From a virus: 41,058 nucleotides of DNA. The notes beneath the pieces are model-generated. The model saw nothing but the letters and a program-made list of their open reading frames with translations. It made no database searches and was not told the DNA's origin. Within the stretch, counting starts at the first letter, position 1. Each line of letters starts with the position of its first letter. The position numbers and the translations under genes are program-made. This document shows positions 1 through 41,058 of the stretch, piece by piece. The DNA lies in the IMG/VR virus record IMGVR_UViG_3300006752_000060, positions 1 through 41,058 of that record. One strand, written 5' to 3'.

Positions 1-30
1 ACTACACATATATAATATAATAAAACTTTT

Positions 31-513
31 CTAACTAAGAAACAATAATTTGTACTTTGCAGAGTTTACAGCATCCTTAACCATATCTAATTGGTTAACA
101 ATCTCTGTATGAGGCATAACTGCTTGAAGCTCATCTGTTTTCATTGCCATATATCTTAAATACTCAACAGCTCCATCAACAGATGTTAAAATTACAGGAG
201 CTTCTTCAGGATAGTCTAATATAACTTCACATGCTCCTTGATATCCCTCAGCAATGCTATCTGCTAAATCCGGCAATGCATCATATATATTATTCAAAGC
301 TTTATGCTGAGCATATGATCCAACCCCTGTTACTTGCAAATGTAACTTATGAAAACTTGTTGAAGCATTCATTAAACACTGAACATAAGAACCAGTCATC
401 ATATCCACTTTCTGCATATCAGCAGATCTCTCCATAGTAGACTCAATAGCAGGTTTACCATCAGGTCTCTTTAACATTGGTTTAGCAGGCTGTCTTTTAA
501 GTTGTCGTTCCAT
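31..513 (-). CDS. Conserved phage protein, DUF5856/ferritin-like (Dps-like) candidate
   Basis: 160-residue protein, complete, ending in TAG. After a basic, disordered-looking first 30 residues it appears all-helical. The central stretch (about residues 50-95) has an HLQVTGVGSYAQHKAL segment followed by YDALPDLADSIAEGYQG. That pattern of His, Asp and Glu on paired helices resembles the DUF5856 family of phage proteins, which is thought to have a ferritin/Dps-like fold. The family role is not known to me; as the last late gene in the window a virion or assembly function is plausible. It starts directly beside the stop of the gene upstream at 513. The family call comes from motif memory, so it is tentative; the gene itself is solid. 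Confidence 0.6.
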   Translation of the reverse strand: MERQLKRQPAKPMLKRPDGKPAIESTMERSADMQKVDMMTGSYVQCLMNASTSFHKLHLQVTGVGSYAQHKALNNIYDALPDLADSIAEGYQGACEVILDYPEEAPVILTSVDGAVEYLRYMAMKTDELQAVMPHTEIVNQLDMVKDAVNSAKYKLLFLS

Positions 514-1220
514 TAGTTATTCCTTTCTGCTGATTGTTGCTCTCTAGTATATTGACTAAAGTTTTCTATATCACCGGCAAGTATTGATGCAGCTTCATCA
601 AGAATTACTTCTACTATATCATCTTTGAATTCACATTCTACTTCCTCTACAGATGTTTCACCTGTATATGGATTAGTGCAATCTAATATTTGAATATATG
701 TAGGCCTTCTATAATATGTTAGAACTGGATCCACTAAATTAAAATCTGCATTCTTGTAGATTCTAACTGTATTATTAAGCATTGTTGCTAGTGTTTCACT
801 CCAATCAAAGTCAGGTCTTTTTAATGGATCCCTCTGGTATAGATCAATATTCTCTTCTCTTACAAGATAAACAGTCATTGATCTTTTATCAGGACAGCAA
901 CTACTGGTAGCATCTACACTAATTCTTTTATACTCCATGTAATCATCTACCGGAAAATTACTAGATTCAAAAAATTCATCATTAGATGCACCAGTAAGAG
1001 GAGTCTCTGTAAGAAGGACTTGTAGATCATCTATTCTTCTTTTAGAATACTCATCTGCTTCCTTATATAAATTGTTACCGTGTAGTTGTCTTCTAACCCA
1101 CTCAGTCTGTGCCTTATTAAAAGCTTCAATAAACTGCCAACACTCTATATTATCAAAGTCTTGGCTATCTAGTTTATTAAGTCTTTCTTTAAGTTTTATC
1201 TGAAGGGTTGAATTTAACAT
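513..1220 (-). CDS. Putative head-tail connector / ring protein
   Basis: 235-residue protein, mostly helical at the N terminus (residues 1-70), followed by a strand-rich middle and a helical C terminus. It contains a segment reading YRRPTYIQILDCTNPYTGE and an acidic stretch VEEVECEFKDDIVEVILDEAA. Proteins of this size and layout lie downstream of the capsid gene in crAss-like phages, where they form ring or connector proteins below the portal. I saw no catalytic motif. It overlaps the following gene by one base and probably shares its transcript. The assignment rests on position and general character; it could be another virion protein. Confidence 0.45.
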   Translation of the reverse strand: MLNSTLQIKLKERLNKLDSQDFDNIECWQFIEAFNKAQTEWVRRQLHGNNLYKEADEYSKRRIDDLQVLLTETPLTGASNDEFFESSNFPVDDYMEYKRISVDATSSCCPDKRSMTVYLVREENIDLYQRDPLKRPDFDWSETLATMLNNTVRIYKNADFNLVDPVLTYYRRPTYIQILDCTNPYTGETSVEEVECEFKDDIVEVILDEAASILAGDIENFSQYTREQQSAERNN

Positions 1221-1230
1221 AACTAACTAT

Positions 1231-2250
1231 TTAATTATTCCAATATGGTTCTACATCTTCTAACAGTGCTAAAAGTGTTTCTTCATTCTCTGGGTTTTTT
1301 AAATATGCAAGAACTTCACTTGGAGTCTTACCCATTCTCTCAGCAGTATTTAAAGGCTCAATCCATCCACTAGATTTAGTCATAATAAACCTATAGAATA
1401 ATGCATCTTTAATTAATGCTCTAATCTTAAGATCTTCCATTGAAGAACCAGCTGCGTCAATAAATGATGTTGCTGATCTTTTCTTATTGCTTTCAGATCC
1501 ATCTCCATTGATGTACATATCCATATTTTCATATAAAACATCATTAGGAGTAGTCTTAGTATACTGAGCACTATCTATGTCAACAATCTTAGCAACATAC
1601 ATAAGTTTAGTTACATCAGTATCATATAGCTTCTGCAGCTCTACTAATGCTCTATTACGTAACTTGCTATATTCTGTTCTCGTACTAATAGACTCTTCTG
1701 CAGTATCTAAATAAAACTTAGGTGAATTAGGGTCAGCTTTAGCATCTTTCAATGACTTAGCAACAATAGAAAAACCACCAGCCTTAATTGCATATAATTT
1801 AATCAAGTCATATGGATCAACAGCAGGATCTAAGAATACTGGCTCATTACCACATCTTAAACTTATCTTAGACCAAAAATCATCATTATCAGGTCTCATT
1901 AAAGTAAGTTTATTCCAAAAGTCTTTATCTTCTGGATCAACTACATTAGCAGCTAGTTCTGCTTCTAATTGTGATACAACAGCTCTAATCTCTTTAATTT
2001 TTTCTTTCTTCTCTGCACCTTGTAATCTTTTTACATCTGGTGCAAACTCATTAAGACCTGTAACATATCTTTTAACACCGTTTAATTCTAAACATGCTAA
2101 AGACTCTTCATGCCATACACCATCGTGCAATGCCATTCCATAATTCTGCAATCCCATATTTTCCTTATTAGGATTTAAAAATGGTTTTACTGCTACTTGA
2201 CTACCAACTTTTGTTAGTTGATACTTCTCTACAATTGTATAATCACTCAT
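1231..2250 (-). CDS. Conserved crAss-like virion protein of unknown function
   Basis: 339-residue protein with no signal peptide or membrane segment. It has a charged helical part around residues 75-100 (KRLQGAEKKEKIKEIRAVV), a central region with paired FW motifs (DFWNKLTLMRPDNDDFWSKISLRCG), and a Leu/Glu-rich C-terminal helix ending PYWNN. I do not recognise a domain. Its place among structural genes after the capsid gene suggests a head or neck component. Its leader (2251-2359) holds nested inverted repeats described separately, so expression may be set independently of the gene upstream. Confidence 0.55.
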   Translation of the reverse strand: MSDYTIVEKYQLTKVGSQVAVKPFLNPNKENMGLQNYGMALHDGVWHEESLACLELNGVKRYVTGLNEFAPDVKRLQGAEKKEKIKEIRAVVSQLEAELAANVVDPEDKDFWNKLTLMRPDNDDFWSKISLRCGNEPVFLDPAVDPYDLIKLYAIKAGGFSIVAKSLKDAKADPNSPKFYLDTAEESISTRTEYSKLRNRALVELQKLYDTDVTKLMYVAKIVDIDSAQYTKTTPNDVLYENMDMYINGDGSESNKKRSATSFIDAAGSSMEDLKIRALIKDALFYRFIMTKSSGWIEPLNTAERMGKTPSEVLAYLKNPENEETLLALLEDVEPYWNN

Positions 2251-2281
2251 CTGATTGGTTTTAAAAAATTAATAATACGTG

Positions 2282-2357
2282 AACTCAAAAGTACATAATT
2301 ATGTACATTATCATTAATATTTCTAAAGCCGGTTGCCCGGCTATAGTTATTTGAGTT
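2282..2357. repeat. Nested inverted repeats between two virion genes
   Basis: AACTCAAA (2282-2289) pairs with TTTGAGTT (2350-2357). Inside lie two further hairpins: the perfect 16-bp palindrome GTACATAATTATGTAC (2291-2306) and AGCCGG-TTGC-CCGGCT (2327-2342). The whole folds as a cloverleaf-like shape on either strand. It is in the 3' region of the 232-residue gene and the leader of the 339-residue gene. The inner GC hairpin lacks a good T-run on the minus strand, so it is not a clear terminator. It may be a processing site, an operator or a weak attenuator. Confidence 0.5.
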
Positions 2358-2359
2358 TA

Positions 2360-3058
2360 TCATGCGTCAACCACTGTTACTTTAGCATCTGCAGGTAAAA
2401 AGAAATCTACTCTTACTAAACCTTCAAAAGCAATGTTAGCTGATCCACCAGCTGTAATTGTTACATATAACCTTCTCTGAAAATCTAAGTCACTTCCAGG
2501 ATTATCAGGATCATCTTTAGACCAATATAAAGAAGCTCTTGTTGTTGGAATATATGCGTTTGTTGGAGCAAGCGCATATACTTCAGCACCAGTAGCAAAT
2601 GTACTTACCTGATTTAAATCATATCCCGATCCATTTGTTGTGTAACCTAAACTACCATCAATCTTTTCAGTAAGAAGTTTATCTAAAGAACTACCAGTCC
2701 AACTAACTCTTGCAACTTCTACTGTATATGCTGTAGGACCTATTCCTGTTGGTGCAGTACCAAAACCAAAAGTTATATAATAACCTTTCATATCAGTTTC
2801 TGGCGTAACAGGATCAGTATATAAAGTTCCATCAGCAGTTTCATGAAAATGAAATGTAGGTGGTGTACTTGTACCACTAGTTAAATCATAATAGGAAACA
2901 ACACCTTTGAAAACTTCATCAGCTTGCTCTCCCAAATTATTAACATCTGCTAATCTAGCTAACTGAGCTTGATCAAGATTACCTTTAATAGCTTGAGCTT
3001 TTAACTCAGCATTAGTATTAGCAGGTTTAATTTTATTTATATAACTTTTATGTGACAT
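2360..3058 (-). CDS. Putative head-associated / decoration or fibre protein
   Basis: 232 residues. The first 45 residues are helical and Ala/Gln-rich (LDQAQLARLADVNNLGEQAD), typical of an attachment segment. The remainder is Gly/Thr/Ser-rich and predicted to be beta-strand (for example YTTNGSGYDLNQVSTFATGAE), ending in a strand VRVDFFLPADAKVTVVDA. This helix-then-beta layout fits head decoration, fibre or tail-associated proteins. It lies next to a 66-residue protein with a related surface-protein motif, both after the capsid gene terminator. No named family could be assigned. Confidence 0.45.
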   Translation of the reverse strand: MSHKSYINKIKPANTNAELKAQAIKGNLDQAQLARLADVNNLGEQADEVFKGVVSYYDLTSGTSTPPTFHFHETADGTLYTDPVTPETDMKGYYITFGFGTAPTGIGPTAYTVEVARVSWTGSSLDKLLTEKIDGSLGYTTNGSGYDLNQVSTFATGAEVYALAPTNAYIPTTRASLYWSKDDPDNPGSDLDFQRRLYVTITAGGSANIAFEGLVRVDFFLPADAKVTVVDA

Positions 3059-3067
3059 GATATATGA

Positions 3068-3268
3068 TTAGGAAATAACAACTCTTAATGCTCCAGCATT
3101 GTGATAAATATCACCTTTGACTAATCCTGCAGCTTTAGCAGCAGTATCATCTGCATGATTTCTATCAACAATTACTTTACCAGAAGCTTTTGAAGCAAGA
3201 AGAACAGATGCATCTGAATTTGTAAACTCTGTAACTTTATTTGACTTCTTGAAATTAAATATTGCCAT
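3068..3268 (-). CDS. Small virion-associated protein
   Basis: 66 residues, basic N terminus (MAIFNFKKSNK). The C terminus AAGLVKGDIYHNAGALRVV resembles a short motif (Gly-Asp-hydrophobic-Tyr ... Gly-hydrophobic-Arg-Val-Val) that recurs at the ends of surface proteins in Bacteroidota phages. It is the first gene after the capsid terminator and 9 bp upstream of the 232-residue protein. A head decoration or fibre-anchor role is inferred from position only. Confidence 0.45.
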   Translation of the reverse strand: MAIFNFKKSNKVTEFTNSDASVLLASKASGKVIVDRNHADDTAAKAAGLVKGDIYHNAGALRVVIS

Positions 3269-3283
3269 AATTAAAGATTTAAG

Positions 3284-3315
3284 AAAAAAAGGGGGAGACT
3301 TGCTCCCCCCTTTTT
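3284..3315 (-). terminator. Rho-independent terminator after the capsid gene
   Basis: GGGGGAG (3291-3297) pairs with CTCCCCC (3303-3309), flanked by A-tracts on the left and T-tracts on the right. It therefore reads as a hairpin followed by a U-run on the minus strand, and in principle on the plus strand too. It lies 12 bp beyond the capsid stop. It would let capsid mRNA accumulate above the genes further downstream. Confidence 0.85.
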
Positions 3316-3326
3316 CAAGTTAATAA

Positions 3327-4946
3327 TTAGAATGATCCACCTGTAATTGGGTTTCTCATTACAATCTTAAGAACCTTGGTTGGGTCTTTAACCCAAACAG
3401 CTGGCATGGTTTGAGTCATATAAACTCTGTAACCATTAAACTGTCCAGTAGACGCAAATCCTTGAGTTCTTCCCATGTAGTCCATAGTACCATTTTGGTA
3501 GAACCACTTGAGTTGATTATCCCAATTGAGTTTCAATAGATAGATGTTGTCATTTCCTTCGTCAGTAACATCAAAGATGATAAAGCTGAATGAAGAAAGT
3601 GGACGGCCATCAATCAATGGATTCTCAATATCATTCGTATGTAAGTTATCAAACGCTGGATTCAATACAAACTTCACGTTAGCCAAGAATGGAATAGTAA
3701 AGCTAGTGTAAGCAAATCCAAAGTCAAGATCCATACCTTGTCCAGATACTGCTCCAATATCAGAAGCATTCTGTACAAGACCAGAACCGTAAACCTCATT
3801 AGCAATAGCTTTGTTGATCAACTGCATACCACCGATACCAGTTTGAACAATAAGCTTTCTTTGTGGGTCTGGACCTTTAAACTCAACTTTACCTTGGTAG
3901 AAGTTGTAAAGCTCAGACTTGAACATATCTAATGTGAATGAAGACTTGTTGTATACTCTCTTGAATGAGTTATCCAACTGAGACCAAAGACCTACAGAAA
4001 GTCTGATATCATCTGGTCCGTCTTGTCTAATTCTACCTCCTTTACCCCACATTAAGTAAGTCTCAATGTCATTGGCAATTTTAGAAAGATGAGCAGCTTC
4101 TAGGTTAGTAATGAAAGTTCTAGAAAGAGTTCCGTTTTCAAACGCATCTCTAGCACCTGCTTTACCCATACCAGCTACCAACTCTTCAATAGAAGATACA
4201 GAAGGATTGTTAGGATCTTGGTTAAAGTTTCTCCAGATCTCTGTTACAGGTACAGTACCATCAGCATTCATTCCCCCTTTGATCATAAGATCTGCACGAG
4301 AAGAAATAGAATAATGTACGTGAGCTTCTGCTCCTCCTACAAAGTTGTAGAATTCACGGAAACCAGAACCTGTCTCAATATCAGAGAATCTTTCACCATA
4401 CTCACCTCTTGCAGAACCTTTTCTGAAATACTTAGTACCAGGACATAAGTAAGTATCAGCATCTAATCCTGCAGAGCTGTTGTTGTTAACTAATTGTACA
4501 GTGTAAATGAACCCGTCACCTGCAGGAAGAATATCATCAGCAGTAATGTAAAGTTCAAGACCGTTGTACTTGTCATAAGTAATGATGTCACCATGTCCAA
4601 AAGCACGCTTAGAGAGCTTAATTTGGAAAGTAGTACCATCAACACCTTTTGTACCTGCGCCAGCAATGTTTGCCACAACAAATGGAAGATCTTGAGCAAT
4701 TGGAGTTTGCCACTTATACTCACCACGAGCATTGTCAACCATAATTGTGTTCTGACCACCAAAGGAAGCCATTTGATAAAGGGGCATTTCAACCTTTTGG
4801 GTCATTGCCCACAGATCCACAGGACCCATGTCCATTGGTTCTGCATTACCTAACATTGCAGTTAGGTGATAGGAATCAACATGAGAGCTCGCTTTATATT
4901 GCGTATCTCTCAAGAATATCCCATTATTTAAAACCGGAGTTGCCAT
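3327..4946 (-). CDS. Major capsid protein (crAss-like, HK97-type fold expected)
   Basis: 539 residues, slightly longer than the roughly 490-500 usual for crAss-like capsid proteins. The N terminus MATPVLNNGIFLRDTQYKAS leads into a Gly/Ala-rich, strand-rich protein. Notable segments are AYTSFTIPFLANVKFVLNPAFD and the Trp/Tyr-rich end LKWFYQNGTMDYMGRTQG. It would form the capsomers of the head. It is flanked by the scaffold-like gene on one side and a strong terminator on the other, the usual setting for the most abundant virion protein. A homopolymer-rich leader (4947-4993) precedes the start. The call is based on recognisable sequence character and gene order. Confidence 0.85.
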   Translation of the reverse strand: MATPVLNNGIFLRDTQYKASSHVDSYHLTAMLGNAEPMDMGPVDLWAMTQKVEMPLYQMASFGGQNTIMVDNARGEYKWQTPIAQDLPFVVANIAGAGTKGVDGTTFQIKLSKRAFGHGDIITYDKYNGLELYITADDILPAGDGFIYTVQLVNNNSSAGLDADTYLCPGTKYFRKGSARGEYGERFSDIETGSGFREFYNFVGGAEAHVHYSISSRADLMIKGGMNADGTVPVTEIWRNFNQDPNNPSVSSIEELVAGMGKAGARDAFENGTLSRTFITNLEAAHLSKIANDIETYLMWGKGGRIRQDGPDDIRLSVGLWSQLDNSFKRVYNKSSFTLDMFKSELYNFYQGKVEFKGPDPQRKLIVQTGIGGMQLINKAIANEVYGSGLVQNASDIGAVSGQGMDLDFGFAYTSFTIPFLANVKFVLNPAFDNLHTNDIENPLIDGRPLSSFSFIIFDVTDEGNDNIYLLKLNWDNQLKWFYQNGTMDYMGRTQGFASTGQFNGYRVYMTQTMPAVWVKDPTKVLKIVMRNPITGGSF

Positions 4947-4993
4947 AATTGATAAAAATTAAAAAAATTAAAAAAATAAAAAAATAAAAAAAA
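4947..4993 (-). promoter_or_regulatory. T-rich repeat leader of the capsid gene
   Basis: On the coding (minus) strand this 47-bp gap consists of T-runs of about 5-8 bases broken by A or AA, giving an 8-nt quasi-period. It contains almost no G or C and ends just before the capsid ATG. It would make an unstructured U-rich leader that keeps the start codon open, which suits a very highly translated gene. Transcriptional slippage or a role as an UP-like element are alternatives. Confidence 0.4.
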
Positions 4994-6256
4994 TTAAAAT
5001 CGTTTAAAAATATTTTGTTTTCTAGGTAGCTTTCTTCTGCTACTTGTCTCACTTGATTCAGTTGCTCTCTCACCAGAAGTCTTTACAGATTGTTCAGTCT
5101 TCAATTTTCTAACTGTTTTTTCAACAGCTGCTTGAGAACCCTTCTCCATAAGCTTAGCTTTGTATCCACCAGGATCTTGCAGTAACCATAATGCTTCAGA
5201 AATAAGTTGATAGTTAGGTTCTACAAATTGATACTTCTCAAGTAAGTGTCCTAATAAATTTGTATTGCTGCCATTAATTGAAGGATATGCAGGTTGAACT
5301 AATCCATTAAATAACATTGATTGTGTTCTCTTGTCAATTTTAATATCTCCAACAGAACCTTCTTTTAATGCTGCGTATACATTATTCATGTATTGCTTAG
5401 AAGCATTTTCCTTCTGAATTTTTTTAGCTTCTTGCTGCTTAAGTTTTTCTTGAACAATCTTTTCTTGCATCTTGTCTAACTTTGGTTTAAACTTCTTAGC
5501 TTGTTGTTCAAGCTTACCAAGATCTTTCCAAGTCTCAATCTCTTCTTGAACCTCTTCAGGTGTACCATAACCAGTAGCACCAAGATATTCTCTAATGATA
5601 GCTTCTTGACCACCTTTAGATGATGGATCATATGATCTTGTTTCTTCTACTGCAGCTAGTGTACTAAATAAACCTCTCATATCAGTACCTCCATCAGCTA
5701 CATACTTAGCAGCTACTTGAAGTTCTCTAGGAAGACTTTCAAAAAATTGACGTGGAGTTTCTCTACGTACAGCATTTGCTTTTTCATCTAAGTTAGCTTG
5801 AATAAGTTCTTGCCAATCTTTAGCAGAATAATCTTCAAGTGCTTTATCATCATCAAAAGGAATGATCTTATCATCCTTAATTAACTTGTGAAATACATCA
5901 GTAATACCTGAAATCCTTTTTCTACCTCTTGTTTCTGTAGTTTCTTCTGCATCAATGTTATCTAAAAGATCAGATGCTTCTGTTGTAGTTGTCGTAACTT
6001 CTTCTTTTGTTTCCTCAGAAACTTCTTCAGTAGGTTCTTCTACTACAGGTTCATCAGTTTCTACAACTGGCTCAGATTCTTCTGGCTCAGTAAATGACAT
6101 ATCTACTTCAGGCTTAACAGGACCAAAAATATTTGGGCGAGATGGCTTATCATCAGTTACCATATCAGCACCTGTTGGAGCAGCTCCAAATATTTCATCA
6201 ATGTTTACATCAACTGTTTCTACCTTAGTATTCACGTTGCTTTCGTTATTACTCAT
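4994..6256 (-). CDS. Putative scaffolding protein
   Basis: 420 residues with three visible parts. Residues 1-110 are very acidic and disordered (many Glu, Pro, Thr, with repeats such as EEPTEEVSEETKEEV). Residues about 245-295 form a Lys/Gln/Glu coiled coil. The last 40 residues are basic, ending KLPRKQNIFKRF. An acidic or coiled-coil body with a basic C-terminal helix, encoded between portal and capsid, is the classic form of a capsid scaffold that binds the shell through its basic end. No protease domain was seen. The function is inferred from layout and position. Confidence 0.6.
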   Translation of the reverse strand: MSNNESNVNTKVETVDVNIDEIFGAAPTGADMVTDDKPSRPNIFGPVKPEVDMSFTEPEESEPVVETDEPVVEEPTEEVSEETKEEVTTTTTEASDLLDNIDAEETTETRGRKRISGITDVFHKLIKDDKIIPFDDDKALEDYSAKDWQELIQANLDEKANAVRRETPRQFFESLPRELQVAAKYVADGGTDMRGLFSTLAAVEETRSYDPSSKGGQEAIIREYLGATGYGTPEEVQEEIETWKDLGKLEQQAKKFKPKLDKMQEKIVQEKLKQQEAKKIQKENASKQYMNNVYAALKEGSVGDIKIDKRTQSMLFNGLVQPAYPSINGSNTNLLGHLLEKYQFVEPNYQLISEALWLLQDPGGYKAKLMEKGSQAAVEKTVRKLKTEQSVKTSGERATESSETSSRRKLPRKQNIFKRF

Positions 6257-6367
6257 AATTTATTGGTTTTAATACATTAATAATATAATCAAAATATTCT
6301 AATAAACTTAAAATATTTGACCAGAAAACTTTAATTTCTGCAGCATATAGCTATAGATAAAATCTTT

Positions 6368-9139
6368 TTATTCTTTAGGTTCTTGAGCATCAGAATCTTT
6401 TGAATCCATCATGTCATACTTATTCTTATTAGTACGTGCAATCTGCAAATTCTTATTAGCTACATCCCTTTGTGTAATTAACTTCTCACGTTCTATTTGC
6501 ATTCTTTGATTAGCTATGTTTTTATCAGAAGAAATCTTTTCTTTCTTAACATCCATTTGTGCTTGATACTGTTCTGTTTGTTTAAGATCTCTTACAGCAT
6601 CTCTGTAATCACTCATCTGATTTTGATCAATATCTTGCATTGCACCATAACCTGCAGATTTAATCTCAGCAACCAAAAGATCTTTTTGACGTTCTTTATC
6701 ATTTTGATCAGCTTCAAACTCAAGCTTCATTTTCTCTTCTTCAGCTTTAGCTTGCAACTGTTGTTGTTGCATTTGCTGTTGTTGTTGCATTTCTTGCTGA
6801 CGCATTGTAAGTTGTTTTGCTTCAGCATCCTTGAGAATATCAGTTACTTCAGCAACTGAGTCGGCTTTTACAATGTTACCAAGATCATAGATGCTCGCAC
6901 CAGAAGTATTATTTGTAAGTGCTAATTGCTTTAACTGATCTAAGATTGCTCTATGATTAGTTTTTGTAGTAGCAAAAATATTAAAGTCTCTTAGTAAAAG
7001 ATCTGTACCGTTAATAACAAAGTTAACTTTCTCAGCTTCTGTTGTTATATAGCTAAGTCTTAGACTAGGTTTTGTGCTTTGATAATATTGAGCTAAATCT
7101 GTACGCATCTGATGTACTCTAGGCATTAAGTGATCAGAATGTTGTACAAAATACATCTCTGTCTGTGCATATGATGCATTCATTGCTTGAGTAACCCCCG
7201 TTGCTGTTTGTTGTCCAATAGCACCCCCTAATCTTTGAGGATTAATTCCAATAGCATCAAAACACTGTTGCTTAAAATAATTAGCAAGTTGAATTCTAGA
7301 CATCAATCTACCAGTCTGTTCCATATTAAGAACCTGATAGTGATTAAAGTTTGTAGCATTCTCTGTATTAGTAATAGAAGTATCCAATGGTAACATCTGG
7401 AAATCCTTCATTGCTACATATGCCTTAGCATAGTTATGCTTGCCCCAATCCTCACCCATAGAGTGACGTGGTAATGCATTCTGATCAAACATAATCACAG
7501 TACCAAGTTCATCTACTAAAATATCAGCTATTTGGTTATTAACCATATTATAACCTACCTGGTATGCTTTCATTAGATCAACTAAAGAAGTAGACTTAGT
7601 ATTTCTATCAGAGAATACTCTTCCTTCTACAGGAAGTTTACATCCATAGATTGTGTGATTACCTTTAAATTGGAATGGAATTCTACCCGGCTTGTTTCTA
7701 TCAATACCTAAATAAATAGGATTGACATTATCAGCCATATTAGATCTCCAAAATGCAGGTAAGTTTGGACCAATCTTAATACCACCCCATACTTCATTAA
7801 TCCAAATCCAATCTATATGCTCACCTTCAAGTAAGTTATCTTTAGTTTTATTTTTAAATACTGATGTATCATATATAGGTTTCATTGTAACCTTATAGTT
7901 TTCATCAATAATTTCTTGAGTTATATCACCATCCTTGTTAATTGCAGTAAGGTGTCCAACTTTTCTTTGTGTTTTCCAGTAAGTAGTAGTAACTCTCATT
8001 AGAGTTCCTTCACCCCATTGATGAACATCTTCACTTTCATTTAAGATAGCACTAACAATATCACCACCTTTTGCAGGATCATCTGACCAATTACTCACAA
8101 ACTTTCTATAAGCAAGTCCTGGCATCTGGGTATTCCACTCATGTGATCTAGATGAATCATAATACGCACCATCATTTTGATATCCATTAACTTGATATAA
8201 TGCAGAACGTGCAGGATATATCTTCTCAAGTGATTCAAGTTGATCTTCATTCATCAAGTAACCATACTTGTCAATGATATCTGAAACAGTCATTAAATCA
8301 ATCTTACCTACAAAGTTTGAATCTGATATATATCTTGTATCAGGAGACTTCTGATAAAATGTAAGCACAGGATTCCAAAGCTCTACATCATAATCATCAT
8401 CTAACATTCTAAAGTGCCAGAACTCTCGGTCTGTAATAAGCATATCTTTAAATGCTCTTTCTTCAAGTTCTTGCATTTTAAACTTCTCATCATCAACATT
8501 CATTTGATGAGTAGCCCATTCCTCTACAAGACTTCTATAACTTTTAGAAAAGAAATCTTCAATCTCAGGTAGTGATTTAAGAGAATCTTTACCTAAGCTT
8601 TCTTTAACTTCTGGAGATGCAGGATCTGCCCCCATCTCAATCATCTTCTGAATTAACTTGCTTTCTGCATCAGCAAGAAGAGCTTGTTCTACTTGTATTC
8701 TTTTCTGCTCAAGCATCTCATTATAAGAAGTATCATCTACAGCTCTAAACTGAACTTTAGATATTCTCTTAGAAAACTCACCACTTAATACATTGATTAC
8801 ATTTGGAATAATAGGATAAAACTTTAACTCTAATGCAGAGTTATCTTCTTTAGTGAGTACATCCATAAGATCTTTGTACTCATTATCCTCTTCAATAATA
8901 TAATCGGTTTTATCAATAATACCTTTTGCTAGCTTATAATTCTTAAGCAATCTTCTGGAATGCAGTCTTAAAAACTCTAGACCTTGTAGCTCTAACCAAT
9001 CCAAGTTCCATGCTGACCAATCATCATCTTTTTTCTTGGTAGATAGAAATTGAATAGGTTGAGTTAAACTTGAGGTAGTTGGATACTTACCTTCTGATTT
9101 TGCACCTTTCTTTAACTGCAGAGCGTTAACTACTCTCAT
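6368..9139 (-). CDS. Portal protein
   Basis: 923 residues, within the large size typical of crAss-like portals. The N-terminal two-thirds is a mixed alpha/beta body containing an aromatic-rich WNPVLTFYQKSPDTRYI segment and a GRIPFQFKGNHTIYG stretch. The region LMKAYQVGYNMVNNQIADIL looks like the portal stem helices. From about residue 765 to the end it is a long Gln- and Lys/Glu-rich coiled coil (runs of Q around residues 778-790), which is a hallmark of crAss-like portals. It would form the dodecameric DNA gate at one capsid vertex. It starts on the terminase stop (one-base overlap), consistent with co-translation. Confidence 0.87.
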   Translation of the reverse strand: MRVVNALQLKKGAKSEGKYPTTSSLTQPIQFLSTKKKDDDWSAWNLDWLELQGLEFLRLHSRRLLKNYKLAKGIIDKTDYIIEEDNEYKDLMDVLTKEDNSALELKFYPIIPNVINVLSGEFSKRISKVQFRAVDDTSYNEMLEQKRIQVEQALLADAESKLIQKMIEMGADPASPEVKESLGKDSLKSLPEIEDFFSKSYRSLVEEWATHQMNVDDEKFKMQELEERAFKDMLITDREFWHFRMLDDDYDVELWNPVLTFYQKSPDTRYISDSNFVGKIDLMTVSDIIDKYGYLMNEDQLESLEKIYPARSALYQVNGYQNDGAYYDSSRSHEWNTQMPGLAYRKFVSNWSDDPAKGGDIVSAILNESEDVHQWGEGTLMRVTTTYWKTQRKVGHLTAINKDGDITQEIIDENYKVTMKPIYDTSVFKNKTKDNLLEGEHIDWIWINEVWGGIKIGPNLPAFWRSNMADNVNPIYLGIDRNKPGRIPFQFKGNHTIYGCKLPVEGRVFSDRNTKSTSLVDLMKAYQVGYNMVNNQIADILVDELGTVIMFDQNALPRHSMGEDWGKHNYAKAYVAMKDFQMLPLDTSITNTENATNFNHYQVLNMEQTGRLMSRIQLANYFKQQCFDAIGINPQRLGGAIGQQTATGVTQAMNASYAQTEMYFVQHSDHLMPRVHQMRTDLAQYYQSTKPSLRLSYITTEAEKVNFVINGTDLLLRDFNIFATTKTNHRAILDQLKQLALTNNTSGASIYDLGNIVKADSVAEVTDILKDAEAKQLTMRQQEMQQQQQMQQQQLQAKAEEEKMKLEFEADQNDKERQKDLLVAEIKSAGYGAMQDIDQNQMSDYRDAVRDLKQTEQYQAQMDVKKEKISSDKNIANQRMQIEREKLITQRDVANKNLQIARTNKNKYDMMDSKDSDAQEPKE

Positions 9140-11325
9140 TATCTAAAATTTTTAAACCCTGATCTTCTAACTCCTTTAGTTCTCCTGGACTTTTGTTTAC
9201 CCATATTACTAAACGGACTATACTTTAATTTATACAAATTTTCTGACTTTTGCAATGAATTATCTATATTAGATTCCTTTCTTTTGGCGTATCCTCTATT
9301 AGATTGCTGTATTTTTGCAAAAGCAACCAGTGCTGAAAATGCAACTAAACGGTCAACATTTAAACCTGGATAGTATGCTAACATTTCAGTAAGGAGCATT
9401 TTATCAGGGATTCTTGTTACCCCTTTAGTAGTAGATATAATGTTACCCTCTATATCTAATTCTTCATCTATATCCTCTCTAAGGAACTCAATAGCATAAG
9501 ATATTAAATGACTCTTAAATAATGTACCAGTATTCTTCCAACCATACTCTTGAAATACAGATCTATTGGAACCAAGGTCCTTTAAGAATAATATCTGTTG
9601 CTTTGGTACAAGATACTTTTGTTTCTTTTTACTGATCATATACTGAATAAATAATGAAATGTTATTCTCCACTATTGTCCATGCATTATACCATTCTATA
9701 ATCAGCTCTAGTTGCTCATGTGTTTTATTAATATCATCATACCTACCACACCATGCGGCAACTATTTTATCTTTTTCTATAAAATGCTCTAACCCATTCT
9801 CTGTTTCTCTAGTAACCTCCACCGGGTTCTTGTATACAAAGATGCTACATAATGAGTCTGATGTAGTTGTCTTACCTTCTGATACGGGGTCAATGGAAGC
9901 ATAGTATGTACCAAACTCTGGATTCTTAGTGGGACGCTCCCATACTACTAAACACCCTGTTTTATCTACCATTTTCCTGTCTACAGGAAACTTAGATATT
10001 GGAAGTTTTTCTGTACGCTTAGCAATAATACCTTTCTCATCCCGTTCAAGTTTCAGATGCTCATATGCATATTCTTTTTCCTCTATTGCCTTTAACTGCT
10101 TAGATAATATTCCTTGAGGAAAAATAGATTCTTTTCTATATGCAAATGCTTCAGATATATTTGTTGGTTTCTGAGATATCCTTAACTGATACTGTTCTGG
10201 ATTTAAAGATGTCTTCCAGTCTGCTCTTTCTTTCCTAATAGCTTCAAGAGCTTCTTTTACAAGAGAGTTACCATATTCATCAATATACGGAGGCATGGAC
10301 CATTGCTCAGGAATAAATAATCCTGCCATACCAATAGTACCATCCTTATCCAATAAGTTAGTTTCTACAGTATATATATCATTAGCTGCAGGGTTTAATA
10401 TCATATCTTTCAATGGATTACATTGATCTAAATCCCCCACTGATCCTGCGGCAATAAACATACCGGTGGTAACCATACCAGATATCATTGCAGGTCTTAA
10501 GTACTCATAGGTCTCAGACATCTTAGGTGCAATACCAGCCTCCTCATGAAAGAAGTAAGAACATGGACCACCAACTCCAGTTGTTGCACTCTTCTCAAAA
10601 GATGCACCTTGTATCTTAGATTTAAGGCCTCTGGATGTTTTACGATTATTTACCTTTACTTCAATCTTCTGCTCCCACAAAAGAACCTTCTCAGGATTAC
10701 ATGGTCTATACCATGCAGTATGCTCATTTAAGAATGTCTTATACTCATCAAGAAACTTCCATGAACCTTTATCATTGATATAATCTTTAAGAGAAGCCCC
10801 AATCTTACAGATGCTACCCTCCTCAAACCAATAAGTATTTATGATCTTACCCATATGAAAGTAAGAAGAAGCTATCTGACGTTTTTTAAGTATTGCAGAA
10901 TGCTTATAGTGCAGTTCTGCAAGCAGCTCATACAAAGCCATATGGTATTGTGCATCTCTTACTTTAGCAAAACCAAACTTCTTTTCCTCTTTGTTAAAGA
11001 TAGGTAGAAAGTTTAACCACATGTAATAGTCTCTAGTAAGATACCATGTAGTTCCTCTGTTATGATATATTACACCATCACGACATTTATTCTTTTCAGT
11101 TTCCCAATAAGTTATAAAGTCTTTAGATCTAAAAGGTTTATCACAATAAAAACCATACTCTTCAAAAAATCTAGCTTCTTTATTAAATATAGATGCAGTT
11201 TCATCAAAAGCATACTCCCCAGGCTCTTTGAACAAGGGGAGTAAAAAGTTTATAAAATCTTCACGAGTCTCAAACTCTGTGGTACGCCAGGTACCATTGT
11301 CATATGTGTGTATTGACTTATGCAT
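9139..11325 (-). CDS. terL: Terminase large subunit
   Basis: 728 residues. This is the packaging motor: an N-terminal ATPase pumps DNA through the portal and a C-terminal RNase H-like nuclease cuts the concatemer. A KKRQIASS segment (147-154) takes the place of the phosphate-binding region, and FFHEEAG (258-264) is the Walker B motif with its catalytic Glu pair. Nuclease acidic residues are likely D479 (YASIDP), E553 (IVENN) and D658 (NVDRLVAF). The C terminus is basic. The start overlaps the GroES-like gene by 8 bp. The ATPase and nuclease motifs together with the portal neighbour make this call strong. Confidence 0.9.
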   Translation of the reverse strand: MHKSIHTYDNGTWRTTEFETREDFINFLLPLFKEPGEYAFDETASIFNKEARFFEEYGFYCDKPFRSKDFITYWETEKNKCRDGVIYHNRGTTWYLTRDYYMWLNFLPIFNKEEKKFGFAKVRDAQYHMALYELLAELHYKHSAILKKRQIASSYFHMGKIINTYWFEEGSICKIGASLKDYINDKGSWKFLDEYKTFLNEHTAWYRPCNPEKVLLWEQKIEVKVNNRKTSRGLKSKIQGASFEKSATTGVGGPCSYFFHEEAGIAPKMSETYEYLRPAMISGMVTTGMFIAAGSVGDLDQCNPLKDMILNPAANDIYTVETNLLDKDGTIGMAGLFIPEQWSMPPYIDEYGNSLVKEALEAIRKERADWKTSLNPEQYQLRISQKPTNISEAFAYRKESIFPQGILSKQLKAIEEKEYAYEHLKLERDEKGIIAKRTEKLPISKFPVDRKMVDKTGCLVVWERPTKNPEFGTYYASIDPVSEGKTTTSDSLCSIFVYKNPVEVTRETENGLEHFIEKDKIVAAWCGRYDDINKTHEQLELIIEWYNAWTIVENNISLFIQYMISKKKQKYLVPKQQILFLKDLGSNRSVFQEYGWKNTGTLFKSHLISYAIEFLREDIDEELDIEGNIISTTKGVTRIPDKMLLTEMLAYYPGLNVDRLVAFSALVAFAKIQQSNRGYAKRKESNIDNSLQKSENLYKLKYSPFSNMGKQKSRRTKGVRRSGFKNFR

Positions 11326-11596
11326 TTATGATTGCAAACACATCTTCAGCATTTAGAAGAAAGTGTTCTTCACCATCATGTATCATAACTGTTGGTTTAG
11401 CATAGTCAGCATACTGAATAACCTGTCCTGGTTCAATAAGCTCTACAGTATTACCAACAGCTACCACAATAGCTTTACACTCTTTCTTCCCCGTTCCCTC
11501 TGGAATTAGTATTGATGTTCCCGCAAAGTACTTCTCTGCTTCCTTCTTCTTTACTAGAATCTTTCTTCCTACCGGTGTGATTTTCTGATTTTTCAT
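11318..11596 (-). CDS. groES: GroES-like co-chaperonin
   Basis: 92 residues, the length of bacterial Cpn10. The order of features matches GroES: ITPVGRKILVKKKEAE at the start (canonical form: PLxDRVLVKxxEAE); a mobile-loop region AGTSILIPEG (canonical: GGIxLP); KAIVVAVGN (canonical: GxVVAVG); the central GQVIQYADYA (canonical: GDxVLYxKYA); and the end EHFLLNAEDVFAII (canonical: ExLxLxExDILAII). It would cap the host GroEL, as T4 gp31 does to fold the T4 capsid protein. It lies immediately upstream of terminase in the late operon, so capsid protein is the obvious client; that part is inference. The hydrophobic mobile-loop tripeptide (I-L-I) is present. Confidence 0.8.
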   Translation of the reverse strand: MKNQKITPVGRKILVKKKEAEKYFAGTSILIPEGTGKKECKAIVVAVGNTVELIEPGQVIQYADYAKPTVMIHDGEEHFLLNAEDVFAIINA

Positions 11597-11650
11597 TTTT
11601 AATTAATTTAATGTCATCCCAATATGGGAAAATATATTCGTTATTCATAA

Positions 11651-12169
11651 TTATAATTGATCATATGCTAACCCCTGCCCACCTCTTACAGAACTTTCTT
11701 GCTCTTGTCTCATATCTGTAAATGCACCTTTATATGATGTTCTAATCTGCTCAAACTTTGCAGCAGCATTAACCAATGAGTTGATATTACCGTCTCTCCC
11801 GTGCTCTATTGAAGTTGTTTCCATGTACCTAGCCAATCTATCTAGCATGGACTTAATGCCCTTATATGCCCTGTATGTGGGTGTTTCATACATCTTCTGA
11901 CATAACTCTAATGCTCTTGCAATAATAGGATCTTCTGTAGATTCTTCAAGTTGTACTTCTTCAATAATTATATCCTCTTTCTCATGTTCAGGTAAATTAA
12001 AAAAAGGATTTAAGTCTGGATTAGGACAACTCATATAAAATATATACTGATATATTGATAAATAAGTATCTGGATATTCATCCATAACTGCCTTAAGAAA
12101 CTTTAATGTATAACAGTGTTCTGTTGGTACAACTTTACTATTCTGTATATCAAATAATCTAACTATCAT
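11651..12169 (-). CDS. Conserved phage protein, possible packaging partner
   Basis: 172 residues, mainly helical, acidic in the middle (residues 64-80). It contains FYMSCPNPDLNPFFNLPEHEKED, then a C-terminal helical part with NINSLVNAAAKFEQIRTSYKG. I recall similar proteins next to terminase genes in Bacteroidota phages but no named function. A small-terminase role is possible from its place two genes upstream of terL, but no helix-turn-helix is evident, so this is only a guess. Its start overlaps the stop of the 69-residue gene by 4 bp. Confidence 0.5.
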   Translation of the reverse strand: MIVRLFDIQNSKVVPTEHCYTLKFLKAVMDEYPDTYLSIYQYIFYMSCPNPDLNPFFNLPEHEKEDIIIEEVQLEESTEDPIIARALELCQKMYETPTYRAYKGIKSMLDRLARYMETTSIEHGRDGNINSLVNAAAKFEQIRTSYKGAFTDMRQEQESSVRGGQGLAYDQL

Positions 12170-12375
12170 CCTCTTAATAATTCTTTGAATTTACTATAAT
12201 CCATGTTTACAATAAATGGTTCCATTACACCTACAACACTAACCATTGTATATTGATTGTTTTTAAAATAAGATACAATAGCATCTGACTTAAACGAAGC
12301 TATAGATGGTATATGATTAACTGATCCATCCATAGCCTCTTGTGGTAATTGTATAGTTACTTCTATATATCTCAT
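12166..12375 (-). CDS. Small hypothetical protein
   Basis: 69 residues, strand-rich (YIEVTIQLPQEAMDG, then AIVSYFKNNQYTMVSVVGV). It has no Cys cluster, signal peptide or membrane segment. It is translationally coupled on both sides: its start overlaps the stop of the PD-(D/E)XK nuclease gene by 4 bp and its stop overlaps the next start. Function unknown; coupling argues that it is real. Confidence 0.6.
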   Translation of the reverse strand: MRYIEVTIQLPQEAMDGSVNHIPSIASFKSDAIVSYFKNNQYTMVSVVGVMEPFIVNMDYSKFKELLRG

Positions 12376-13184
12376 TTGTTTTCTTTGAGCCAGTTTATTA
12401 AAGTCATTACCTCATCTTTAAGATACGGTAAATCATACATAACTACATCCTCTACTACAGGTTCACCATTTACATGCTCATTAATTGGGTATCCATTTGT
12501 ATCAGTACCTAATTGTTTAAACTTTACATGTTGAATAGTTAACTTTCCTACCTTTAGTTTAGGGTTGTGCTTTTTAATAATATACGCATAAATACTGAGT
12601 TGTAAATTATAGTGTTTTAAATTACAATCGTCAAGGTGTTTAACAGGAGCAAACATCTTAGATGTTATACCTTCCCAGTTTGTAAATCCTTTCTCGCGTA
12701 TTTCTTTGTTAGTCTTATAGTCATTAATGTTTATATGCCCATTCACCACTTCAACCAAATCTGCTTGACCACATAATCCCACAGACTTTAAATATACCAT
12801 GTGCTCAGGGTAGACACCTTCATCAAGTTTCTGACTTGGTGCTATCTTAATACCATCATCATTAATAATTGGTTTGATGATAGGTATATCAACACCCTCA
12901 CGTTGAATTGTTTCAAGACCAAGTACATCTGACTCACGTTGGTTATGATACCAGTTTCCTAGTTTAATAGCCCTTTGAGTTTCATTATCCCAAGCTTGCA
13001 TGATTTCTTCTGGAGTCATGCCATACCACTTAGATCTTTTGTTCTTAGCAGACTTCTTAGCCTGACCTTCCCTATCAAACTTAGGTTTAAAGTTGCTAAT
13101 AAATGATGTTACACTAGTCCAGTTTATACCCTCATCCTCTATGCTTTGATATATATGCCCATCTTCTTTGAATGTAATAGCCAT
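12372..13184 (-). CDS. PD-(D/E)XK (Cas4/RecB-like) nuclease
   Basis: 270 residues. The core motifs are an early GNWYHNQRES (His motif, about residue 97), GLCGQADLVEV (the Asp), ININDYKTN (the D-x-K pair, about 153-156) and LQLSIYAYII (the Q-x3-Y helix motif). Such enzymes are metal-dependent DNA exonucleases or endonucleases. No iron-sulphur Cys set is seen. Being in the late operon near the terminase, it may trim or process DNA for packaging; this is inference. A second PD-(D/E)XK protein is encoded at 36927. Confidence 0.75.
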   Translation of the reverse strand: MAITFKEDGHIYQSIEDEGINWTSVTSFISNFKPKFDREGQAKKSAKNKRSKWYGMTPEEIMQAWDNETQRAIKLGNWYHNQRESDVLGLETIQREGVDIPIIKPIINDDGIKIAPSQKLDEGVYPEHMVYLKSVGLCGQADLVEVVNGHININDYKTNKEIREKGFTNWEGITSKMFAPVKHLDDCNLKHYNLQLSIYAYIIKKHNPKLKVGKLTIQHVKFKQLGTDTNGYPINEHVNGEPVVEDVVMYDLPYLKDEVMTLINWLKENK

Positions 13185-13504
13185 TATTCTTCGTTTATAG
13201 AGTCAATTAATTTATCCTCCGTCTCCTCATTCATAACAGCTGTCCACTTACCTTTTGGGCAAGATGTTGACATTGATCTTGTTTTAAGTGCTAAGCTGCA
13301 TCCACAATCAGAACAACACGGCTGTGTGCCCGGTGCTAAACATGATTTACCTTTATGATCAATTAGCTTACATGTTTTACAAATAGCATATCTATAAGCT
13401 GCTTCTGCTTCAATATGCTCCTGTTTAAATATTCTATTCTTAATTCCTTCAAGTATTTGAGAAGAACTTTTAAAGACATCAAGATATTTACTTAGATTTT
13501 TCAT
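13184..13504 (-). CDS. Zinc-ribbon protein
   Basis: 106 residues. A Cys-rich core spans about residues 42-85: ICKTCKLID, then SCLAPGTQPCCSDCGCSLALK, then SCPKGKW. Nine Cys residues arranged as C-x2-C...C...CC-x2-C-x-C...C fit one or two zinc sites. Proteins with an identical ending (CPxGKW) are common small phage proteins of unknown role. It is encoded between the nuclease and the IHF-like protein, with a 17-bp overlap with the latter, so nucleic-acid binding is a reasonable guess. Confidence 0.6.
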   Translation of the reverse strand: MKNLSKYLDVFKSSSQILEGIKNRIFKQEHIEAEAAYRYAICKTCKLIDHKGKSCLAPGTQPCCSDCGCSLALKTRSMSTSCPKGKWTAVMNEETEDKLIDSINEE

Positions 13505-13850
13505 TTTTAAAATTTTTCTTTTCTTCTATATTCTCGTTTAAAGTCTTTAAAGCATTCTGCATATTATTAAGTTTCCCTCCAACATTTACACTTTTCTCAT
13601 ACCCCTTGTATGTAGTCTTCTTAATATTATCTAGGATATCCTGATTCTTTTGTATTGCTTTCTCTAGTTTATTCTTTCTAATATAAAACGTACCTAAACC
13701 ATCAAGCAGTATCTTAGGATAGTCTAATGCAGACAAGCTCTTTCTTACTTTACCATAATAAAAGTTTATAAAATCATTTACAACATCTGGATGTACACCC
13801 ACTTCTTCAGCAATATCAGCTTTAAACTTCTTGTAACTTTTCGGGTTCAC
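13488..13850 (-). CDS. IHF/HU-like DNA-bending protein
   Basis: 120 residues. The first 70 residues carry the HU/IHF pattern: a helical start (KKFKADIAEEVGVHPDVVNDFINFYY), then strands with LLDGLGTFYIRKNKLEKA, matching the GxGTFxxR core of the family. The usual long DNA-binding arm is shortened, and the C-terminal 50 residues form a Lys/Asn-rich coiled helix. crAss-like phages commonly encode divergent IHF subunits near the late genes. It would bend DNA in regulation or packaging. It overlaps the upstream gene by 29 bp. Confidence 0.75.
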   Translation of the reverse strand: MNPKSYKKFKADIAEEVGVHPDVVNDFINFYYGKVRKSLSALDYPKILLDGLGTFYIRKNKLEKAIQKNQDILDNIKKTTYKGYEKSVNVGGKLNNMQNALKTLNENIEEKKNFKNEKSK

Positions 13851-14202
13851 TTCCTAATATTTTAAAATCTAAAAGTACCAACCCTGAAGTTTGAATATTT
13901 AAATCAGCATTAACAGAAATAGTCTTCTTGTCATCTACATTCTTAACTATTAAATTTTTCTTATATGCTTTTGTAACTGCATTCCTTGCAGACTGCGCGC
14001 TCTTAAACACATCTTCAGTCTCCATAAGCTTGCAAAACTTACTAAGGTTTATATCACCACACTTTGCTAATGCAGTTAAACATTCTAGATCTGAATTACT
14101 AATTTGTACTTGATTGAAGAAACAATAGGTAATTATCTGATACCGGATTGTATCAGATAACGAAACCTTTCTTTTCTCTTCTACTTTTTTTACTATTGCC
14201 AT
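13822..14202 (-). CDS. Winged-helix-like conserved protein
   Basis: 126 residues. The middle section (about residues 38-90) reads as helices plus a hairpin: LECLTALAKCGDINLSKFCKL, then SAQSARNAVTKAYKKNLIVKN. This is the pattern of a winged-helix DNA-binding domain, with the recognition helix around SARNAVTKAYKK. Similar proteins recur near IHF-like genes in crAss-like phages. It may regulate late genes or be a virion-internal DNA-binding protein. No direct family name is claimed. Confidence 0.5.
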   Translation of the reverse strand: MAIVKKVEEKRKVSLSDTIRYQIITYCFFNQVQISNSDLECLTALAKCGDINLSKFCKLMETEDVFKSAQSARNAVTKAYKKNLIVKNVDDKKTISVNADLNIQTSGLVLLDFKILGSEPEKLQEV

Positions 14203-14203
14203 C

Positions 14204-15118
14204 TTATAAGCTTAATAACATTTCTACTAATCTAGGATCTGGATAGCAATCAGATTTACCACGACTAACATTTGTATGGGTGATTAATCCTTTTACTTTT
14301 CCATTATAAGCATCCTCATTCCATTCAAAGGCTTTATAAGCTCCGAACTTTTTAATCCATTGAACTAATCCGACTCTTGGATCTATATTATCACGTTCAG
14401 CAACAAACAAAATCCACTTCTTAGTTTCTTGAATTTGTTTTTCAGAGTAACGATGATATGTCTTATAACCTCTAAAAGGTTGATCTAACAAAGCAACTTG
14501 ACTATCTGCCACCCTTCTACCTGTATAAGCCTTTTGATCTTTGAGATATCCCATTGAACATATCTCCAATCCGACTGTATGCTTGTTCATATACCCAGAA
14601 CCACTACGACCTAGATGCCACGCTTGACCTCCGGTGGGGAAGCATTGCACCATCACCCCATCATGTTCATCATTACCAGTTGCACAGTCTCTACCACCTA
14701 GAACAAACTCTGTGGCTATACGACCTCTTGTGTCCCTGCCCCAGTAGTCAATTACCTTATATGGGTTTGGTCCACTGGCTGTGTGATGTAAACAGATGTA
14801 GTCATTCTTTACAGGGCCATCAATGTACTCACCCTTTGGCAAGTAATAACGATGGATCTTCTGACCGTAGCCTGTCTCAAAGAATTGATCTTGAATATCG
14901 CTGCTCTCATCAATAGCATCCTCTGAGTGTGCACTATTAAGTAGCATAGTCCAGGTCTCATTACCCACTACACCATCAACCTTTAGATCATTGGACATTT
15001 GGTAACGAACAACAGCTTTCTCAGTATTAGGACCGAATATACCATCAGTCTTAAGTCTGAGTAGCTTCTGGAGTTGTTTTACATCATCTCCTGTCGAACC
15101 TTTCCTAAGCAACTTCAT
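14204..15118 (-). CDS. Endolysin: peptidoglycan-binding domain plus amidase_2
   Basis: 304 residues, cytoplasmic (no signal peptide). Residues 1-62 are a PG_binding_1 domain (GSTGDDVKQLQKLL ... DGIFGPNTEKAVVRYQ ... VDGVVGNETW). Residues about 100-300 are an N-acetylmuramoyl-L-alanine amidase of the AmpD/T7-lysozyme type. ICLHHTAS (H111/H112), AWHLG (H168), TVGLEICS and HTNVSRGKSDCYP (H281, C291 or D290) supply the likely zinc ligands and active-site residues. It would cleave the stem peptide from glycan at the end of infection. It starts on the stop of the 97-residue gene (TAATG overlap). No holin is obvious next to it. Confidence 0.88.
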   Translation of the reverse strand: MKLLRKGSTGDDVKQLQKLLRLKTDGIFGPNTEKAVVRYQMSNDLKVDGVVGNETWTMLLNSAHSEDAIDESSDIQDQFFETGYGQKIHRYYLPKGEYIDGPVKNDYICLHHTASGPNPYKVIDYWGRDTRGRIATEFVLGGRDCATGNDEHDGVMVQCFPTGGQAWHLGRSGSGYMNKHTVGLEICSMGYLKDQKAYTGRRVADSQVALLDQPFRGYKTYHRYSEKQIQETKKWILFVAERDNIDPRVGLVQWIKKFGAYKAFEWNEDAYNGKVKGLITHTNVSRGKSDCYPDPRLVEMLLSL

Positions 15119-15411
15119 TAGTCTCTCTTTAGAGTTCTCTTAGGTGTACCTTCAAATTCCTCTTCCCACTCTTGACCAGCTTCACTCTGAGGTTTCTCAC
15201 CAGCACCATAAGCCTGAGCTAGAAACATCTGAGCCTGCACACGCTCTGCACGTTGCTTCTCAATATCAGTGAGTAGTTTCTCATACTCCAATTGCACCTC
15301 AAGATTCTTGATGCTTTCTTTATAAAACTTGGTGATCTCAGCACGCTTCTTCTTCATCTCCTCTGGGGACATAGTCTCAGGAGTTTCCACGTTTTCTTTT
15401 ACTTCTGCCAT
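15118..15411 (-). CDS. Small coiled-coil protein upstream of endolysin
   Basis: 97 residues, highly charged. Residues 15-65 form one long amphipathic helix (EEMKKKRAEITKFYKESIKN ... LEYEKLLTDIEKQRAERVQA), followed by a flexible Gly/Glu-rich tail ending KRTLKRD. No membrane span, so it is not a holin. It is coupled to the endolysin start by a one-base overlap. It may be a virion-associated or scaffolding accessory protein; the function is unknown. Confidence 0.6.
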   Translation of the reverse strand: MAEVKENVETPETMSPEEMKKKRAEITKFYKESIKNLEVQLEYEKLLTDIEKQRAERVQAQMFLAQAYGAGEKPQSEAGQEWEEEFEGTPKRTLKRD

Positions 15412-15461
15412 TGTATTAGGTTTTTAAATTAACAATAGAAGTAAATATAAATAAAAAATAT

Positions 15462-15749
15462 TTATTCTTTCAGGCTGTCAGATATTTTTTTCAACTCCGC
15501 ACACTTTTCATACTCCTCCTGCTCCTCGAAATGTCTTATGATCTCAGATACTTGATCACGAGTAGGGTCATCCGGGTCATGCGCCAACACAGCAGTATAG
15601 TCTGTATCCACAGTAACGTTCATAAATTCCAACATAGTAATCTTACCAGTAAGCATAAGATAAGAATTATCAAAAGCAGAATACATTATATCCTCCCCCA
15701 TCTCCATGAAATCATCAAAATCAAACTTATCCATAACTACCCTATACAT
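15462..15749 (-). CDS. First minus-arm gene; small protein with a UVR-like end
   Basis: 95 residues, acidic. The body (DFMEMGEDIMYSAFDN ... LMLTGKITMLEFMNV ... VDTDYTAVLAHDPDDPT) is mixed alpha/beta. The C-terminal helix pair SEIIRHFEEQEEYEKCAELKKI resembles the UVR/McsA motif that mediates protein-protein contact in UvrB/UvrC and McsA. It is the promoter-proximal gene of the leftward arm, next to the divergent control region. I recall close relatives in other crAss-like genomes, without a known role. Confidence 0.6.
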   Translation of the reverse strand: MYRVVMDKFDFDDFMEMGEDIMYSAFDNSYLMLTGKITMLEFMNVTVDTDYTAVLAHDPDDPTRDQVSEIIRHFEEQEEYEKCAELKKISDSLKE

Positions 15750-16177
15750 CTAATATACCATTTTTTAAACACCCCCTTACACCACAAATAAAATTGTTAC
15801 CCCCGGTATCATGAAACTTATGTGTGTGAGGTTTTAATGGGGTTATAATATTTTGCTCCCCAACTATTGCAAGGACGCGTGGTACCCCCCTGTCAAGTGA
15901 GGTGCTACTGTGCAACGCGCGCAGGCACAAAAAAAAATGTGCACGGGGGGAGGGTGTGTGTGTCCGTTGTGATGTGAGTGTGTACTATGTTATGTACTAT
16001 CATCCAAGAGAAGTCTCTGTGTGAAAGACAGAGCAGGCAGGGAGGGCACGAGCCTTGTATATATATATGCGTGTGAATGTATCTATATAAAGCAGTTTAT
16101 TCTGCTCCCTTGCTAATCATTGGTGTTCACTTATACACCACCGGGAATTTTCCCATTCATTACTTAAATGTTTTATT
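15750..16177. promoter_or_regulatory. Divergent control region between the two arms
   Basis: 428 bp without a convincing gene. Transcription runs left on one side and right on the other, so at least one promoter per direction is expected here. The part from about 15880 to 16060 is locally GC-rich in an AT-rich genome, with GCGCGC, a G-run, a GT-repeat and an A9 tract flanked by GCACA/TGTGC (a hairpin). Further on are CTCTGT-GTGAAAG-ACAGAG, a TATATATATA stretch, and the palindrome GGGAA-TT-TTCCC (16143-16154) 24 bp before the next start codon, which looks like an operator. I found no exact TAnnTTTG Bacteroidota -7 box. An origin function is possible. Confidence 0.6.
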
Positions 16178-16513
16178 ATGAGTGTATTCTTTTATTCTTT
16201 GCACGTCAACAAGAACACGGACAAGGTTACCGTGATTTGTACTGACAAAGCAGTTACTGACGCAGGTGTTGGTGTTACTGCAGGAGGCTTGAACTTTGCT
16301 ATGGGTTCAGGGAGTGGTGTTCAATACGGTGTTCTTGCCTTTAGAGATACCGAAACTGGTAAGCCTGTGCAAGCCAGCACTTGGAGTGGTATGGAGACCC
16401 TCAAGAATTGGACACGTGGTCTTGAACTTGATAACCTCAAGATGGGTAGTAACAAGGTCATTGACCAGAAGACTGGAGAAGCCACATCTATGGTGTGGGT
16501 TGAGCCAGCATAA
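16178..16513 (+). CDS. Unrecognised 111-residue first gene of the plus arm
   Basis: Complete reading frame with its own leader (start context TTTTATTATG) and its own strong terminator 6 bp after the stop. It is visibly GC-richer than neighbouring genes. The protein starts MSVFFYSLHVNKNTDKVTVI, is Gly/Val-rich and strand-rich in the middle (VGVTAGGLNFAMGSGSGVQYG) and ends ATSMVWVEPA. It has no Cys, signal peptide or membrane segment. A small beta-barrel such as an OB-like or other nucleic-acid-binding fold is possible but not shown. Position and terminator suggest a very early, highly expressed gene. Function unknown. Confidence 0.7.
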   Translation: MSVFFYSLHVNKNTDKVTVICTDKAVTDAGVGVTAGGLNFAMGSGSGVQYGVLAFRDTETGKPVQASTWSGMETLKNWTRGLELDNLKMGSNKVIDQKTGEATSMVWVEPA

Positions 16514-16519
16514 CTCAAT

Positions 16520-16549
16520 GGGGAGGTGCCTTCGGGTGCCTCTCCTTTT
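16520..16549 (+). terminator. Rho-independent terminator with UUCG loop
   Basis: GGGGAGGTGCC (16520-16530) pairs over 11 bp, with three G-U pairs, with GGTGCCTCTCC (16535-16545) around the stable tetraloop TTCG. A TTTT run follows. It lies directly after the 111-residue gene and would isolate it from the genes downstream. Confidence 0.9.
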
Positions 16550-16713
16550 AAAAGACATTGGTGGTGATTGATCAACACAAGCGCAAAGGACTAACGCAAG
16601 AATTGTTCATAGTTGTATTAGTGGTCTAATCTTTGCATGACAATGATGCTGTCCCGGTGTTTAAACCTTGTCATTGTTACATGGGATAGGGGGCGCAAGC
16701 CCTCTGTCTTTTT
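16550..16713 (+). ncRNA. Candidate small RNA ending in its own terminator
   Basis: No reading frame of note, yet the segment ends in an intrinsic terminator and begins just after another one. On the plus strand it can fold into three units: an imperfect stem closed by GCAAAG (16583-16588) with CTTTGC (16631-16636); a 9-bp stem TGACAATGA (16638-16646) with TCATTGTTA (16671-16679, one G-U pair); and the terminator hairpin. A separate transcript of about 130-160 nt is the simplest reading. The promoter was not identified. The function, for example as a regulatory RNA, is unknown. Confidence 0.45.
16688..16713 (+). terminator. Rho-independent terminator with GCAA loop
   Basis: AGGGGGC (16688-16694) pairs with GCCCTCT (16699-16705, one G-U pair) around a GCAA (GNRA) tetraloop, followed by GTC and TTTTT (16709-16713). 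There is no protein gene immediately before it, which is the main reason to suspect a non-coding transcript upstream. Confidence 0.8.
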
Positions 16714-16930
16714 ATGCTAAACTGTTTCTCTATTAGCAAATCTGTTCTCTGTTAGCAGATAGTTCCGCTTATTCTGCTCCTCTGCTACAAAACGGTGGGT
16801 GTAAGTGCCTGACAACTAATTGTTTACGTGTGTTAGTGTTTATATGTTACCACATATTTCCACATATTACCCCTTTTATTAATCCTTTATTTTCTTAATC
16901 AACATAAGTATATACATAGCTATACCACTT
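16714..16930. repeat. Short-repeat segment (iteron-like)
   Basis: Non-coding. It contains two tandem copies of a 16-mer, TTCTCTATTAGCAAAT (16726-16741) and TTCTCTGTTAGCAGAT (16745-16760), spaced 19 bp and 14 of 16 identical. Next comes the second copy of the TTATTCTGCTCC repeat, then CCACATATT twice with a 10-bp period (16850-16858, 16860-16868), the first copy also forming ATATGT-TACC-ACATAT. Clustered repeats at helical spacing next to the arm junction fit an initiator or regulator binding array. No DnaA-box consensus was recognised. Confidence 0.45.
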
Positions 16931-16954
16931 ATGTTATTCCTTAATCTATCCCTT

Positions 16955-17173
16955 ATGAAATCAATAGTACATATACCTGAGAGTTGTAAGCTAGAGTTCT
17001 ATACTGGCATTGTTAATGCTCTTATAAGTATTGAGCATCTTATAGATGAGTTCAAAGAGCAGAACCCGGATTACAGTGAGTGGAGTGACGCAGATGAAAT
17101 CATGTATAGTCAACTTATTCAATCACAAGGAACACTAGGTGTTCTTGTACAACAAATAGAAAAAGTATCTTAA
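16955..17173 (+). CDS. Small helical-hairpin protein (paralogue 1)
   Basis: 72 residues from the ATG at 16955; an upstream in-frame ATG at 16931 would add MLFLNLSL. The inner start is preferred because the protein then aligns from its first residue with the proteins at 17193 and 17737. The layout is a short N-terminal strand (MKSIVHI), helix 1 (LEFYTGIVNALISIEHLIDE), an acidic linker and helix 2 (YSQLIQSQGTLGVLVQQIEKV). No motif known to me. It is the first gene of a small-protein cluster, after the repeat segment. Confidence 0.6.
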   Translation: MKSIVHIPESCKLEFYTGIVNALISIEHLIDEFKEQNPDYSEWSDADEIMYSQLIQSQGTLGVLVQQIEKVS

Positions 17174-17192
17174 ACCCTTAAACCCTTTTATC

Positions 17193-17426
17193 ATGTCCGT
17201 AATAACTATTTATAAAAACGAAGCATTACAATATCTTGAAGCATTACAGCTGGCGCATCATCACTTAGAAGTTGAGTATGCTAACTATGCTGATCGTGCA
17301 CCTGAGGATGCAACCTATATGACTGATGGTGCTATCCATCGTATGGAAGCTCTAAACAAGAGCGTCTATCTTGTAGAGAAACTTATTAAGCAGATTGAGT
17401 CTGAAGTATTCACCCGTAAATCTTAA
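17193..17426 (+). CDS. Small helical-hairpin protein (paralogue 2)
   Basis: 77 residues: strand (MSVITIY), helix 1 (EALQYLEALQLAHHHLEVEY), linker with DATYMTDG, helix 2 (HRMEALNKSVYLVEKLIKQI). The same fold plan and length as its neighbours at 16955 and 17737, although identity is low. It is 19 bp after paralogue 1. The repeated architecture suggests tandem duplication of a small binding protein, such as an inhibitor of a host factor. Function unknown. Confidence 0.6.
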   Translation: MSVITIYKNEALQYLEALQLAHHHLEVEYANYADRAPEDATYMTDGAIHRMEALNKSVYLVEKLIKQIESEVFTRKS

Positions 17427-17430
17427 AACT

Positions 17431-17628
17431 ATGAGAAACTTATTAATTGATTTAACAGCAGCCTTCTTTGGCTTGTTCTTAATTATTCTAAACATAACAT
17501 TACTTGTGGCATACACCTGTGGAAATACATTTCCTACTAGGTTTAGTATCCTCATGCTATCGTTAGCAGCAGTAGTGGCATTAGTTAATCGCATACTTGT
17601 TTGGACAAGGAAAGATTACTATATGTAA
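17431..17628 (+). CDS. Small inner-membrane protein, two spans
   Basis: 65 residues from the ATG at 17431, which follows the previous stop by 4 bp in a TAAAACT-ATG context; an upstream in-frame ATG at 17395 lies inside the preceding gene and is less likely. Two hydrophobic segments (about residues 8-30, LTAAFFGLFLIILNITLLVAY, and 39-57, ILMLSLAAVVALVNRIL) are joined by a short loop with CGNTFPTR, and the tail is basic and aromatic (TRKDYYM). A holin or superinfection-immunity role is possible, but it is far from the endolysin and in the other arm. Confidence 0.6.
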   Translation: MRNLLIDLTAAFFGLFLIILNITLLVAYTCGNTFPTRFSILMLSLAAVVALVNRILVWTRKDYYM

Positions 17629-17644
17629 AACCGCCATATATGTC

Positions 17645-17688
17645 GTACTAACAATACCAGTATATAATACTAGTATTAACCGTAGTAC
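17645..17688 (+). repeat. Double hairpin upstream of paralogue 3
   Basis: An inner stem AATACCAGTAT (17653-17663) pairs with ATACTAGTATT (17667-17677), one mismatch, across a 3-nt loop. It is enclosed by GTACTA (17645-17650) with TAGTAC (17683-17688). It lies in the 108-bp gap before the gene at 17737. There is no T-run, so it is not a simple terminator; it may be an RNA-stabilising or processing element, or an operator. Confidence 0.5.
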
Positions 17689-17736
17689 ATTAAGGCTAGG
17701 AAACAACTTGTTATTCATCCTTTAATTCTCTATACT

Positions 17737-17952
17737 ATGCCTTCACTTAATATTAACCCTACAGAGACATTACTATATAACACTGCTCTTTATCATGCTA
17801 TAGAGTATTTGGATAAAGAGTTAACCCGTTTGTCTAATAGCTACCCTCATATAGAGCTTATCAATAAGGAGGCAATGCGTGAATTAGACGAGATGAATTT
17901 AACTCTTAAATACCTTAAAGAACTTAGAGAGAAGTTTCCTATATCTTCTTAA
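17737..17952 (+). CDS. Small helical-hairpin protein (paralogue 3)
   Basis: 71 residues: a strand start (MPSLNI), helix 1 (ETLLYNTALYHAIEYLDKEL), a linker around SNSYPHIE, helix 2 (RELDEMNLTLKYLKELREKF). It shares length and layout with the genes at 16955 and 17193. Its stop is 5 bp before a long structured non-coding stretch. Unknown function; small acidic helical proteins in early phage regions often bind host enzymes, but nothing here shows which. Confidence 0.6.
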   Translation: MPSLNINPTETLLYNTALYHAIEYLDKELTRLSNSYPHIELINKEAMRELDEMNLTLKYLKELREKFPISS

Positions 17953-18361
17953 CTAATAACTATGGCACCCGGCTTTGTATACGTGAATGTAACATTGTTT
18001 AACTCGGGTGTCATAGTTTAATATAACTGTAGCATTGCATTAATTCTTTTCTTGGTCGTTCATGTTGTGCAATGTTACAGTTCCTTATAGACTGCAGTAC
18101 CTTTTTTATTTAAGTGTTTTTGGTTCAGGGTACTGTAGTCTTTCTTACATCTACATAAGTTGTTACAACCAGCTTTAGTAGATATCTATATGTTGTTTGT
18201 AATAGGTATTGGATAACCGGTACTGACAGATCATATGAAGATCTGGTGTACACCTGTGTTGTAGGTGGTGTATATAATATAAAACAAACGTAAAAACTCG
18301 TATAGGAATACCTGAGTATGTATATAAACTGCTTATTTTTTTTAACCCTAATTTATTTTCC
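17953..18361 (+). ncRNA. Structured non-coding segment with tandem paralogous stem-loops
   Basis: 409 bp without a credible gene. Three long hairpins lie in a row: 17958-17971 with 18005-18018 (14 bp); 18025-18039 with 18068-18082 (15 bp); 18089-18101 with 18129-18141 (13 bp). Loops are 33, 28 and 27 nt and T-rich, spacers are 6 nt, and the period is about 66 nt. The 5' arms align as AACTATGGCACC, AACTGTAGCATT and GACTGCAGTACC, and the 3' arms change to match, so pairing is kept. A weaker stem follows (TTACAA 18163-18168 with TTGTAA 18197-18202), then CAGATC (18227-18232) with GATCTG (18240-18245). A structured RNA is the best reading; DNA sites for a dimeric protein are the alternative. Confidence 0.6.
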
Positions 18362-18484
18362 ATGAAGTATTTAATTAAACACCGTATGTTTTTGTATCTG
18401 ATTGCCCTTGTTCTATTTGTAGGTATGACATCTACATCTTGTAGTGCTTATAGGAGTTGTAAGAATAACCCAGCAGTACGATGA
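18362..18484 (+). CDS. Tiny lipoprotein (40 residues)
   Basis: The frame starts MKYLIKHRMF, followed by a hydrophobic stretch (FLYLIALVLFVGM) and a lipobox-like end TSTSC at residues 23-27. This leaves a mature peptide of only 14 residues (CSAYRSCKNNPAVR) after signal peptidase II cleavage. The start follows a TTTATTTTCC leader. Its stop overlaps the next start as ATGA. It would sit on the periplasmic side of a membrane; superinfection exclusion or a minimal o-spanin are possibilities. Evidence is the signal-like sequence and coupling. Confidence 0.6.
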   Translation: MKYLIKHRMFLYLIALVLFVGMTSTSCSAYRSCKNNPAVR

Positions 18485-18567
18485 GCTATAGAACATTTGA
18501 AGCATTAATGGTTATTGCAATCATTGCAGTAACTGGATTAGGAATCTTAACAATGATAACCCTTTAA
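18481..18567 (+). CDS. Tiny single-span membrane peptide (28 residues)
   Basis: The frame starts MSYRTFEA and continues as one hydrophobic segment, LMVIAIIAVTGLGILTMITL, ending in TAA. It overlaps the lipoprotein stop (ATGA) and ends 2 bp before the next ATG, so the three are tightly packed. A pair made of a tiny lipoprotein and a tiny membrane peptide could act together in the envelope. The short length leaves doubt that it is translated. Confidence 0.45.
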   Translation: MSYRTFEALMVIAIIAVTGLGILTMITL

Positions 18568-18569
18568 CT

Positions 18570-18776
18570 ATGGCAGCTAGAATATCCCAAGAACTTCTTA
18601 GATCTGAGCTTAACACTTGGAAAAAAGATTATGATCAAGCCAAGCAGGAAGGTTTATACCCTGCAGAGTTTGGTAAGTTTATGAATATGAAATATAACTT
18701 TCAAGATCCTAAGCTTACTGATGGAACACCATTAGCAGATGCACTCATTATTATTTTTAATAATCATGTTGAGTGA
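18570..18776 (+). CDS. Small hypothetical protein
   Basis: 68 residues, helical: SQELLRSELNTWKKDYDQAK, then FGKFMNMKYNFQDPKLTDG and a C-terminal helix ADALIIIFNNHVE. No signal peptide or metal site. It is 2 bp after the membrane peptide and overlaps the next start (GTG inside GAGTGA), so it belongs to the same translational unit as the HTH gene. Function unknown. Confidence 0.6.
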   Translation: MAARISQELLRSELNTWKKDYDQAKQEGLYPAEFGKFMNMKYNFQDPKLTDGTPLADALIIIFNNHVE

Positions 18777-19012
18777 AACGCTTTGGTATAGTAAACTATG
18801 ATGTGATCTCAGATCCAGAACTTTCAATACAAGCCAAAGGTTTGTATAGTACATTGTCTTTATATGCAAACAATAAACGGGAATGCTATCCCTCAATATC
18901 TACACTAGCAGATCTAAATAACATTAGTCAGCGCCAGGTAGATAGGTTGATAAGAGAGCTTAAAGACAAAAAGTATATTATAAGAACTGGTAGAGTAATT
19001 ACTTTAGTTTAA
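18773..19012 (+). CDS. Helix-turn-helix (HTH_36-like) regulator
   Basis: 79 residues, GTG start coupled to the previous stop. The sequence follows the HTH_36 / replication-initiator N-terminal winged-helix pattern: FGIVNYDVISDPELSIQAKG, LYSTLSLYANNKRECYPS, ISTLADLNNISQRQVDRLIRELKDKKYIIR. The S-x-x-x-LA...ISxRxVxRLIxxL run forms the helix-turn-helix, with wing strands at the end. It probably controls early transcription or binds the origin. Only the DNA-binding domain is present, with no effector domain. Confidence 0.75.
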   Translation: MKRFGIVNYDVISDPELSIQAKGLYSTLSLYANNKRECYPSISTLADLNNISQRQVDRLIRELKDKKYIIRTGRVITLV

Positions 19013-19018
19013 ACTGTA

Positions 19019-19117
19019 GCTATATTACTACACTATATATAGCAACTAATTAAATATTAGTTGCACAATTACGACATAAGTGGTATGGTATTATCTATTT
19101 TTATTATGTGATAATAC
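19019..19117 (+). promoter_or_regulatory. Leader with mutually exclusive hairpins over a GTG start
   Basis: Three stems are visible: GCTATAT (19019-19025) with ATATAGC (19037-19043); GCAACTAAT (19042-19050) with ATTAGTTGC (19056-19064), a perfect 9-bp stem; and GTATTATC (19088-19095) with GATAATAC (19110-19117). The first two share GC at 19042-19043 and cannot both form fully. The third places the GTG start (19108) at the loop edge. This could be a translational switch. The sequence ATGTGATAA also makes a start-stop (ATG-TGA) overlapping the GTG. Confidence 0.4.
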
Positions 19118-19365
19118 AATTACCCAATGGTCGTTTCATAGAATGCTCACTTGAGCAGTACTTAGATTTTGATGAACAAGATCTAAGAGATCTCAATGGC
19201 CTTAGCGGTACTTTTACAAAGGAATACATAAATCCCTTTTACTCTCCCTTTGCAGAGAAATCAACTCCTGTTGTACAGGATGAAGAAGAGTATGAGCCTG
19301 ATGTCACTGAGATAGATAGTCGTACCAAGCTGAAAGATAAAGACTTTCAGCGGGATGATATCTAA
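19108..19365 (+). CDS. Conserved acidic small protein
   Basis: 85 residues from a GTG start: MIIQLPNGRFIECSLEQYLD, then FDEQDLRDLNGLSG and a disordered acidic tail with EEEYEPDVTEIDSRTKLKDK. Proteins with the same MIIQLPNG start are familiar from other Bacteroidota phages, without a known role. The A/T-rich initiation context (TATTTTTATTATG) points to an ATG two bases upstream that would immediately meet TGA, so the true start signal is unusual. No domain recognised. Confidence 0.6.
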   Translation: MIIQLPNGRFIECSLEQYLDFDEQDLRDLNGLSGTFTKEYINPFYSPFAEKSTPVVQDEEEYEPDVTEIDSRTKLKDKDFQRDDI

Positions 19366-19394
19366 TCTTTTTTTTACATTTTTAATTTATTATT

Positions 19395-19928
19395 ATGAGT
19401 TCAAACAGAGTAACTGTTTTGGCAGATGACATGGGTTGCGTTATGCGTGTATCACAAGCAAATCCAGAGTATGGTTTTATTCGTTTACAACAACAACGTG
19501 TCCAATTTACAAACGGTGGATGGGTAAAGTCCACAAACGTTTCTACATTATTGCATGGTAGAGTGGAAGACTTAGAGTCTTTGAACTTCCAGGCAAACCA
19601 GGAGATTGCAGGTAAGATTGTTATTAAAGAACAAACTGAACCTTTTAATCCTAACAACCCTGATCGTGACCTCAAGTATGCAGGTGGCACAGGAGTTATT
19701 TGTTGTGCATATGGAGAGCCTATCTATAGAAAGACTTTCTTTACAACTAATACAGAAGAAAGTGATGTATTAATAGCACACACTAATGGTGATGCAATCC
19801 GTGAAGCCAATGGTATAACAACAGAGCAAGCTATTGCTGAACCTGTTGAGGAACTAGAGGCAGAAGAACAAGTCACGGAGGAGGAAGTAACTGAGGAGAT
19901 TGAATCAGAAACTACCTTTGAACTTTAA
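19395..19928 (+). CDS. Acidic-tailed, OB/SSB-like conserved protein
   Basis: 177 residues. Residues 1-125 are strand-rich (VTVLADDMGCVMRVS, YGFIRLQQQRVQFTNGGWVK, GKIVIKEQTEPFNP, GTGVICCAYGEPIYRKTFF). The last 45 residues are almost wholly acidic and end with hydrophobics (ETTFEL), the layout of bacterial and phage single-strand-binding proteins. It has its own leader and a strong terminator, so it is probably made in quantity. ssDNA binding is inferred; a second protein with an SSB-like tail is at 29942. Confidence 0.55.
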   Translation: MSSNRVTVLADDMGCVMRVSQANPEYGFIRLQQQRVQFTNGGWVKSTNVSTLLHGRVEDLESLNFQANQEIAGKIVIKEQTEPFNPNNPDRDLKYAGGTGVICCAYGEPIYRKTFFTTNTEESDVLIAHTNGDAIREANGITTEQAIAEPVEELEAEEQVTEEEVTEEIESETTFEL

Positions 19929-19940
19929 TTTGTTTCGTTT

Positions 19941-19968
19941 AGGGGCTGCTACGGTAGCCCCTTTTTTT
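19941..19968 (+). terminator. Rho-independent terminator
   Basis: GGGGCTGC (19942-19949) pairs with GTAGCCCC (19954-19961), one G-U pair, around TACG, followed by seven T (19962-19968). It ends the transcript of the 177-residue acidic-tailed protein. Confidence 0.9.
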
Positions 19969-19989
19969 ATATACTTTTAATTTATACCC

Positions 19990-20415
19990 ATGAGAACTTA
20001 CTACAAAGGAATACTATCAGATTACCAGCTATATGCTGACCAAAGGTTTACTTATACAAAGCTGAACCCAAAGCAACACTTCTTGTTTAAGCGTGTATTA
20101 CATGGTTTAAATGTATACGCAGAAGAAGAAGTAAGGGCCATGAGTCCATCAAAACGTAACAGAATCAAAAAGGTGTGGAGACGGGGACAAAGTGAGGTTA
20201 ATACCTTAAAACAAAAGGTCTCTAATGAGTTTACTAACTCTATTTTTAGTATATTTAATAATAGCCAACTGGCTAAGAATATGATCACAGATGAGGTTGA
20301 TCCAAAATATATTAATCGTTTCACACTAAAGCAACTTGGAATAAACTATGATCATTTGATTGTGCACTTTATGCATGCAGGTTTATTACCACACAACTTT
20401 CTACAACTTAAATGA
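19990..20415 (+). CDS. Conserved phage protein of unknown function
   Basis: 141 residues, basic and helical. It begins MRTYYKGILSDYQLYADQRF, has a Lys/Arg-rich middle (SPSKRNRIKKVWRRGQSEVN) and ends YDHLIVHFMHAGLLPHNFLQLK. The basic helix could bind nucleic acid, but no family was identified. Its stop overlaps the start of the HNH gene by 4 bp, and a terminator separates it from the gene before. Confidence 0.6.
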   Translation: MRTYYKGILSDYQLYADQRFTYTKLNPKQHFLFKRVLHGLNVYAEEEVRAMSPSKRNRIKKVWRRGQSEVNTLKQKVSNEFTNSIFSIFNNSQLAKNMITDEVDPKYINRFTLKQLGINYDHLIVHFMHAGLLPHNFLQLK

Positions 20416-20675
20416 GAAAAGTATCTAAGAAGATGTCTAAGATAAACTCCGAGTATTCTAAACTCAGGAGAAAGTTTTTATTAGAGCATCCTGTCTGTCA
20501 TGCAAGTATAGACAGGTGCTCTGTAAAAGCAACTGAAGTCCACCATAAACGTGGAAGAGGTAAGTATCATTTAGACGTTAGCACTTGGTTACCAGTATGT
20601 AGAAACTGTCACACATATATTGAACTGAATTCAGAGGATGCTATTGAGTTAGGATTCTCAGATTCAAGAGTATAG
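20412..20675 (+). CDS. HNH endonuclease-like protein
   Basis: 87 residues. The HNH signature reads EVHHKRGRGKYHLDVSTW followed by LPVCRNCHTYIE, with zinc-binding Cys pairs (CHASIDRC and CRNC). The first His of EVHH would be catalytic. The first 25 residues are basic. As a free-standing small HNH next to a tRNA gene it might be a homing or nicking enzyme, or assist terminase cutting. Activity not shown; the metal-binding set looks complete. Confidence 0.75.
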   Translation: MRKVSKKMSKINSEYSKLRRKFLLEHPVCHASIDRCSVKATEVHHKRGRGKYHLDVSTWLPVCRNCHTYIELNSEDAIELGFSDSRV

Positions 20676-20678
20676 CAT

Positions 20679-20752
20679 GCTCCCATAGCTCAACTGGATA
20701 GAGCAACAGATTTCTAATCTGTAGGTTTCAGGTTCGAGTCCTGATGGGAGTA
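20679..20752 (+). tRNA. tRNA-Arg (anticodon UCU)
   Basis: A complete cloverleaf can be drawn. The acceptor GCTCCCA pairs with TGGGAGT (first pair G-U). The D-stem is GCTC/GAGC. The anticodon stem ACAGA/TCTGT encloses loop TTTCTAA with anticodon TCT at 20713-20715. The T-stem TCAGG/CCTGA encloses TTCGAGT. The discriminator is A and CCA is not encoded. It reads AGA and AGG codons, which the AT-rich phage genes use often for Arg, so it probably supplements the host pool. Confidence 0.95.
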
Positions 20753-20766
20753 CTAAAATTTTTATT

Positions 20767-21195
20767 ATGAAAAAGTTATTAATAATTCTTATGAGCCTGT
20801 CACTTACAGGCATAGCATATAGTCAAGATAACCTACCAATGGATATCTTTATAGAAGCTCTGATACACACAGAGTCAAGAGGAGATACCTTTGCCGTAGG
20901 AGATAATGGTAGAGCAGTGGGTATACTACAGATACACCCTATTATGGTCCGTGAAGTAAATAGAATACTAGAAAAGAAAGGTATCCAAAGGAGCTATACT
21001 TATAATGATAGGTATAACTATGATAAGTCTATTGAGATGTTTCTCATATGGCATGAGTACTATCATAAGTACGCTTCATATGAGAGGATAGCACGGTGTT
21101 GGAATGGTGGACCAAGAGGAGATACTATGTATTGTACTAAAAGCTATTGGTACAAGGTTAGTTATTATATGAATCAATTAGCATGGACACCTTAA
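20767..21195 (+). CDS. Secreted lytic-transglycosylase-like lysozyme
   Basis: 142 residues. Residues 1-19 are a signal peptide (MKKLLIILMSLSLTGIAYSQ, cleavage after AYS). The mature part has ALIHTESRGDTFAVGDNGRA (catalytic Glu in HTES), VGILQIHPIMVREVN, and IARCWNGGPRG, the usual order of SLT/goose-lysozyme domains. It would cut glycan strands from the periplasm. Being exported, it differs from the cytoplasmic endolysin at 14204. The start has the context AATTTTTATTATG and follows the tRNA by 14 bp. Confidence 0.78.
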   Translation: MKKLLIILMSLSLTGIAYSQDNLPMDIFIEALIHTESRGDTFAVGDNGRAVGILQIHPIMVREVNRILEKKGIQRSYTYNDRYNYDKSIEMFLIWHEYYHKYASYERIARCWNGGPRGDTMYCTKSYWYKVSYYMNQLAWTP

Positions 21196-21203
21196 ATATT
21201 ATT

Positions 21204-21590
21204 ATGCGTAAATTTTTATTTTTATTATTATTACTACCATACGTAGGTTATACACAGACAGCTAACCTTATATCATATAAAACGGAGATAGTAGAAAATA
21301 CTTGGAACGGTTATGAGGTTACTGAAACTTATTATGAAGCTGTATCAATAGATCTTAGTCAAAGATTTATTGAGCTTGTTGAGATTGATCAGGCTTATAG
21401 ACTAGCTTATAACATTCAGTATATTGATTATGATGATGGTATTAGCATGTATTCAATAGATAATACTAGTGATATGCTATTTATTGATTATGAAAATAAC
21501 CAGATAGATGTTTGTATTGAATGGAATAATTATACCGAGCAATTTAATAAGTGCTGGATATTTAGTGATATTATAAATCTAAACAGATGA
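21204..21590 (+). CDS. Exported protein of unknown function
   Basis: 128 residues from the ATG at 21204 (context TAAATATTATT-ATG); a start at 21183 would add MDTLNII and overlap the lysozyme gene. A signal peptide MRKFLFLLLLLPYVGYTQ is followed by an acidic, strand-rich domain with many Tyr and Asp (YDDGISMYSIDNTSDMLFID, then NQIDVCIEWNN). It contains two Cys in the mature part. It resembles no family I know. It sits in a run of envelope-directed genes. Confidence 0.6.
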   Translation: MRKFLFLLLLLPYVGYTQTANLISYKTEIVENTWNGYEVTETYYEAVSIDLSQRFIELVEIDQAYRLAYNIQYIDYDDGISMYSIDNTSDMLFIDYENNQIDVCIEWNNYTEQFNKCWIFSDIINLNR

Positions 21591-21772
21591 TGATGACTGA
21601 AGTAACATTAGATGGAAAGAAAGTATCTCTAAATACATATGAGTTAGAGTACGAAGTTTTAAAAGACTATACATTCAGATGGTTGGATCATAAGGATAAA
21701 CAGAAAGCAGTGCAAGAAACTGCTGATAGCTTTGGTCTACATGAAAGGATGGTAAAGCACATATGTTTATGA
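21587..21772 (+). CDS. Small hypothetical protein
   Basis: 61 residues: EVTLDGKKVSLNTYELEYEV, then FRWLDHKDKQKAVQETADSF and a final GLHERMVKHICL. The second half looks like a short helix-turn-helix (KQKAVQETADSFGLHERMVKHI), so it may bind DNA. It overlaps both neighbours (4 bp upstream, 10 bp downstream), which supports translation. No function assigned. Confidence 0.55.
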   Translation: MMMTEVTLDGKKVSLNTYELEYEVLKDYTFRWLDHKDKQKAVQETADSFGLHERMVKHICL

Positions 21773-22185
21773 AAAAGTTTATACTATTTATATTATCAAC
21801 GATCTGCTTAATAGGTTGTTCTCAAAGCTATACTGTAGGTAGGGTTATAGATGGTGATACATTTGTTATCATGTACAGAGGACAGCAAACTAAAGTTAGA
21901 TTGATAGGTGTAGATACACCCGAAGCATATAATTATAGAAACGTTAGAAAAGAATCAGGTGGTGAACAAGCATCTGCATATACAAGATCCTTAATAGAGG
22001 GTAAGCAAATTACCTTAGAGTTTGATCATGTTATGTATGACAAGTATGGTAGGCTACTAGCCTATGTGTATCTATCAGATGGTAGAATGCTTAATGCTCT
22101 TCTTGTAGAGAAAGGCTATGCTGAGCCCGCTAGATATGAACCTAATGTTAGATATGCTGATCATTTTGAATCACTAAATAATTAA
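21763..22185 (+). CDS. Lipoprotein staphylococcal-nuclease-like (SNase) protein
   Basis: 140 residues; the ATG at 21769 (third residue) is an alternative start. A lipoprotein signal, FILFILSTICLIGC, places the Cys at residue 19. The SNase domain follows: GRVIDGDTFVI, VRLIGVDTPEA, GEQASAYTRSLIEGK, YDKYGRLLAYVYL and LLVEKGYAEPARY. The active-site Asp (IDGD), Arg and Asp-x-x-Glu (VRLIGVDTPE) and the second Arg (YGRLLAYV) are all present, so a calcium-dependent nuclease is expected. Anchored in the envelope, it could degrade incoming or released DNA; this role is inferred. Confidence 0.8.
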   Translation: MFMKKFILFILSTICLIGCSQSYTVGRVIDGDTFVIMYRGQQTKVRLIGVDTPEAYNYRNVRKESGGEQASAYTRSLIEGKQITLEFDHVMYDKYGRLLAYVYLSDGRMLNALLVEKGYAEPARYEPNVRYADHFESLNN

Positions 22186-22187
22186 TT

Positions 22188-22874
22188 ATGAAGGTTTTAG
22201 AAAAAGTATTTGTAACTATGTTAGGTGCAACAATGGTATTGGTATTAGTTAATGCCATGATTACTAGCTATAACTTAGCAACAAAACAACCGGTAATTAT
22301 AGAAGTACCTACCATTCAGATTGATACTGTAAGAGATACTATTGAGGTACCTTTTATAGATACAATGTATACTAAAGATACCAGGTACCTGCACTATAAT
22401 GCTGATACAACTATTGATAGTGCACTTATAATAGGGGGTGAATATCACCCTCCTGTTATGGTTGGTAGAAGCACTAGTGGATATGGATGGCGTTGGGGTA
22501 GAATGCATGAAGGTATAGACATTGCTTATAACAATAAGGATACAAGCTATTCAACCTTTGCTGGTGTAGTAAGGTATGCTAAAGCAGGTTACAACGGTGG
22601 CTATGGTAAGCTAGTTATTGTTAGACACTTTAATGGGTTAGAGACTTACTATGCTCATCACTGGAATCTTCTTGTAGAAGAAGGGGATACTATAGCAGCA
22701 GGTACACCCTTAGGTATCATTGGTTCAACCGGTAGATCTACTGGTCCTCACTTACACTTTGAGGTAAGATTCTTAGGTGAGTCTATGGATCCAGATGATT
22801 TTTTTGATGCTATGTCAGATACTTCTGACTTTGTTATAAGAAAGAAGCATAGCTATTATGAAGTAATATACTAA
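22188..22874 (+). CDS. Membrane-anchored M23 peptidase
   Basis: 228 residues. Residues 8-30 are a transmembrane anchor (VTMLGATMVLVLVNAMI). A stalk of about 60 residues with Asp/Thr repeats leads to a LytM/M23 domain: SGYGWRWGRMHEGIDIAY (H-x3-D zinc motif), GYGKLVIVRHFNGLETYYAH, then GSTGRSTGPHLHFEVR (HLH zinc and catalytic motif). All metal ligands are present. It would cut peptide cross-links in peptidoglycan. It lies 2 bp after the SNase lipoprotein and one base before the thioesterase, so the group is one transcription unit. Confidence 0.82.
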   Translation: MKVLEKVFVTMLGATMVLVLVNAMITSYNLATKQPVIIEVPTIQIDTVRDTIEVPFIDTMYTKDTRYLHYNADTTIDSALIIGGEYHPPVMVGRSTSGYGWRWGRMHEGIDIAYNNKDTSYSTFAGVVRYAKAGYNGGYGKLVIVRHFNGLETYYAHHWNLLVEEGDTIAAGTPLGIIGSTGRSTGPHLHFEVRFLGESMDPDDFFDAMSDTSDFVIRKKHSYYEVIY

Positions 22875-23287
22875 TGAATTTAATTACAACCCATCCGATT
22901 AAAAAATCAGATCTAGGGTTTCATGCAAATTTATTTGGTGGCAAGTTGCTTGCGTGGATGGATGCCGCAGGAGCAGCTTTTGCTACTGAATGTTGTAGTA
23001 CACCTAGAATGCTGACTATAAAGATAGATGAATGTGTATTTATACGTCCTGCTAAAGAAGGTCAACTAATTAAGATATATGGTAAGGTAGCAAAGATTGG
23101 TAACACATCTATTACTCTTTACTTAGAAGCAAGATCACATAATGTATATAGTGGTAATCAAAAGGTTATTCTATCTACAAAGATTAAGTTTGTAAGGGTA
23201 GATGAGCAAGGTGATCCCACTCCTATAGCAGAAACAATTAAAAAGAAATATGGAACAGAAAACATTCAAAGTCAAGAAGACAATTAA
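22874..23287 (+). CDS. Hotdog-fold acyl-CoA thioesterase (YciA-like)
   Basis: 137 residues. The family motif HANLFGGKLLAWMDAAGAAFA (residues 17-37, catalytic Asp likely D30) is followed by LTIKIDECVFIRPAKEGQLIKIYGKVAKIGNTSITLYLEA, the standard core of YciA/acyl-CoA hydrolase proteins. These enzymes split acyl-CoA to free fatty acid and CoA. It is full length compared with the family. As a metabolic gene in a phage it is unusual. Placement after envelope-acting genes hints at a link with lipid or membrane change; that is inference. Confidence 0.78.
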   Translation: MNLITTHPIKKSDLGFHANLFGGKLLAWMDAAGAAFATECCSTPRMLTIKIDECVFIRPAKEGQLIKIYGKVAKIGNTSITLYLEARSHNVYSGNQKVILSTKIKFVRVDEQGDPTPIAETIKKKYGTENIQSQEDN

Positions 23288-23429
23288 GATTAGAGATGAC
23301 TACTCTGTAACGGTGTATCTGGTACAAGGTAGTGAGATATTAACTTTTGATATTTATCATGAGGCAGAGAAGTTTGTACAATTATTAAATGATAACTCAG
23401 ATGATAACACACTCTACTATGTTGACTAA
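23250..23429 (+). CDS. Small hypothetical protein
   Basis: 59 residues: MEQKTFKVKKTIKIRDDYSV, strands TVYLVQGSEILTFDIYHEAE, helix KFVQLLNDNS, acidic end. Starts within the 3' end of the thioesterase gene (38-bp overlap) and ends over the preferred start of the helicase. The balanced composition and packing between two genes support it. It resembles a small beta-alpha protein; no function known. Confidence 0.55.
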   Translation: MEQKTFKVKKTIKIRDDYSVTVYLVQGSEILTFDIYHEAEKFVQLLNDNSDDNTLYYVD

Positions 23430-24534
23430 CAGAGATCAAGTTCAGGAAGAAGCCCTTAAGGTTTCATTAGATAATGATAGATGTACTCTAGGTATATCAA
23501 TGGGTGTTGGTAAAACTAGGATTGCAGTAAAGAACCTACAGGCTAGGTATAATCCTATGGTATCAGCACTTGTAGTTGTACCAAAGTTGTCAATTAAACA
23601 AGCCTGGTTAGATGAGTTAGAGAAGTTAAACCTTAATAGTTTAAAAGATCATATAACATTTGTGACATATCTTTCATTAAACAAGATGGACCCAATAGGC
23701 TATGATATTGTCTATTTAGATGAGTGTCATAGCATACTAGAAAGCCATCTACCCTTCTTAAACGCCTATAAAGGCATAGTCCTAGGGTTGACAGGTACAC
23801 CCCCAGTACGTAAGAGTAGTGTTAAATACCGTTTATTAAATAGGTTTTGTCCAGTTAAGTATACATTTACTGTAGATAATGCAACTGACAATGATATTCT
23901 TAATGATTATAGAATAATTGTGCATATGTTACAGTTATCTAAACTTAAAACGTGTAGGAAACAAAACAAAAAGACAGGTGGTACATGGTTTACGTCTGAG
24001 GTAGATGATTATAGTTACTTATCTAAGAGACTATATGATGCAACTACACCTAAGCAACGGCAGATATCTTCTATAATGAGAATGAAAGCAATGCAATCTT
24101 ATACTACTAAGGAAGATTATGCTAAAGGTTTAGTTAAGAACATGGATAATAAGGTAATTGTATTTGCTAATACTAAAGAACAAGCAGATAGGATAGCACC
24201 GCATAGTTATTATTCAGGCAATAGCAATTCTGAAGACAACCTTGAGTTGTTTGCGAATGGCCAGATAGATGCTCTCTCTTGCATTCTCCAGCTTAGTGAG
24301 GGTGTTACTATACCTAATCTAAGGCAAGGTATTATAATGCATGCTTATGGCAATGAGAGAAAGTCTGCTCAGAGAATTGGTAGACTATTAAGACTTAACC
24401 CAGATGAGACAGCTACTTGTCATATACTTTGCTATAAAGATACTGTAGATGAGAAGTGGGTTAGCAATGCACTTAATGAGTTTGATAGCTCTAAGATTAA
24501 ATATTATAACCCTTTAAATAAAACCTATGAATAA
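23419..24534 (+). CDS. Superfamily 2 helicase (SNF2/UvsW type)
   Basis: 371 residues from the ATG at 23419; the frame is open from an ATG at 23389 which would overlap the preceding gene more deeply. Motifs in order: Q-like NRDQVQEEALK; Walker A MGVGKTRIA; Walker B YLDECHS; motif III GLTGTPP; motif IV VIVFANTKEQADRIA; motif VI QRIGRLLR. It is shorter than usual but contains both RecA folds. Expected to unwind or remodel branched DNA during replication or recombination. Confidence 0.85.
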   Translation: MLTNRDQVQEEALKVSLDNDRCTLGISMGVGKTRIAVKNLQARYNPMVSALVVVPKLSIKQAWLDELEKLNLNSLKDHITFVTYLSLNKMDPIGYDIVYLDECHSILESHLPFLNAYKGIVLGLTGTPPVRKSSVKYRLLNRFCPVKYTFTVDNATDNDILNDYRIIVHMLQLSKLKTCRKQNKKTGGTWFTSEVDDYSYLSKRLYDATTPKQRQISSIMRMKAMQSYTTKEDYAKGLVKNMDNKVIVFANTKEQADRIAPHSYYSGNSNSEDNLELFANGQIDALSCILQLSEGVTIPNLRQGIIMHAYGNERKSAQRIGRLLRLNPDETATCHILCYKDTVDEKWVSNALNEFDSSKIKYYNPLNKTYE

Positions 24535-24730
24535 GTTTTCAAACGATAAGTTTCTAGATGATGATTATCAATATCAAGAGTTCCTTGAACATCTTGAAGA
24601 AGGTGTTCCTGACTGTATTAATTGTGGGGAAAATACTCTTGTATTTGCTCCTTCCACTCCTGAACATTTACTTTGTTTATCTTGTGGTCACGAGTTTGTT
24701 TCAGTAGATAATAAGATTAGATTCAGATGA
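24527..24730 (+). CDS. Zinc-ribbon small protein
   Basis: 67 residues. An acidic N terminus is followed by a C-x2-C ... C-x2-C ribbon: CINCGENTLVFAPSTPEHLLCLSCGHEF. The ribbon is of the type found in transcription factors and primases. It overlaps the helicase stop by 8 bp and the next start by 4 bp. Possible roles include binding DNA or RNA polymerase; not assigned further. Confidence 0.6.
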   Translation: MNKFSNDKFLDDDYQYQEFLEHLEEGVPDCINCGENTLVFAPSTPEHLLCLSCGHEFVSVDNKIRFR

Positions 24731-25110
24731 GAGATAACATACACCTAAAGCTATCTATTAAGGATGGAAAGTTACACTTTCCTGTTAAGGCATACAAGAC
24801 TAAATATGAAAGGTTTCTAAGGGATGCACCGGAAGGTGCTAGAGTAGAACTGTTCATTAGTATTGCAGATGGTAAGGGTACCAATGCTCAGTTGGCTAGG
24901 ATTCATGCAATGTGTAGGGAACTAGCCAACGAGATTGGTTATACTTTTGAGGAGATGAAGCTACAAATTAAACGTAAAGCAGGTTTATGCTTTATGCGTA
25001 ATAAAGTGGAGTATTGTAAATCATTTGCAGACTGTGATGCTAGTGAATTGAATCTAGCAATACAAGCATGCATAGAGATTGGAGACTTTAATGGTATCCA
25101 GTTAAGATGA
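24727..25110 (+). CDS. NinB-like recombination protein candidate
   Basis: 127 residues. N-terminal strands (IHLKLSIKDGKLHFPVKAYK) and RVELFISIADGKGTNAQLARI lead to a helical half: HAMCRELANEIGYTFEEMKLQIKRKAGLCF, then ADCDASELNLAIQACIEIGD. The Gln/Asn-rich GTNAQLARIHAM and following helices recall lambda NinB (Orf), a recombination mediator that aids strand exchange. The likeness is by eye and moderate. The neighbours (helicase, UDG) are consistent with repair. Its stop overlaps the tail of the minus-strand gene by 9 bp. Confidence 0.5.
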   Translation: MRDNIHLKLSIKDGKLHFPVKAYKTKYERFLRDAPEGARVELFISIADGKGTNAQLARIHAMCRELANEIGYTFEEMKLQIKRKAGLCFMRNKVEYCKSFADCDASELNLAIQACIEIGDFNGIQLR

Positions 25111-25536
25111 TTTCTTATTTAGCTCAGAGTATACTTGGTCATACATATCCTTGTATCTCTCAGCAAATTCTTTTACAGACTCATCATCACTCTCATCTAG
25201 TGTAAGAAGTTCTTTAGACATCTCCTCTACTTTTGCATTGACGTCATCAGATATTTCTACTTCAGATGATAGTCCCTGCTTAATAGCTTTTGTCTTAAGT
25301 TCTTGGATTAATGAGATAATAATGTATAACTGTGATTCAGCAGGAGATAATTGTATATCAGTTTCTCCTCCTGTTAATTTTTTAAATTTTGCAAGCGTCT
25401 CAGGTAAAGCTGTCTTATCCTCTAGGAAACCCATCATAGTCATTAGGATAGATTGTAAGCCTGATATATATGTTGTGGATATTTGAATATCCTCAATCAC
25501 ACCTTTGGGATCAAATACAGTTTTTTTATGTGACAT
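25102..25536 (-). CDS. Reverse-oriented helical protein inside the plus arm
   Basis: 144 residues, helical and acidic: FDPKGVIEDIQISTTYISGL, SPAESQLYIIISLIQELKTK, then a Glu/Asp-rich tail ending KKSS. It is the only clear minus-strand gene in the rightward arm. It ends 9 bp inside the NinB-like gene, and its start is 14 bp from the UDG start, head to head. The antisense frame (25151-25486) is Ser-rich and looks like a shadow. The start context TTTAATATG is normal. Function unknown. Confidence 0.65.
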   Translation of the reverse strand: MSHKKTVFDPKGVIEDIQISTTYISGLQSILMTMMGFLEDKTALPETLAKFKKLTGGETDIQLSPAESQLYIIISLIQELKTKAIKQGLSSEVEISDDVNAKVEEMSKELLTLDESDDESVKEFAERYKDMYDQVYSELNKKSS

Positions 25537-25550
25537 ATTAAATAGTTATT

Positions 25551-26240
25551 ATGGCGAATATAGATATAAATAAAATAAGAGAAAAGTTTTTAGTAAAGTT
25601 ATTTCCATCAGGTTGGGATAGGATACTTGAACCATACATAAATGGGAATGAGTTTAAAGGAGCTGTTAATCAGTTAATTGAGCGTAGAGAACAGGGTCAT
25701 AAGTTTGAACCTGAGTTTAAGAATATCTTCAGAGCATTTGAGGTTTGTCCTTATGATGATCTTAAGGTTATTCTTATAGGACAAGATCCTTATCCACAAG
25801 AGGGTGCAGCAGATGGTATATCATTTAGCTGCAGCAGAAAGGATAAGTATGAGAAGTCTTTACAGTATATCTTCAAGGACCTATATGGTAAGTATGAAGG
25901 TAAAGATAAAGATCTAGCACGTTGGTCAGCTCAAGGTGTTCTGATGCTTAACACAGCTCTTACTGTACAGGTAGGTAAGATTGGTTCTCATTATGATATA
26001 TGGGATCCTTTTACAGATTATCTGCTTACAGTATTGAATGCTAATAAAGATGATAGGGTAGCAATACTCTTGGGTAAGAAAGCTGAGAAGTGGGAAGACC
26101 ATCTAAGCAATCAGCACATATTAAAATGTTCACATCCAGCTTCTGCTGCTTATAGTGGTGGTACTTGGCGTAGTGGAAATATATTTAAACATGCAAATCA
26201 TTTATTGATTACGCAGAAAGAAAAGAAGATAGAATGGTAG
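25551..26240 (+). CDS. ung: Uracil-DNA glycosylase, family 1
   Basis: 229 residues, the usual length. Removes uracil from DNA to start base excision repair. Visible motifs are IGQDPYPQEGAADGISFS with the water-activating Asp at D79; GVLMLNTALTVQVGKIGSH; and the minor-groove loop HPASAAYSGG (H195), a variant of the standard HPSPLS. It ends in TAG, 7 bp inside the next gene. It would protect the AT-rich phage genome, or keep uracil out during replication by PolB. Confidence 0.92.
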   Translation: MANIDINKIREKFLVKLFPSGWDRILEPYINGNEFKGAVNQLIERREQGHKFEPEFKNIFRAFEVCPYDDLKVILIGQDPYPQEGAADGISFSCSRKDKYEKSLQYIFKDLYGKYEGKDKDLARWSAQGVLMLNTALTVQVGKIGSHYDIWDPFTDYLLTVLNANKDDRVAILLGKKAEKWEDHLSNQHILKCSHPASAAYSGGTWRSGNIFKHANHLLITQKEKKIEW

Positions 26241-26734
26241 AAATAAAACTTAATAAAGATTTTAATAGAGACTTTAATCAGTATAAGAACTATATTAAAA
26301 CAGTTTATGGTGTAGAAATATTTTATATTAATAAAGATGGAACTACTAACATACCTGACAGGGTAGTACCAGTTGAAGTTAAAGAGGCTAAAACTGTTGA
26401 GCACTTATCAATGGAAGCAATAGCTAATATTGTTATAGAATTTATGCATGAGGATAGTCCTCATTTAAGAAAATATAAAGACTTATGTGCTAAGTGGAGG
26501 AATCGTGATTACATAGTTTTCAAAAGAATATTTTGTATGTTTGCTAGACAAGCAGGGAACACTGTTACATCAATAGGTAAGTTCTTAGATAATGATCATT
26601 CTAGTGTTATTCACCAGCTTAGACAAGCTAATATACATATTGATGCTAGTGATAACTTTTTCATTACTAGATACCAGCTAGTTAAAAATAAGATAGATAA
26701 TGTGGCAAATATTTCAGAAGATTCTAACCAATAA
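26234..26734 (+). CDS. DnaA domain IV-like DNA-binding protein
   Basis: 166 residues. The C-terminal half contains RIFCMFARQAGNTVTSIGKF followed by LDNDHSSVIHQLRQ (residues 98-131), matching the DnaA domain IV helix-turn-helix (R..A..L.R......IG...GRDHSTV). No AAA+ ATPase part is present. It probably recognises origin sequences or regulates early promoters. It overlaps UDG by 7 bp and the next gene by 35 bp. Confidence 0.8.
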   Translation: MVEIKLNKDFNRDFNQYKNYIKTVYGVEIFYINKDGTTNIPDRVVPVEVKEAKTVEHLSMEAIANIVIEFMHEDSPHLRKYKDLCAKWRNRDYIVFKRIFCMFARQAGNTVTSIGKFLDNDHSSVIHQLRQANIHIDASDNFFITRYQLVKNKIDNVANISEDSNQ

Positions 26735-27278
26735 ACTCACACCCAACCAATGCTTAGTTCTTTATGGTATACATAAGAAGATAGCGGTTAATGTTGGAGG
26801 TGATGAAGATCTTGATTATTTGCTTAATGAAGAGTTTATCGTAGATGGTAAACTTACAGCTAAGTCTAAGAAGATCATTATAGAAATTGATAACTACTTT
26901 GTTAAGTCTAAGAAGAAAACAGATATCCAACTAATGGGTAAGGACTATGCAAACAATATCAAACTTTACAGAGAGATATTCCCTGCAAAGAAGTTACCCA
27001 GTGGTAAGCCAGCAAGAAATAATATTAAAATTCTTGGTGAGTCTTTCCGTTGGTTTTTTGAAACGTTTGATCACACATGGGATACAGTCATAAAAGCAAC
27101 ACGTATGTATGTGAACGAGTACAGAGACAATGGTTATCTATACATGCAGACAAGTCAGTACTTTGTCTGTAAACAGGATAAACATAAAGTCAAACACTCT
27201 TCACTAGCAGACTATTGTGATATGATTGTTGATGGTGTGAGCACAGAAGACGATCACTTTACAGAAAAGGTAGTATGA
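26700..27278 (+). CDS. Putative replisome organiser / helicase-loader-like protein
   Basis: 192 residues; the only near ATG is at 26700, inside the upstream gene. The N-terminal part (NKLTPNQCLVLYGIHKKIAV ... LLNEEFIVDGKLTAKS) reads as a winged helix. The C-terminal domain (FPAKKLPSGKPARNNIKILG, FRWFFETFDHTWDTVIKATR, YMQTSQYFVCKQDK) is aromatic-rich and not recognised. Lying between a DnaA-like protein and a DnaB-like helicase that lacks its N-terminal domain, a loader role is plausible. This is inference only. Confidence 0.45.
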   Translation: MWQIFQKILTNKLTPNQCLVLYGIHKKIAVNVGGDEDLDYLLNEEFIVDGKLTAKSKKIIIEIDNYFVKSKKKTDIQLMGKDYANNIKLYREIFPAKKLPSGKPARNNIKILGESFRWFFETFDHTWDTVIKATRMYVNEYRDNGYLYMQTSQYFVCKQDKHKVKHSSLADYCDMIVDGVSTEDDHFTEKVV

Positions 27279-27493
27279 AATCAGATAGTAAAAGTGCAGT
27301 CATTGCTTTTTGTAATGACTTAATTAGAGAACACAGAGGTGAAGGTGGTATTGAAGAAGGTCTTATTGGATACAAGTATCCTAAAGATATGGCAATCCGC
27401 GCAGCTCTTATAACTTGTCAAAGACTGATAGAAGTTACAGGCAAGCCTTTTTACTATCGTGCAATTGATTATTTAAATGGATTAAATGAGTAA
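27275..27493 (+). CDS. Small hypothetical protein
   Basis: 72 residues, helical: KSAVIAFCNDLIREHRGEGG, then PKDMAIRAALITCQRLIEVT and a final YYRAIDYLNGLNE. Coupled to the gene before (4-bp overlap) and to the DnaB-like helicase (8-bp overlap). It may be a replication accessory protein because of this tight packing. No motif is known. Confidence 0.6.
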   Translation: MKSDSKSAVIAFCNDLIREHRGEGGIEEGLIGYKYPKDMAIRAALITCQRLIEVTGKPFYYRAIDYLNGLNE

Positions 27494-28442
27494 GATAGAG
27501 AAGGCTTGGGATGGACAGTATACTGCTTTTAACGAAGCACTAAAGTATATGCATAATAGACAACAAGGCAAGGAGAAGTCAGTACTTACACCTTGGCCTA
27601 AGTTTAATGATGCAGCTACTGATGGTTTAGAATGGAACACTCTAACAGTTATTGGTGGAAGACCGGGGTCAGGTAAGACTCTAATCAAAGACCAGATTGT
27701 AAGAGAATCTTTTGTTTTAAATCCCACGGATGACTTCCGTGTGTTAGAGTTTCAATTCGAGATGGTTGGTAGAACCTCAGCTATTAGAGAGTTTAGTTCC
27801 TTAACAGGTAAGACCTATAAAGAACTATGCTCAGCAGGATCTACTTTGACAGCAGATGTATTAAACACTTGTCACCAATATGCTAAGGAACGTGTCAAGT
27901 ATCCCGTTGATATAATCTCAACACCGATGACAGTAAACCAAATGCGGGAGCAGGTTGACATGTATATGGAAGAACACAAGGGTAAACAAACTATTATTAC
28001 TCTTGACCATTCCATCCTTGTAAAGAGAGCACCCTACCAGAATAACAGACTTGATATGTTATTTGAATTGGGTGAGTTCTTTACACAGTGTAAGCGTGAC
28101 TATCCGTGTTTATTCATCTGTCTGTCTCAGTTGAATCGTAATATTGATAACCCGGATAGAGCTGTTGATGGTAAGTACGGTAACTATATTCTTGAATCGG
28201 ATATCTTTGGATCAGATGCAATGCTTCAACATGCAGATACATTGATTGGTATCAATCGTCCTGCTAAACAGAAGATAAGATACTATGGTCCTGATAGATA
28301 TATAATTGAGAATGATCGTACTCTAGTTCTTCATTTCCTTAAGGCTCGTAATGGTGATGCTCGTATGAGTTTCTTCAAAGCTAAGTTTGAGAATATGGAG
28401 ATTGAAGAGATGGCTACTCCTGGAACACAAGAAAGAAGATGA
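27486..28442 (+). CDS. DnaB-like replicative helicase (RecA-fold domain)
   Basis: 318 residues. Walker A is GGRPGSGKT (57-65); FRVLEFQFEMVGR follows a RecA-like strand (motif H1a); Walker B is IITLDHSILV; motif H3 is CLFICLSQLNRN with the sensor Gln; and a late LVLHFLKARNGDARM gives the Arg-finger region. This matches the DnaB C-terminal domain; the N-terminal primase-binding domain is absent, so loading probably needs a separate protein. It would unwind the fork ahead of PolB. Confidence 0.85.
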   Translation: MSKIEKAWDGQYTAFNEALKYMHNRQQGKEKSVLTPWPKFNDAATDGLEWNTLTVIGGRPGSGKTLIKDQIVRESFVLNPTDDFRVLEFQFEMVGRTSAIREFSSLTGKTYKELCSAGSTLTADVLNTCHQYAKERVKYPVDIISTPMTVNQMREQVDMYMEEHKGKQTIITLDHSILVKRAPYQNNRLDMLFELGEFFTQCKRDYPCLFICLSQLNRNIDNPDRAVDGKYGNYILESDIFGSDAMLQHADTLIGINRPAKQKIRYYGPDRYIIENDRTLVLHFLKARNGDARMSFFKAKFENMEIEEMATPGTQERR

Positions 28443-29254
28443 CAAATGCATTTAGTAAGAAGATTAAAATAAAAAATGATAGGAAAGGTTTATTAGTATT
28501 ATTCAATAAGAAGACTGATGAGGATGATAAGTTTATAAAAGTTCAAGATGGCCTTGGTGTAAACCTATGGGTTAAAAAGTCTTGGATATATAAACACCAT
28601 CTACGTAGAGATCAGTATGCTGTTATACTAGACCTGACAGCAGAAGAACAATTCAATGCTCATTATCAAAAAGAAACAAAGAAGTTCTTTGATGTAAGAG
28701 CAGAGAGTAGTGGTAATTCAGTAAGTATAAATAAACTAGAACGTGGTAAAATAAATGGTAAGAATATGACACCTGAAGAAAGAAAATATAAAGTAAGAGA
28801 GTTACGGATTGAGCACAAAGGTTATTTTGATAGTCTTGATGATAACTTTCTATATATACCTAAGATGGCATACAGACCTAAGGGTAAAGATGATATGCAT
28901 GTATCCTTTTTTCCAAGTGAATTGGAGAAGGGTAAAGATATCTACACTGAGTTTGTAAGTTATGAGTATGACTCAGAAGATCCAAAGAGAACTTTGTATC
29001 TGTTAGAGTATGATCAGGATTGGAAAGACATCTATGAGATAAATGAAAGCAGTTCGGGATATAAGAGACATCTTGTACCTGTATCTAAGCTAAAAATTAT
29101 CAATGATGTTACCTCTCGTAACAAAGAAATCATTACCTTTGATACTCCTCTAGAGAATCCTGATGATAGTCAAAAGGATTTGTTTAAAGCATTGGGTACA
29201 ATAGCTAAACAACTAGATAGGATAGCAACAATTTTAGATAAAAAATTAAACTAA
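28439..29254 (+). CDS. Conserved replication-block protein of unknown function
   Basis: 271 residues. Basic N terminus (FSKKIKIKNDRKGLLVLFNK), a middle with ERGKINGKNMTPEERKYKVR, a strand-rich region (ISFFPSELEKGKD is a close reading of HVSFFPSELEKGKD), and a C-terminal amphipathic helix DSQKDLFKALGTIAKQLDRI that may mediate oligomerisation. No catalytic motif. It overlaps the helicase stop by 4 bp and the RecA-like gene by one base, so it works in the same context. Not recognised. Confidence 0.55.
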   Translation: MTNAFSKKIKIKNDRKGLLVLFNKKTDEDDKFIKVQDGLGVNLWVKKSWIYKHHLRRDQYAVILDLTAEEQFNAHYQKETKKFFDVRAESSGNSVSINKLERGKINGKNMTPEERKYKVRELRIEHKGYFDSLDDNFLYIPKMAYRPKGKDDMHVSFFPSELEKGKDIYTEFVSYEYDSEDPKRTLYLLEYDQDWKDIYEINESSSGYKRHLVPVSKLKIINDVTSRNKEIITFDTPLENPDDSQKDLFKALGTIAKQLDRIATILDKKLN

Positions 29255-29937
29255 TGGCACAAAGTGTATTAATTATTGCAGACTCTGGCACTGGCAAGTC
29301 CACTGCTATCAGAAATCTCAACCCTGAAGAAACCTTCATTATAAATATTGCTAATAAACCTCTACCGTTTAAAGGTTGGAAGTCTAAGTACACCTTGGTA
29401 TCTAAGGATAACCCAAAGGGTAACATGACTAATGCCTCTAGCAGTACTGGTATATTAAAAGCAATAAATTATGTGAATGAAAAGATGCCACATATCAAGA
29501 ACTTAGTTATTGATGACTGGCAGTATATGTCTAGCTTTGAATATTTTGATAGAGCATTAGAGAAAGGTTATGATAAGTTTACTCAGATTGCTGCAAATCT
29601 TGCACAGGTTGCTAAGACCCCAAAAGATTTGAGAGATGACTTATATGTTTTCTTTATGACTCATTCAGAAGATTCAACAGATGTTAATGGTCACCGTAGG
29701 GTGAAAGCCAAGACTATTGGCAAAATGATAGACAATACTCTCACACTTGAGGGATTGTTCTCTATAGTACTATTTGGAAAGGTAGTAAAGAAAGATGATG
29801 GTACTTTGGATTATGGTTTTGAAACTGTGAACAATGGAGAGAATACTTGTAAGTCTCCAATGGGAATGTTTGAAGAGCCTTTTATTCCAAATGACCTTCA
29901 GTTAGTTAAGGACAAAATTTATAATTACGAAAATTAA
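29254..29937 (+). CDS. RecA-like ATPase (Sak4 / AAA_24 type)
   Basis: 227 residues. The Walker A ADSGTGKSTAIRNL appears at residues 9-22, Walker B is NLVIDDWQYM, and a sensor strand YVFFMTHSED follows. These match the small phage RecA-core ATPases called Sak4, which act with an SSB to pair DNA strands. A putative SSB (29942) is encoded directly after it, as in known Sak4-SSB pairs. Probable role: recombination-dependent replication. Confidence 0.75.
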   Translation: MAQSVLIIADSGTGKSTAIRNLNPEETFIINIANKPLPFKGWKSKYTLVSKDNPKGNMTNASSSTGILKAINYVNEKMPHIKNLVIDDWQYMSSFEYFDRALEKGYDKFTQIAANLAQVAKTPKDLRDDLYVFFMTHSEDSTDVNGHRRVKAKTIGKMIDNTLTLEGLFSIVLFGKVVKKDDGTLDYGFETVNNGENTCKSPMGMFEEPFIPNDLQLVKDKIYNYEN

Positions 29938-29941
29938 AACT

Positions 29942-30613
29942 ATGTTAAGTACAAAAGATATGTCAGCAGGAGGTGGAAGAATCAGTCCCCTTATGAACCC
30001 AGGTAACGTTACATTTAAAGTTAATGATGTAACTCTACAACAGACACCTTATGATAAGGATGCCTATAACATCTATCTACATATAGAAAGCAAGCCAATT
30101 GGAGGTGACTTCCAGGGTTTTCTAAGAGATAGAAATAATGAGGCTCTTGGACGTTATGAGGGTCAGGTAGGAAGAGTTAGAGCTAGTCAGTATCCTTTTA
30201 AAGATACTACGTTACCTAGTGGAAGAGATATTTCCCGTGATCAGGAGATTCTTAAGACAATGATCTTTCTTGCCTCAGCATTTGGTGTAAGAGAGGAACT
30301 TGATATGATTGAGGCAGATACTATTGAAGACTTTGTTTCTTCAGCTGGTCCTATCATATGCACGGGTTCATTTGTTAATGCGTGTTTAGGCTCTAGGGAA
30401 TGGGAGAACAATGAAGGTTATATCAACAATGATTTGTATCTACCAAGAGTTTCTAAGGATGGTGTTCCAATAGAGCGGGAAGGTGTAGAGAACTCTAGAC
30501 TATTAACATTTGATCGTGAGACACATGTCCGGCCAGTTGTTAAGAAAGAGTCTACAGAAACCTCTAAGTTTGAACCAACTAAGAGTTCAGTTGGAGATGA
30601 CTTTGATCTCTAA
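29942..30613 (+). CDS. Putative single-stranded DNA-binding protein
   Basis: 223 residues. A strand-rich body (VTFKVNDVTLQQTPYDKDAY, NIYLHIESKPIGGDFQGFLR, GPIICTGSFVNACLG) is followed by a low-complexity tail ending in the acidic hexapeptide GDDFDL, the kind of C-terminal tip by which SSBs recruit partners. It is encoded between the RecA-like ATPase and primase and has its own terminator. It would coat ssDNA at the fork. The SSB call rests on tail and context. Confidence 0.65.
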   Translation: MLSTKDMSAGGGRISPLMNPGNVTFKVNDVTLQQTPYDKDAYNIYLHIESKPIGGDFQGFLRDRNNEALGRYEGQVGRVRASQYPFKDTTLPSGRDISRDQEILKTMIFLASAFGVREELDMIEADTIEDFVSSAGPIICTGSFVNACLGSREWENNEGYINNDLYLPRVSKDGVPIEREGVENSRLLTFDRETHVRPVVKKESTETSKFEPTKSSVGDDFDL

Positions 30614-30620
30614 TAATTAG

Positions 30621-30649
30621 AAAGGGGGAGTGAAAGCTCCCCTTTTTTT
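30621..30649 (+). terminator. Rho-independent terminator
   Basis: AAAGGGGGAG (30621-30630) pairs with CTCCCCTTTT (30637-30646, including a G-U pair) across TGAAAG, and continues as a run of seven T ending at 30649. Follows the SSB-like gene. Confidence 0.9.
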
Positions 30650-30662
30650 ATAACTTAGTTAG

Positions 30663-31640
30663 ATGTTCAGTACTAGAAATCTAGTTGACACTCACAATGA
30701 TGTACCCAGCTATTGGGTATTTCAATACTATCTTAATCTACCTGAAGTACTAACCGGTCAAGCTGTAAAAATTAAATCTATATTCAATGCTAATGAGCGC
30801 ACACCAAGCATGTGCATCTATGTAGATAGCTCAAGAAATGAATATATGTTTAAAGACTTTTCTACTGGGACCTATGGCAGCAAGATTGATCTTGTTAAGA
30901 CTATATTCTCTGTAGATTATAGTCTAGCTGTAAGTAAAATACTAGATGACTACAACAGTTATGTAAAGAAGAATGGTTCTGTAGACATTACTATTAACCC
31001 CGCAGCTAAGTGGGAGATAGATAATATTAAAACAAGAACCTGGAACACTGATGATGCAGATTATTGGTTACAGTTTAGAATTGGTACTAGCTTACTTAAT
31101 AAGTATAATGTCAAGCCCCTTGAGTATTATAATATGCTTAGGATTGATAATGGTAAGGTAGATAAGATCAAGATAGAAAGCGCATGTATGTATGGTTATT
31201 ATACTAAAGATGATAGTCTTTATAAAGTATATAAACCAAAGAGTAAAAAGCGCAAGTTCTTTAGAATAGCATCTCACCTGCAAGGGTTAGATCAATTGGA
31301 ATATAATCAACCGTATCTTGTGATATGTTCATCTTTGAAAGATGCAATGTGTCTAAAAGGATTTGGATATAATATTGAAGTAGTAGCACCTGAGAGTGAG
31401 ACTAGTGTAATTAAACCAATATATATTGAAAGCTTTAAGAAAAGATACAAGAAGATTATCACCTTGTTTGACTCTGATGACGCAGGTCATCAAGCAATAG
31501 AAAGGTACAAAGAACTATATGATGTTAATGGTTGCGCGTTAGATATTGCTAAGGATATATCTGATGCTGTAAAAGACCATGGATTTGAGAAGGTGCATAC
31601 AGAGCTCAAACCTTTACTCAAAAAAACTATATATGAATAA
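30663..31640 (+). CDS. DNA primase (DnaG/TOPRIM type)
   Basis: 325 residues. The N-terminal part (KSIFNANERTPSMCIYVDSS, YMFKDFSTGTYGSKIDLVKT) matches the DnaG CHC2 fold without its zinc Cys residues. A TOPRIM domain follows: YLVICSSLKDAMCLKGFGYN, where the usual motif-I Glu is replaced, and KIITLFDSDDAG with the DxD metal site. The same motif-I form (SLKD) is known from other phage primases. It would lay primers for lagging-strand synthesis. It has its own leader after the terminator. Confidence 0.8.
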   Translation: MFSTRNLVDTHNDVPSYWVFQYYLNLPEVLTGQAVKIKSIFNANERTPSMCIYVDSSRNEYMFKDFSTGTYGSKIDLVKTIFSVDYSLAVSKILDDYNSYVKKNGSVDITINPAAKWEIDNIKTRTWNTDDADYWLQFRIGTSLLNKYNVKPLEYYNMLRIDNGKVDKIKIESACMYGYYTKDDSLYKVYKPKSKKRKFFRIASHLQGLDQLEYNQPYLVICSSLKDAMCLKGFGYNIEVVAPESETSVIKPIYIESFKKRYKKIITLFDSDDAGHQAIERYKELYDVNGCALDIAKDISDAVKDHGFEKVHTELKPLLKKTIYE

Positions 31641-32025
31641 ATGGTTTATACCGGGCAATGTCCCGTCAAGTAAGAATGGTAGGAGATGGACAGGTAAATA
31701 TTTTATCTCCAGCAAAACCGTAATGAACTATAGAAAAGCTACAAAGTCTTTATATGAAGATATGAAAGATAGCTTTGTAGAAGAGTTCTCTAAATATAAA
31801 TACCCTGTAAGGGTAGGGTTCACCTTTCATAGAGGTAGTAGACACAAGTTTGATTATGTTAATCCTTTACAAACTGTACAGGATGATATGGTTAAACACG
31901 AGTGGATAGAAGATGATAATGCTGATATCTTACTCCCTGTGTTCTATCAATATGATTATAACAAGGAAGAACCTGGTGTTACAATTGAAATTTTAGAAGA
32001 TAATATTTTGAAAGATGAAGTTTAA
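31633..32025 (+). CDS. rusA: RusA-like Holliday junction resolvase
   Basis: 130 residues from the ATG at 31633; an upstream start at 31579 lies inside the primase gene. The sequence starts MNKWFIPGNVPSSKNGRRWT. The active-site region KFDYVNPLQTVQDDMVKHEW, then IEDDNADILLPV, gives the Asp cluster (D...N...D and DD) that binds magnesium in RusA. It would cut four-way junctions before packaging or during recombination. Overlaps the stop of primase by 8 bp. Confidence 0.82.
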   Translation: MNKWFIPGNVPSSKNGRRWTGKYFISSKTVMNYRKATKSLYEDMKDSFVEEFSKYKYPVRVGFTFHRGSRHKFDYVNPLQTVQDDMVKHEWIEDDNADILLPVFYQYDYNKEEPGVTIEILEDNILKDEV

Positions 32026-32269
32026 ATTTACGTTTGAAACAACAGATGATTATAATGATGCTACAAAGTCTTCTCCTGAGTTTTTGTTTAATACTGTAAG
32101 ATTTAAGGTAATAAGAAAGACTGGTGTAATAGACTATCCAGTATATTCTATGGAAGAGTATGTATCAGAAATGTTTAGACTACATAATAATAATGATGTA
32201 GTAGAGTTTCATGCATATCCTACTGAACACTTTTATGATCAATGCAAGTATTATGAATCAATGATATAG
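32015..32269 (+). CDS. Small hypothetical protein
   Basis: 84 residues: MKFKFTFETTDDYNDATKSS, FNTVRFKVIRKTGVIDYPVY, then an acidic helix SMEEYVSEMFRLHNNNDVVE and AYPTEHFYDQCKYYESMI. Alpha/beta, with no motif. Overlaps the resolvase by 11 bp and is 3 bp before the VWA-peptidase gene, so it may be part of that unit. Not recognised. Confidence 0.6.
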   Translation: MKFKFTFETTDDYNDATKSSPEFLFNTVRFKVIRKTGVIDYPVYSMEEYVSEMFRLHNNNDVVEFHAYPTEHFYDQCKYYESMI

Positions 32270-32272
32270 CTT

Positions 32273-33436
32273 ATGAAAGATATAGCAAATCAAGTTTCTA
32301 GATCGTCTAAGAAACTTTTATTTAAAGAGCCTTTTTACGGGCTCTTTTTAGTTGGACTAAATAAGGAATACTCTGAGAGAGTTCCTACTGCAGGTGTTAG
32401 TAAAAATGATATAGGTGTAAAGCTAGCTATCAATCCAAAGTTCTTTATGGATCTTAATGAAGATCATAGAATGGGATTGATTAAGCATGAGCTTTTACAT
32501 ATATCTTTTGGTCACCTGCTTATACGTGATAAGTATCCAGATAAGAAGCTATTTAATATTGCTGCGGATCTAGAGATCAATCAATATATAGATAGAAGTT
32601 GCCTGCCTGATGGTGGTATAACTATGGATACCTTTCCAGAGTTAAAGCTTGATAGAAGAGCAGGTACTGATTATTATTATAAGGAGTTGGGTAAAGCTCA
32701 ACAGGATGGTACATCTCCTTCTCTAGAGAGTATACTAGACCAAATGGATGGTAGCTCTCAATATGATCACCCTACATGGGATGAGATGAATGATTTATCT
32801 GAATCTGATAAGAAGCTTATACAGAAGCAGATAGAACATCAGTTGAAGGAGACTGCAGAAGCAGTAGAGAAGAAGCAAGGTTACGTACCAAGTGAGCTTG
32901 CAGATTTAATACGTAGACTGACAAATCCTGAACCTGCTAAGTTTGATTGGAAAGGATATCTAAGAAAGTTCTTTGGTAACTCTACTAAGAGTTATACTAA
33001 GAAGCTTAGAAGAAAGTTCAATAAAAGATATGCGGGTAGTCCAGGTCTAAAGATTAAATTTAAAAACAACATTCTTGTTGGTGTAGATACTTCTGCATCA
33101 GTAAATAATGATGAGTTAAAAGAGTTCATGAATGAGCTCGTGCATATGCATAAGACAGGTCATTGTATTACTGTAGCACAGTGTGATACACAGCTAACAA
33201 GTGTTGAGGAATTTAATCCTAAGAAAGATTGGGATATCAAAGGTCGTGGAGGTACTGACTTCCAACCTGTTATAGATCATTTTAATCAGAATAAGAGCAA
33301 GTATACTGCTCTAGTATATTTAACTGATGGTGAAGCTCATTCTCCTACAGACTGTCCTAAGAATACTCTATGGGTTCTTAGTAGCAGATCAGATATGAAT
33401 GAAGCGTTACCAGGTAAAGTAATTAAACTAAACTAA
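32273..33436 (+). CDS. VWA-domain putative metallopeptidase (DUF2201-like)
   Basis: 387 residues. Residues 60-135 hold a zinc-peptidase-like helix GLIKHELLHISFGH (HELLH, 72-76) followed by NIAADLEINQYI. A charged linker with SSQYDHPTWDEMNDLSESDK follows. The C-terminal part is a von Willebrand A domain: NILVGVDTSASVNNDELKEF (MIDAS DxSxS), GRGGTDFQPVIDH and ALVYLTDGEA. Such proteins pair with MoxR ATPases, and a MoxR gene follows 2 bp later. Together they probably remodel a protein target, as in MoxR/VWA chaperone systems; the target is unknown. Confidence 0.82.
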   Translation: MKDIANQVSRSSKKLLFKEPFYGLFLVGLNKEYSERVPTAGVSKNDIGVKLAINPKFFMDLNEDHRMGLIKHELLHISFGHLLIRDKYPDKKLFNIAADLEINQYIDRSCLPDGGITMDTFPELKLDRRAGTDYYYKELGKAQQDGTSPSLESILDQMDGSSQYDHPTWDEMNDLSESDKKLIQKQIEHQLKETAEAVEKKQGYVPSELADLIRRLTNPEPAKFDWKGYLRKFFGNSTKSYTKKLRRKFNKRYAGSPGLKIKFKNNILVGVDTSASVNNDELKEFMNELVHMHKTGHCITVAQCDTQLTSVEEFNPKKDWDIKGRGGTDFQPVIDHFNQNKSKYTALVYLTDGEAHSPTDCPKNTLWVLSSRSDMNEALPGKVIKLN

Positions 33437-33438
33437 TC

Positions 33439-34698
33439 ATGGCACAAGTTAATTTAAATATTGATGAACTAAAGGGTTTTGTAAACCACATTATAGAAAA
33501 CAATCGTTTCCTACAGAAGGAAAGTAAACCACCAGTTGCAATTGAGGTTGTGGGTGAATCAGGTATTGGTAAGACTTCTACTATTGTAGAGTTGGCAAAG
33601 GAGAATAATCTAGACTTTGTAAAGTTGAATCTAGCACAGATTGAGGAGCTGGGTGACTTAGTAGGTTTTCCTGTACGTCAGTTTCAGATGTACAAGGAAG
33701 TAAAAGTTAAACCATCTAATGATGGACTTAACTATACTGCTGCACAAAGAGCTGCTGCATCTAAGGATGTTGCAAACATGACTACCAAAAAGGTAGGTCA
33801 ATGGGTAGATGAACTCGCAGTCAATGAGTATCTAAAGAATGGTTTCAAGATGACCGGTAAGAATAGAATGTCTTACTGTGCACCTGAGTGGATCTCTGAT
33901 AAGAAGCAAGGTGGTATCCTTCTACTAGATGATTGGAACCGTGCTGATGTAAGATTCATTCAAGCTGTTATGGAGTTGATTGATAGACAGACTTATATCT
34001 CTTGGTCTTTACCAAAGGACTGGCACATCATTCTAACTGCTAATCCAGACAATGGAGACTACATGGTTAATAGTATTGACTCAGCTCAGAAGACTCGTTA
34101 TATTACTGCAAACCTAAAGTTTGATGTAGATGTATGGGCAAGATGGGCAGAGGAAGCTAACATAGATACTAGATGTATTAACTTCTTATTACTTAACCCA
34201 GAGTTGGTAACACAAGAGACTAATGCAAGATCTATCACTACGTTCTTTAATTCTATCTCTAGCTTTGATAGCTTTGAAGACAACCTAGCTATGATCCAAA
34301 TGATTGGTGAGGGCTCTGTTGGTAGTGAGTTTGCTTCTATGTTTACTATGTTTATTAATAATAGACTTGATAAGATTGTAACTCCAAAAGAGTTATTGAC
34401 TGATCAAGATGAGTCTAAGATTATTAATAAGCTAAAGTCTTCTGTTGGTACAGGTGATTCTTATCGTGCAGATATTGCATCTATACTAGCTACAAGGCTA
34501 GCAAACTATTCTATAGTTTATTCTAAAGAGAACTCAGTAACTGCTGATATAGTCACTAGACTAGAGAAGCTTTGCACTGGGGATTATTTCACAAATGATC
34601 TGAAGTATCTTGTTGTAAGAACAATATACAATGGTGCTCGTCAGAAGTTTAATAAGCTTATGATGAAGCCTCAGATTGTTAAAATGACAATGGCGTAA
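33439..34698 (+). CDS. MoxR-family AAA+ ATPase
   Basis: 419 residues. Walker A GESGIGKTSTIVELA (about 38-52), the DLVGFP segment typical of MoxR, Walker B GGILLLDDWNRAD, and sensor I WHIILTANPDNGDY are all present. The MoxR insert and C-terminal lid appear complete. It is transcribed with the VWA peptidase before it and the two BRCT-like paralogues after it. It would provide ATP-driven force to the VWA partner. The start is 2 bp after the VWA stop. Confidence 0.88.
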   Translation: MAQVNLNIDELKGFVNHIIENNRFLQKESKPPVAIEVVGESGIGKTSTIVELAKENNLDFVKLNLAQIEELGDLVGFPVRQFQMYKEVKVKPSNDGLNYTAAQRAAASKDVANMTTKKVGQWVDELAVNEYLKNGFKMTGKNRMSYCAPEWISDKKQGGILLLDDWNRADVRFIQAVMELIDRQTYISWSLPKDWHIILTANPDNGDYMVNSIDSAQKTRYITANLKFDVDVWARWAEEANIDTRCINFLLLNPELVTQETNARSITTFFNSISSFDSFEDNLAMIQMIGEGSVGSEFASMFTMFINNRLDKIVTPKELLTDQDESKIINKLKSSVGTGDSYRADIASILATRLANYSIVYSKENSVTADIVTRLEKLCTGDYFTNDLKYLVVRTIYNGARQKFNKLMMKPQIVKMTMA

Positions 34699-35783
34699 TG
34701 AGTAAAGTATTTCAAGAAATTGATAATACTATTGTTACAAATCTTCTTGGGAGTGAGGTACGGGAAATAACCGTGCCTTACTCTGAGGAGAATTTTAATA
34801 ATAGCATATATCTTATTAAGACATCGCAGTATTATGATTTTGTAGAGACTTTTAAATCTGATACTGATCCTTCTGCTTTAAAAGGTAAGAAGGTTTATAT
34901 TGTACCAGGCATAGAGTACACTAATGATAGAATGCGTGGTATACTTGATGCTCTTGATATTAAAATAACAGGTAGTCTTAAAAGAGCTGATGCAGTTGTA
35001 GTTGGTAAGACTCTCGATATTACCACAGATAGATGGACACCATTCTCTAATAGAAATATTATGGGTTATTTAAAAGGATATCATGTAGGCTATGGTATTT
35101 CTCGTATGGGTGATGATAGCTTTGTTGATATGGTAAATGATCATGATAAACCAGTCTTGTTTCATCCAAATCTAGGTTATAGACCTAGCGCATATGCAAA
35201 CAATGCTCATAATGCAGATAGTATTTATGAGAAGTATATCACCAGTGGTGGTCTTAAGATTATTGATGCAATTAATAATGGGCTTGGTGTAGTTAATGCT
35301 GAGGATATTATTAATAACCCAGTAACTAAGCTAACTCTTGATGAGGAGCTAGTAGAAACTATATCTTCACAGGTATGGGGGAGTGATGAGGATGTTGCTA
35401 TGGCAGGAACAATCTTACCTAACATTGATTATGAAACTAACATTCATTATCTATGGAAGCTAGCTGATAAAATTAGTGGTAGAATCTATAGATACAATAG
35501 GAGCAAAGATGTAAAGACATGGATTAATAATAGTAATTTTCTTAGGCTCTCACGAATGAATTCATTTGAAATGATTGAGTATCTACAGAAAAAAGATAAG
35601 CTTGATCATGCATCATTTACTTATCTAGAACCTATTTATAGAAAGGGAATCTTGGTTCAATCATCTGGTGACTACAGTGGTATTCCACCTAAAGAACATC
35701 CTATATACAAGTTTAAGGTTGAGATTAAACCAGAGTTTTTAAAATATATGAAAAATGAAGAAAGCGTTAAAAGTACTGATTGA
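34698..35783 (+). CDS. Unknown protein, BRCT-like segment (paralogue A)
   Basis: 361 residues. Residues about 58-105 (LKGKKVYIVPGIEYTNDRMR, GILDALDIKITGSLKRADAV) have a beta-alpha-beta-beta plan like a BRCT domain. The same pattern occurs in the following gene (LKGKTLYRYPKINLSRDKIS, SIKQDYGISVTRDYHKADYL). Later, LTLDEELVETISSQVWGSDE matches PTITEEMFDNLEEMIRTRNE in the neighbour, so the two are paralogues. Starts on the MoxR stop. No enzyme motif is apparent; possible target or adaptor of the MoxR/VWA pair. Confidence 0.65.
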   Translation: MSKVFQEIDNTIVTNLLGSEVREITVPYSEENFNNSIYLIKTSQYYDFVETFKSDTDPSALKGKKVYIVPGIEYTNDRMRGILDALDIKITGSLKRADAVVVGKTLDITTDRWTPFSNRNIMGYLKGYHVGYGISRMGDDSFVDMVNDHDKPVLFHPNLGYRPSAYANNAHNADSIYEKYITSGGLKIIDAINNGLGVVNAEDIINNPVTKLTLDEELVETISSQVWGSDEDVAMAGTILPNIDYETNIHYLWKLADKISGRIYRYNRSKDVKTWINNSNFLRLSRMNSFEMIEYLQKKDKLDHASFTYLEPIYRKGILVQSSGDYSGIPPKEHPIYKFKVEIKPEFLKYMKNEESVKSTD

Positions 35784-36870
35784 TAGTCAGAAAGATGGTG
35801 GTCATGTTGTATCTATTACAGATGGTTATATTTTTGATTATAATATGGATAGAAACTCTATGGAAAGTTTTAGCCGTGAAACGGGTATAATCTTTAATAA
35901 ACTAGATAGTAATTCTCTAAAGGGTAAAACCTTATATAGATATCCAAAGATTAATCTATCAAGAGATAAAATAAGTAGCATTAAACAAGATTATGGAATC
36001 TCTGTTACAAGAGATTACCATAAAGCTGACTATCTTGTTGTGTCTCAGAAGTATATTAACTCTAAGGTAAATCAGCTTGGTTATCGTCCTAGAGTCTATA
36101 CGGTTGAAAGTGTGCTAGCTGATATGCATAAGCAGACTATAGATTTATCTGATGTAAGAGCTGCTATAAATGATCATGAGCTTGTATTGTTTGAGTATAA
36201 GGGTTATGGTTGGCATAGAAATTATGAGATAACAGTTACTCCTATGTTAGAACAAAGGTACCATTCATCATTCATGAATAAAAATGCATATACATTACTT
36301 AGCTGTGGTAATCTTGTACTAGATGAAAACATTAATAATATAATTAGTAGGGAGTCTCCTACTATTACAGAAGAGATGTTTGATAATCTAGAGGAGATGA
36401 TTCGTACAAGAAATGAGGATGATGTTAGTATGGCATTGAATGTTATGGCTAATAGTAATTATACTGAGTCTATAGATAAGATTGCTTTATTACTTGTGAC
36501 AAATCATAGTGCTTTGTGTAGGTGTAAAGCTTGGAACTCTGTTGGTGTTAAAGCAATGAGATCTACTTTCTCTGCATTTAATATGCAACTGGATGATTAT
36601 GCACATGGTTATAATAAATTCTTTGATGTCTTATTATCTAAGGGTGCAATGACTAGCTTTGCTGTTAGGAAAGTTAGACACTTAATCTTCCAAAGATTTC
36701 TCAATAGATTCTTTGATGATGATCCAGATACAGGCAAGTATACAATGCCGTTTCATATTAAGGAAAGTGATTTAATGTTAGCTCCTAAGTATGCAAAGGA
36801 GTTCACAGAGAAGGAAATGGTTGAGTATGGTAATGCCATGCTTGATGCAAGAATGCAATTTCCATTTTAA
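35755..36870 (+). CDS. Unknown protein, BRCT-like segment (paralogue B)
   Basis: 371 residues, overlapping paralogue A by 29 bp. It has a short strand start (ALKVLIDSQKDGGHVVSITD) and the BRCT-like segment at about 55-100. A central region contains LGYRPRVYTVESVL, comparable to LGYRPSAYANNAHN in paralogue A. The C-terminal half is helical (NEDDVSMALNVMANSNYTES, FFDVLLSKGAMTSFAVRKVR). Closely follows the VWA/MoxR genes. Not recognised as any known family. Confidence 0.65.
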   Translation: MKKALKVLIDSQKDGGHVVSITDGYIFDYNMDRNSMESFSRETGIIFNKLDSNSLKGKTLYRYPKINLSRDKISSIKQDYGISVTRDYHKADYLVVSQKYINSKVNQLGYRPRVYTVESVLADMHKQTIDLSDVRAAINDHELVLFEYKGYGWHRNYEITVTPMLEQRYHSSFMNKNAYTLLSCGNLVLDENINNIISRESPTITEEMFDNLEEMIRTRNEDDVSMALNVMANSNYTESIDKIALLLVTNHSALCRCKAWNSVGVKAMRSTFSAFNMQLDDYAHGYNKFFDVLLSKGAMTSFAVRKVRHLIFQRFLNRFFDDDPDTGKYTMPFHIKESDLMLAPKYAKEFTEKEMVEYGNAMLDARMQFPF

Positions 36871-36886
36871 GATGCTATGATTGGTA

Positions 36887-36910
36887 GGGGTGTGGCGAAA
36901 GCTGCACCCC
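36887..36910 (+). terminator. GNRA-capped hairpin, probable terminator or processing site
   Basis: GGGGTGTGGC (36887-36896) pairs with GCTGCACCCC (36901-36910), two G-U pairs, around GAAA. The downstream ATCTTAAACTTTT is only weakly U-rich, so termination would be partial. Located in the 56-bp gap between paralogue B and the exonuclease gene. Confidence 0.6.
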
Positions 36911-36926
36911 ATCTTAAACTTTTATT

Positions 36927-37913
36927 ATGCAAAGAAATAATCAGAAAGAAAAAGAGTTCTATTCTAAACCGTTTAAGTTTAGTTACTCATCGTTAAACAA
37001 ATTATTATTCTCCCCAAGTCTTTTTTATAAAGACTATATACTAAAGGACAGAGAAGAGAGATTAGATAAGCACCTTGTAGAGGGTAAGCTTATACACTGT
37101 CTCTTATTTGAACCACAAAATTTAGAGGAAAAGTTCAGCGTTATGCCGGGCAAGACACCTACAGATAGCATTAAGAAGGTTTTGTACTATTTAAAAGACA
37201 AAATAAGAGGTGACCTGCTAAATGTAAATAGCAATGTTTATATTCTAGATGCACTTAAGATTGCAAACCTTTATCAATCTTTTAAAGAAGATGAGAAAAG
37301 GCTGGCTAAGATCCAGACAGAAGACAATGAAGCTTATTGGCAGTTCATTAAGAACACTAAGGCAGATGTTGTTGATATGGATACCCTACAGAGATGTAAG
37401 GATAGAGTTGAGTTGATTAAGTCTAACAAAGATGTGATGTCTTTATTTACTAAAGAAGAAACAGACTTTGAGTTAGACTCTATTACTACACATGCAGAAG
37501 CATATCTTGAATGCGGGTTACATGATAGAAACTTTGGACTTAAAGGTTTTGTAGATTATTACTCTATAGATGAGGAAGCTAAACAAGTTACTATCTGTGA
37601 TCTCAAGACCACGGGTAAAACGATTGCTGACTTTGCTGAGACTGTAGACTTCTATAATTATTGGTTACAAGCAGCAATGTATTGTAAACTTGTTTATGAA
37701 AACCTGTCTGAAGACCGTGACAGTTATAAAATTACTTTTAAGTTTGTAGTTATTGATAAGTATGATCAAGTATATGTATTTGATGTATCTGATAAGACTA
37801 TAACAAACTGGATGGAAAGCCTATTTGAAACTCTCAACATTGCACAATATCATTACTCTAACAAAAACTATTCACTCCCATATCAGTTTCTGGAAGATAA
37901 AGTAGTATTATAA
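36927..37913 (+). CDS. PD-(D/E)XK exonuclease (RecE/Cas4-like)
   Basis: 328 residues. FKFSYSSLNKLLFSPSLFYK is the family opening segment; VEGKLIHCLLFEP gives the His motif; the core is GLKGFVDYYSI (Asp), VTICDLKTTGKTIADF (D-x-K) and LQAAMYCKLVYE (Q-x3-Y). Matches RecE/PDDEXK_1-type phage exonucleases that make 3' overhangs for annealing. With the Sak4-like ATPase and SSB it would complete a recombination set. The second such nuclease is at 12372. Confidence 0.82.
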   Translation: MQRNNQKEKEFYSKPFKFSYSSLNKLLFSPSLFYKDYILKDREERLDKHLVEGKLIHCLLFEPQNLEEKFSVMPGKTPTDSIKKVLYYLKDKIRGDLLNVNSNVYILDALKIANLYQSFKEDEKRLAKIQTEDNEAYWQFIKNTKADVVDMDTLQRCKDRVELIKSNKDVMSLFTKEETDFELDSITTHAEAYLECGLHDRNFGLKGFVDYYSIDEEAKQVTICDLKTTGKTIADFAETVDFYNYWLQAAMYCKLVYENLSEDRDSYKITFKFVVIDKYDQVYVFDVSDKTITNWMESLFETLNIAQYHYSNKNYSLPYQFLEDKVVL

Positions 37914-38467
37914 TGCGTGGGGTATACACAAAGTATTTTCAGAAGAGCAAAGTATTTATCTATCCTTTACTGGGAATAAAGAAAGGTATAGACTTTGTTC
38001 CTGAGAATACTTATATGTGTTGGGATACTTTATATAATACAGGAGACTATAAGTTAATCTGTTCTTATATAGTAGAGGACTCACCGGAGTTCAGAAAGTT
38101 TGAGGAGAGGGTTATATTCTCTAACAAGCATTATCATGACTTTCATGAGATTGATAAGGAGCATATGTTGTATGCTTTTGATCTATCCTCTTATAAGAAT
38201 GATATAGATTTGTTTTTGCAGGGTAAGTACTCTAAACTTAGTGATGACACCATGGAAATTATTCTTAATTTTTTTGGTGATGATGGTCAGATAGCTCAGT
38301 GTGTATTAGGATTTCTTTTTCCAGAAGAGGTCCATGATAAATATGCAGAGTATCTTGATGTTGATATTGATGTAATTAAAAAGGCGCATGAGGTGTGTAC
38401 ACCACCTGATATGAGTTTGGAATGTTGTGAAGAAAATATTCCCTTCCCTTTAAATTTAGTCAAATAG
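37913..38467 (+). CDS. Conserved hypothetical protein
   Basis: 184 residues. An aromatic N-terminal half (YFQKSKVFIYPLLGIKKGID, YMCWDTLYNTGDYKLICSYI) is followed by an acidic helical C-terminal half (KLSDDTMEIILNFFGDDGQI, YAEYLDVDIDVIKKAHEVCT). Begins on the exonuclease stop (one-base overlap). I recall similar proteins in related phages without any known function. Five or so scattered Cys do not form a clear metal site. Confidence 0.6.
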   Translation: MRGVYTKYFQKSKVFIYPLLGIKKGIDFVPENTYMCWDTLYNTGDYKLICSYIVEDSPEFRKFEERVIFSNKHYHDFHEIDKEHMLYAFDLSSYKNDIDLFLQGKYSKLSDDTMEIILNFFGDDGQIAQCVLGFLFPEEVHDKYAEYLDVDIDVIKKAHEVCTPPDMSLECCEENIPFPLNLVK

Positions 38468-38497
38468 TATTATATTTACGTGTACAAATTATTTAGT

Positions 38498-38908
38498 ATG
38501 ACAATTGGTAAAAATATGTTAATAGTTTCCTCATCATTTAGAGGAGCAAAATCTTTTAATTTAGTTCCAGCTACTCCGGAGTCTCCGTATGTTGAAGCTA
38601 TGTATGATCCTTCTTCAGGAATTCTTGCTGTTATTAGCAAGGTAATGAAGCAATCTTATCACATGATCCCAAAGCTTGATGACAATGGTGATCCATTAAG
38701 AGTAAAGGGTACACCAAGAGAAGGAGGCAAGACTGTCCGTGAGGAAAGAAGACTTGTTGATACTTTCTCTGAGTTTTATCTTACTGACAAGCAAGAGATA
38801 AGTGATTTTATCAATATATTTGCTGTGAATGCTGAGTCCTTTGACTTCTCACAGTACATGGTAGATGTAGAAGCTACCGAAAAGAGTCCTATAATTACTA
38901 TGGGCTAA
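38498..38908 (+). CDS. Conserved hypothetical protein
   Basis: 136 residues from the ATG at 38498; an in-frame GTG at 38480 is possible. Starts MTIGKNMLIVSSSFRGAKSF, then a strand-rich body (VEAMYDPSSGILAVISKVMK, QSYHMIPKLDDNGDPLRVKG) and a Glu/Phe-rich end (FYLTDKQEISDFINIFAVNA). The gene has its own leader after an upstream gap and a strong terminator behind it, so it is probably well expressed. No motif known. Confidence 0.6.
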   Translation: MTIGKNMLIVSSSFRGAKSFNLVPATPESPYVEAMYDPSSGILAVISKVMKQSYHMIPKLDDNGDPLRVKGTPREGGKTVREERRLVDTFSEFYLTDKQEISDFINIFAVNAESFDFSQYMVDVEATEKSPIITMG

Positions 38909-38930
38909 TATGTATATATAATGAGTTTAG

Positions 38931-38960
38931 AAAGAGGGGCATTAGCTCCTCTTTTTTTTT
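38931..38960 (+). terminator. Rho-independent terminator
   Basis: AAAGAGGGGC (38931-38940) pairs with GCTCCTCTTT (38945-38954, one G-U pair) around ATTA, continuing into a T-run to 38960. Ends the transcript before the polymerase gene. Confidence 0.9.
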
Positions 38961-38966
38961 AAATAT

Positions 38967-40964
38967 ATGCGTATGAATCATTGGATAATGGATTATGAGA
39001 CGCTCAACAATTGCTTCATAGCAGTGTTTGAGCACTATAAAACATCTGAGAGAAAAGTATTTACCGTACATAAATCTCAGAATGACTTCAAGGCATTCCT
39101 ATTATTTCTTGGTGATAACATTAAGAATAAGGAATGGCACATATCCTATAATGGTTTAGCGTTTGATGCTCAGGTTACTCAGTATATTCTTGATAACTGT
39201 TCTTCTTGGGATATAGAAGATGCAGATCAAATAGCAAGCATGATATATCAGTATGCTACCTCTTGCATACAGAAAAGTAATGCGGGTCAGTTCTTGGATT
39301 ATCCTCATTGGAAAATTAAGATTGGGCAGATTGATATATTTAAAATGCATCATTGGGATAACCCGGCCAAGAGATCTAGTCTAAAGTGGATTCAGTATAG
39401 TATGGATTGGGATGACATGATTGATATGCCTCTCCATCACTCTACACAGATTGAAACTCCAGAGCAGATTGAGATGATAACAACGTACTGTATAAATGAT
39501 GTTAGGTCAACTAAGGAAATATTTAATAGATCAAAGTCACAGATAGCACTAAGAAAGGAGCTAACTAAAACCTATGGTATTAATTTGTTTAGTGCCTCAG
39601 AGCCCAGGATAAGCAAGGAGTTATTTGCTTATTATCTTTCAGATAAACTTGGCAAGAGTAAGTCTCAAATTAAAAAGCTTAGGACCTTTAGAAGAGTGGT
39701 TAAGTTCAAAGATATTATACTTCCATATGTTAAGTTTAATGTACCTGAATTTAAGTTACTTCATGAAAGGTTTAAGGCTGCTGAGATAATGACTGACAAT
39801 CTTAGGGGTGGGCTTAAGTATAAAATGGAGTACAAAGATGTAGTCACTCACTTTGGTTTAGGTGGTGTGCATGGTGCTAGAAGAAGTGGAATATTTGAGA
39901 GTGATGATGAGTATGTTATTATGTCTTCAGATGTTACAAGCTTCTATCCTAACTTAGCCATCAAGAATAGATTTTCTCCAGGTCATTTTCCAGAGGATGA
40001 ATTCTGTGATCAGTATGAGTGGTTCTTCAAAGAAAGAAAGAAGATACCTAAGAGTAATCCTATGAACTATGTCTATAAGATTATTCTTAACTCAACCTTC
40101 GGGCTTAGTAATGATAAGAATAGTTTTTTCTATGACCCTGAGCTGTGTATGAAAATCACAATTAATGGTCAGCTTACTCTAATGATGCTCTATGAAATGA
40201 TAATGGAACGTATACCAAATTCTACTGCGCTTATGCAGAATACAGATGGTATAGAGACTATTATCCCTCGTAAGTATATTGATGAGTACATGGATATCTG
40301 CAAAGAGTGGGAAGAGATTACTAATCTTAACCTTGAACATGATCAATATGAGAAGCTTATAATAGGTGATGTAAATAATTATATCGGTGTCCTTGGATAT
40401 AAAGAAACTGATATGACTACATGGCGGGATATTAAGAAGAAAAACCCACACTATCTATTTAAGATAAAGGATGGTAAGTTCTTGCATGCACCTGCTAAGA
40501 TGAAAGGTAGATTTGACTTTCATAATTTACAGCTCCATAAGAATAAGTCTAAGCTTATTATTAAGAAGGCTATATATCATTACTTTGTGCATAATATATT
40601 ACCCAGAGACTTCCTTAAGAACAATAGAAATATTTTAGACTATTGTATAGGTGGTAAGTCTAAGGGTGATTGGATGCAGATGGCTCGGTCTTTGGAGAAG
40701 GGTCTTTATAAAGAAGACAAACTGCAGAAGATCAATAGATATTATATCTCTAAGAGTGGCATCAAGATAGTCAAGGTTAATCAAAAGGATAATCGTGAGG
40801 TTCAGCTTGAAGCCGGTAGGTGGATGCAAACCATCTTTAATAAGATTGATATCAAACCCAGGTGGGAGCAGTATGATGTTGATGAAGCTTACTATATTAA
40901 TGCTATAGAGCAAGAGATAAATAATATTCTTGCTAAGCCAATCAATCAATTAAAATTATTTTAA
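38967..40964 (+). CDS. Family-B DNA polymerase with proofreading exonuclease
   Basis: 665 residues; the ATG at 38973 is an alternative start. The exonuclease motifs are MDYET (D9/E11), SYNGLAFDAQ (Exo II) and YCINDVRST (Exo III). The polymerase motifs are SSDVTSFYPNL (motif A), YKIILNSTFGLSND (motif B) and LMQNTDGIE (motif C, with N-T-D in place of the usual D-T-D). It is compact for the family but appears complete. It copies the phage genome. The Asn in motif C is a variation worth checking, since Asp-Thr-Asp normally holds both metals, although the second Asp is present. A terminator precedes it. Confidence 0.9.
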   Translation: MRMNHWIMDYETLNNCFIAVFEHYKTSERKVFTVHKSQNDFKAFLLFLGDNIKNKEWHISYNGLAFDAQVTQYILDNCSSWDIEDADQIASMIYQYATSCIQKSNAGQFLDYPHWKIKIGQIDIFKMHHWDNPAKRSSLKWIQYSMDWDDMIDMPLHHSTQIETPEQIEMITTYCINDVRSTKEIFNRSKSQIALRKELTKTYGINLFSASEPRISKELFAYYLSDKLGKSKSQIKKLRTFRRVVKFKDIILPYVKFNVPEFKLLHERFKAAEIMTDNLRGGLKYKMEYKDVVTHFGLGGVHGARRSGIFESDDEYVIMSSDVTSFYPNLAIKNRFSPGHFPEDEFCDQYEWFFKERKKIPKSNPMNYVYKIILNSTFGLSNDKNSFFYDPELCMKITINGQLTLMMLYEMIMERIPNSTALMQNTDGIETIIPRKYIDEYMDICKEWEEITNLNLEHDQYEKLIIGDVNNYIGVLGYKETDMTTWRDIKKKNPHYLFKIKDGKFLHAPAKMKGRFDFHNLQLHKNKSKLIIKKAIYHYFVHNILPRDFLKNNRNILDYCIGGKSKGDWMQMARSLEKGLYKEDKLQKINRYYISKSGIKIVKVNQKDNREVQLEAGRWMQTIFNKIDIKPRWEQYDVDEAYYINAIEQEINNILAKPINQLKLF

Positions 40965-41058
40965 TGGTTAAGGTCCAGGAAACTAAAACATTAGTTACCA
41001 AGGACAATAACAATAGTGCTAACTGCATCGCTCCAAATGTAATCTATGGTTGCTTTGG
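40964..41058 (+). CDS. Partial gene, cut by the window end
   Basis: ATG at 40964 overlaps the polymerase stop (TAATG). Thirty-one codons are visible, reading MVKVQETKTLVTKDNNNSAN followed by CIAPNVIYGC, with no stop before the end. The translational coupling suggests another replication gene. Too short to identify. Confidence 0.5.
   Translation, partial: MVKVQETKTLVTKDNNNSANCIAPNVIYGCF

Follow-up and report, generated by a model that had tools for sequence, protein, structure and literature searches.

A four-gene cassette carried by a widespread group of uncultured crAss-like phages links a VWA-metallopeptidase and a MoxR-like AAA+ ATPase to two paralogous proteins, here named A and B, for which a BRCT-like fold is predicted. 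It is proposed, with a probability of about 0.42, that these genes encode a MoxR–VWA-peptidase machine to which two adaptors, facing target and DNA, are dedicated, and that B would meet a partner that keeps changing at the replication fork. In N4-like phages, MoxR/VWA-peptidase pairs belong to the core genes, and some jumbo phages also have them. The initial annotation held that a phage machine with a paired partner would be new; this applies to the paralogue pair and its behaviour, but not to the MoxR–VWA-peptidase pair itself, which had already been described in jumbo phages (PMC7824862). In a literature search that left most subscription journals outside, neither reports on crAss-like phages with MoxR, VWA or BRCT nor any description of an obligate BRCT paralogue pair, of its rate pattern or of the SSB-like tip discussed below were found. 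To our knowledge, phage BRCT proteins beyond NAD-dependent ligases have scarcely been described. A MoxR/VWA pair welded to two partner proteins is a natural handle on the question of which clients such pairs serve, and the A/B pair is present in hundreds of uncultured viral contigs. Additionally, the combination of a nearly frozen engine and fast-changing partners in one operon with an SSB-like tail leads to testable predictions on the site of action of the machine.

Source phage and genomic setting

The window, that is, the whole stretch of DNA that was analysed (41,058 bases), corresponds to the IMG/VR virus record IMGVR_UViG_3300006752_000060. The matches of its terminase were crAss-like or other Bacteroidota phages, with E-values reaching 2e-37, the portal and terminase were assigned to phrog_6547 and phrog_6681, respectively, and the Crassvirales member Cellulophaga phage phi14:2 was among the matches of the DNA polymerase. 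Judged by its terminase and portal matches, the phage belongs to a crAss-like lineage, formal membership of Crassvirales not being claimed. The cassette is located between RusA and exonuclease, within the replication module, on the strand opposite to the portal, terminase and capsid genes (Table 1). The crAss-like phage phi14:2 displays the same upstream gene order, inserted genes aside; its backbone consists of Sak4, an unknown gene, primase, RusA and exonuclease, and the cassette is absent at the corresponding place. In fact, all four cassette genes were absent from the examined stretches of both phi14:2 and cr1_1, which share this crAss-like replication backbone.

Other genes of the window also deserve mention. 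The 223-aa protein encoded between Sak4 and primase, likely the phage SSB, ends in a tip (GDDFDL or SDFEL) that is almost invariant in relatives, and it had no match in Pfam or among phage records. Two exonuclease-like genes are present, one per genome side (12372-13184, phrog_298; 36927-37913, phrog_412), and genes for an SNase nuclease (21763-22185), a hot-dog thioesterase (22874-23287) and a uracil-DNA glycosylase (25551-26240) lie upstream of the replication block. An 84-aa ORF (32015-32269) immediately precedes the VWA gene, being found in only two near-identical contigs among 80 relatives.

Table 1. Features of the cassette and of the flanking replication blocks (positions in the window)
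Feature	Position	Strand	Basis
Upstream replication block: Sak4-like annealing protein, putative SSB, primase, RusA resolvase	29254..32025	+	PHROG, relatives
Putative phage SSB, 223 aa, between Sak4 and primase	29942-30613	+	Acidic tip GDDFDL
VWA-metallopeptidase (zincin + VWA), N4 gp25-like	32273..33436	+	PF13203/PF09967, phrog_1314
HELLH zincin motif, residues 72-76 of VWA protein	32486..32500	+	Motif in relatives
MIDAS DxSxS motif of VWA domain	33086..33100	+	79/80 relatives
MoxR-like AAA+ ATPase, with the highest conservation in the block	33439..34698	+	phrog_1297, E 1.5e-33
Walker A, GESGIGKT	33553..33576	+	79/79 relatives
Paralogue A (361 aa): predicted split BRCT + ARM-like helical domain	34698..35783	+	AlphaFold2 model
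A, predicted BRCT fold part 1, residues about 58-112	34869..35033	+	AlphaFold2, structural alignment
A, predicted BRCT fold final part, beyond the insert, residues about 181-211	35238..35330	+	AlphaFold2, structural alignment
Paralogue B (371 aa): predicted split BRCT + ARM-like domain; fastest evolving of the block	35755..36870	+	AlphaFold2, dN/dS
B, predicted BRCT fold part 1, residues about 51-110	35905..36084	+	AlphaFold2, structural alignment, conservation
B, predicted BRCT fold final part, residues about 169-201	36259..36357	+	AlphaFold2, structural alignment
SSB-Ct-like C terminus of B: MQFPF here, DDLPF in many relatives	36853..36867	+	C termini of relatives
Downstream replication block: PD-(D/E)XK exonuclease, two unknown genes, DNA polymerase	36927..40964	+	Pfam, PHROG

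The VWA-peptidase and MoxR genes

As initially annotated, the four genes are co-directional and tightly packed, being separated by 2 bases at the first junction and overlapping by 1 and 29 bases at the second and third. The first product had been described as a VWA protein with HELLH, which agrees with its Pfam matches (PF13203 and PF09967, E 1.5e-18 and 3.1e-18; 67.8 and 66.5 bits against gathering scores of 23.2 and 26.4), with its assignment to phrog_1314 (E 3e-67) and with the conservation of both motifs, placing it among the DUF2201 VWA-metallopeptidases. Among 80 relatives, the residues H72, E73 and H76 of the zincin motif and D272, S274, S276, T328 and D352 of the MIDAS were conserved in at least 97%, with HEILH or HEVLH replacing HELLH in six. 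For this gene, whose product is a zincin+VWA protein, the label that phrog_1314 carries, 'HNH endonuclease', was rejected. The same label, attached to N4 gp25 and its relatives, has been propagated across many phage records (NC_055784, NC_008720 and others).

The identification of the second product as a MoxR ATPase was likewise upheld by Walker A, by Walker B (77 of 79 relatives), by sensor 1 and by the adjoining VWA gene, and at least 97% conservation was observed at 216 of its 419 positions. Regarding curated models, AAA_5 and AAA scored below the Pfam gathering score and phrog_1297 is labelled 'ATPase' only, while the nearest solved relative was Midasin (phmmer 1.2e-6, Walker A region only).

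The same two families (PF13203+PF09967; phrog_1314) are adjacent in N4 gp24 (AAA+ ATPase)/gp25 (vWFA) of Schitoviridae and in AR9 g028/g029, and the N4 genes occupy a non-structural location, as does the window cassette. However, the ATPase gene comes first in the N4 and AR9 pairs and the VWA gene in the window, A and B are missing from both, and their sequences are only about 20-34% identical to those of the window. NorQ/NorD, RavA/ViaA and Midasin follow the same logic of an AAA+ ring and a VWA MIDAS, whose residues are conserved in the window protein, but the VWA partners in those systems are not known to carry a zincin or to have a BRCT partner pair.

Kinship and predicted fold of the paralogues

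The earlier proposal that A and B arose by duplication was confirmed throughout the lineage, with similarity well above chance by three approaches: BLASTP aligned them with 22% identity over 218 aa (E 5e-6), their local score was 99 versus 38.6 +/- 5.5 in 300 shuffles, and the family profiles matched each other with 91-98% probability over 276-323 columns. By sequence comparison the duplication is ancient, because the A-B similarity within a locus equals that between loci. Gene conversion between A and B was ruled out, as similarity within the own locus was not above that across loci. No family was assigned to either protein from Pfam, PHROGs, NCBIfam, PADLOC or PDB sequences.

Single-chain AlphaFold2 models, built from 59 (A) and 65 (B) sequences, reached pLDDT 85.4 and pTM 0.78 for A and pLDDT 86.2 and pTM 0.80 for B. 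Nearly all of the best 50 VIA-align matches of A were BRCT domains (Z up to 7.0), the alignments spanning residues 59-210 of A and mostly comprising 72-76 residues, and Foldseek retrieved the PARP1 BRCT (probability 0.99, E 0.044). In the case of B, about half of the top matches were BRCT domains (residues 52-201, Z 6.2), the remaining ones being ARM-repeat and similar helical proteins that matched residues 202-279. A second structure library added viral BRCT proteins and NAD-dependent ligases to the matches. Z values of 5-7 alone are modest, and the weight of these predictions comes from their consistency across two paralogues and two libraries. Additionally, two uncharacterised viral proteins covered most of A in the structure search (A0A8S5TL70, E 5e-8; A0A6J5LXR8, E 7e-7).

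At the sequence level, BRCT was the Pfam family most often matched by A members, although weakly (8 of 59, best E 0.017, below the cut-off), and it was absent among the 25 families listed for B members. Thus, the resemblance to BRCT suggested by the initial annotation held for the predicted models of both proteins, neither of which gave an unrelated known fold, but not for their sequences, which remain below the Pfam BRCT cut-off; 'BRCT-like fold', as opposed to membership of Pfam BRCT, is largely the right description of these models. The predicted folds resemble the BRCT domains of DnlJ, XRCC1, PARP1, Rev1 and RFC1, mostly over 70-76 residues at about 2.4-3.5 A, from which they differ by an insert of about 60-70 residues ahead of the final strand and helix and by the fusion to an ARM-like domain. 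Inspection of the alignments by eye revealed no apparent conservation of the Ser/Thr and Gly that follow strand 1 and line the canonical phosphate pocket of BRCT domains. In B, R62, L68 and K72 of the first BRCT part are invariant and R70 and R86 near-invariant, and D190 of the final part is invariant.

Distribution and linkage

Searches of viral contigs returned 596 relatives of MoxR, 304 of A and 282 of B. The loci analysed, which include 157 distinct MoxR DNA sequences, were the best 80 per search from three query proteins (73-100% identical in the case of MoxR), the sets overlapping and the pattern search favouring near relatives. Within this sample, the MoxR gene was directly upstream (at most 666 bases) in 152 of 152 loci with A, B was directly downstream of A in every locus with enough sequence, with one copy of each, and A and MoxR were present in all 79 loci of the B-directed set. 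The coupling of the paralogues to the MoxR/VWA pair, as initially proposed, therefore extends to every locus analysed, none of which carried A/B without the pair, nor were such paralogues seen in distant phages. The whole cassette was also recovered in three matches from cellular genome records, all metagenome-assembled bins, which are probably phage contigs.

No A or B was returned when 50,697 phage records were searched at the DNA level and by tblastn, and none was detectable in N4, AR9, Moorella MTATph1, Vibrio SBP1 or S-TIM54, cultured phages that have the MoxR/VWA pair. A homology of A/B to the MoxR/VWA neighbours in Moorella MTATph1 and AR9 was unsupported by hhalign or hmmsearch. Four faecal scaffolds deposited as 'Bacteriophage sp.' (MT837937, MT837993, MT836813 and MT838754; L173-L176) carry a VWA-MoxR pair and no A/B; they were set aside as bacterial chromosome fragments according to their neighbours (truA, rnfC, sirtuin, ribosomal and SSB genes).

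Evolutionary rates along the operon

Conservation falls along the operon in the order MoxR > VWA > A > B, by both identity and dN/dS. Median protein identity, taken over 37 non-redundant loci, was 80.5% for MoxR, the highest of 12 genes, followed by Sak4 (78%), VWA (70%), polymerase (68%), exonuclease (57%), A (42%) and B (27%), the lowest of the 12. The median dN/dS of close pairs, many of which share members and are therefore not independent, was 0.06 for MoxR, 0.10 for VWA, 0.24 for A and 0.45 for B, the highest of the block, with individual pairs near 0.9. Within B, pN/pS was about 0.68 in the three parts that change most (N-terminal part, insert and second BRCT part) and 0.33-0.36 in the two that change least, the first BRCT and first helical parts. 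These rates argue against decay of A and B, the genes being intact throughout and under purifying selection, though far looser than that on their operon mates; gene-wide dN/dS is below 1, and their rapid change may reflect relaxed constraint. MoxR, B and VWA gave the top three of nine partial distance correlations with A (0.44, 0.37 and 0.33), a weak signal because neighbouring genes share history and shared inheritance could yield it.

The C-terminal tip of B

A [ILVF]PF ending, mostly DLPF, was observed in 23 of 65 non-redundant B proteins, about two thirds of B thus being devoid of it, versus none of the remaining 844 ORFs of these loci (Fisher 7e-29, kinship uncorrected). An acidic residue directly precedes the tip in 20 of these 23, whereas the B of the window ends in MQFPF, with acidic residues absent. 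The C terminus of E. coli SSB, MDFDDDIPF, recruits many repair proteins (PMC7913777), and in a subset of relatives B ends in a similar way, with acidic residues and then hydrophobic-Pro-Phe as the last three positions. Unlike bacterial SSB, B is not an OB-fold protein according to its predicted fold, and the phage encodes a separate SSB candidate. In a VWA+MoxR+primase tree, the tip occurred to either side of the midpoint root and required five changes versus 11.9 expected if shuffled, and DDLPF is retained on deep branches even though B drops to about 25% identity. On this phylogenetic pattern, the ancestor probably already had the tip, which would have disappeared once in a clade of 16 members and on a few other occasions. 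It was also noted that the C terminus of A is basic in most relatives (often KYLK) and that of B often acidic (DDLPF), as in L009, L010, L013 and others, which is a possible A-B contact.

Proposed machine and alternative explanations

MoxR-like ATPases are known to work together with VWA proteins. In the NorQD system, the ATPase remodels its VWA partner, and the MIDAS was suggested to accept an acidic ligand of the target (PMC13036017). As in NorQD or Midasin, the MoxR-like ATPase ring of the cassette would act through the VWA protein, whose MIDAS site would grip a partner that the zincin may clip. A and B would form a heteromeric adaptor pair, A being the inner and more conserved link to the MoxR/VWA engine and B the outer face, where the conserved basic cluster R62, R70, K72 and R86 of the BRCT could hold DNA or phosphate and the SSB-like acidic tip could dock on proteins that normally bind SSB tails. 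Such a machine would be sited at phage replication or recombination forks, stripping or cleaving bound protein, with the engine staying fixed while the grip on the target shifts. B and, to a lesser extent, A change far faster than the engine, so the target would likely be a varying host factor, candidates being a nuclease of DNA repair and a defence protein directed at DNA. Three observations favour this adaptor reading: the rates increase outward from the engine, the linkage has no exception in the loci analysed, and the replication block houses the cassette.

Among the alternatives, the one that survives best, while still unlikely, is that A and B are substrates or clients, the MoxR/VWA pair maturing, assembling or cutting an A-B complex that does the actual work, e.g., DNA-end or fork binding. 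Dedicated clients are known for MoxR/VWA pairs such as NorQD (PMC13036017), and both the total linkage and the pairing of a conserved engine with a variable client would fit; however, so variable a client as B would be unusual beside a nearly frozen engine, and the pairs of N4, AR9, Moorella MTATph1, SBP1 and S-TIM54, which lack A/B, must have other clients. A bolder form of the adaptor reading is considered rather improbable, namely that A and B are arms-race BRCT adaptors, one mimicking the host SSB tail and so drawing the machine to replication forks, where it would pull off or cleave proteins of host repair or defence as an AAA+ counter-defence or fork-clearing device without described precedent.

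DNA repair proteins are the typical bearers of BRCT domains, and A and B could instead be accessory proteins of replication or recombination, with BRCT DNA binding and an SSB-like tip, whose only tie to MoxR/VWA is a common operon. The neighbourhood of Sak4, putative SSB, primase, RusA, exonuclease and polymerase and the SSB-Ct-like tip of B are in line with this explanation, but it is held to be improbable in view of the constant company of MoxR/VWA in the loci analysed and of the examined stretches of phi14:2 and cr1_1, where the replication backbone occurs without any of the four genes. A virion-assembly chaperone has been proposed for the jumbo-phage pairs by analogy with archaeal virus tail assembly (PMC7824862), and in some N4-like roseophages genes close to the gp24/gp25 homologues encode virion proteins (PMC4193335). 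Such a role, in which the machine would process capsid or tail proteins with A/B as assembly factors, is very improbable here given the replication-block location on the strand opposite to the structural genes, the status of N4 gp24/25 as middle genes and the SSB-like tip of B.

Variable DNA adjoining the cassette

The interval between B and the exonuclease is a variable cargo spot adjoining the cassette. In some relatives it holds one to several extra genes (60-374 aa), the corresponding spans being 11641-13613 in L011, 11476-12490 in L013, 11531-13345 in L074, 11594-13217 in L078 and 11993-13063 in L086. No third A/B paralogue was found in the loci with extra DNA ahead of the exonuclease, and a 277-aa ORF recurs in the extra DNA of L013, L016, L056, L060, L062 and L074.
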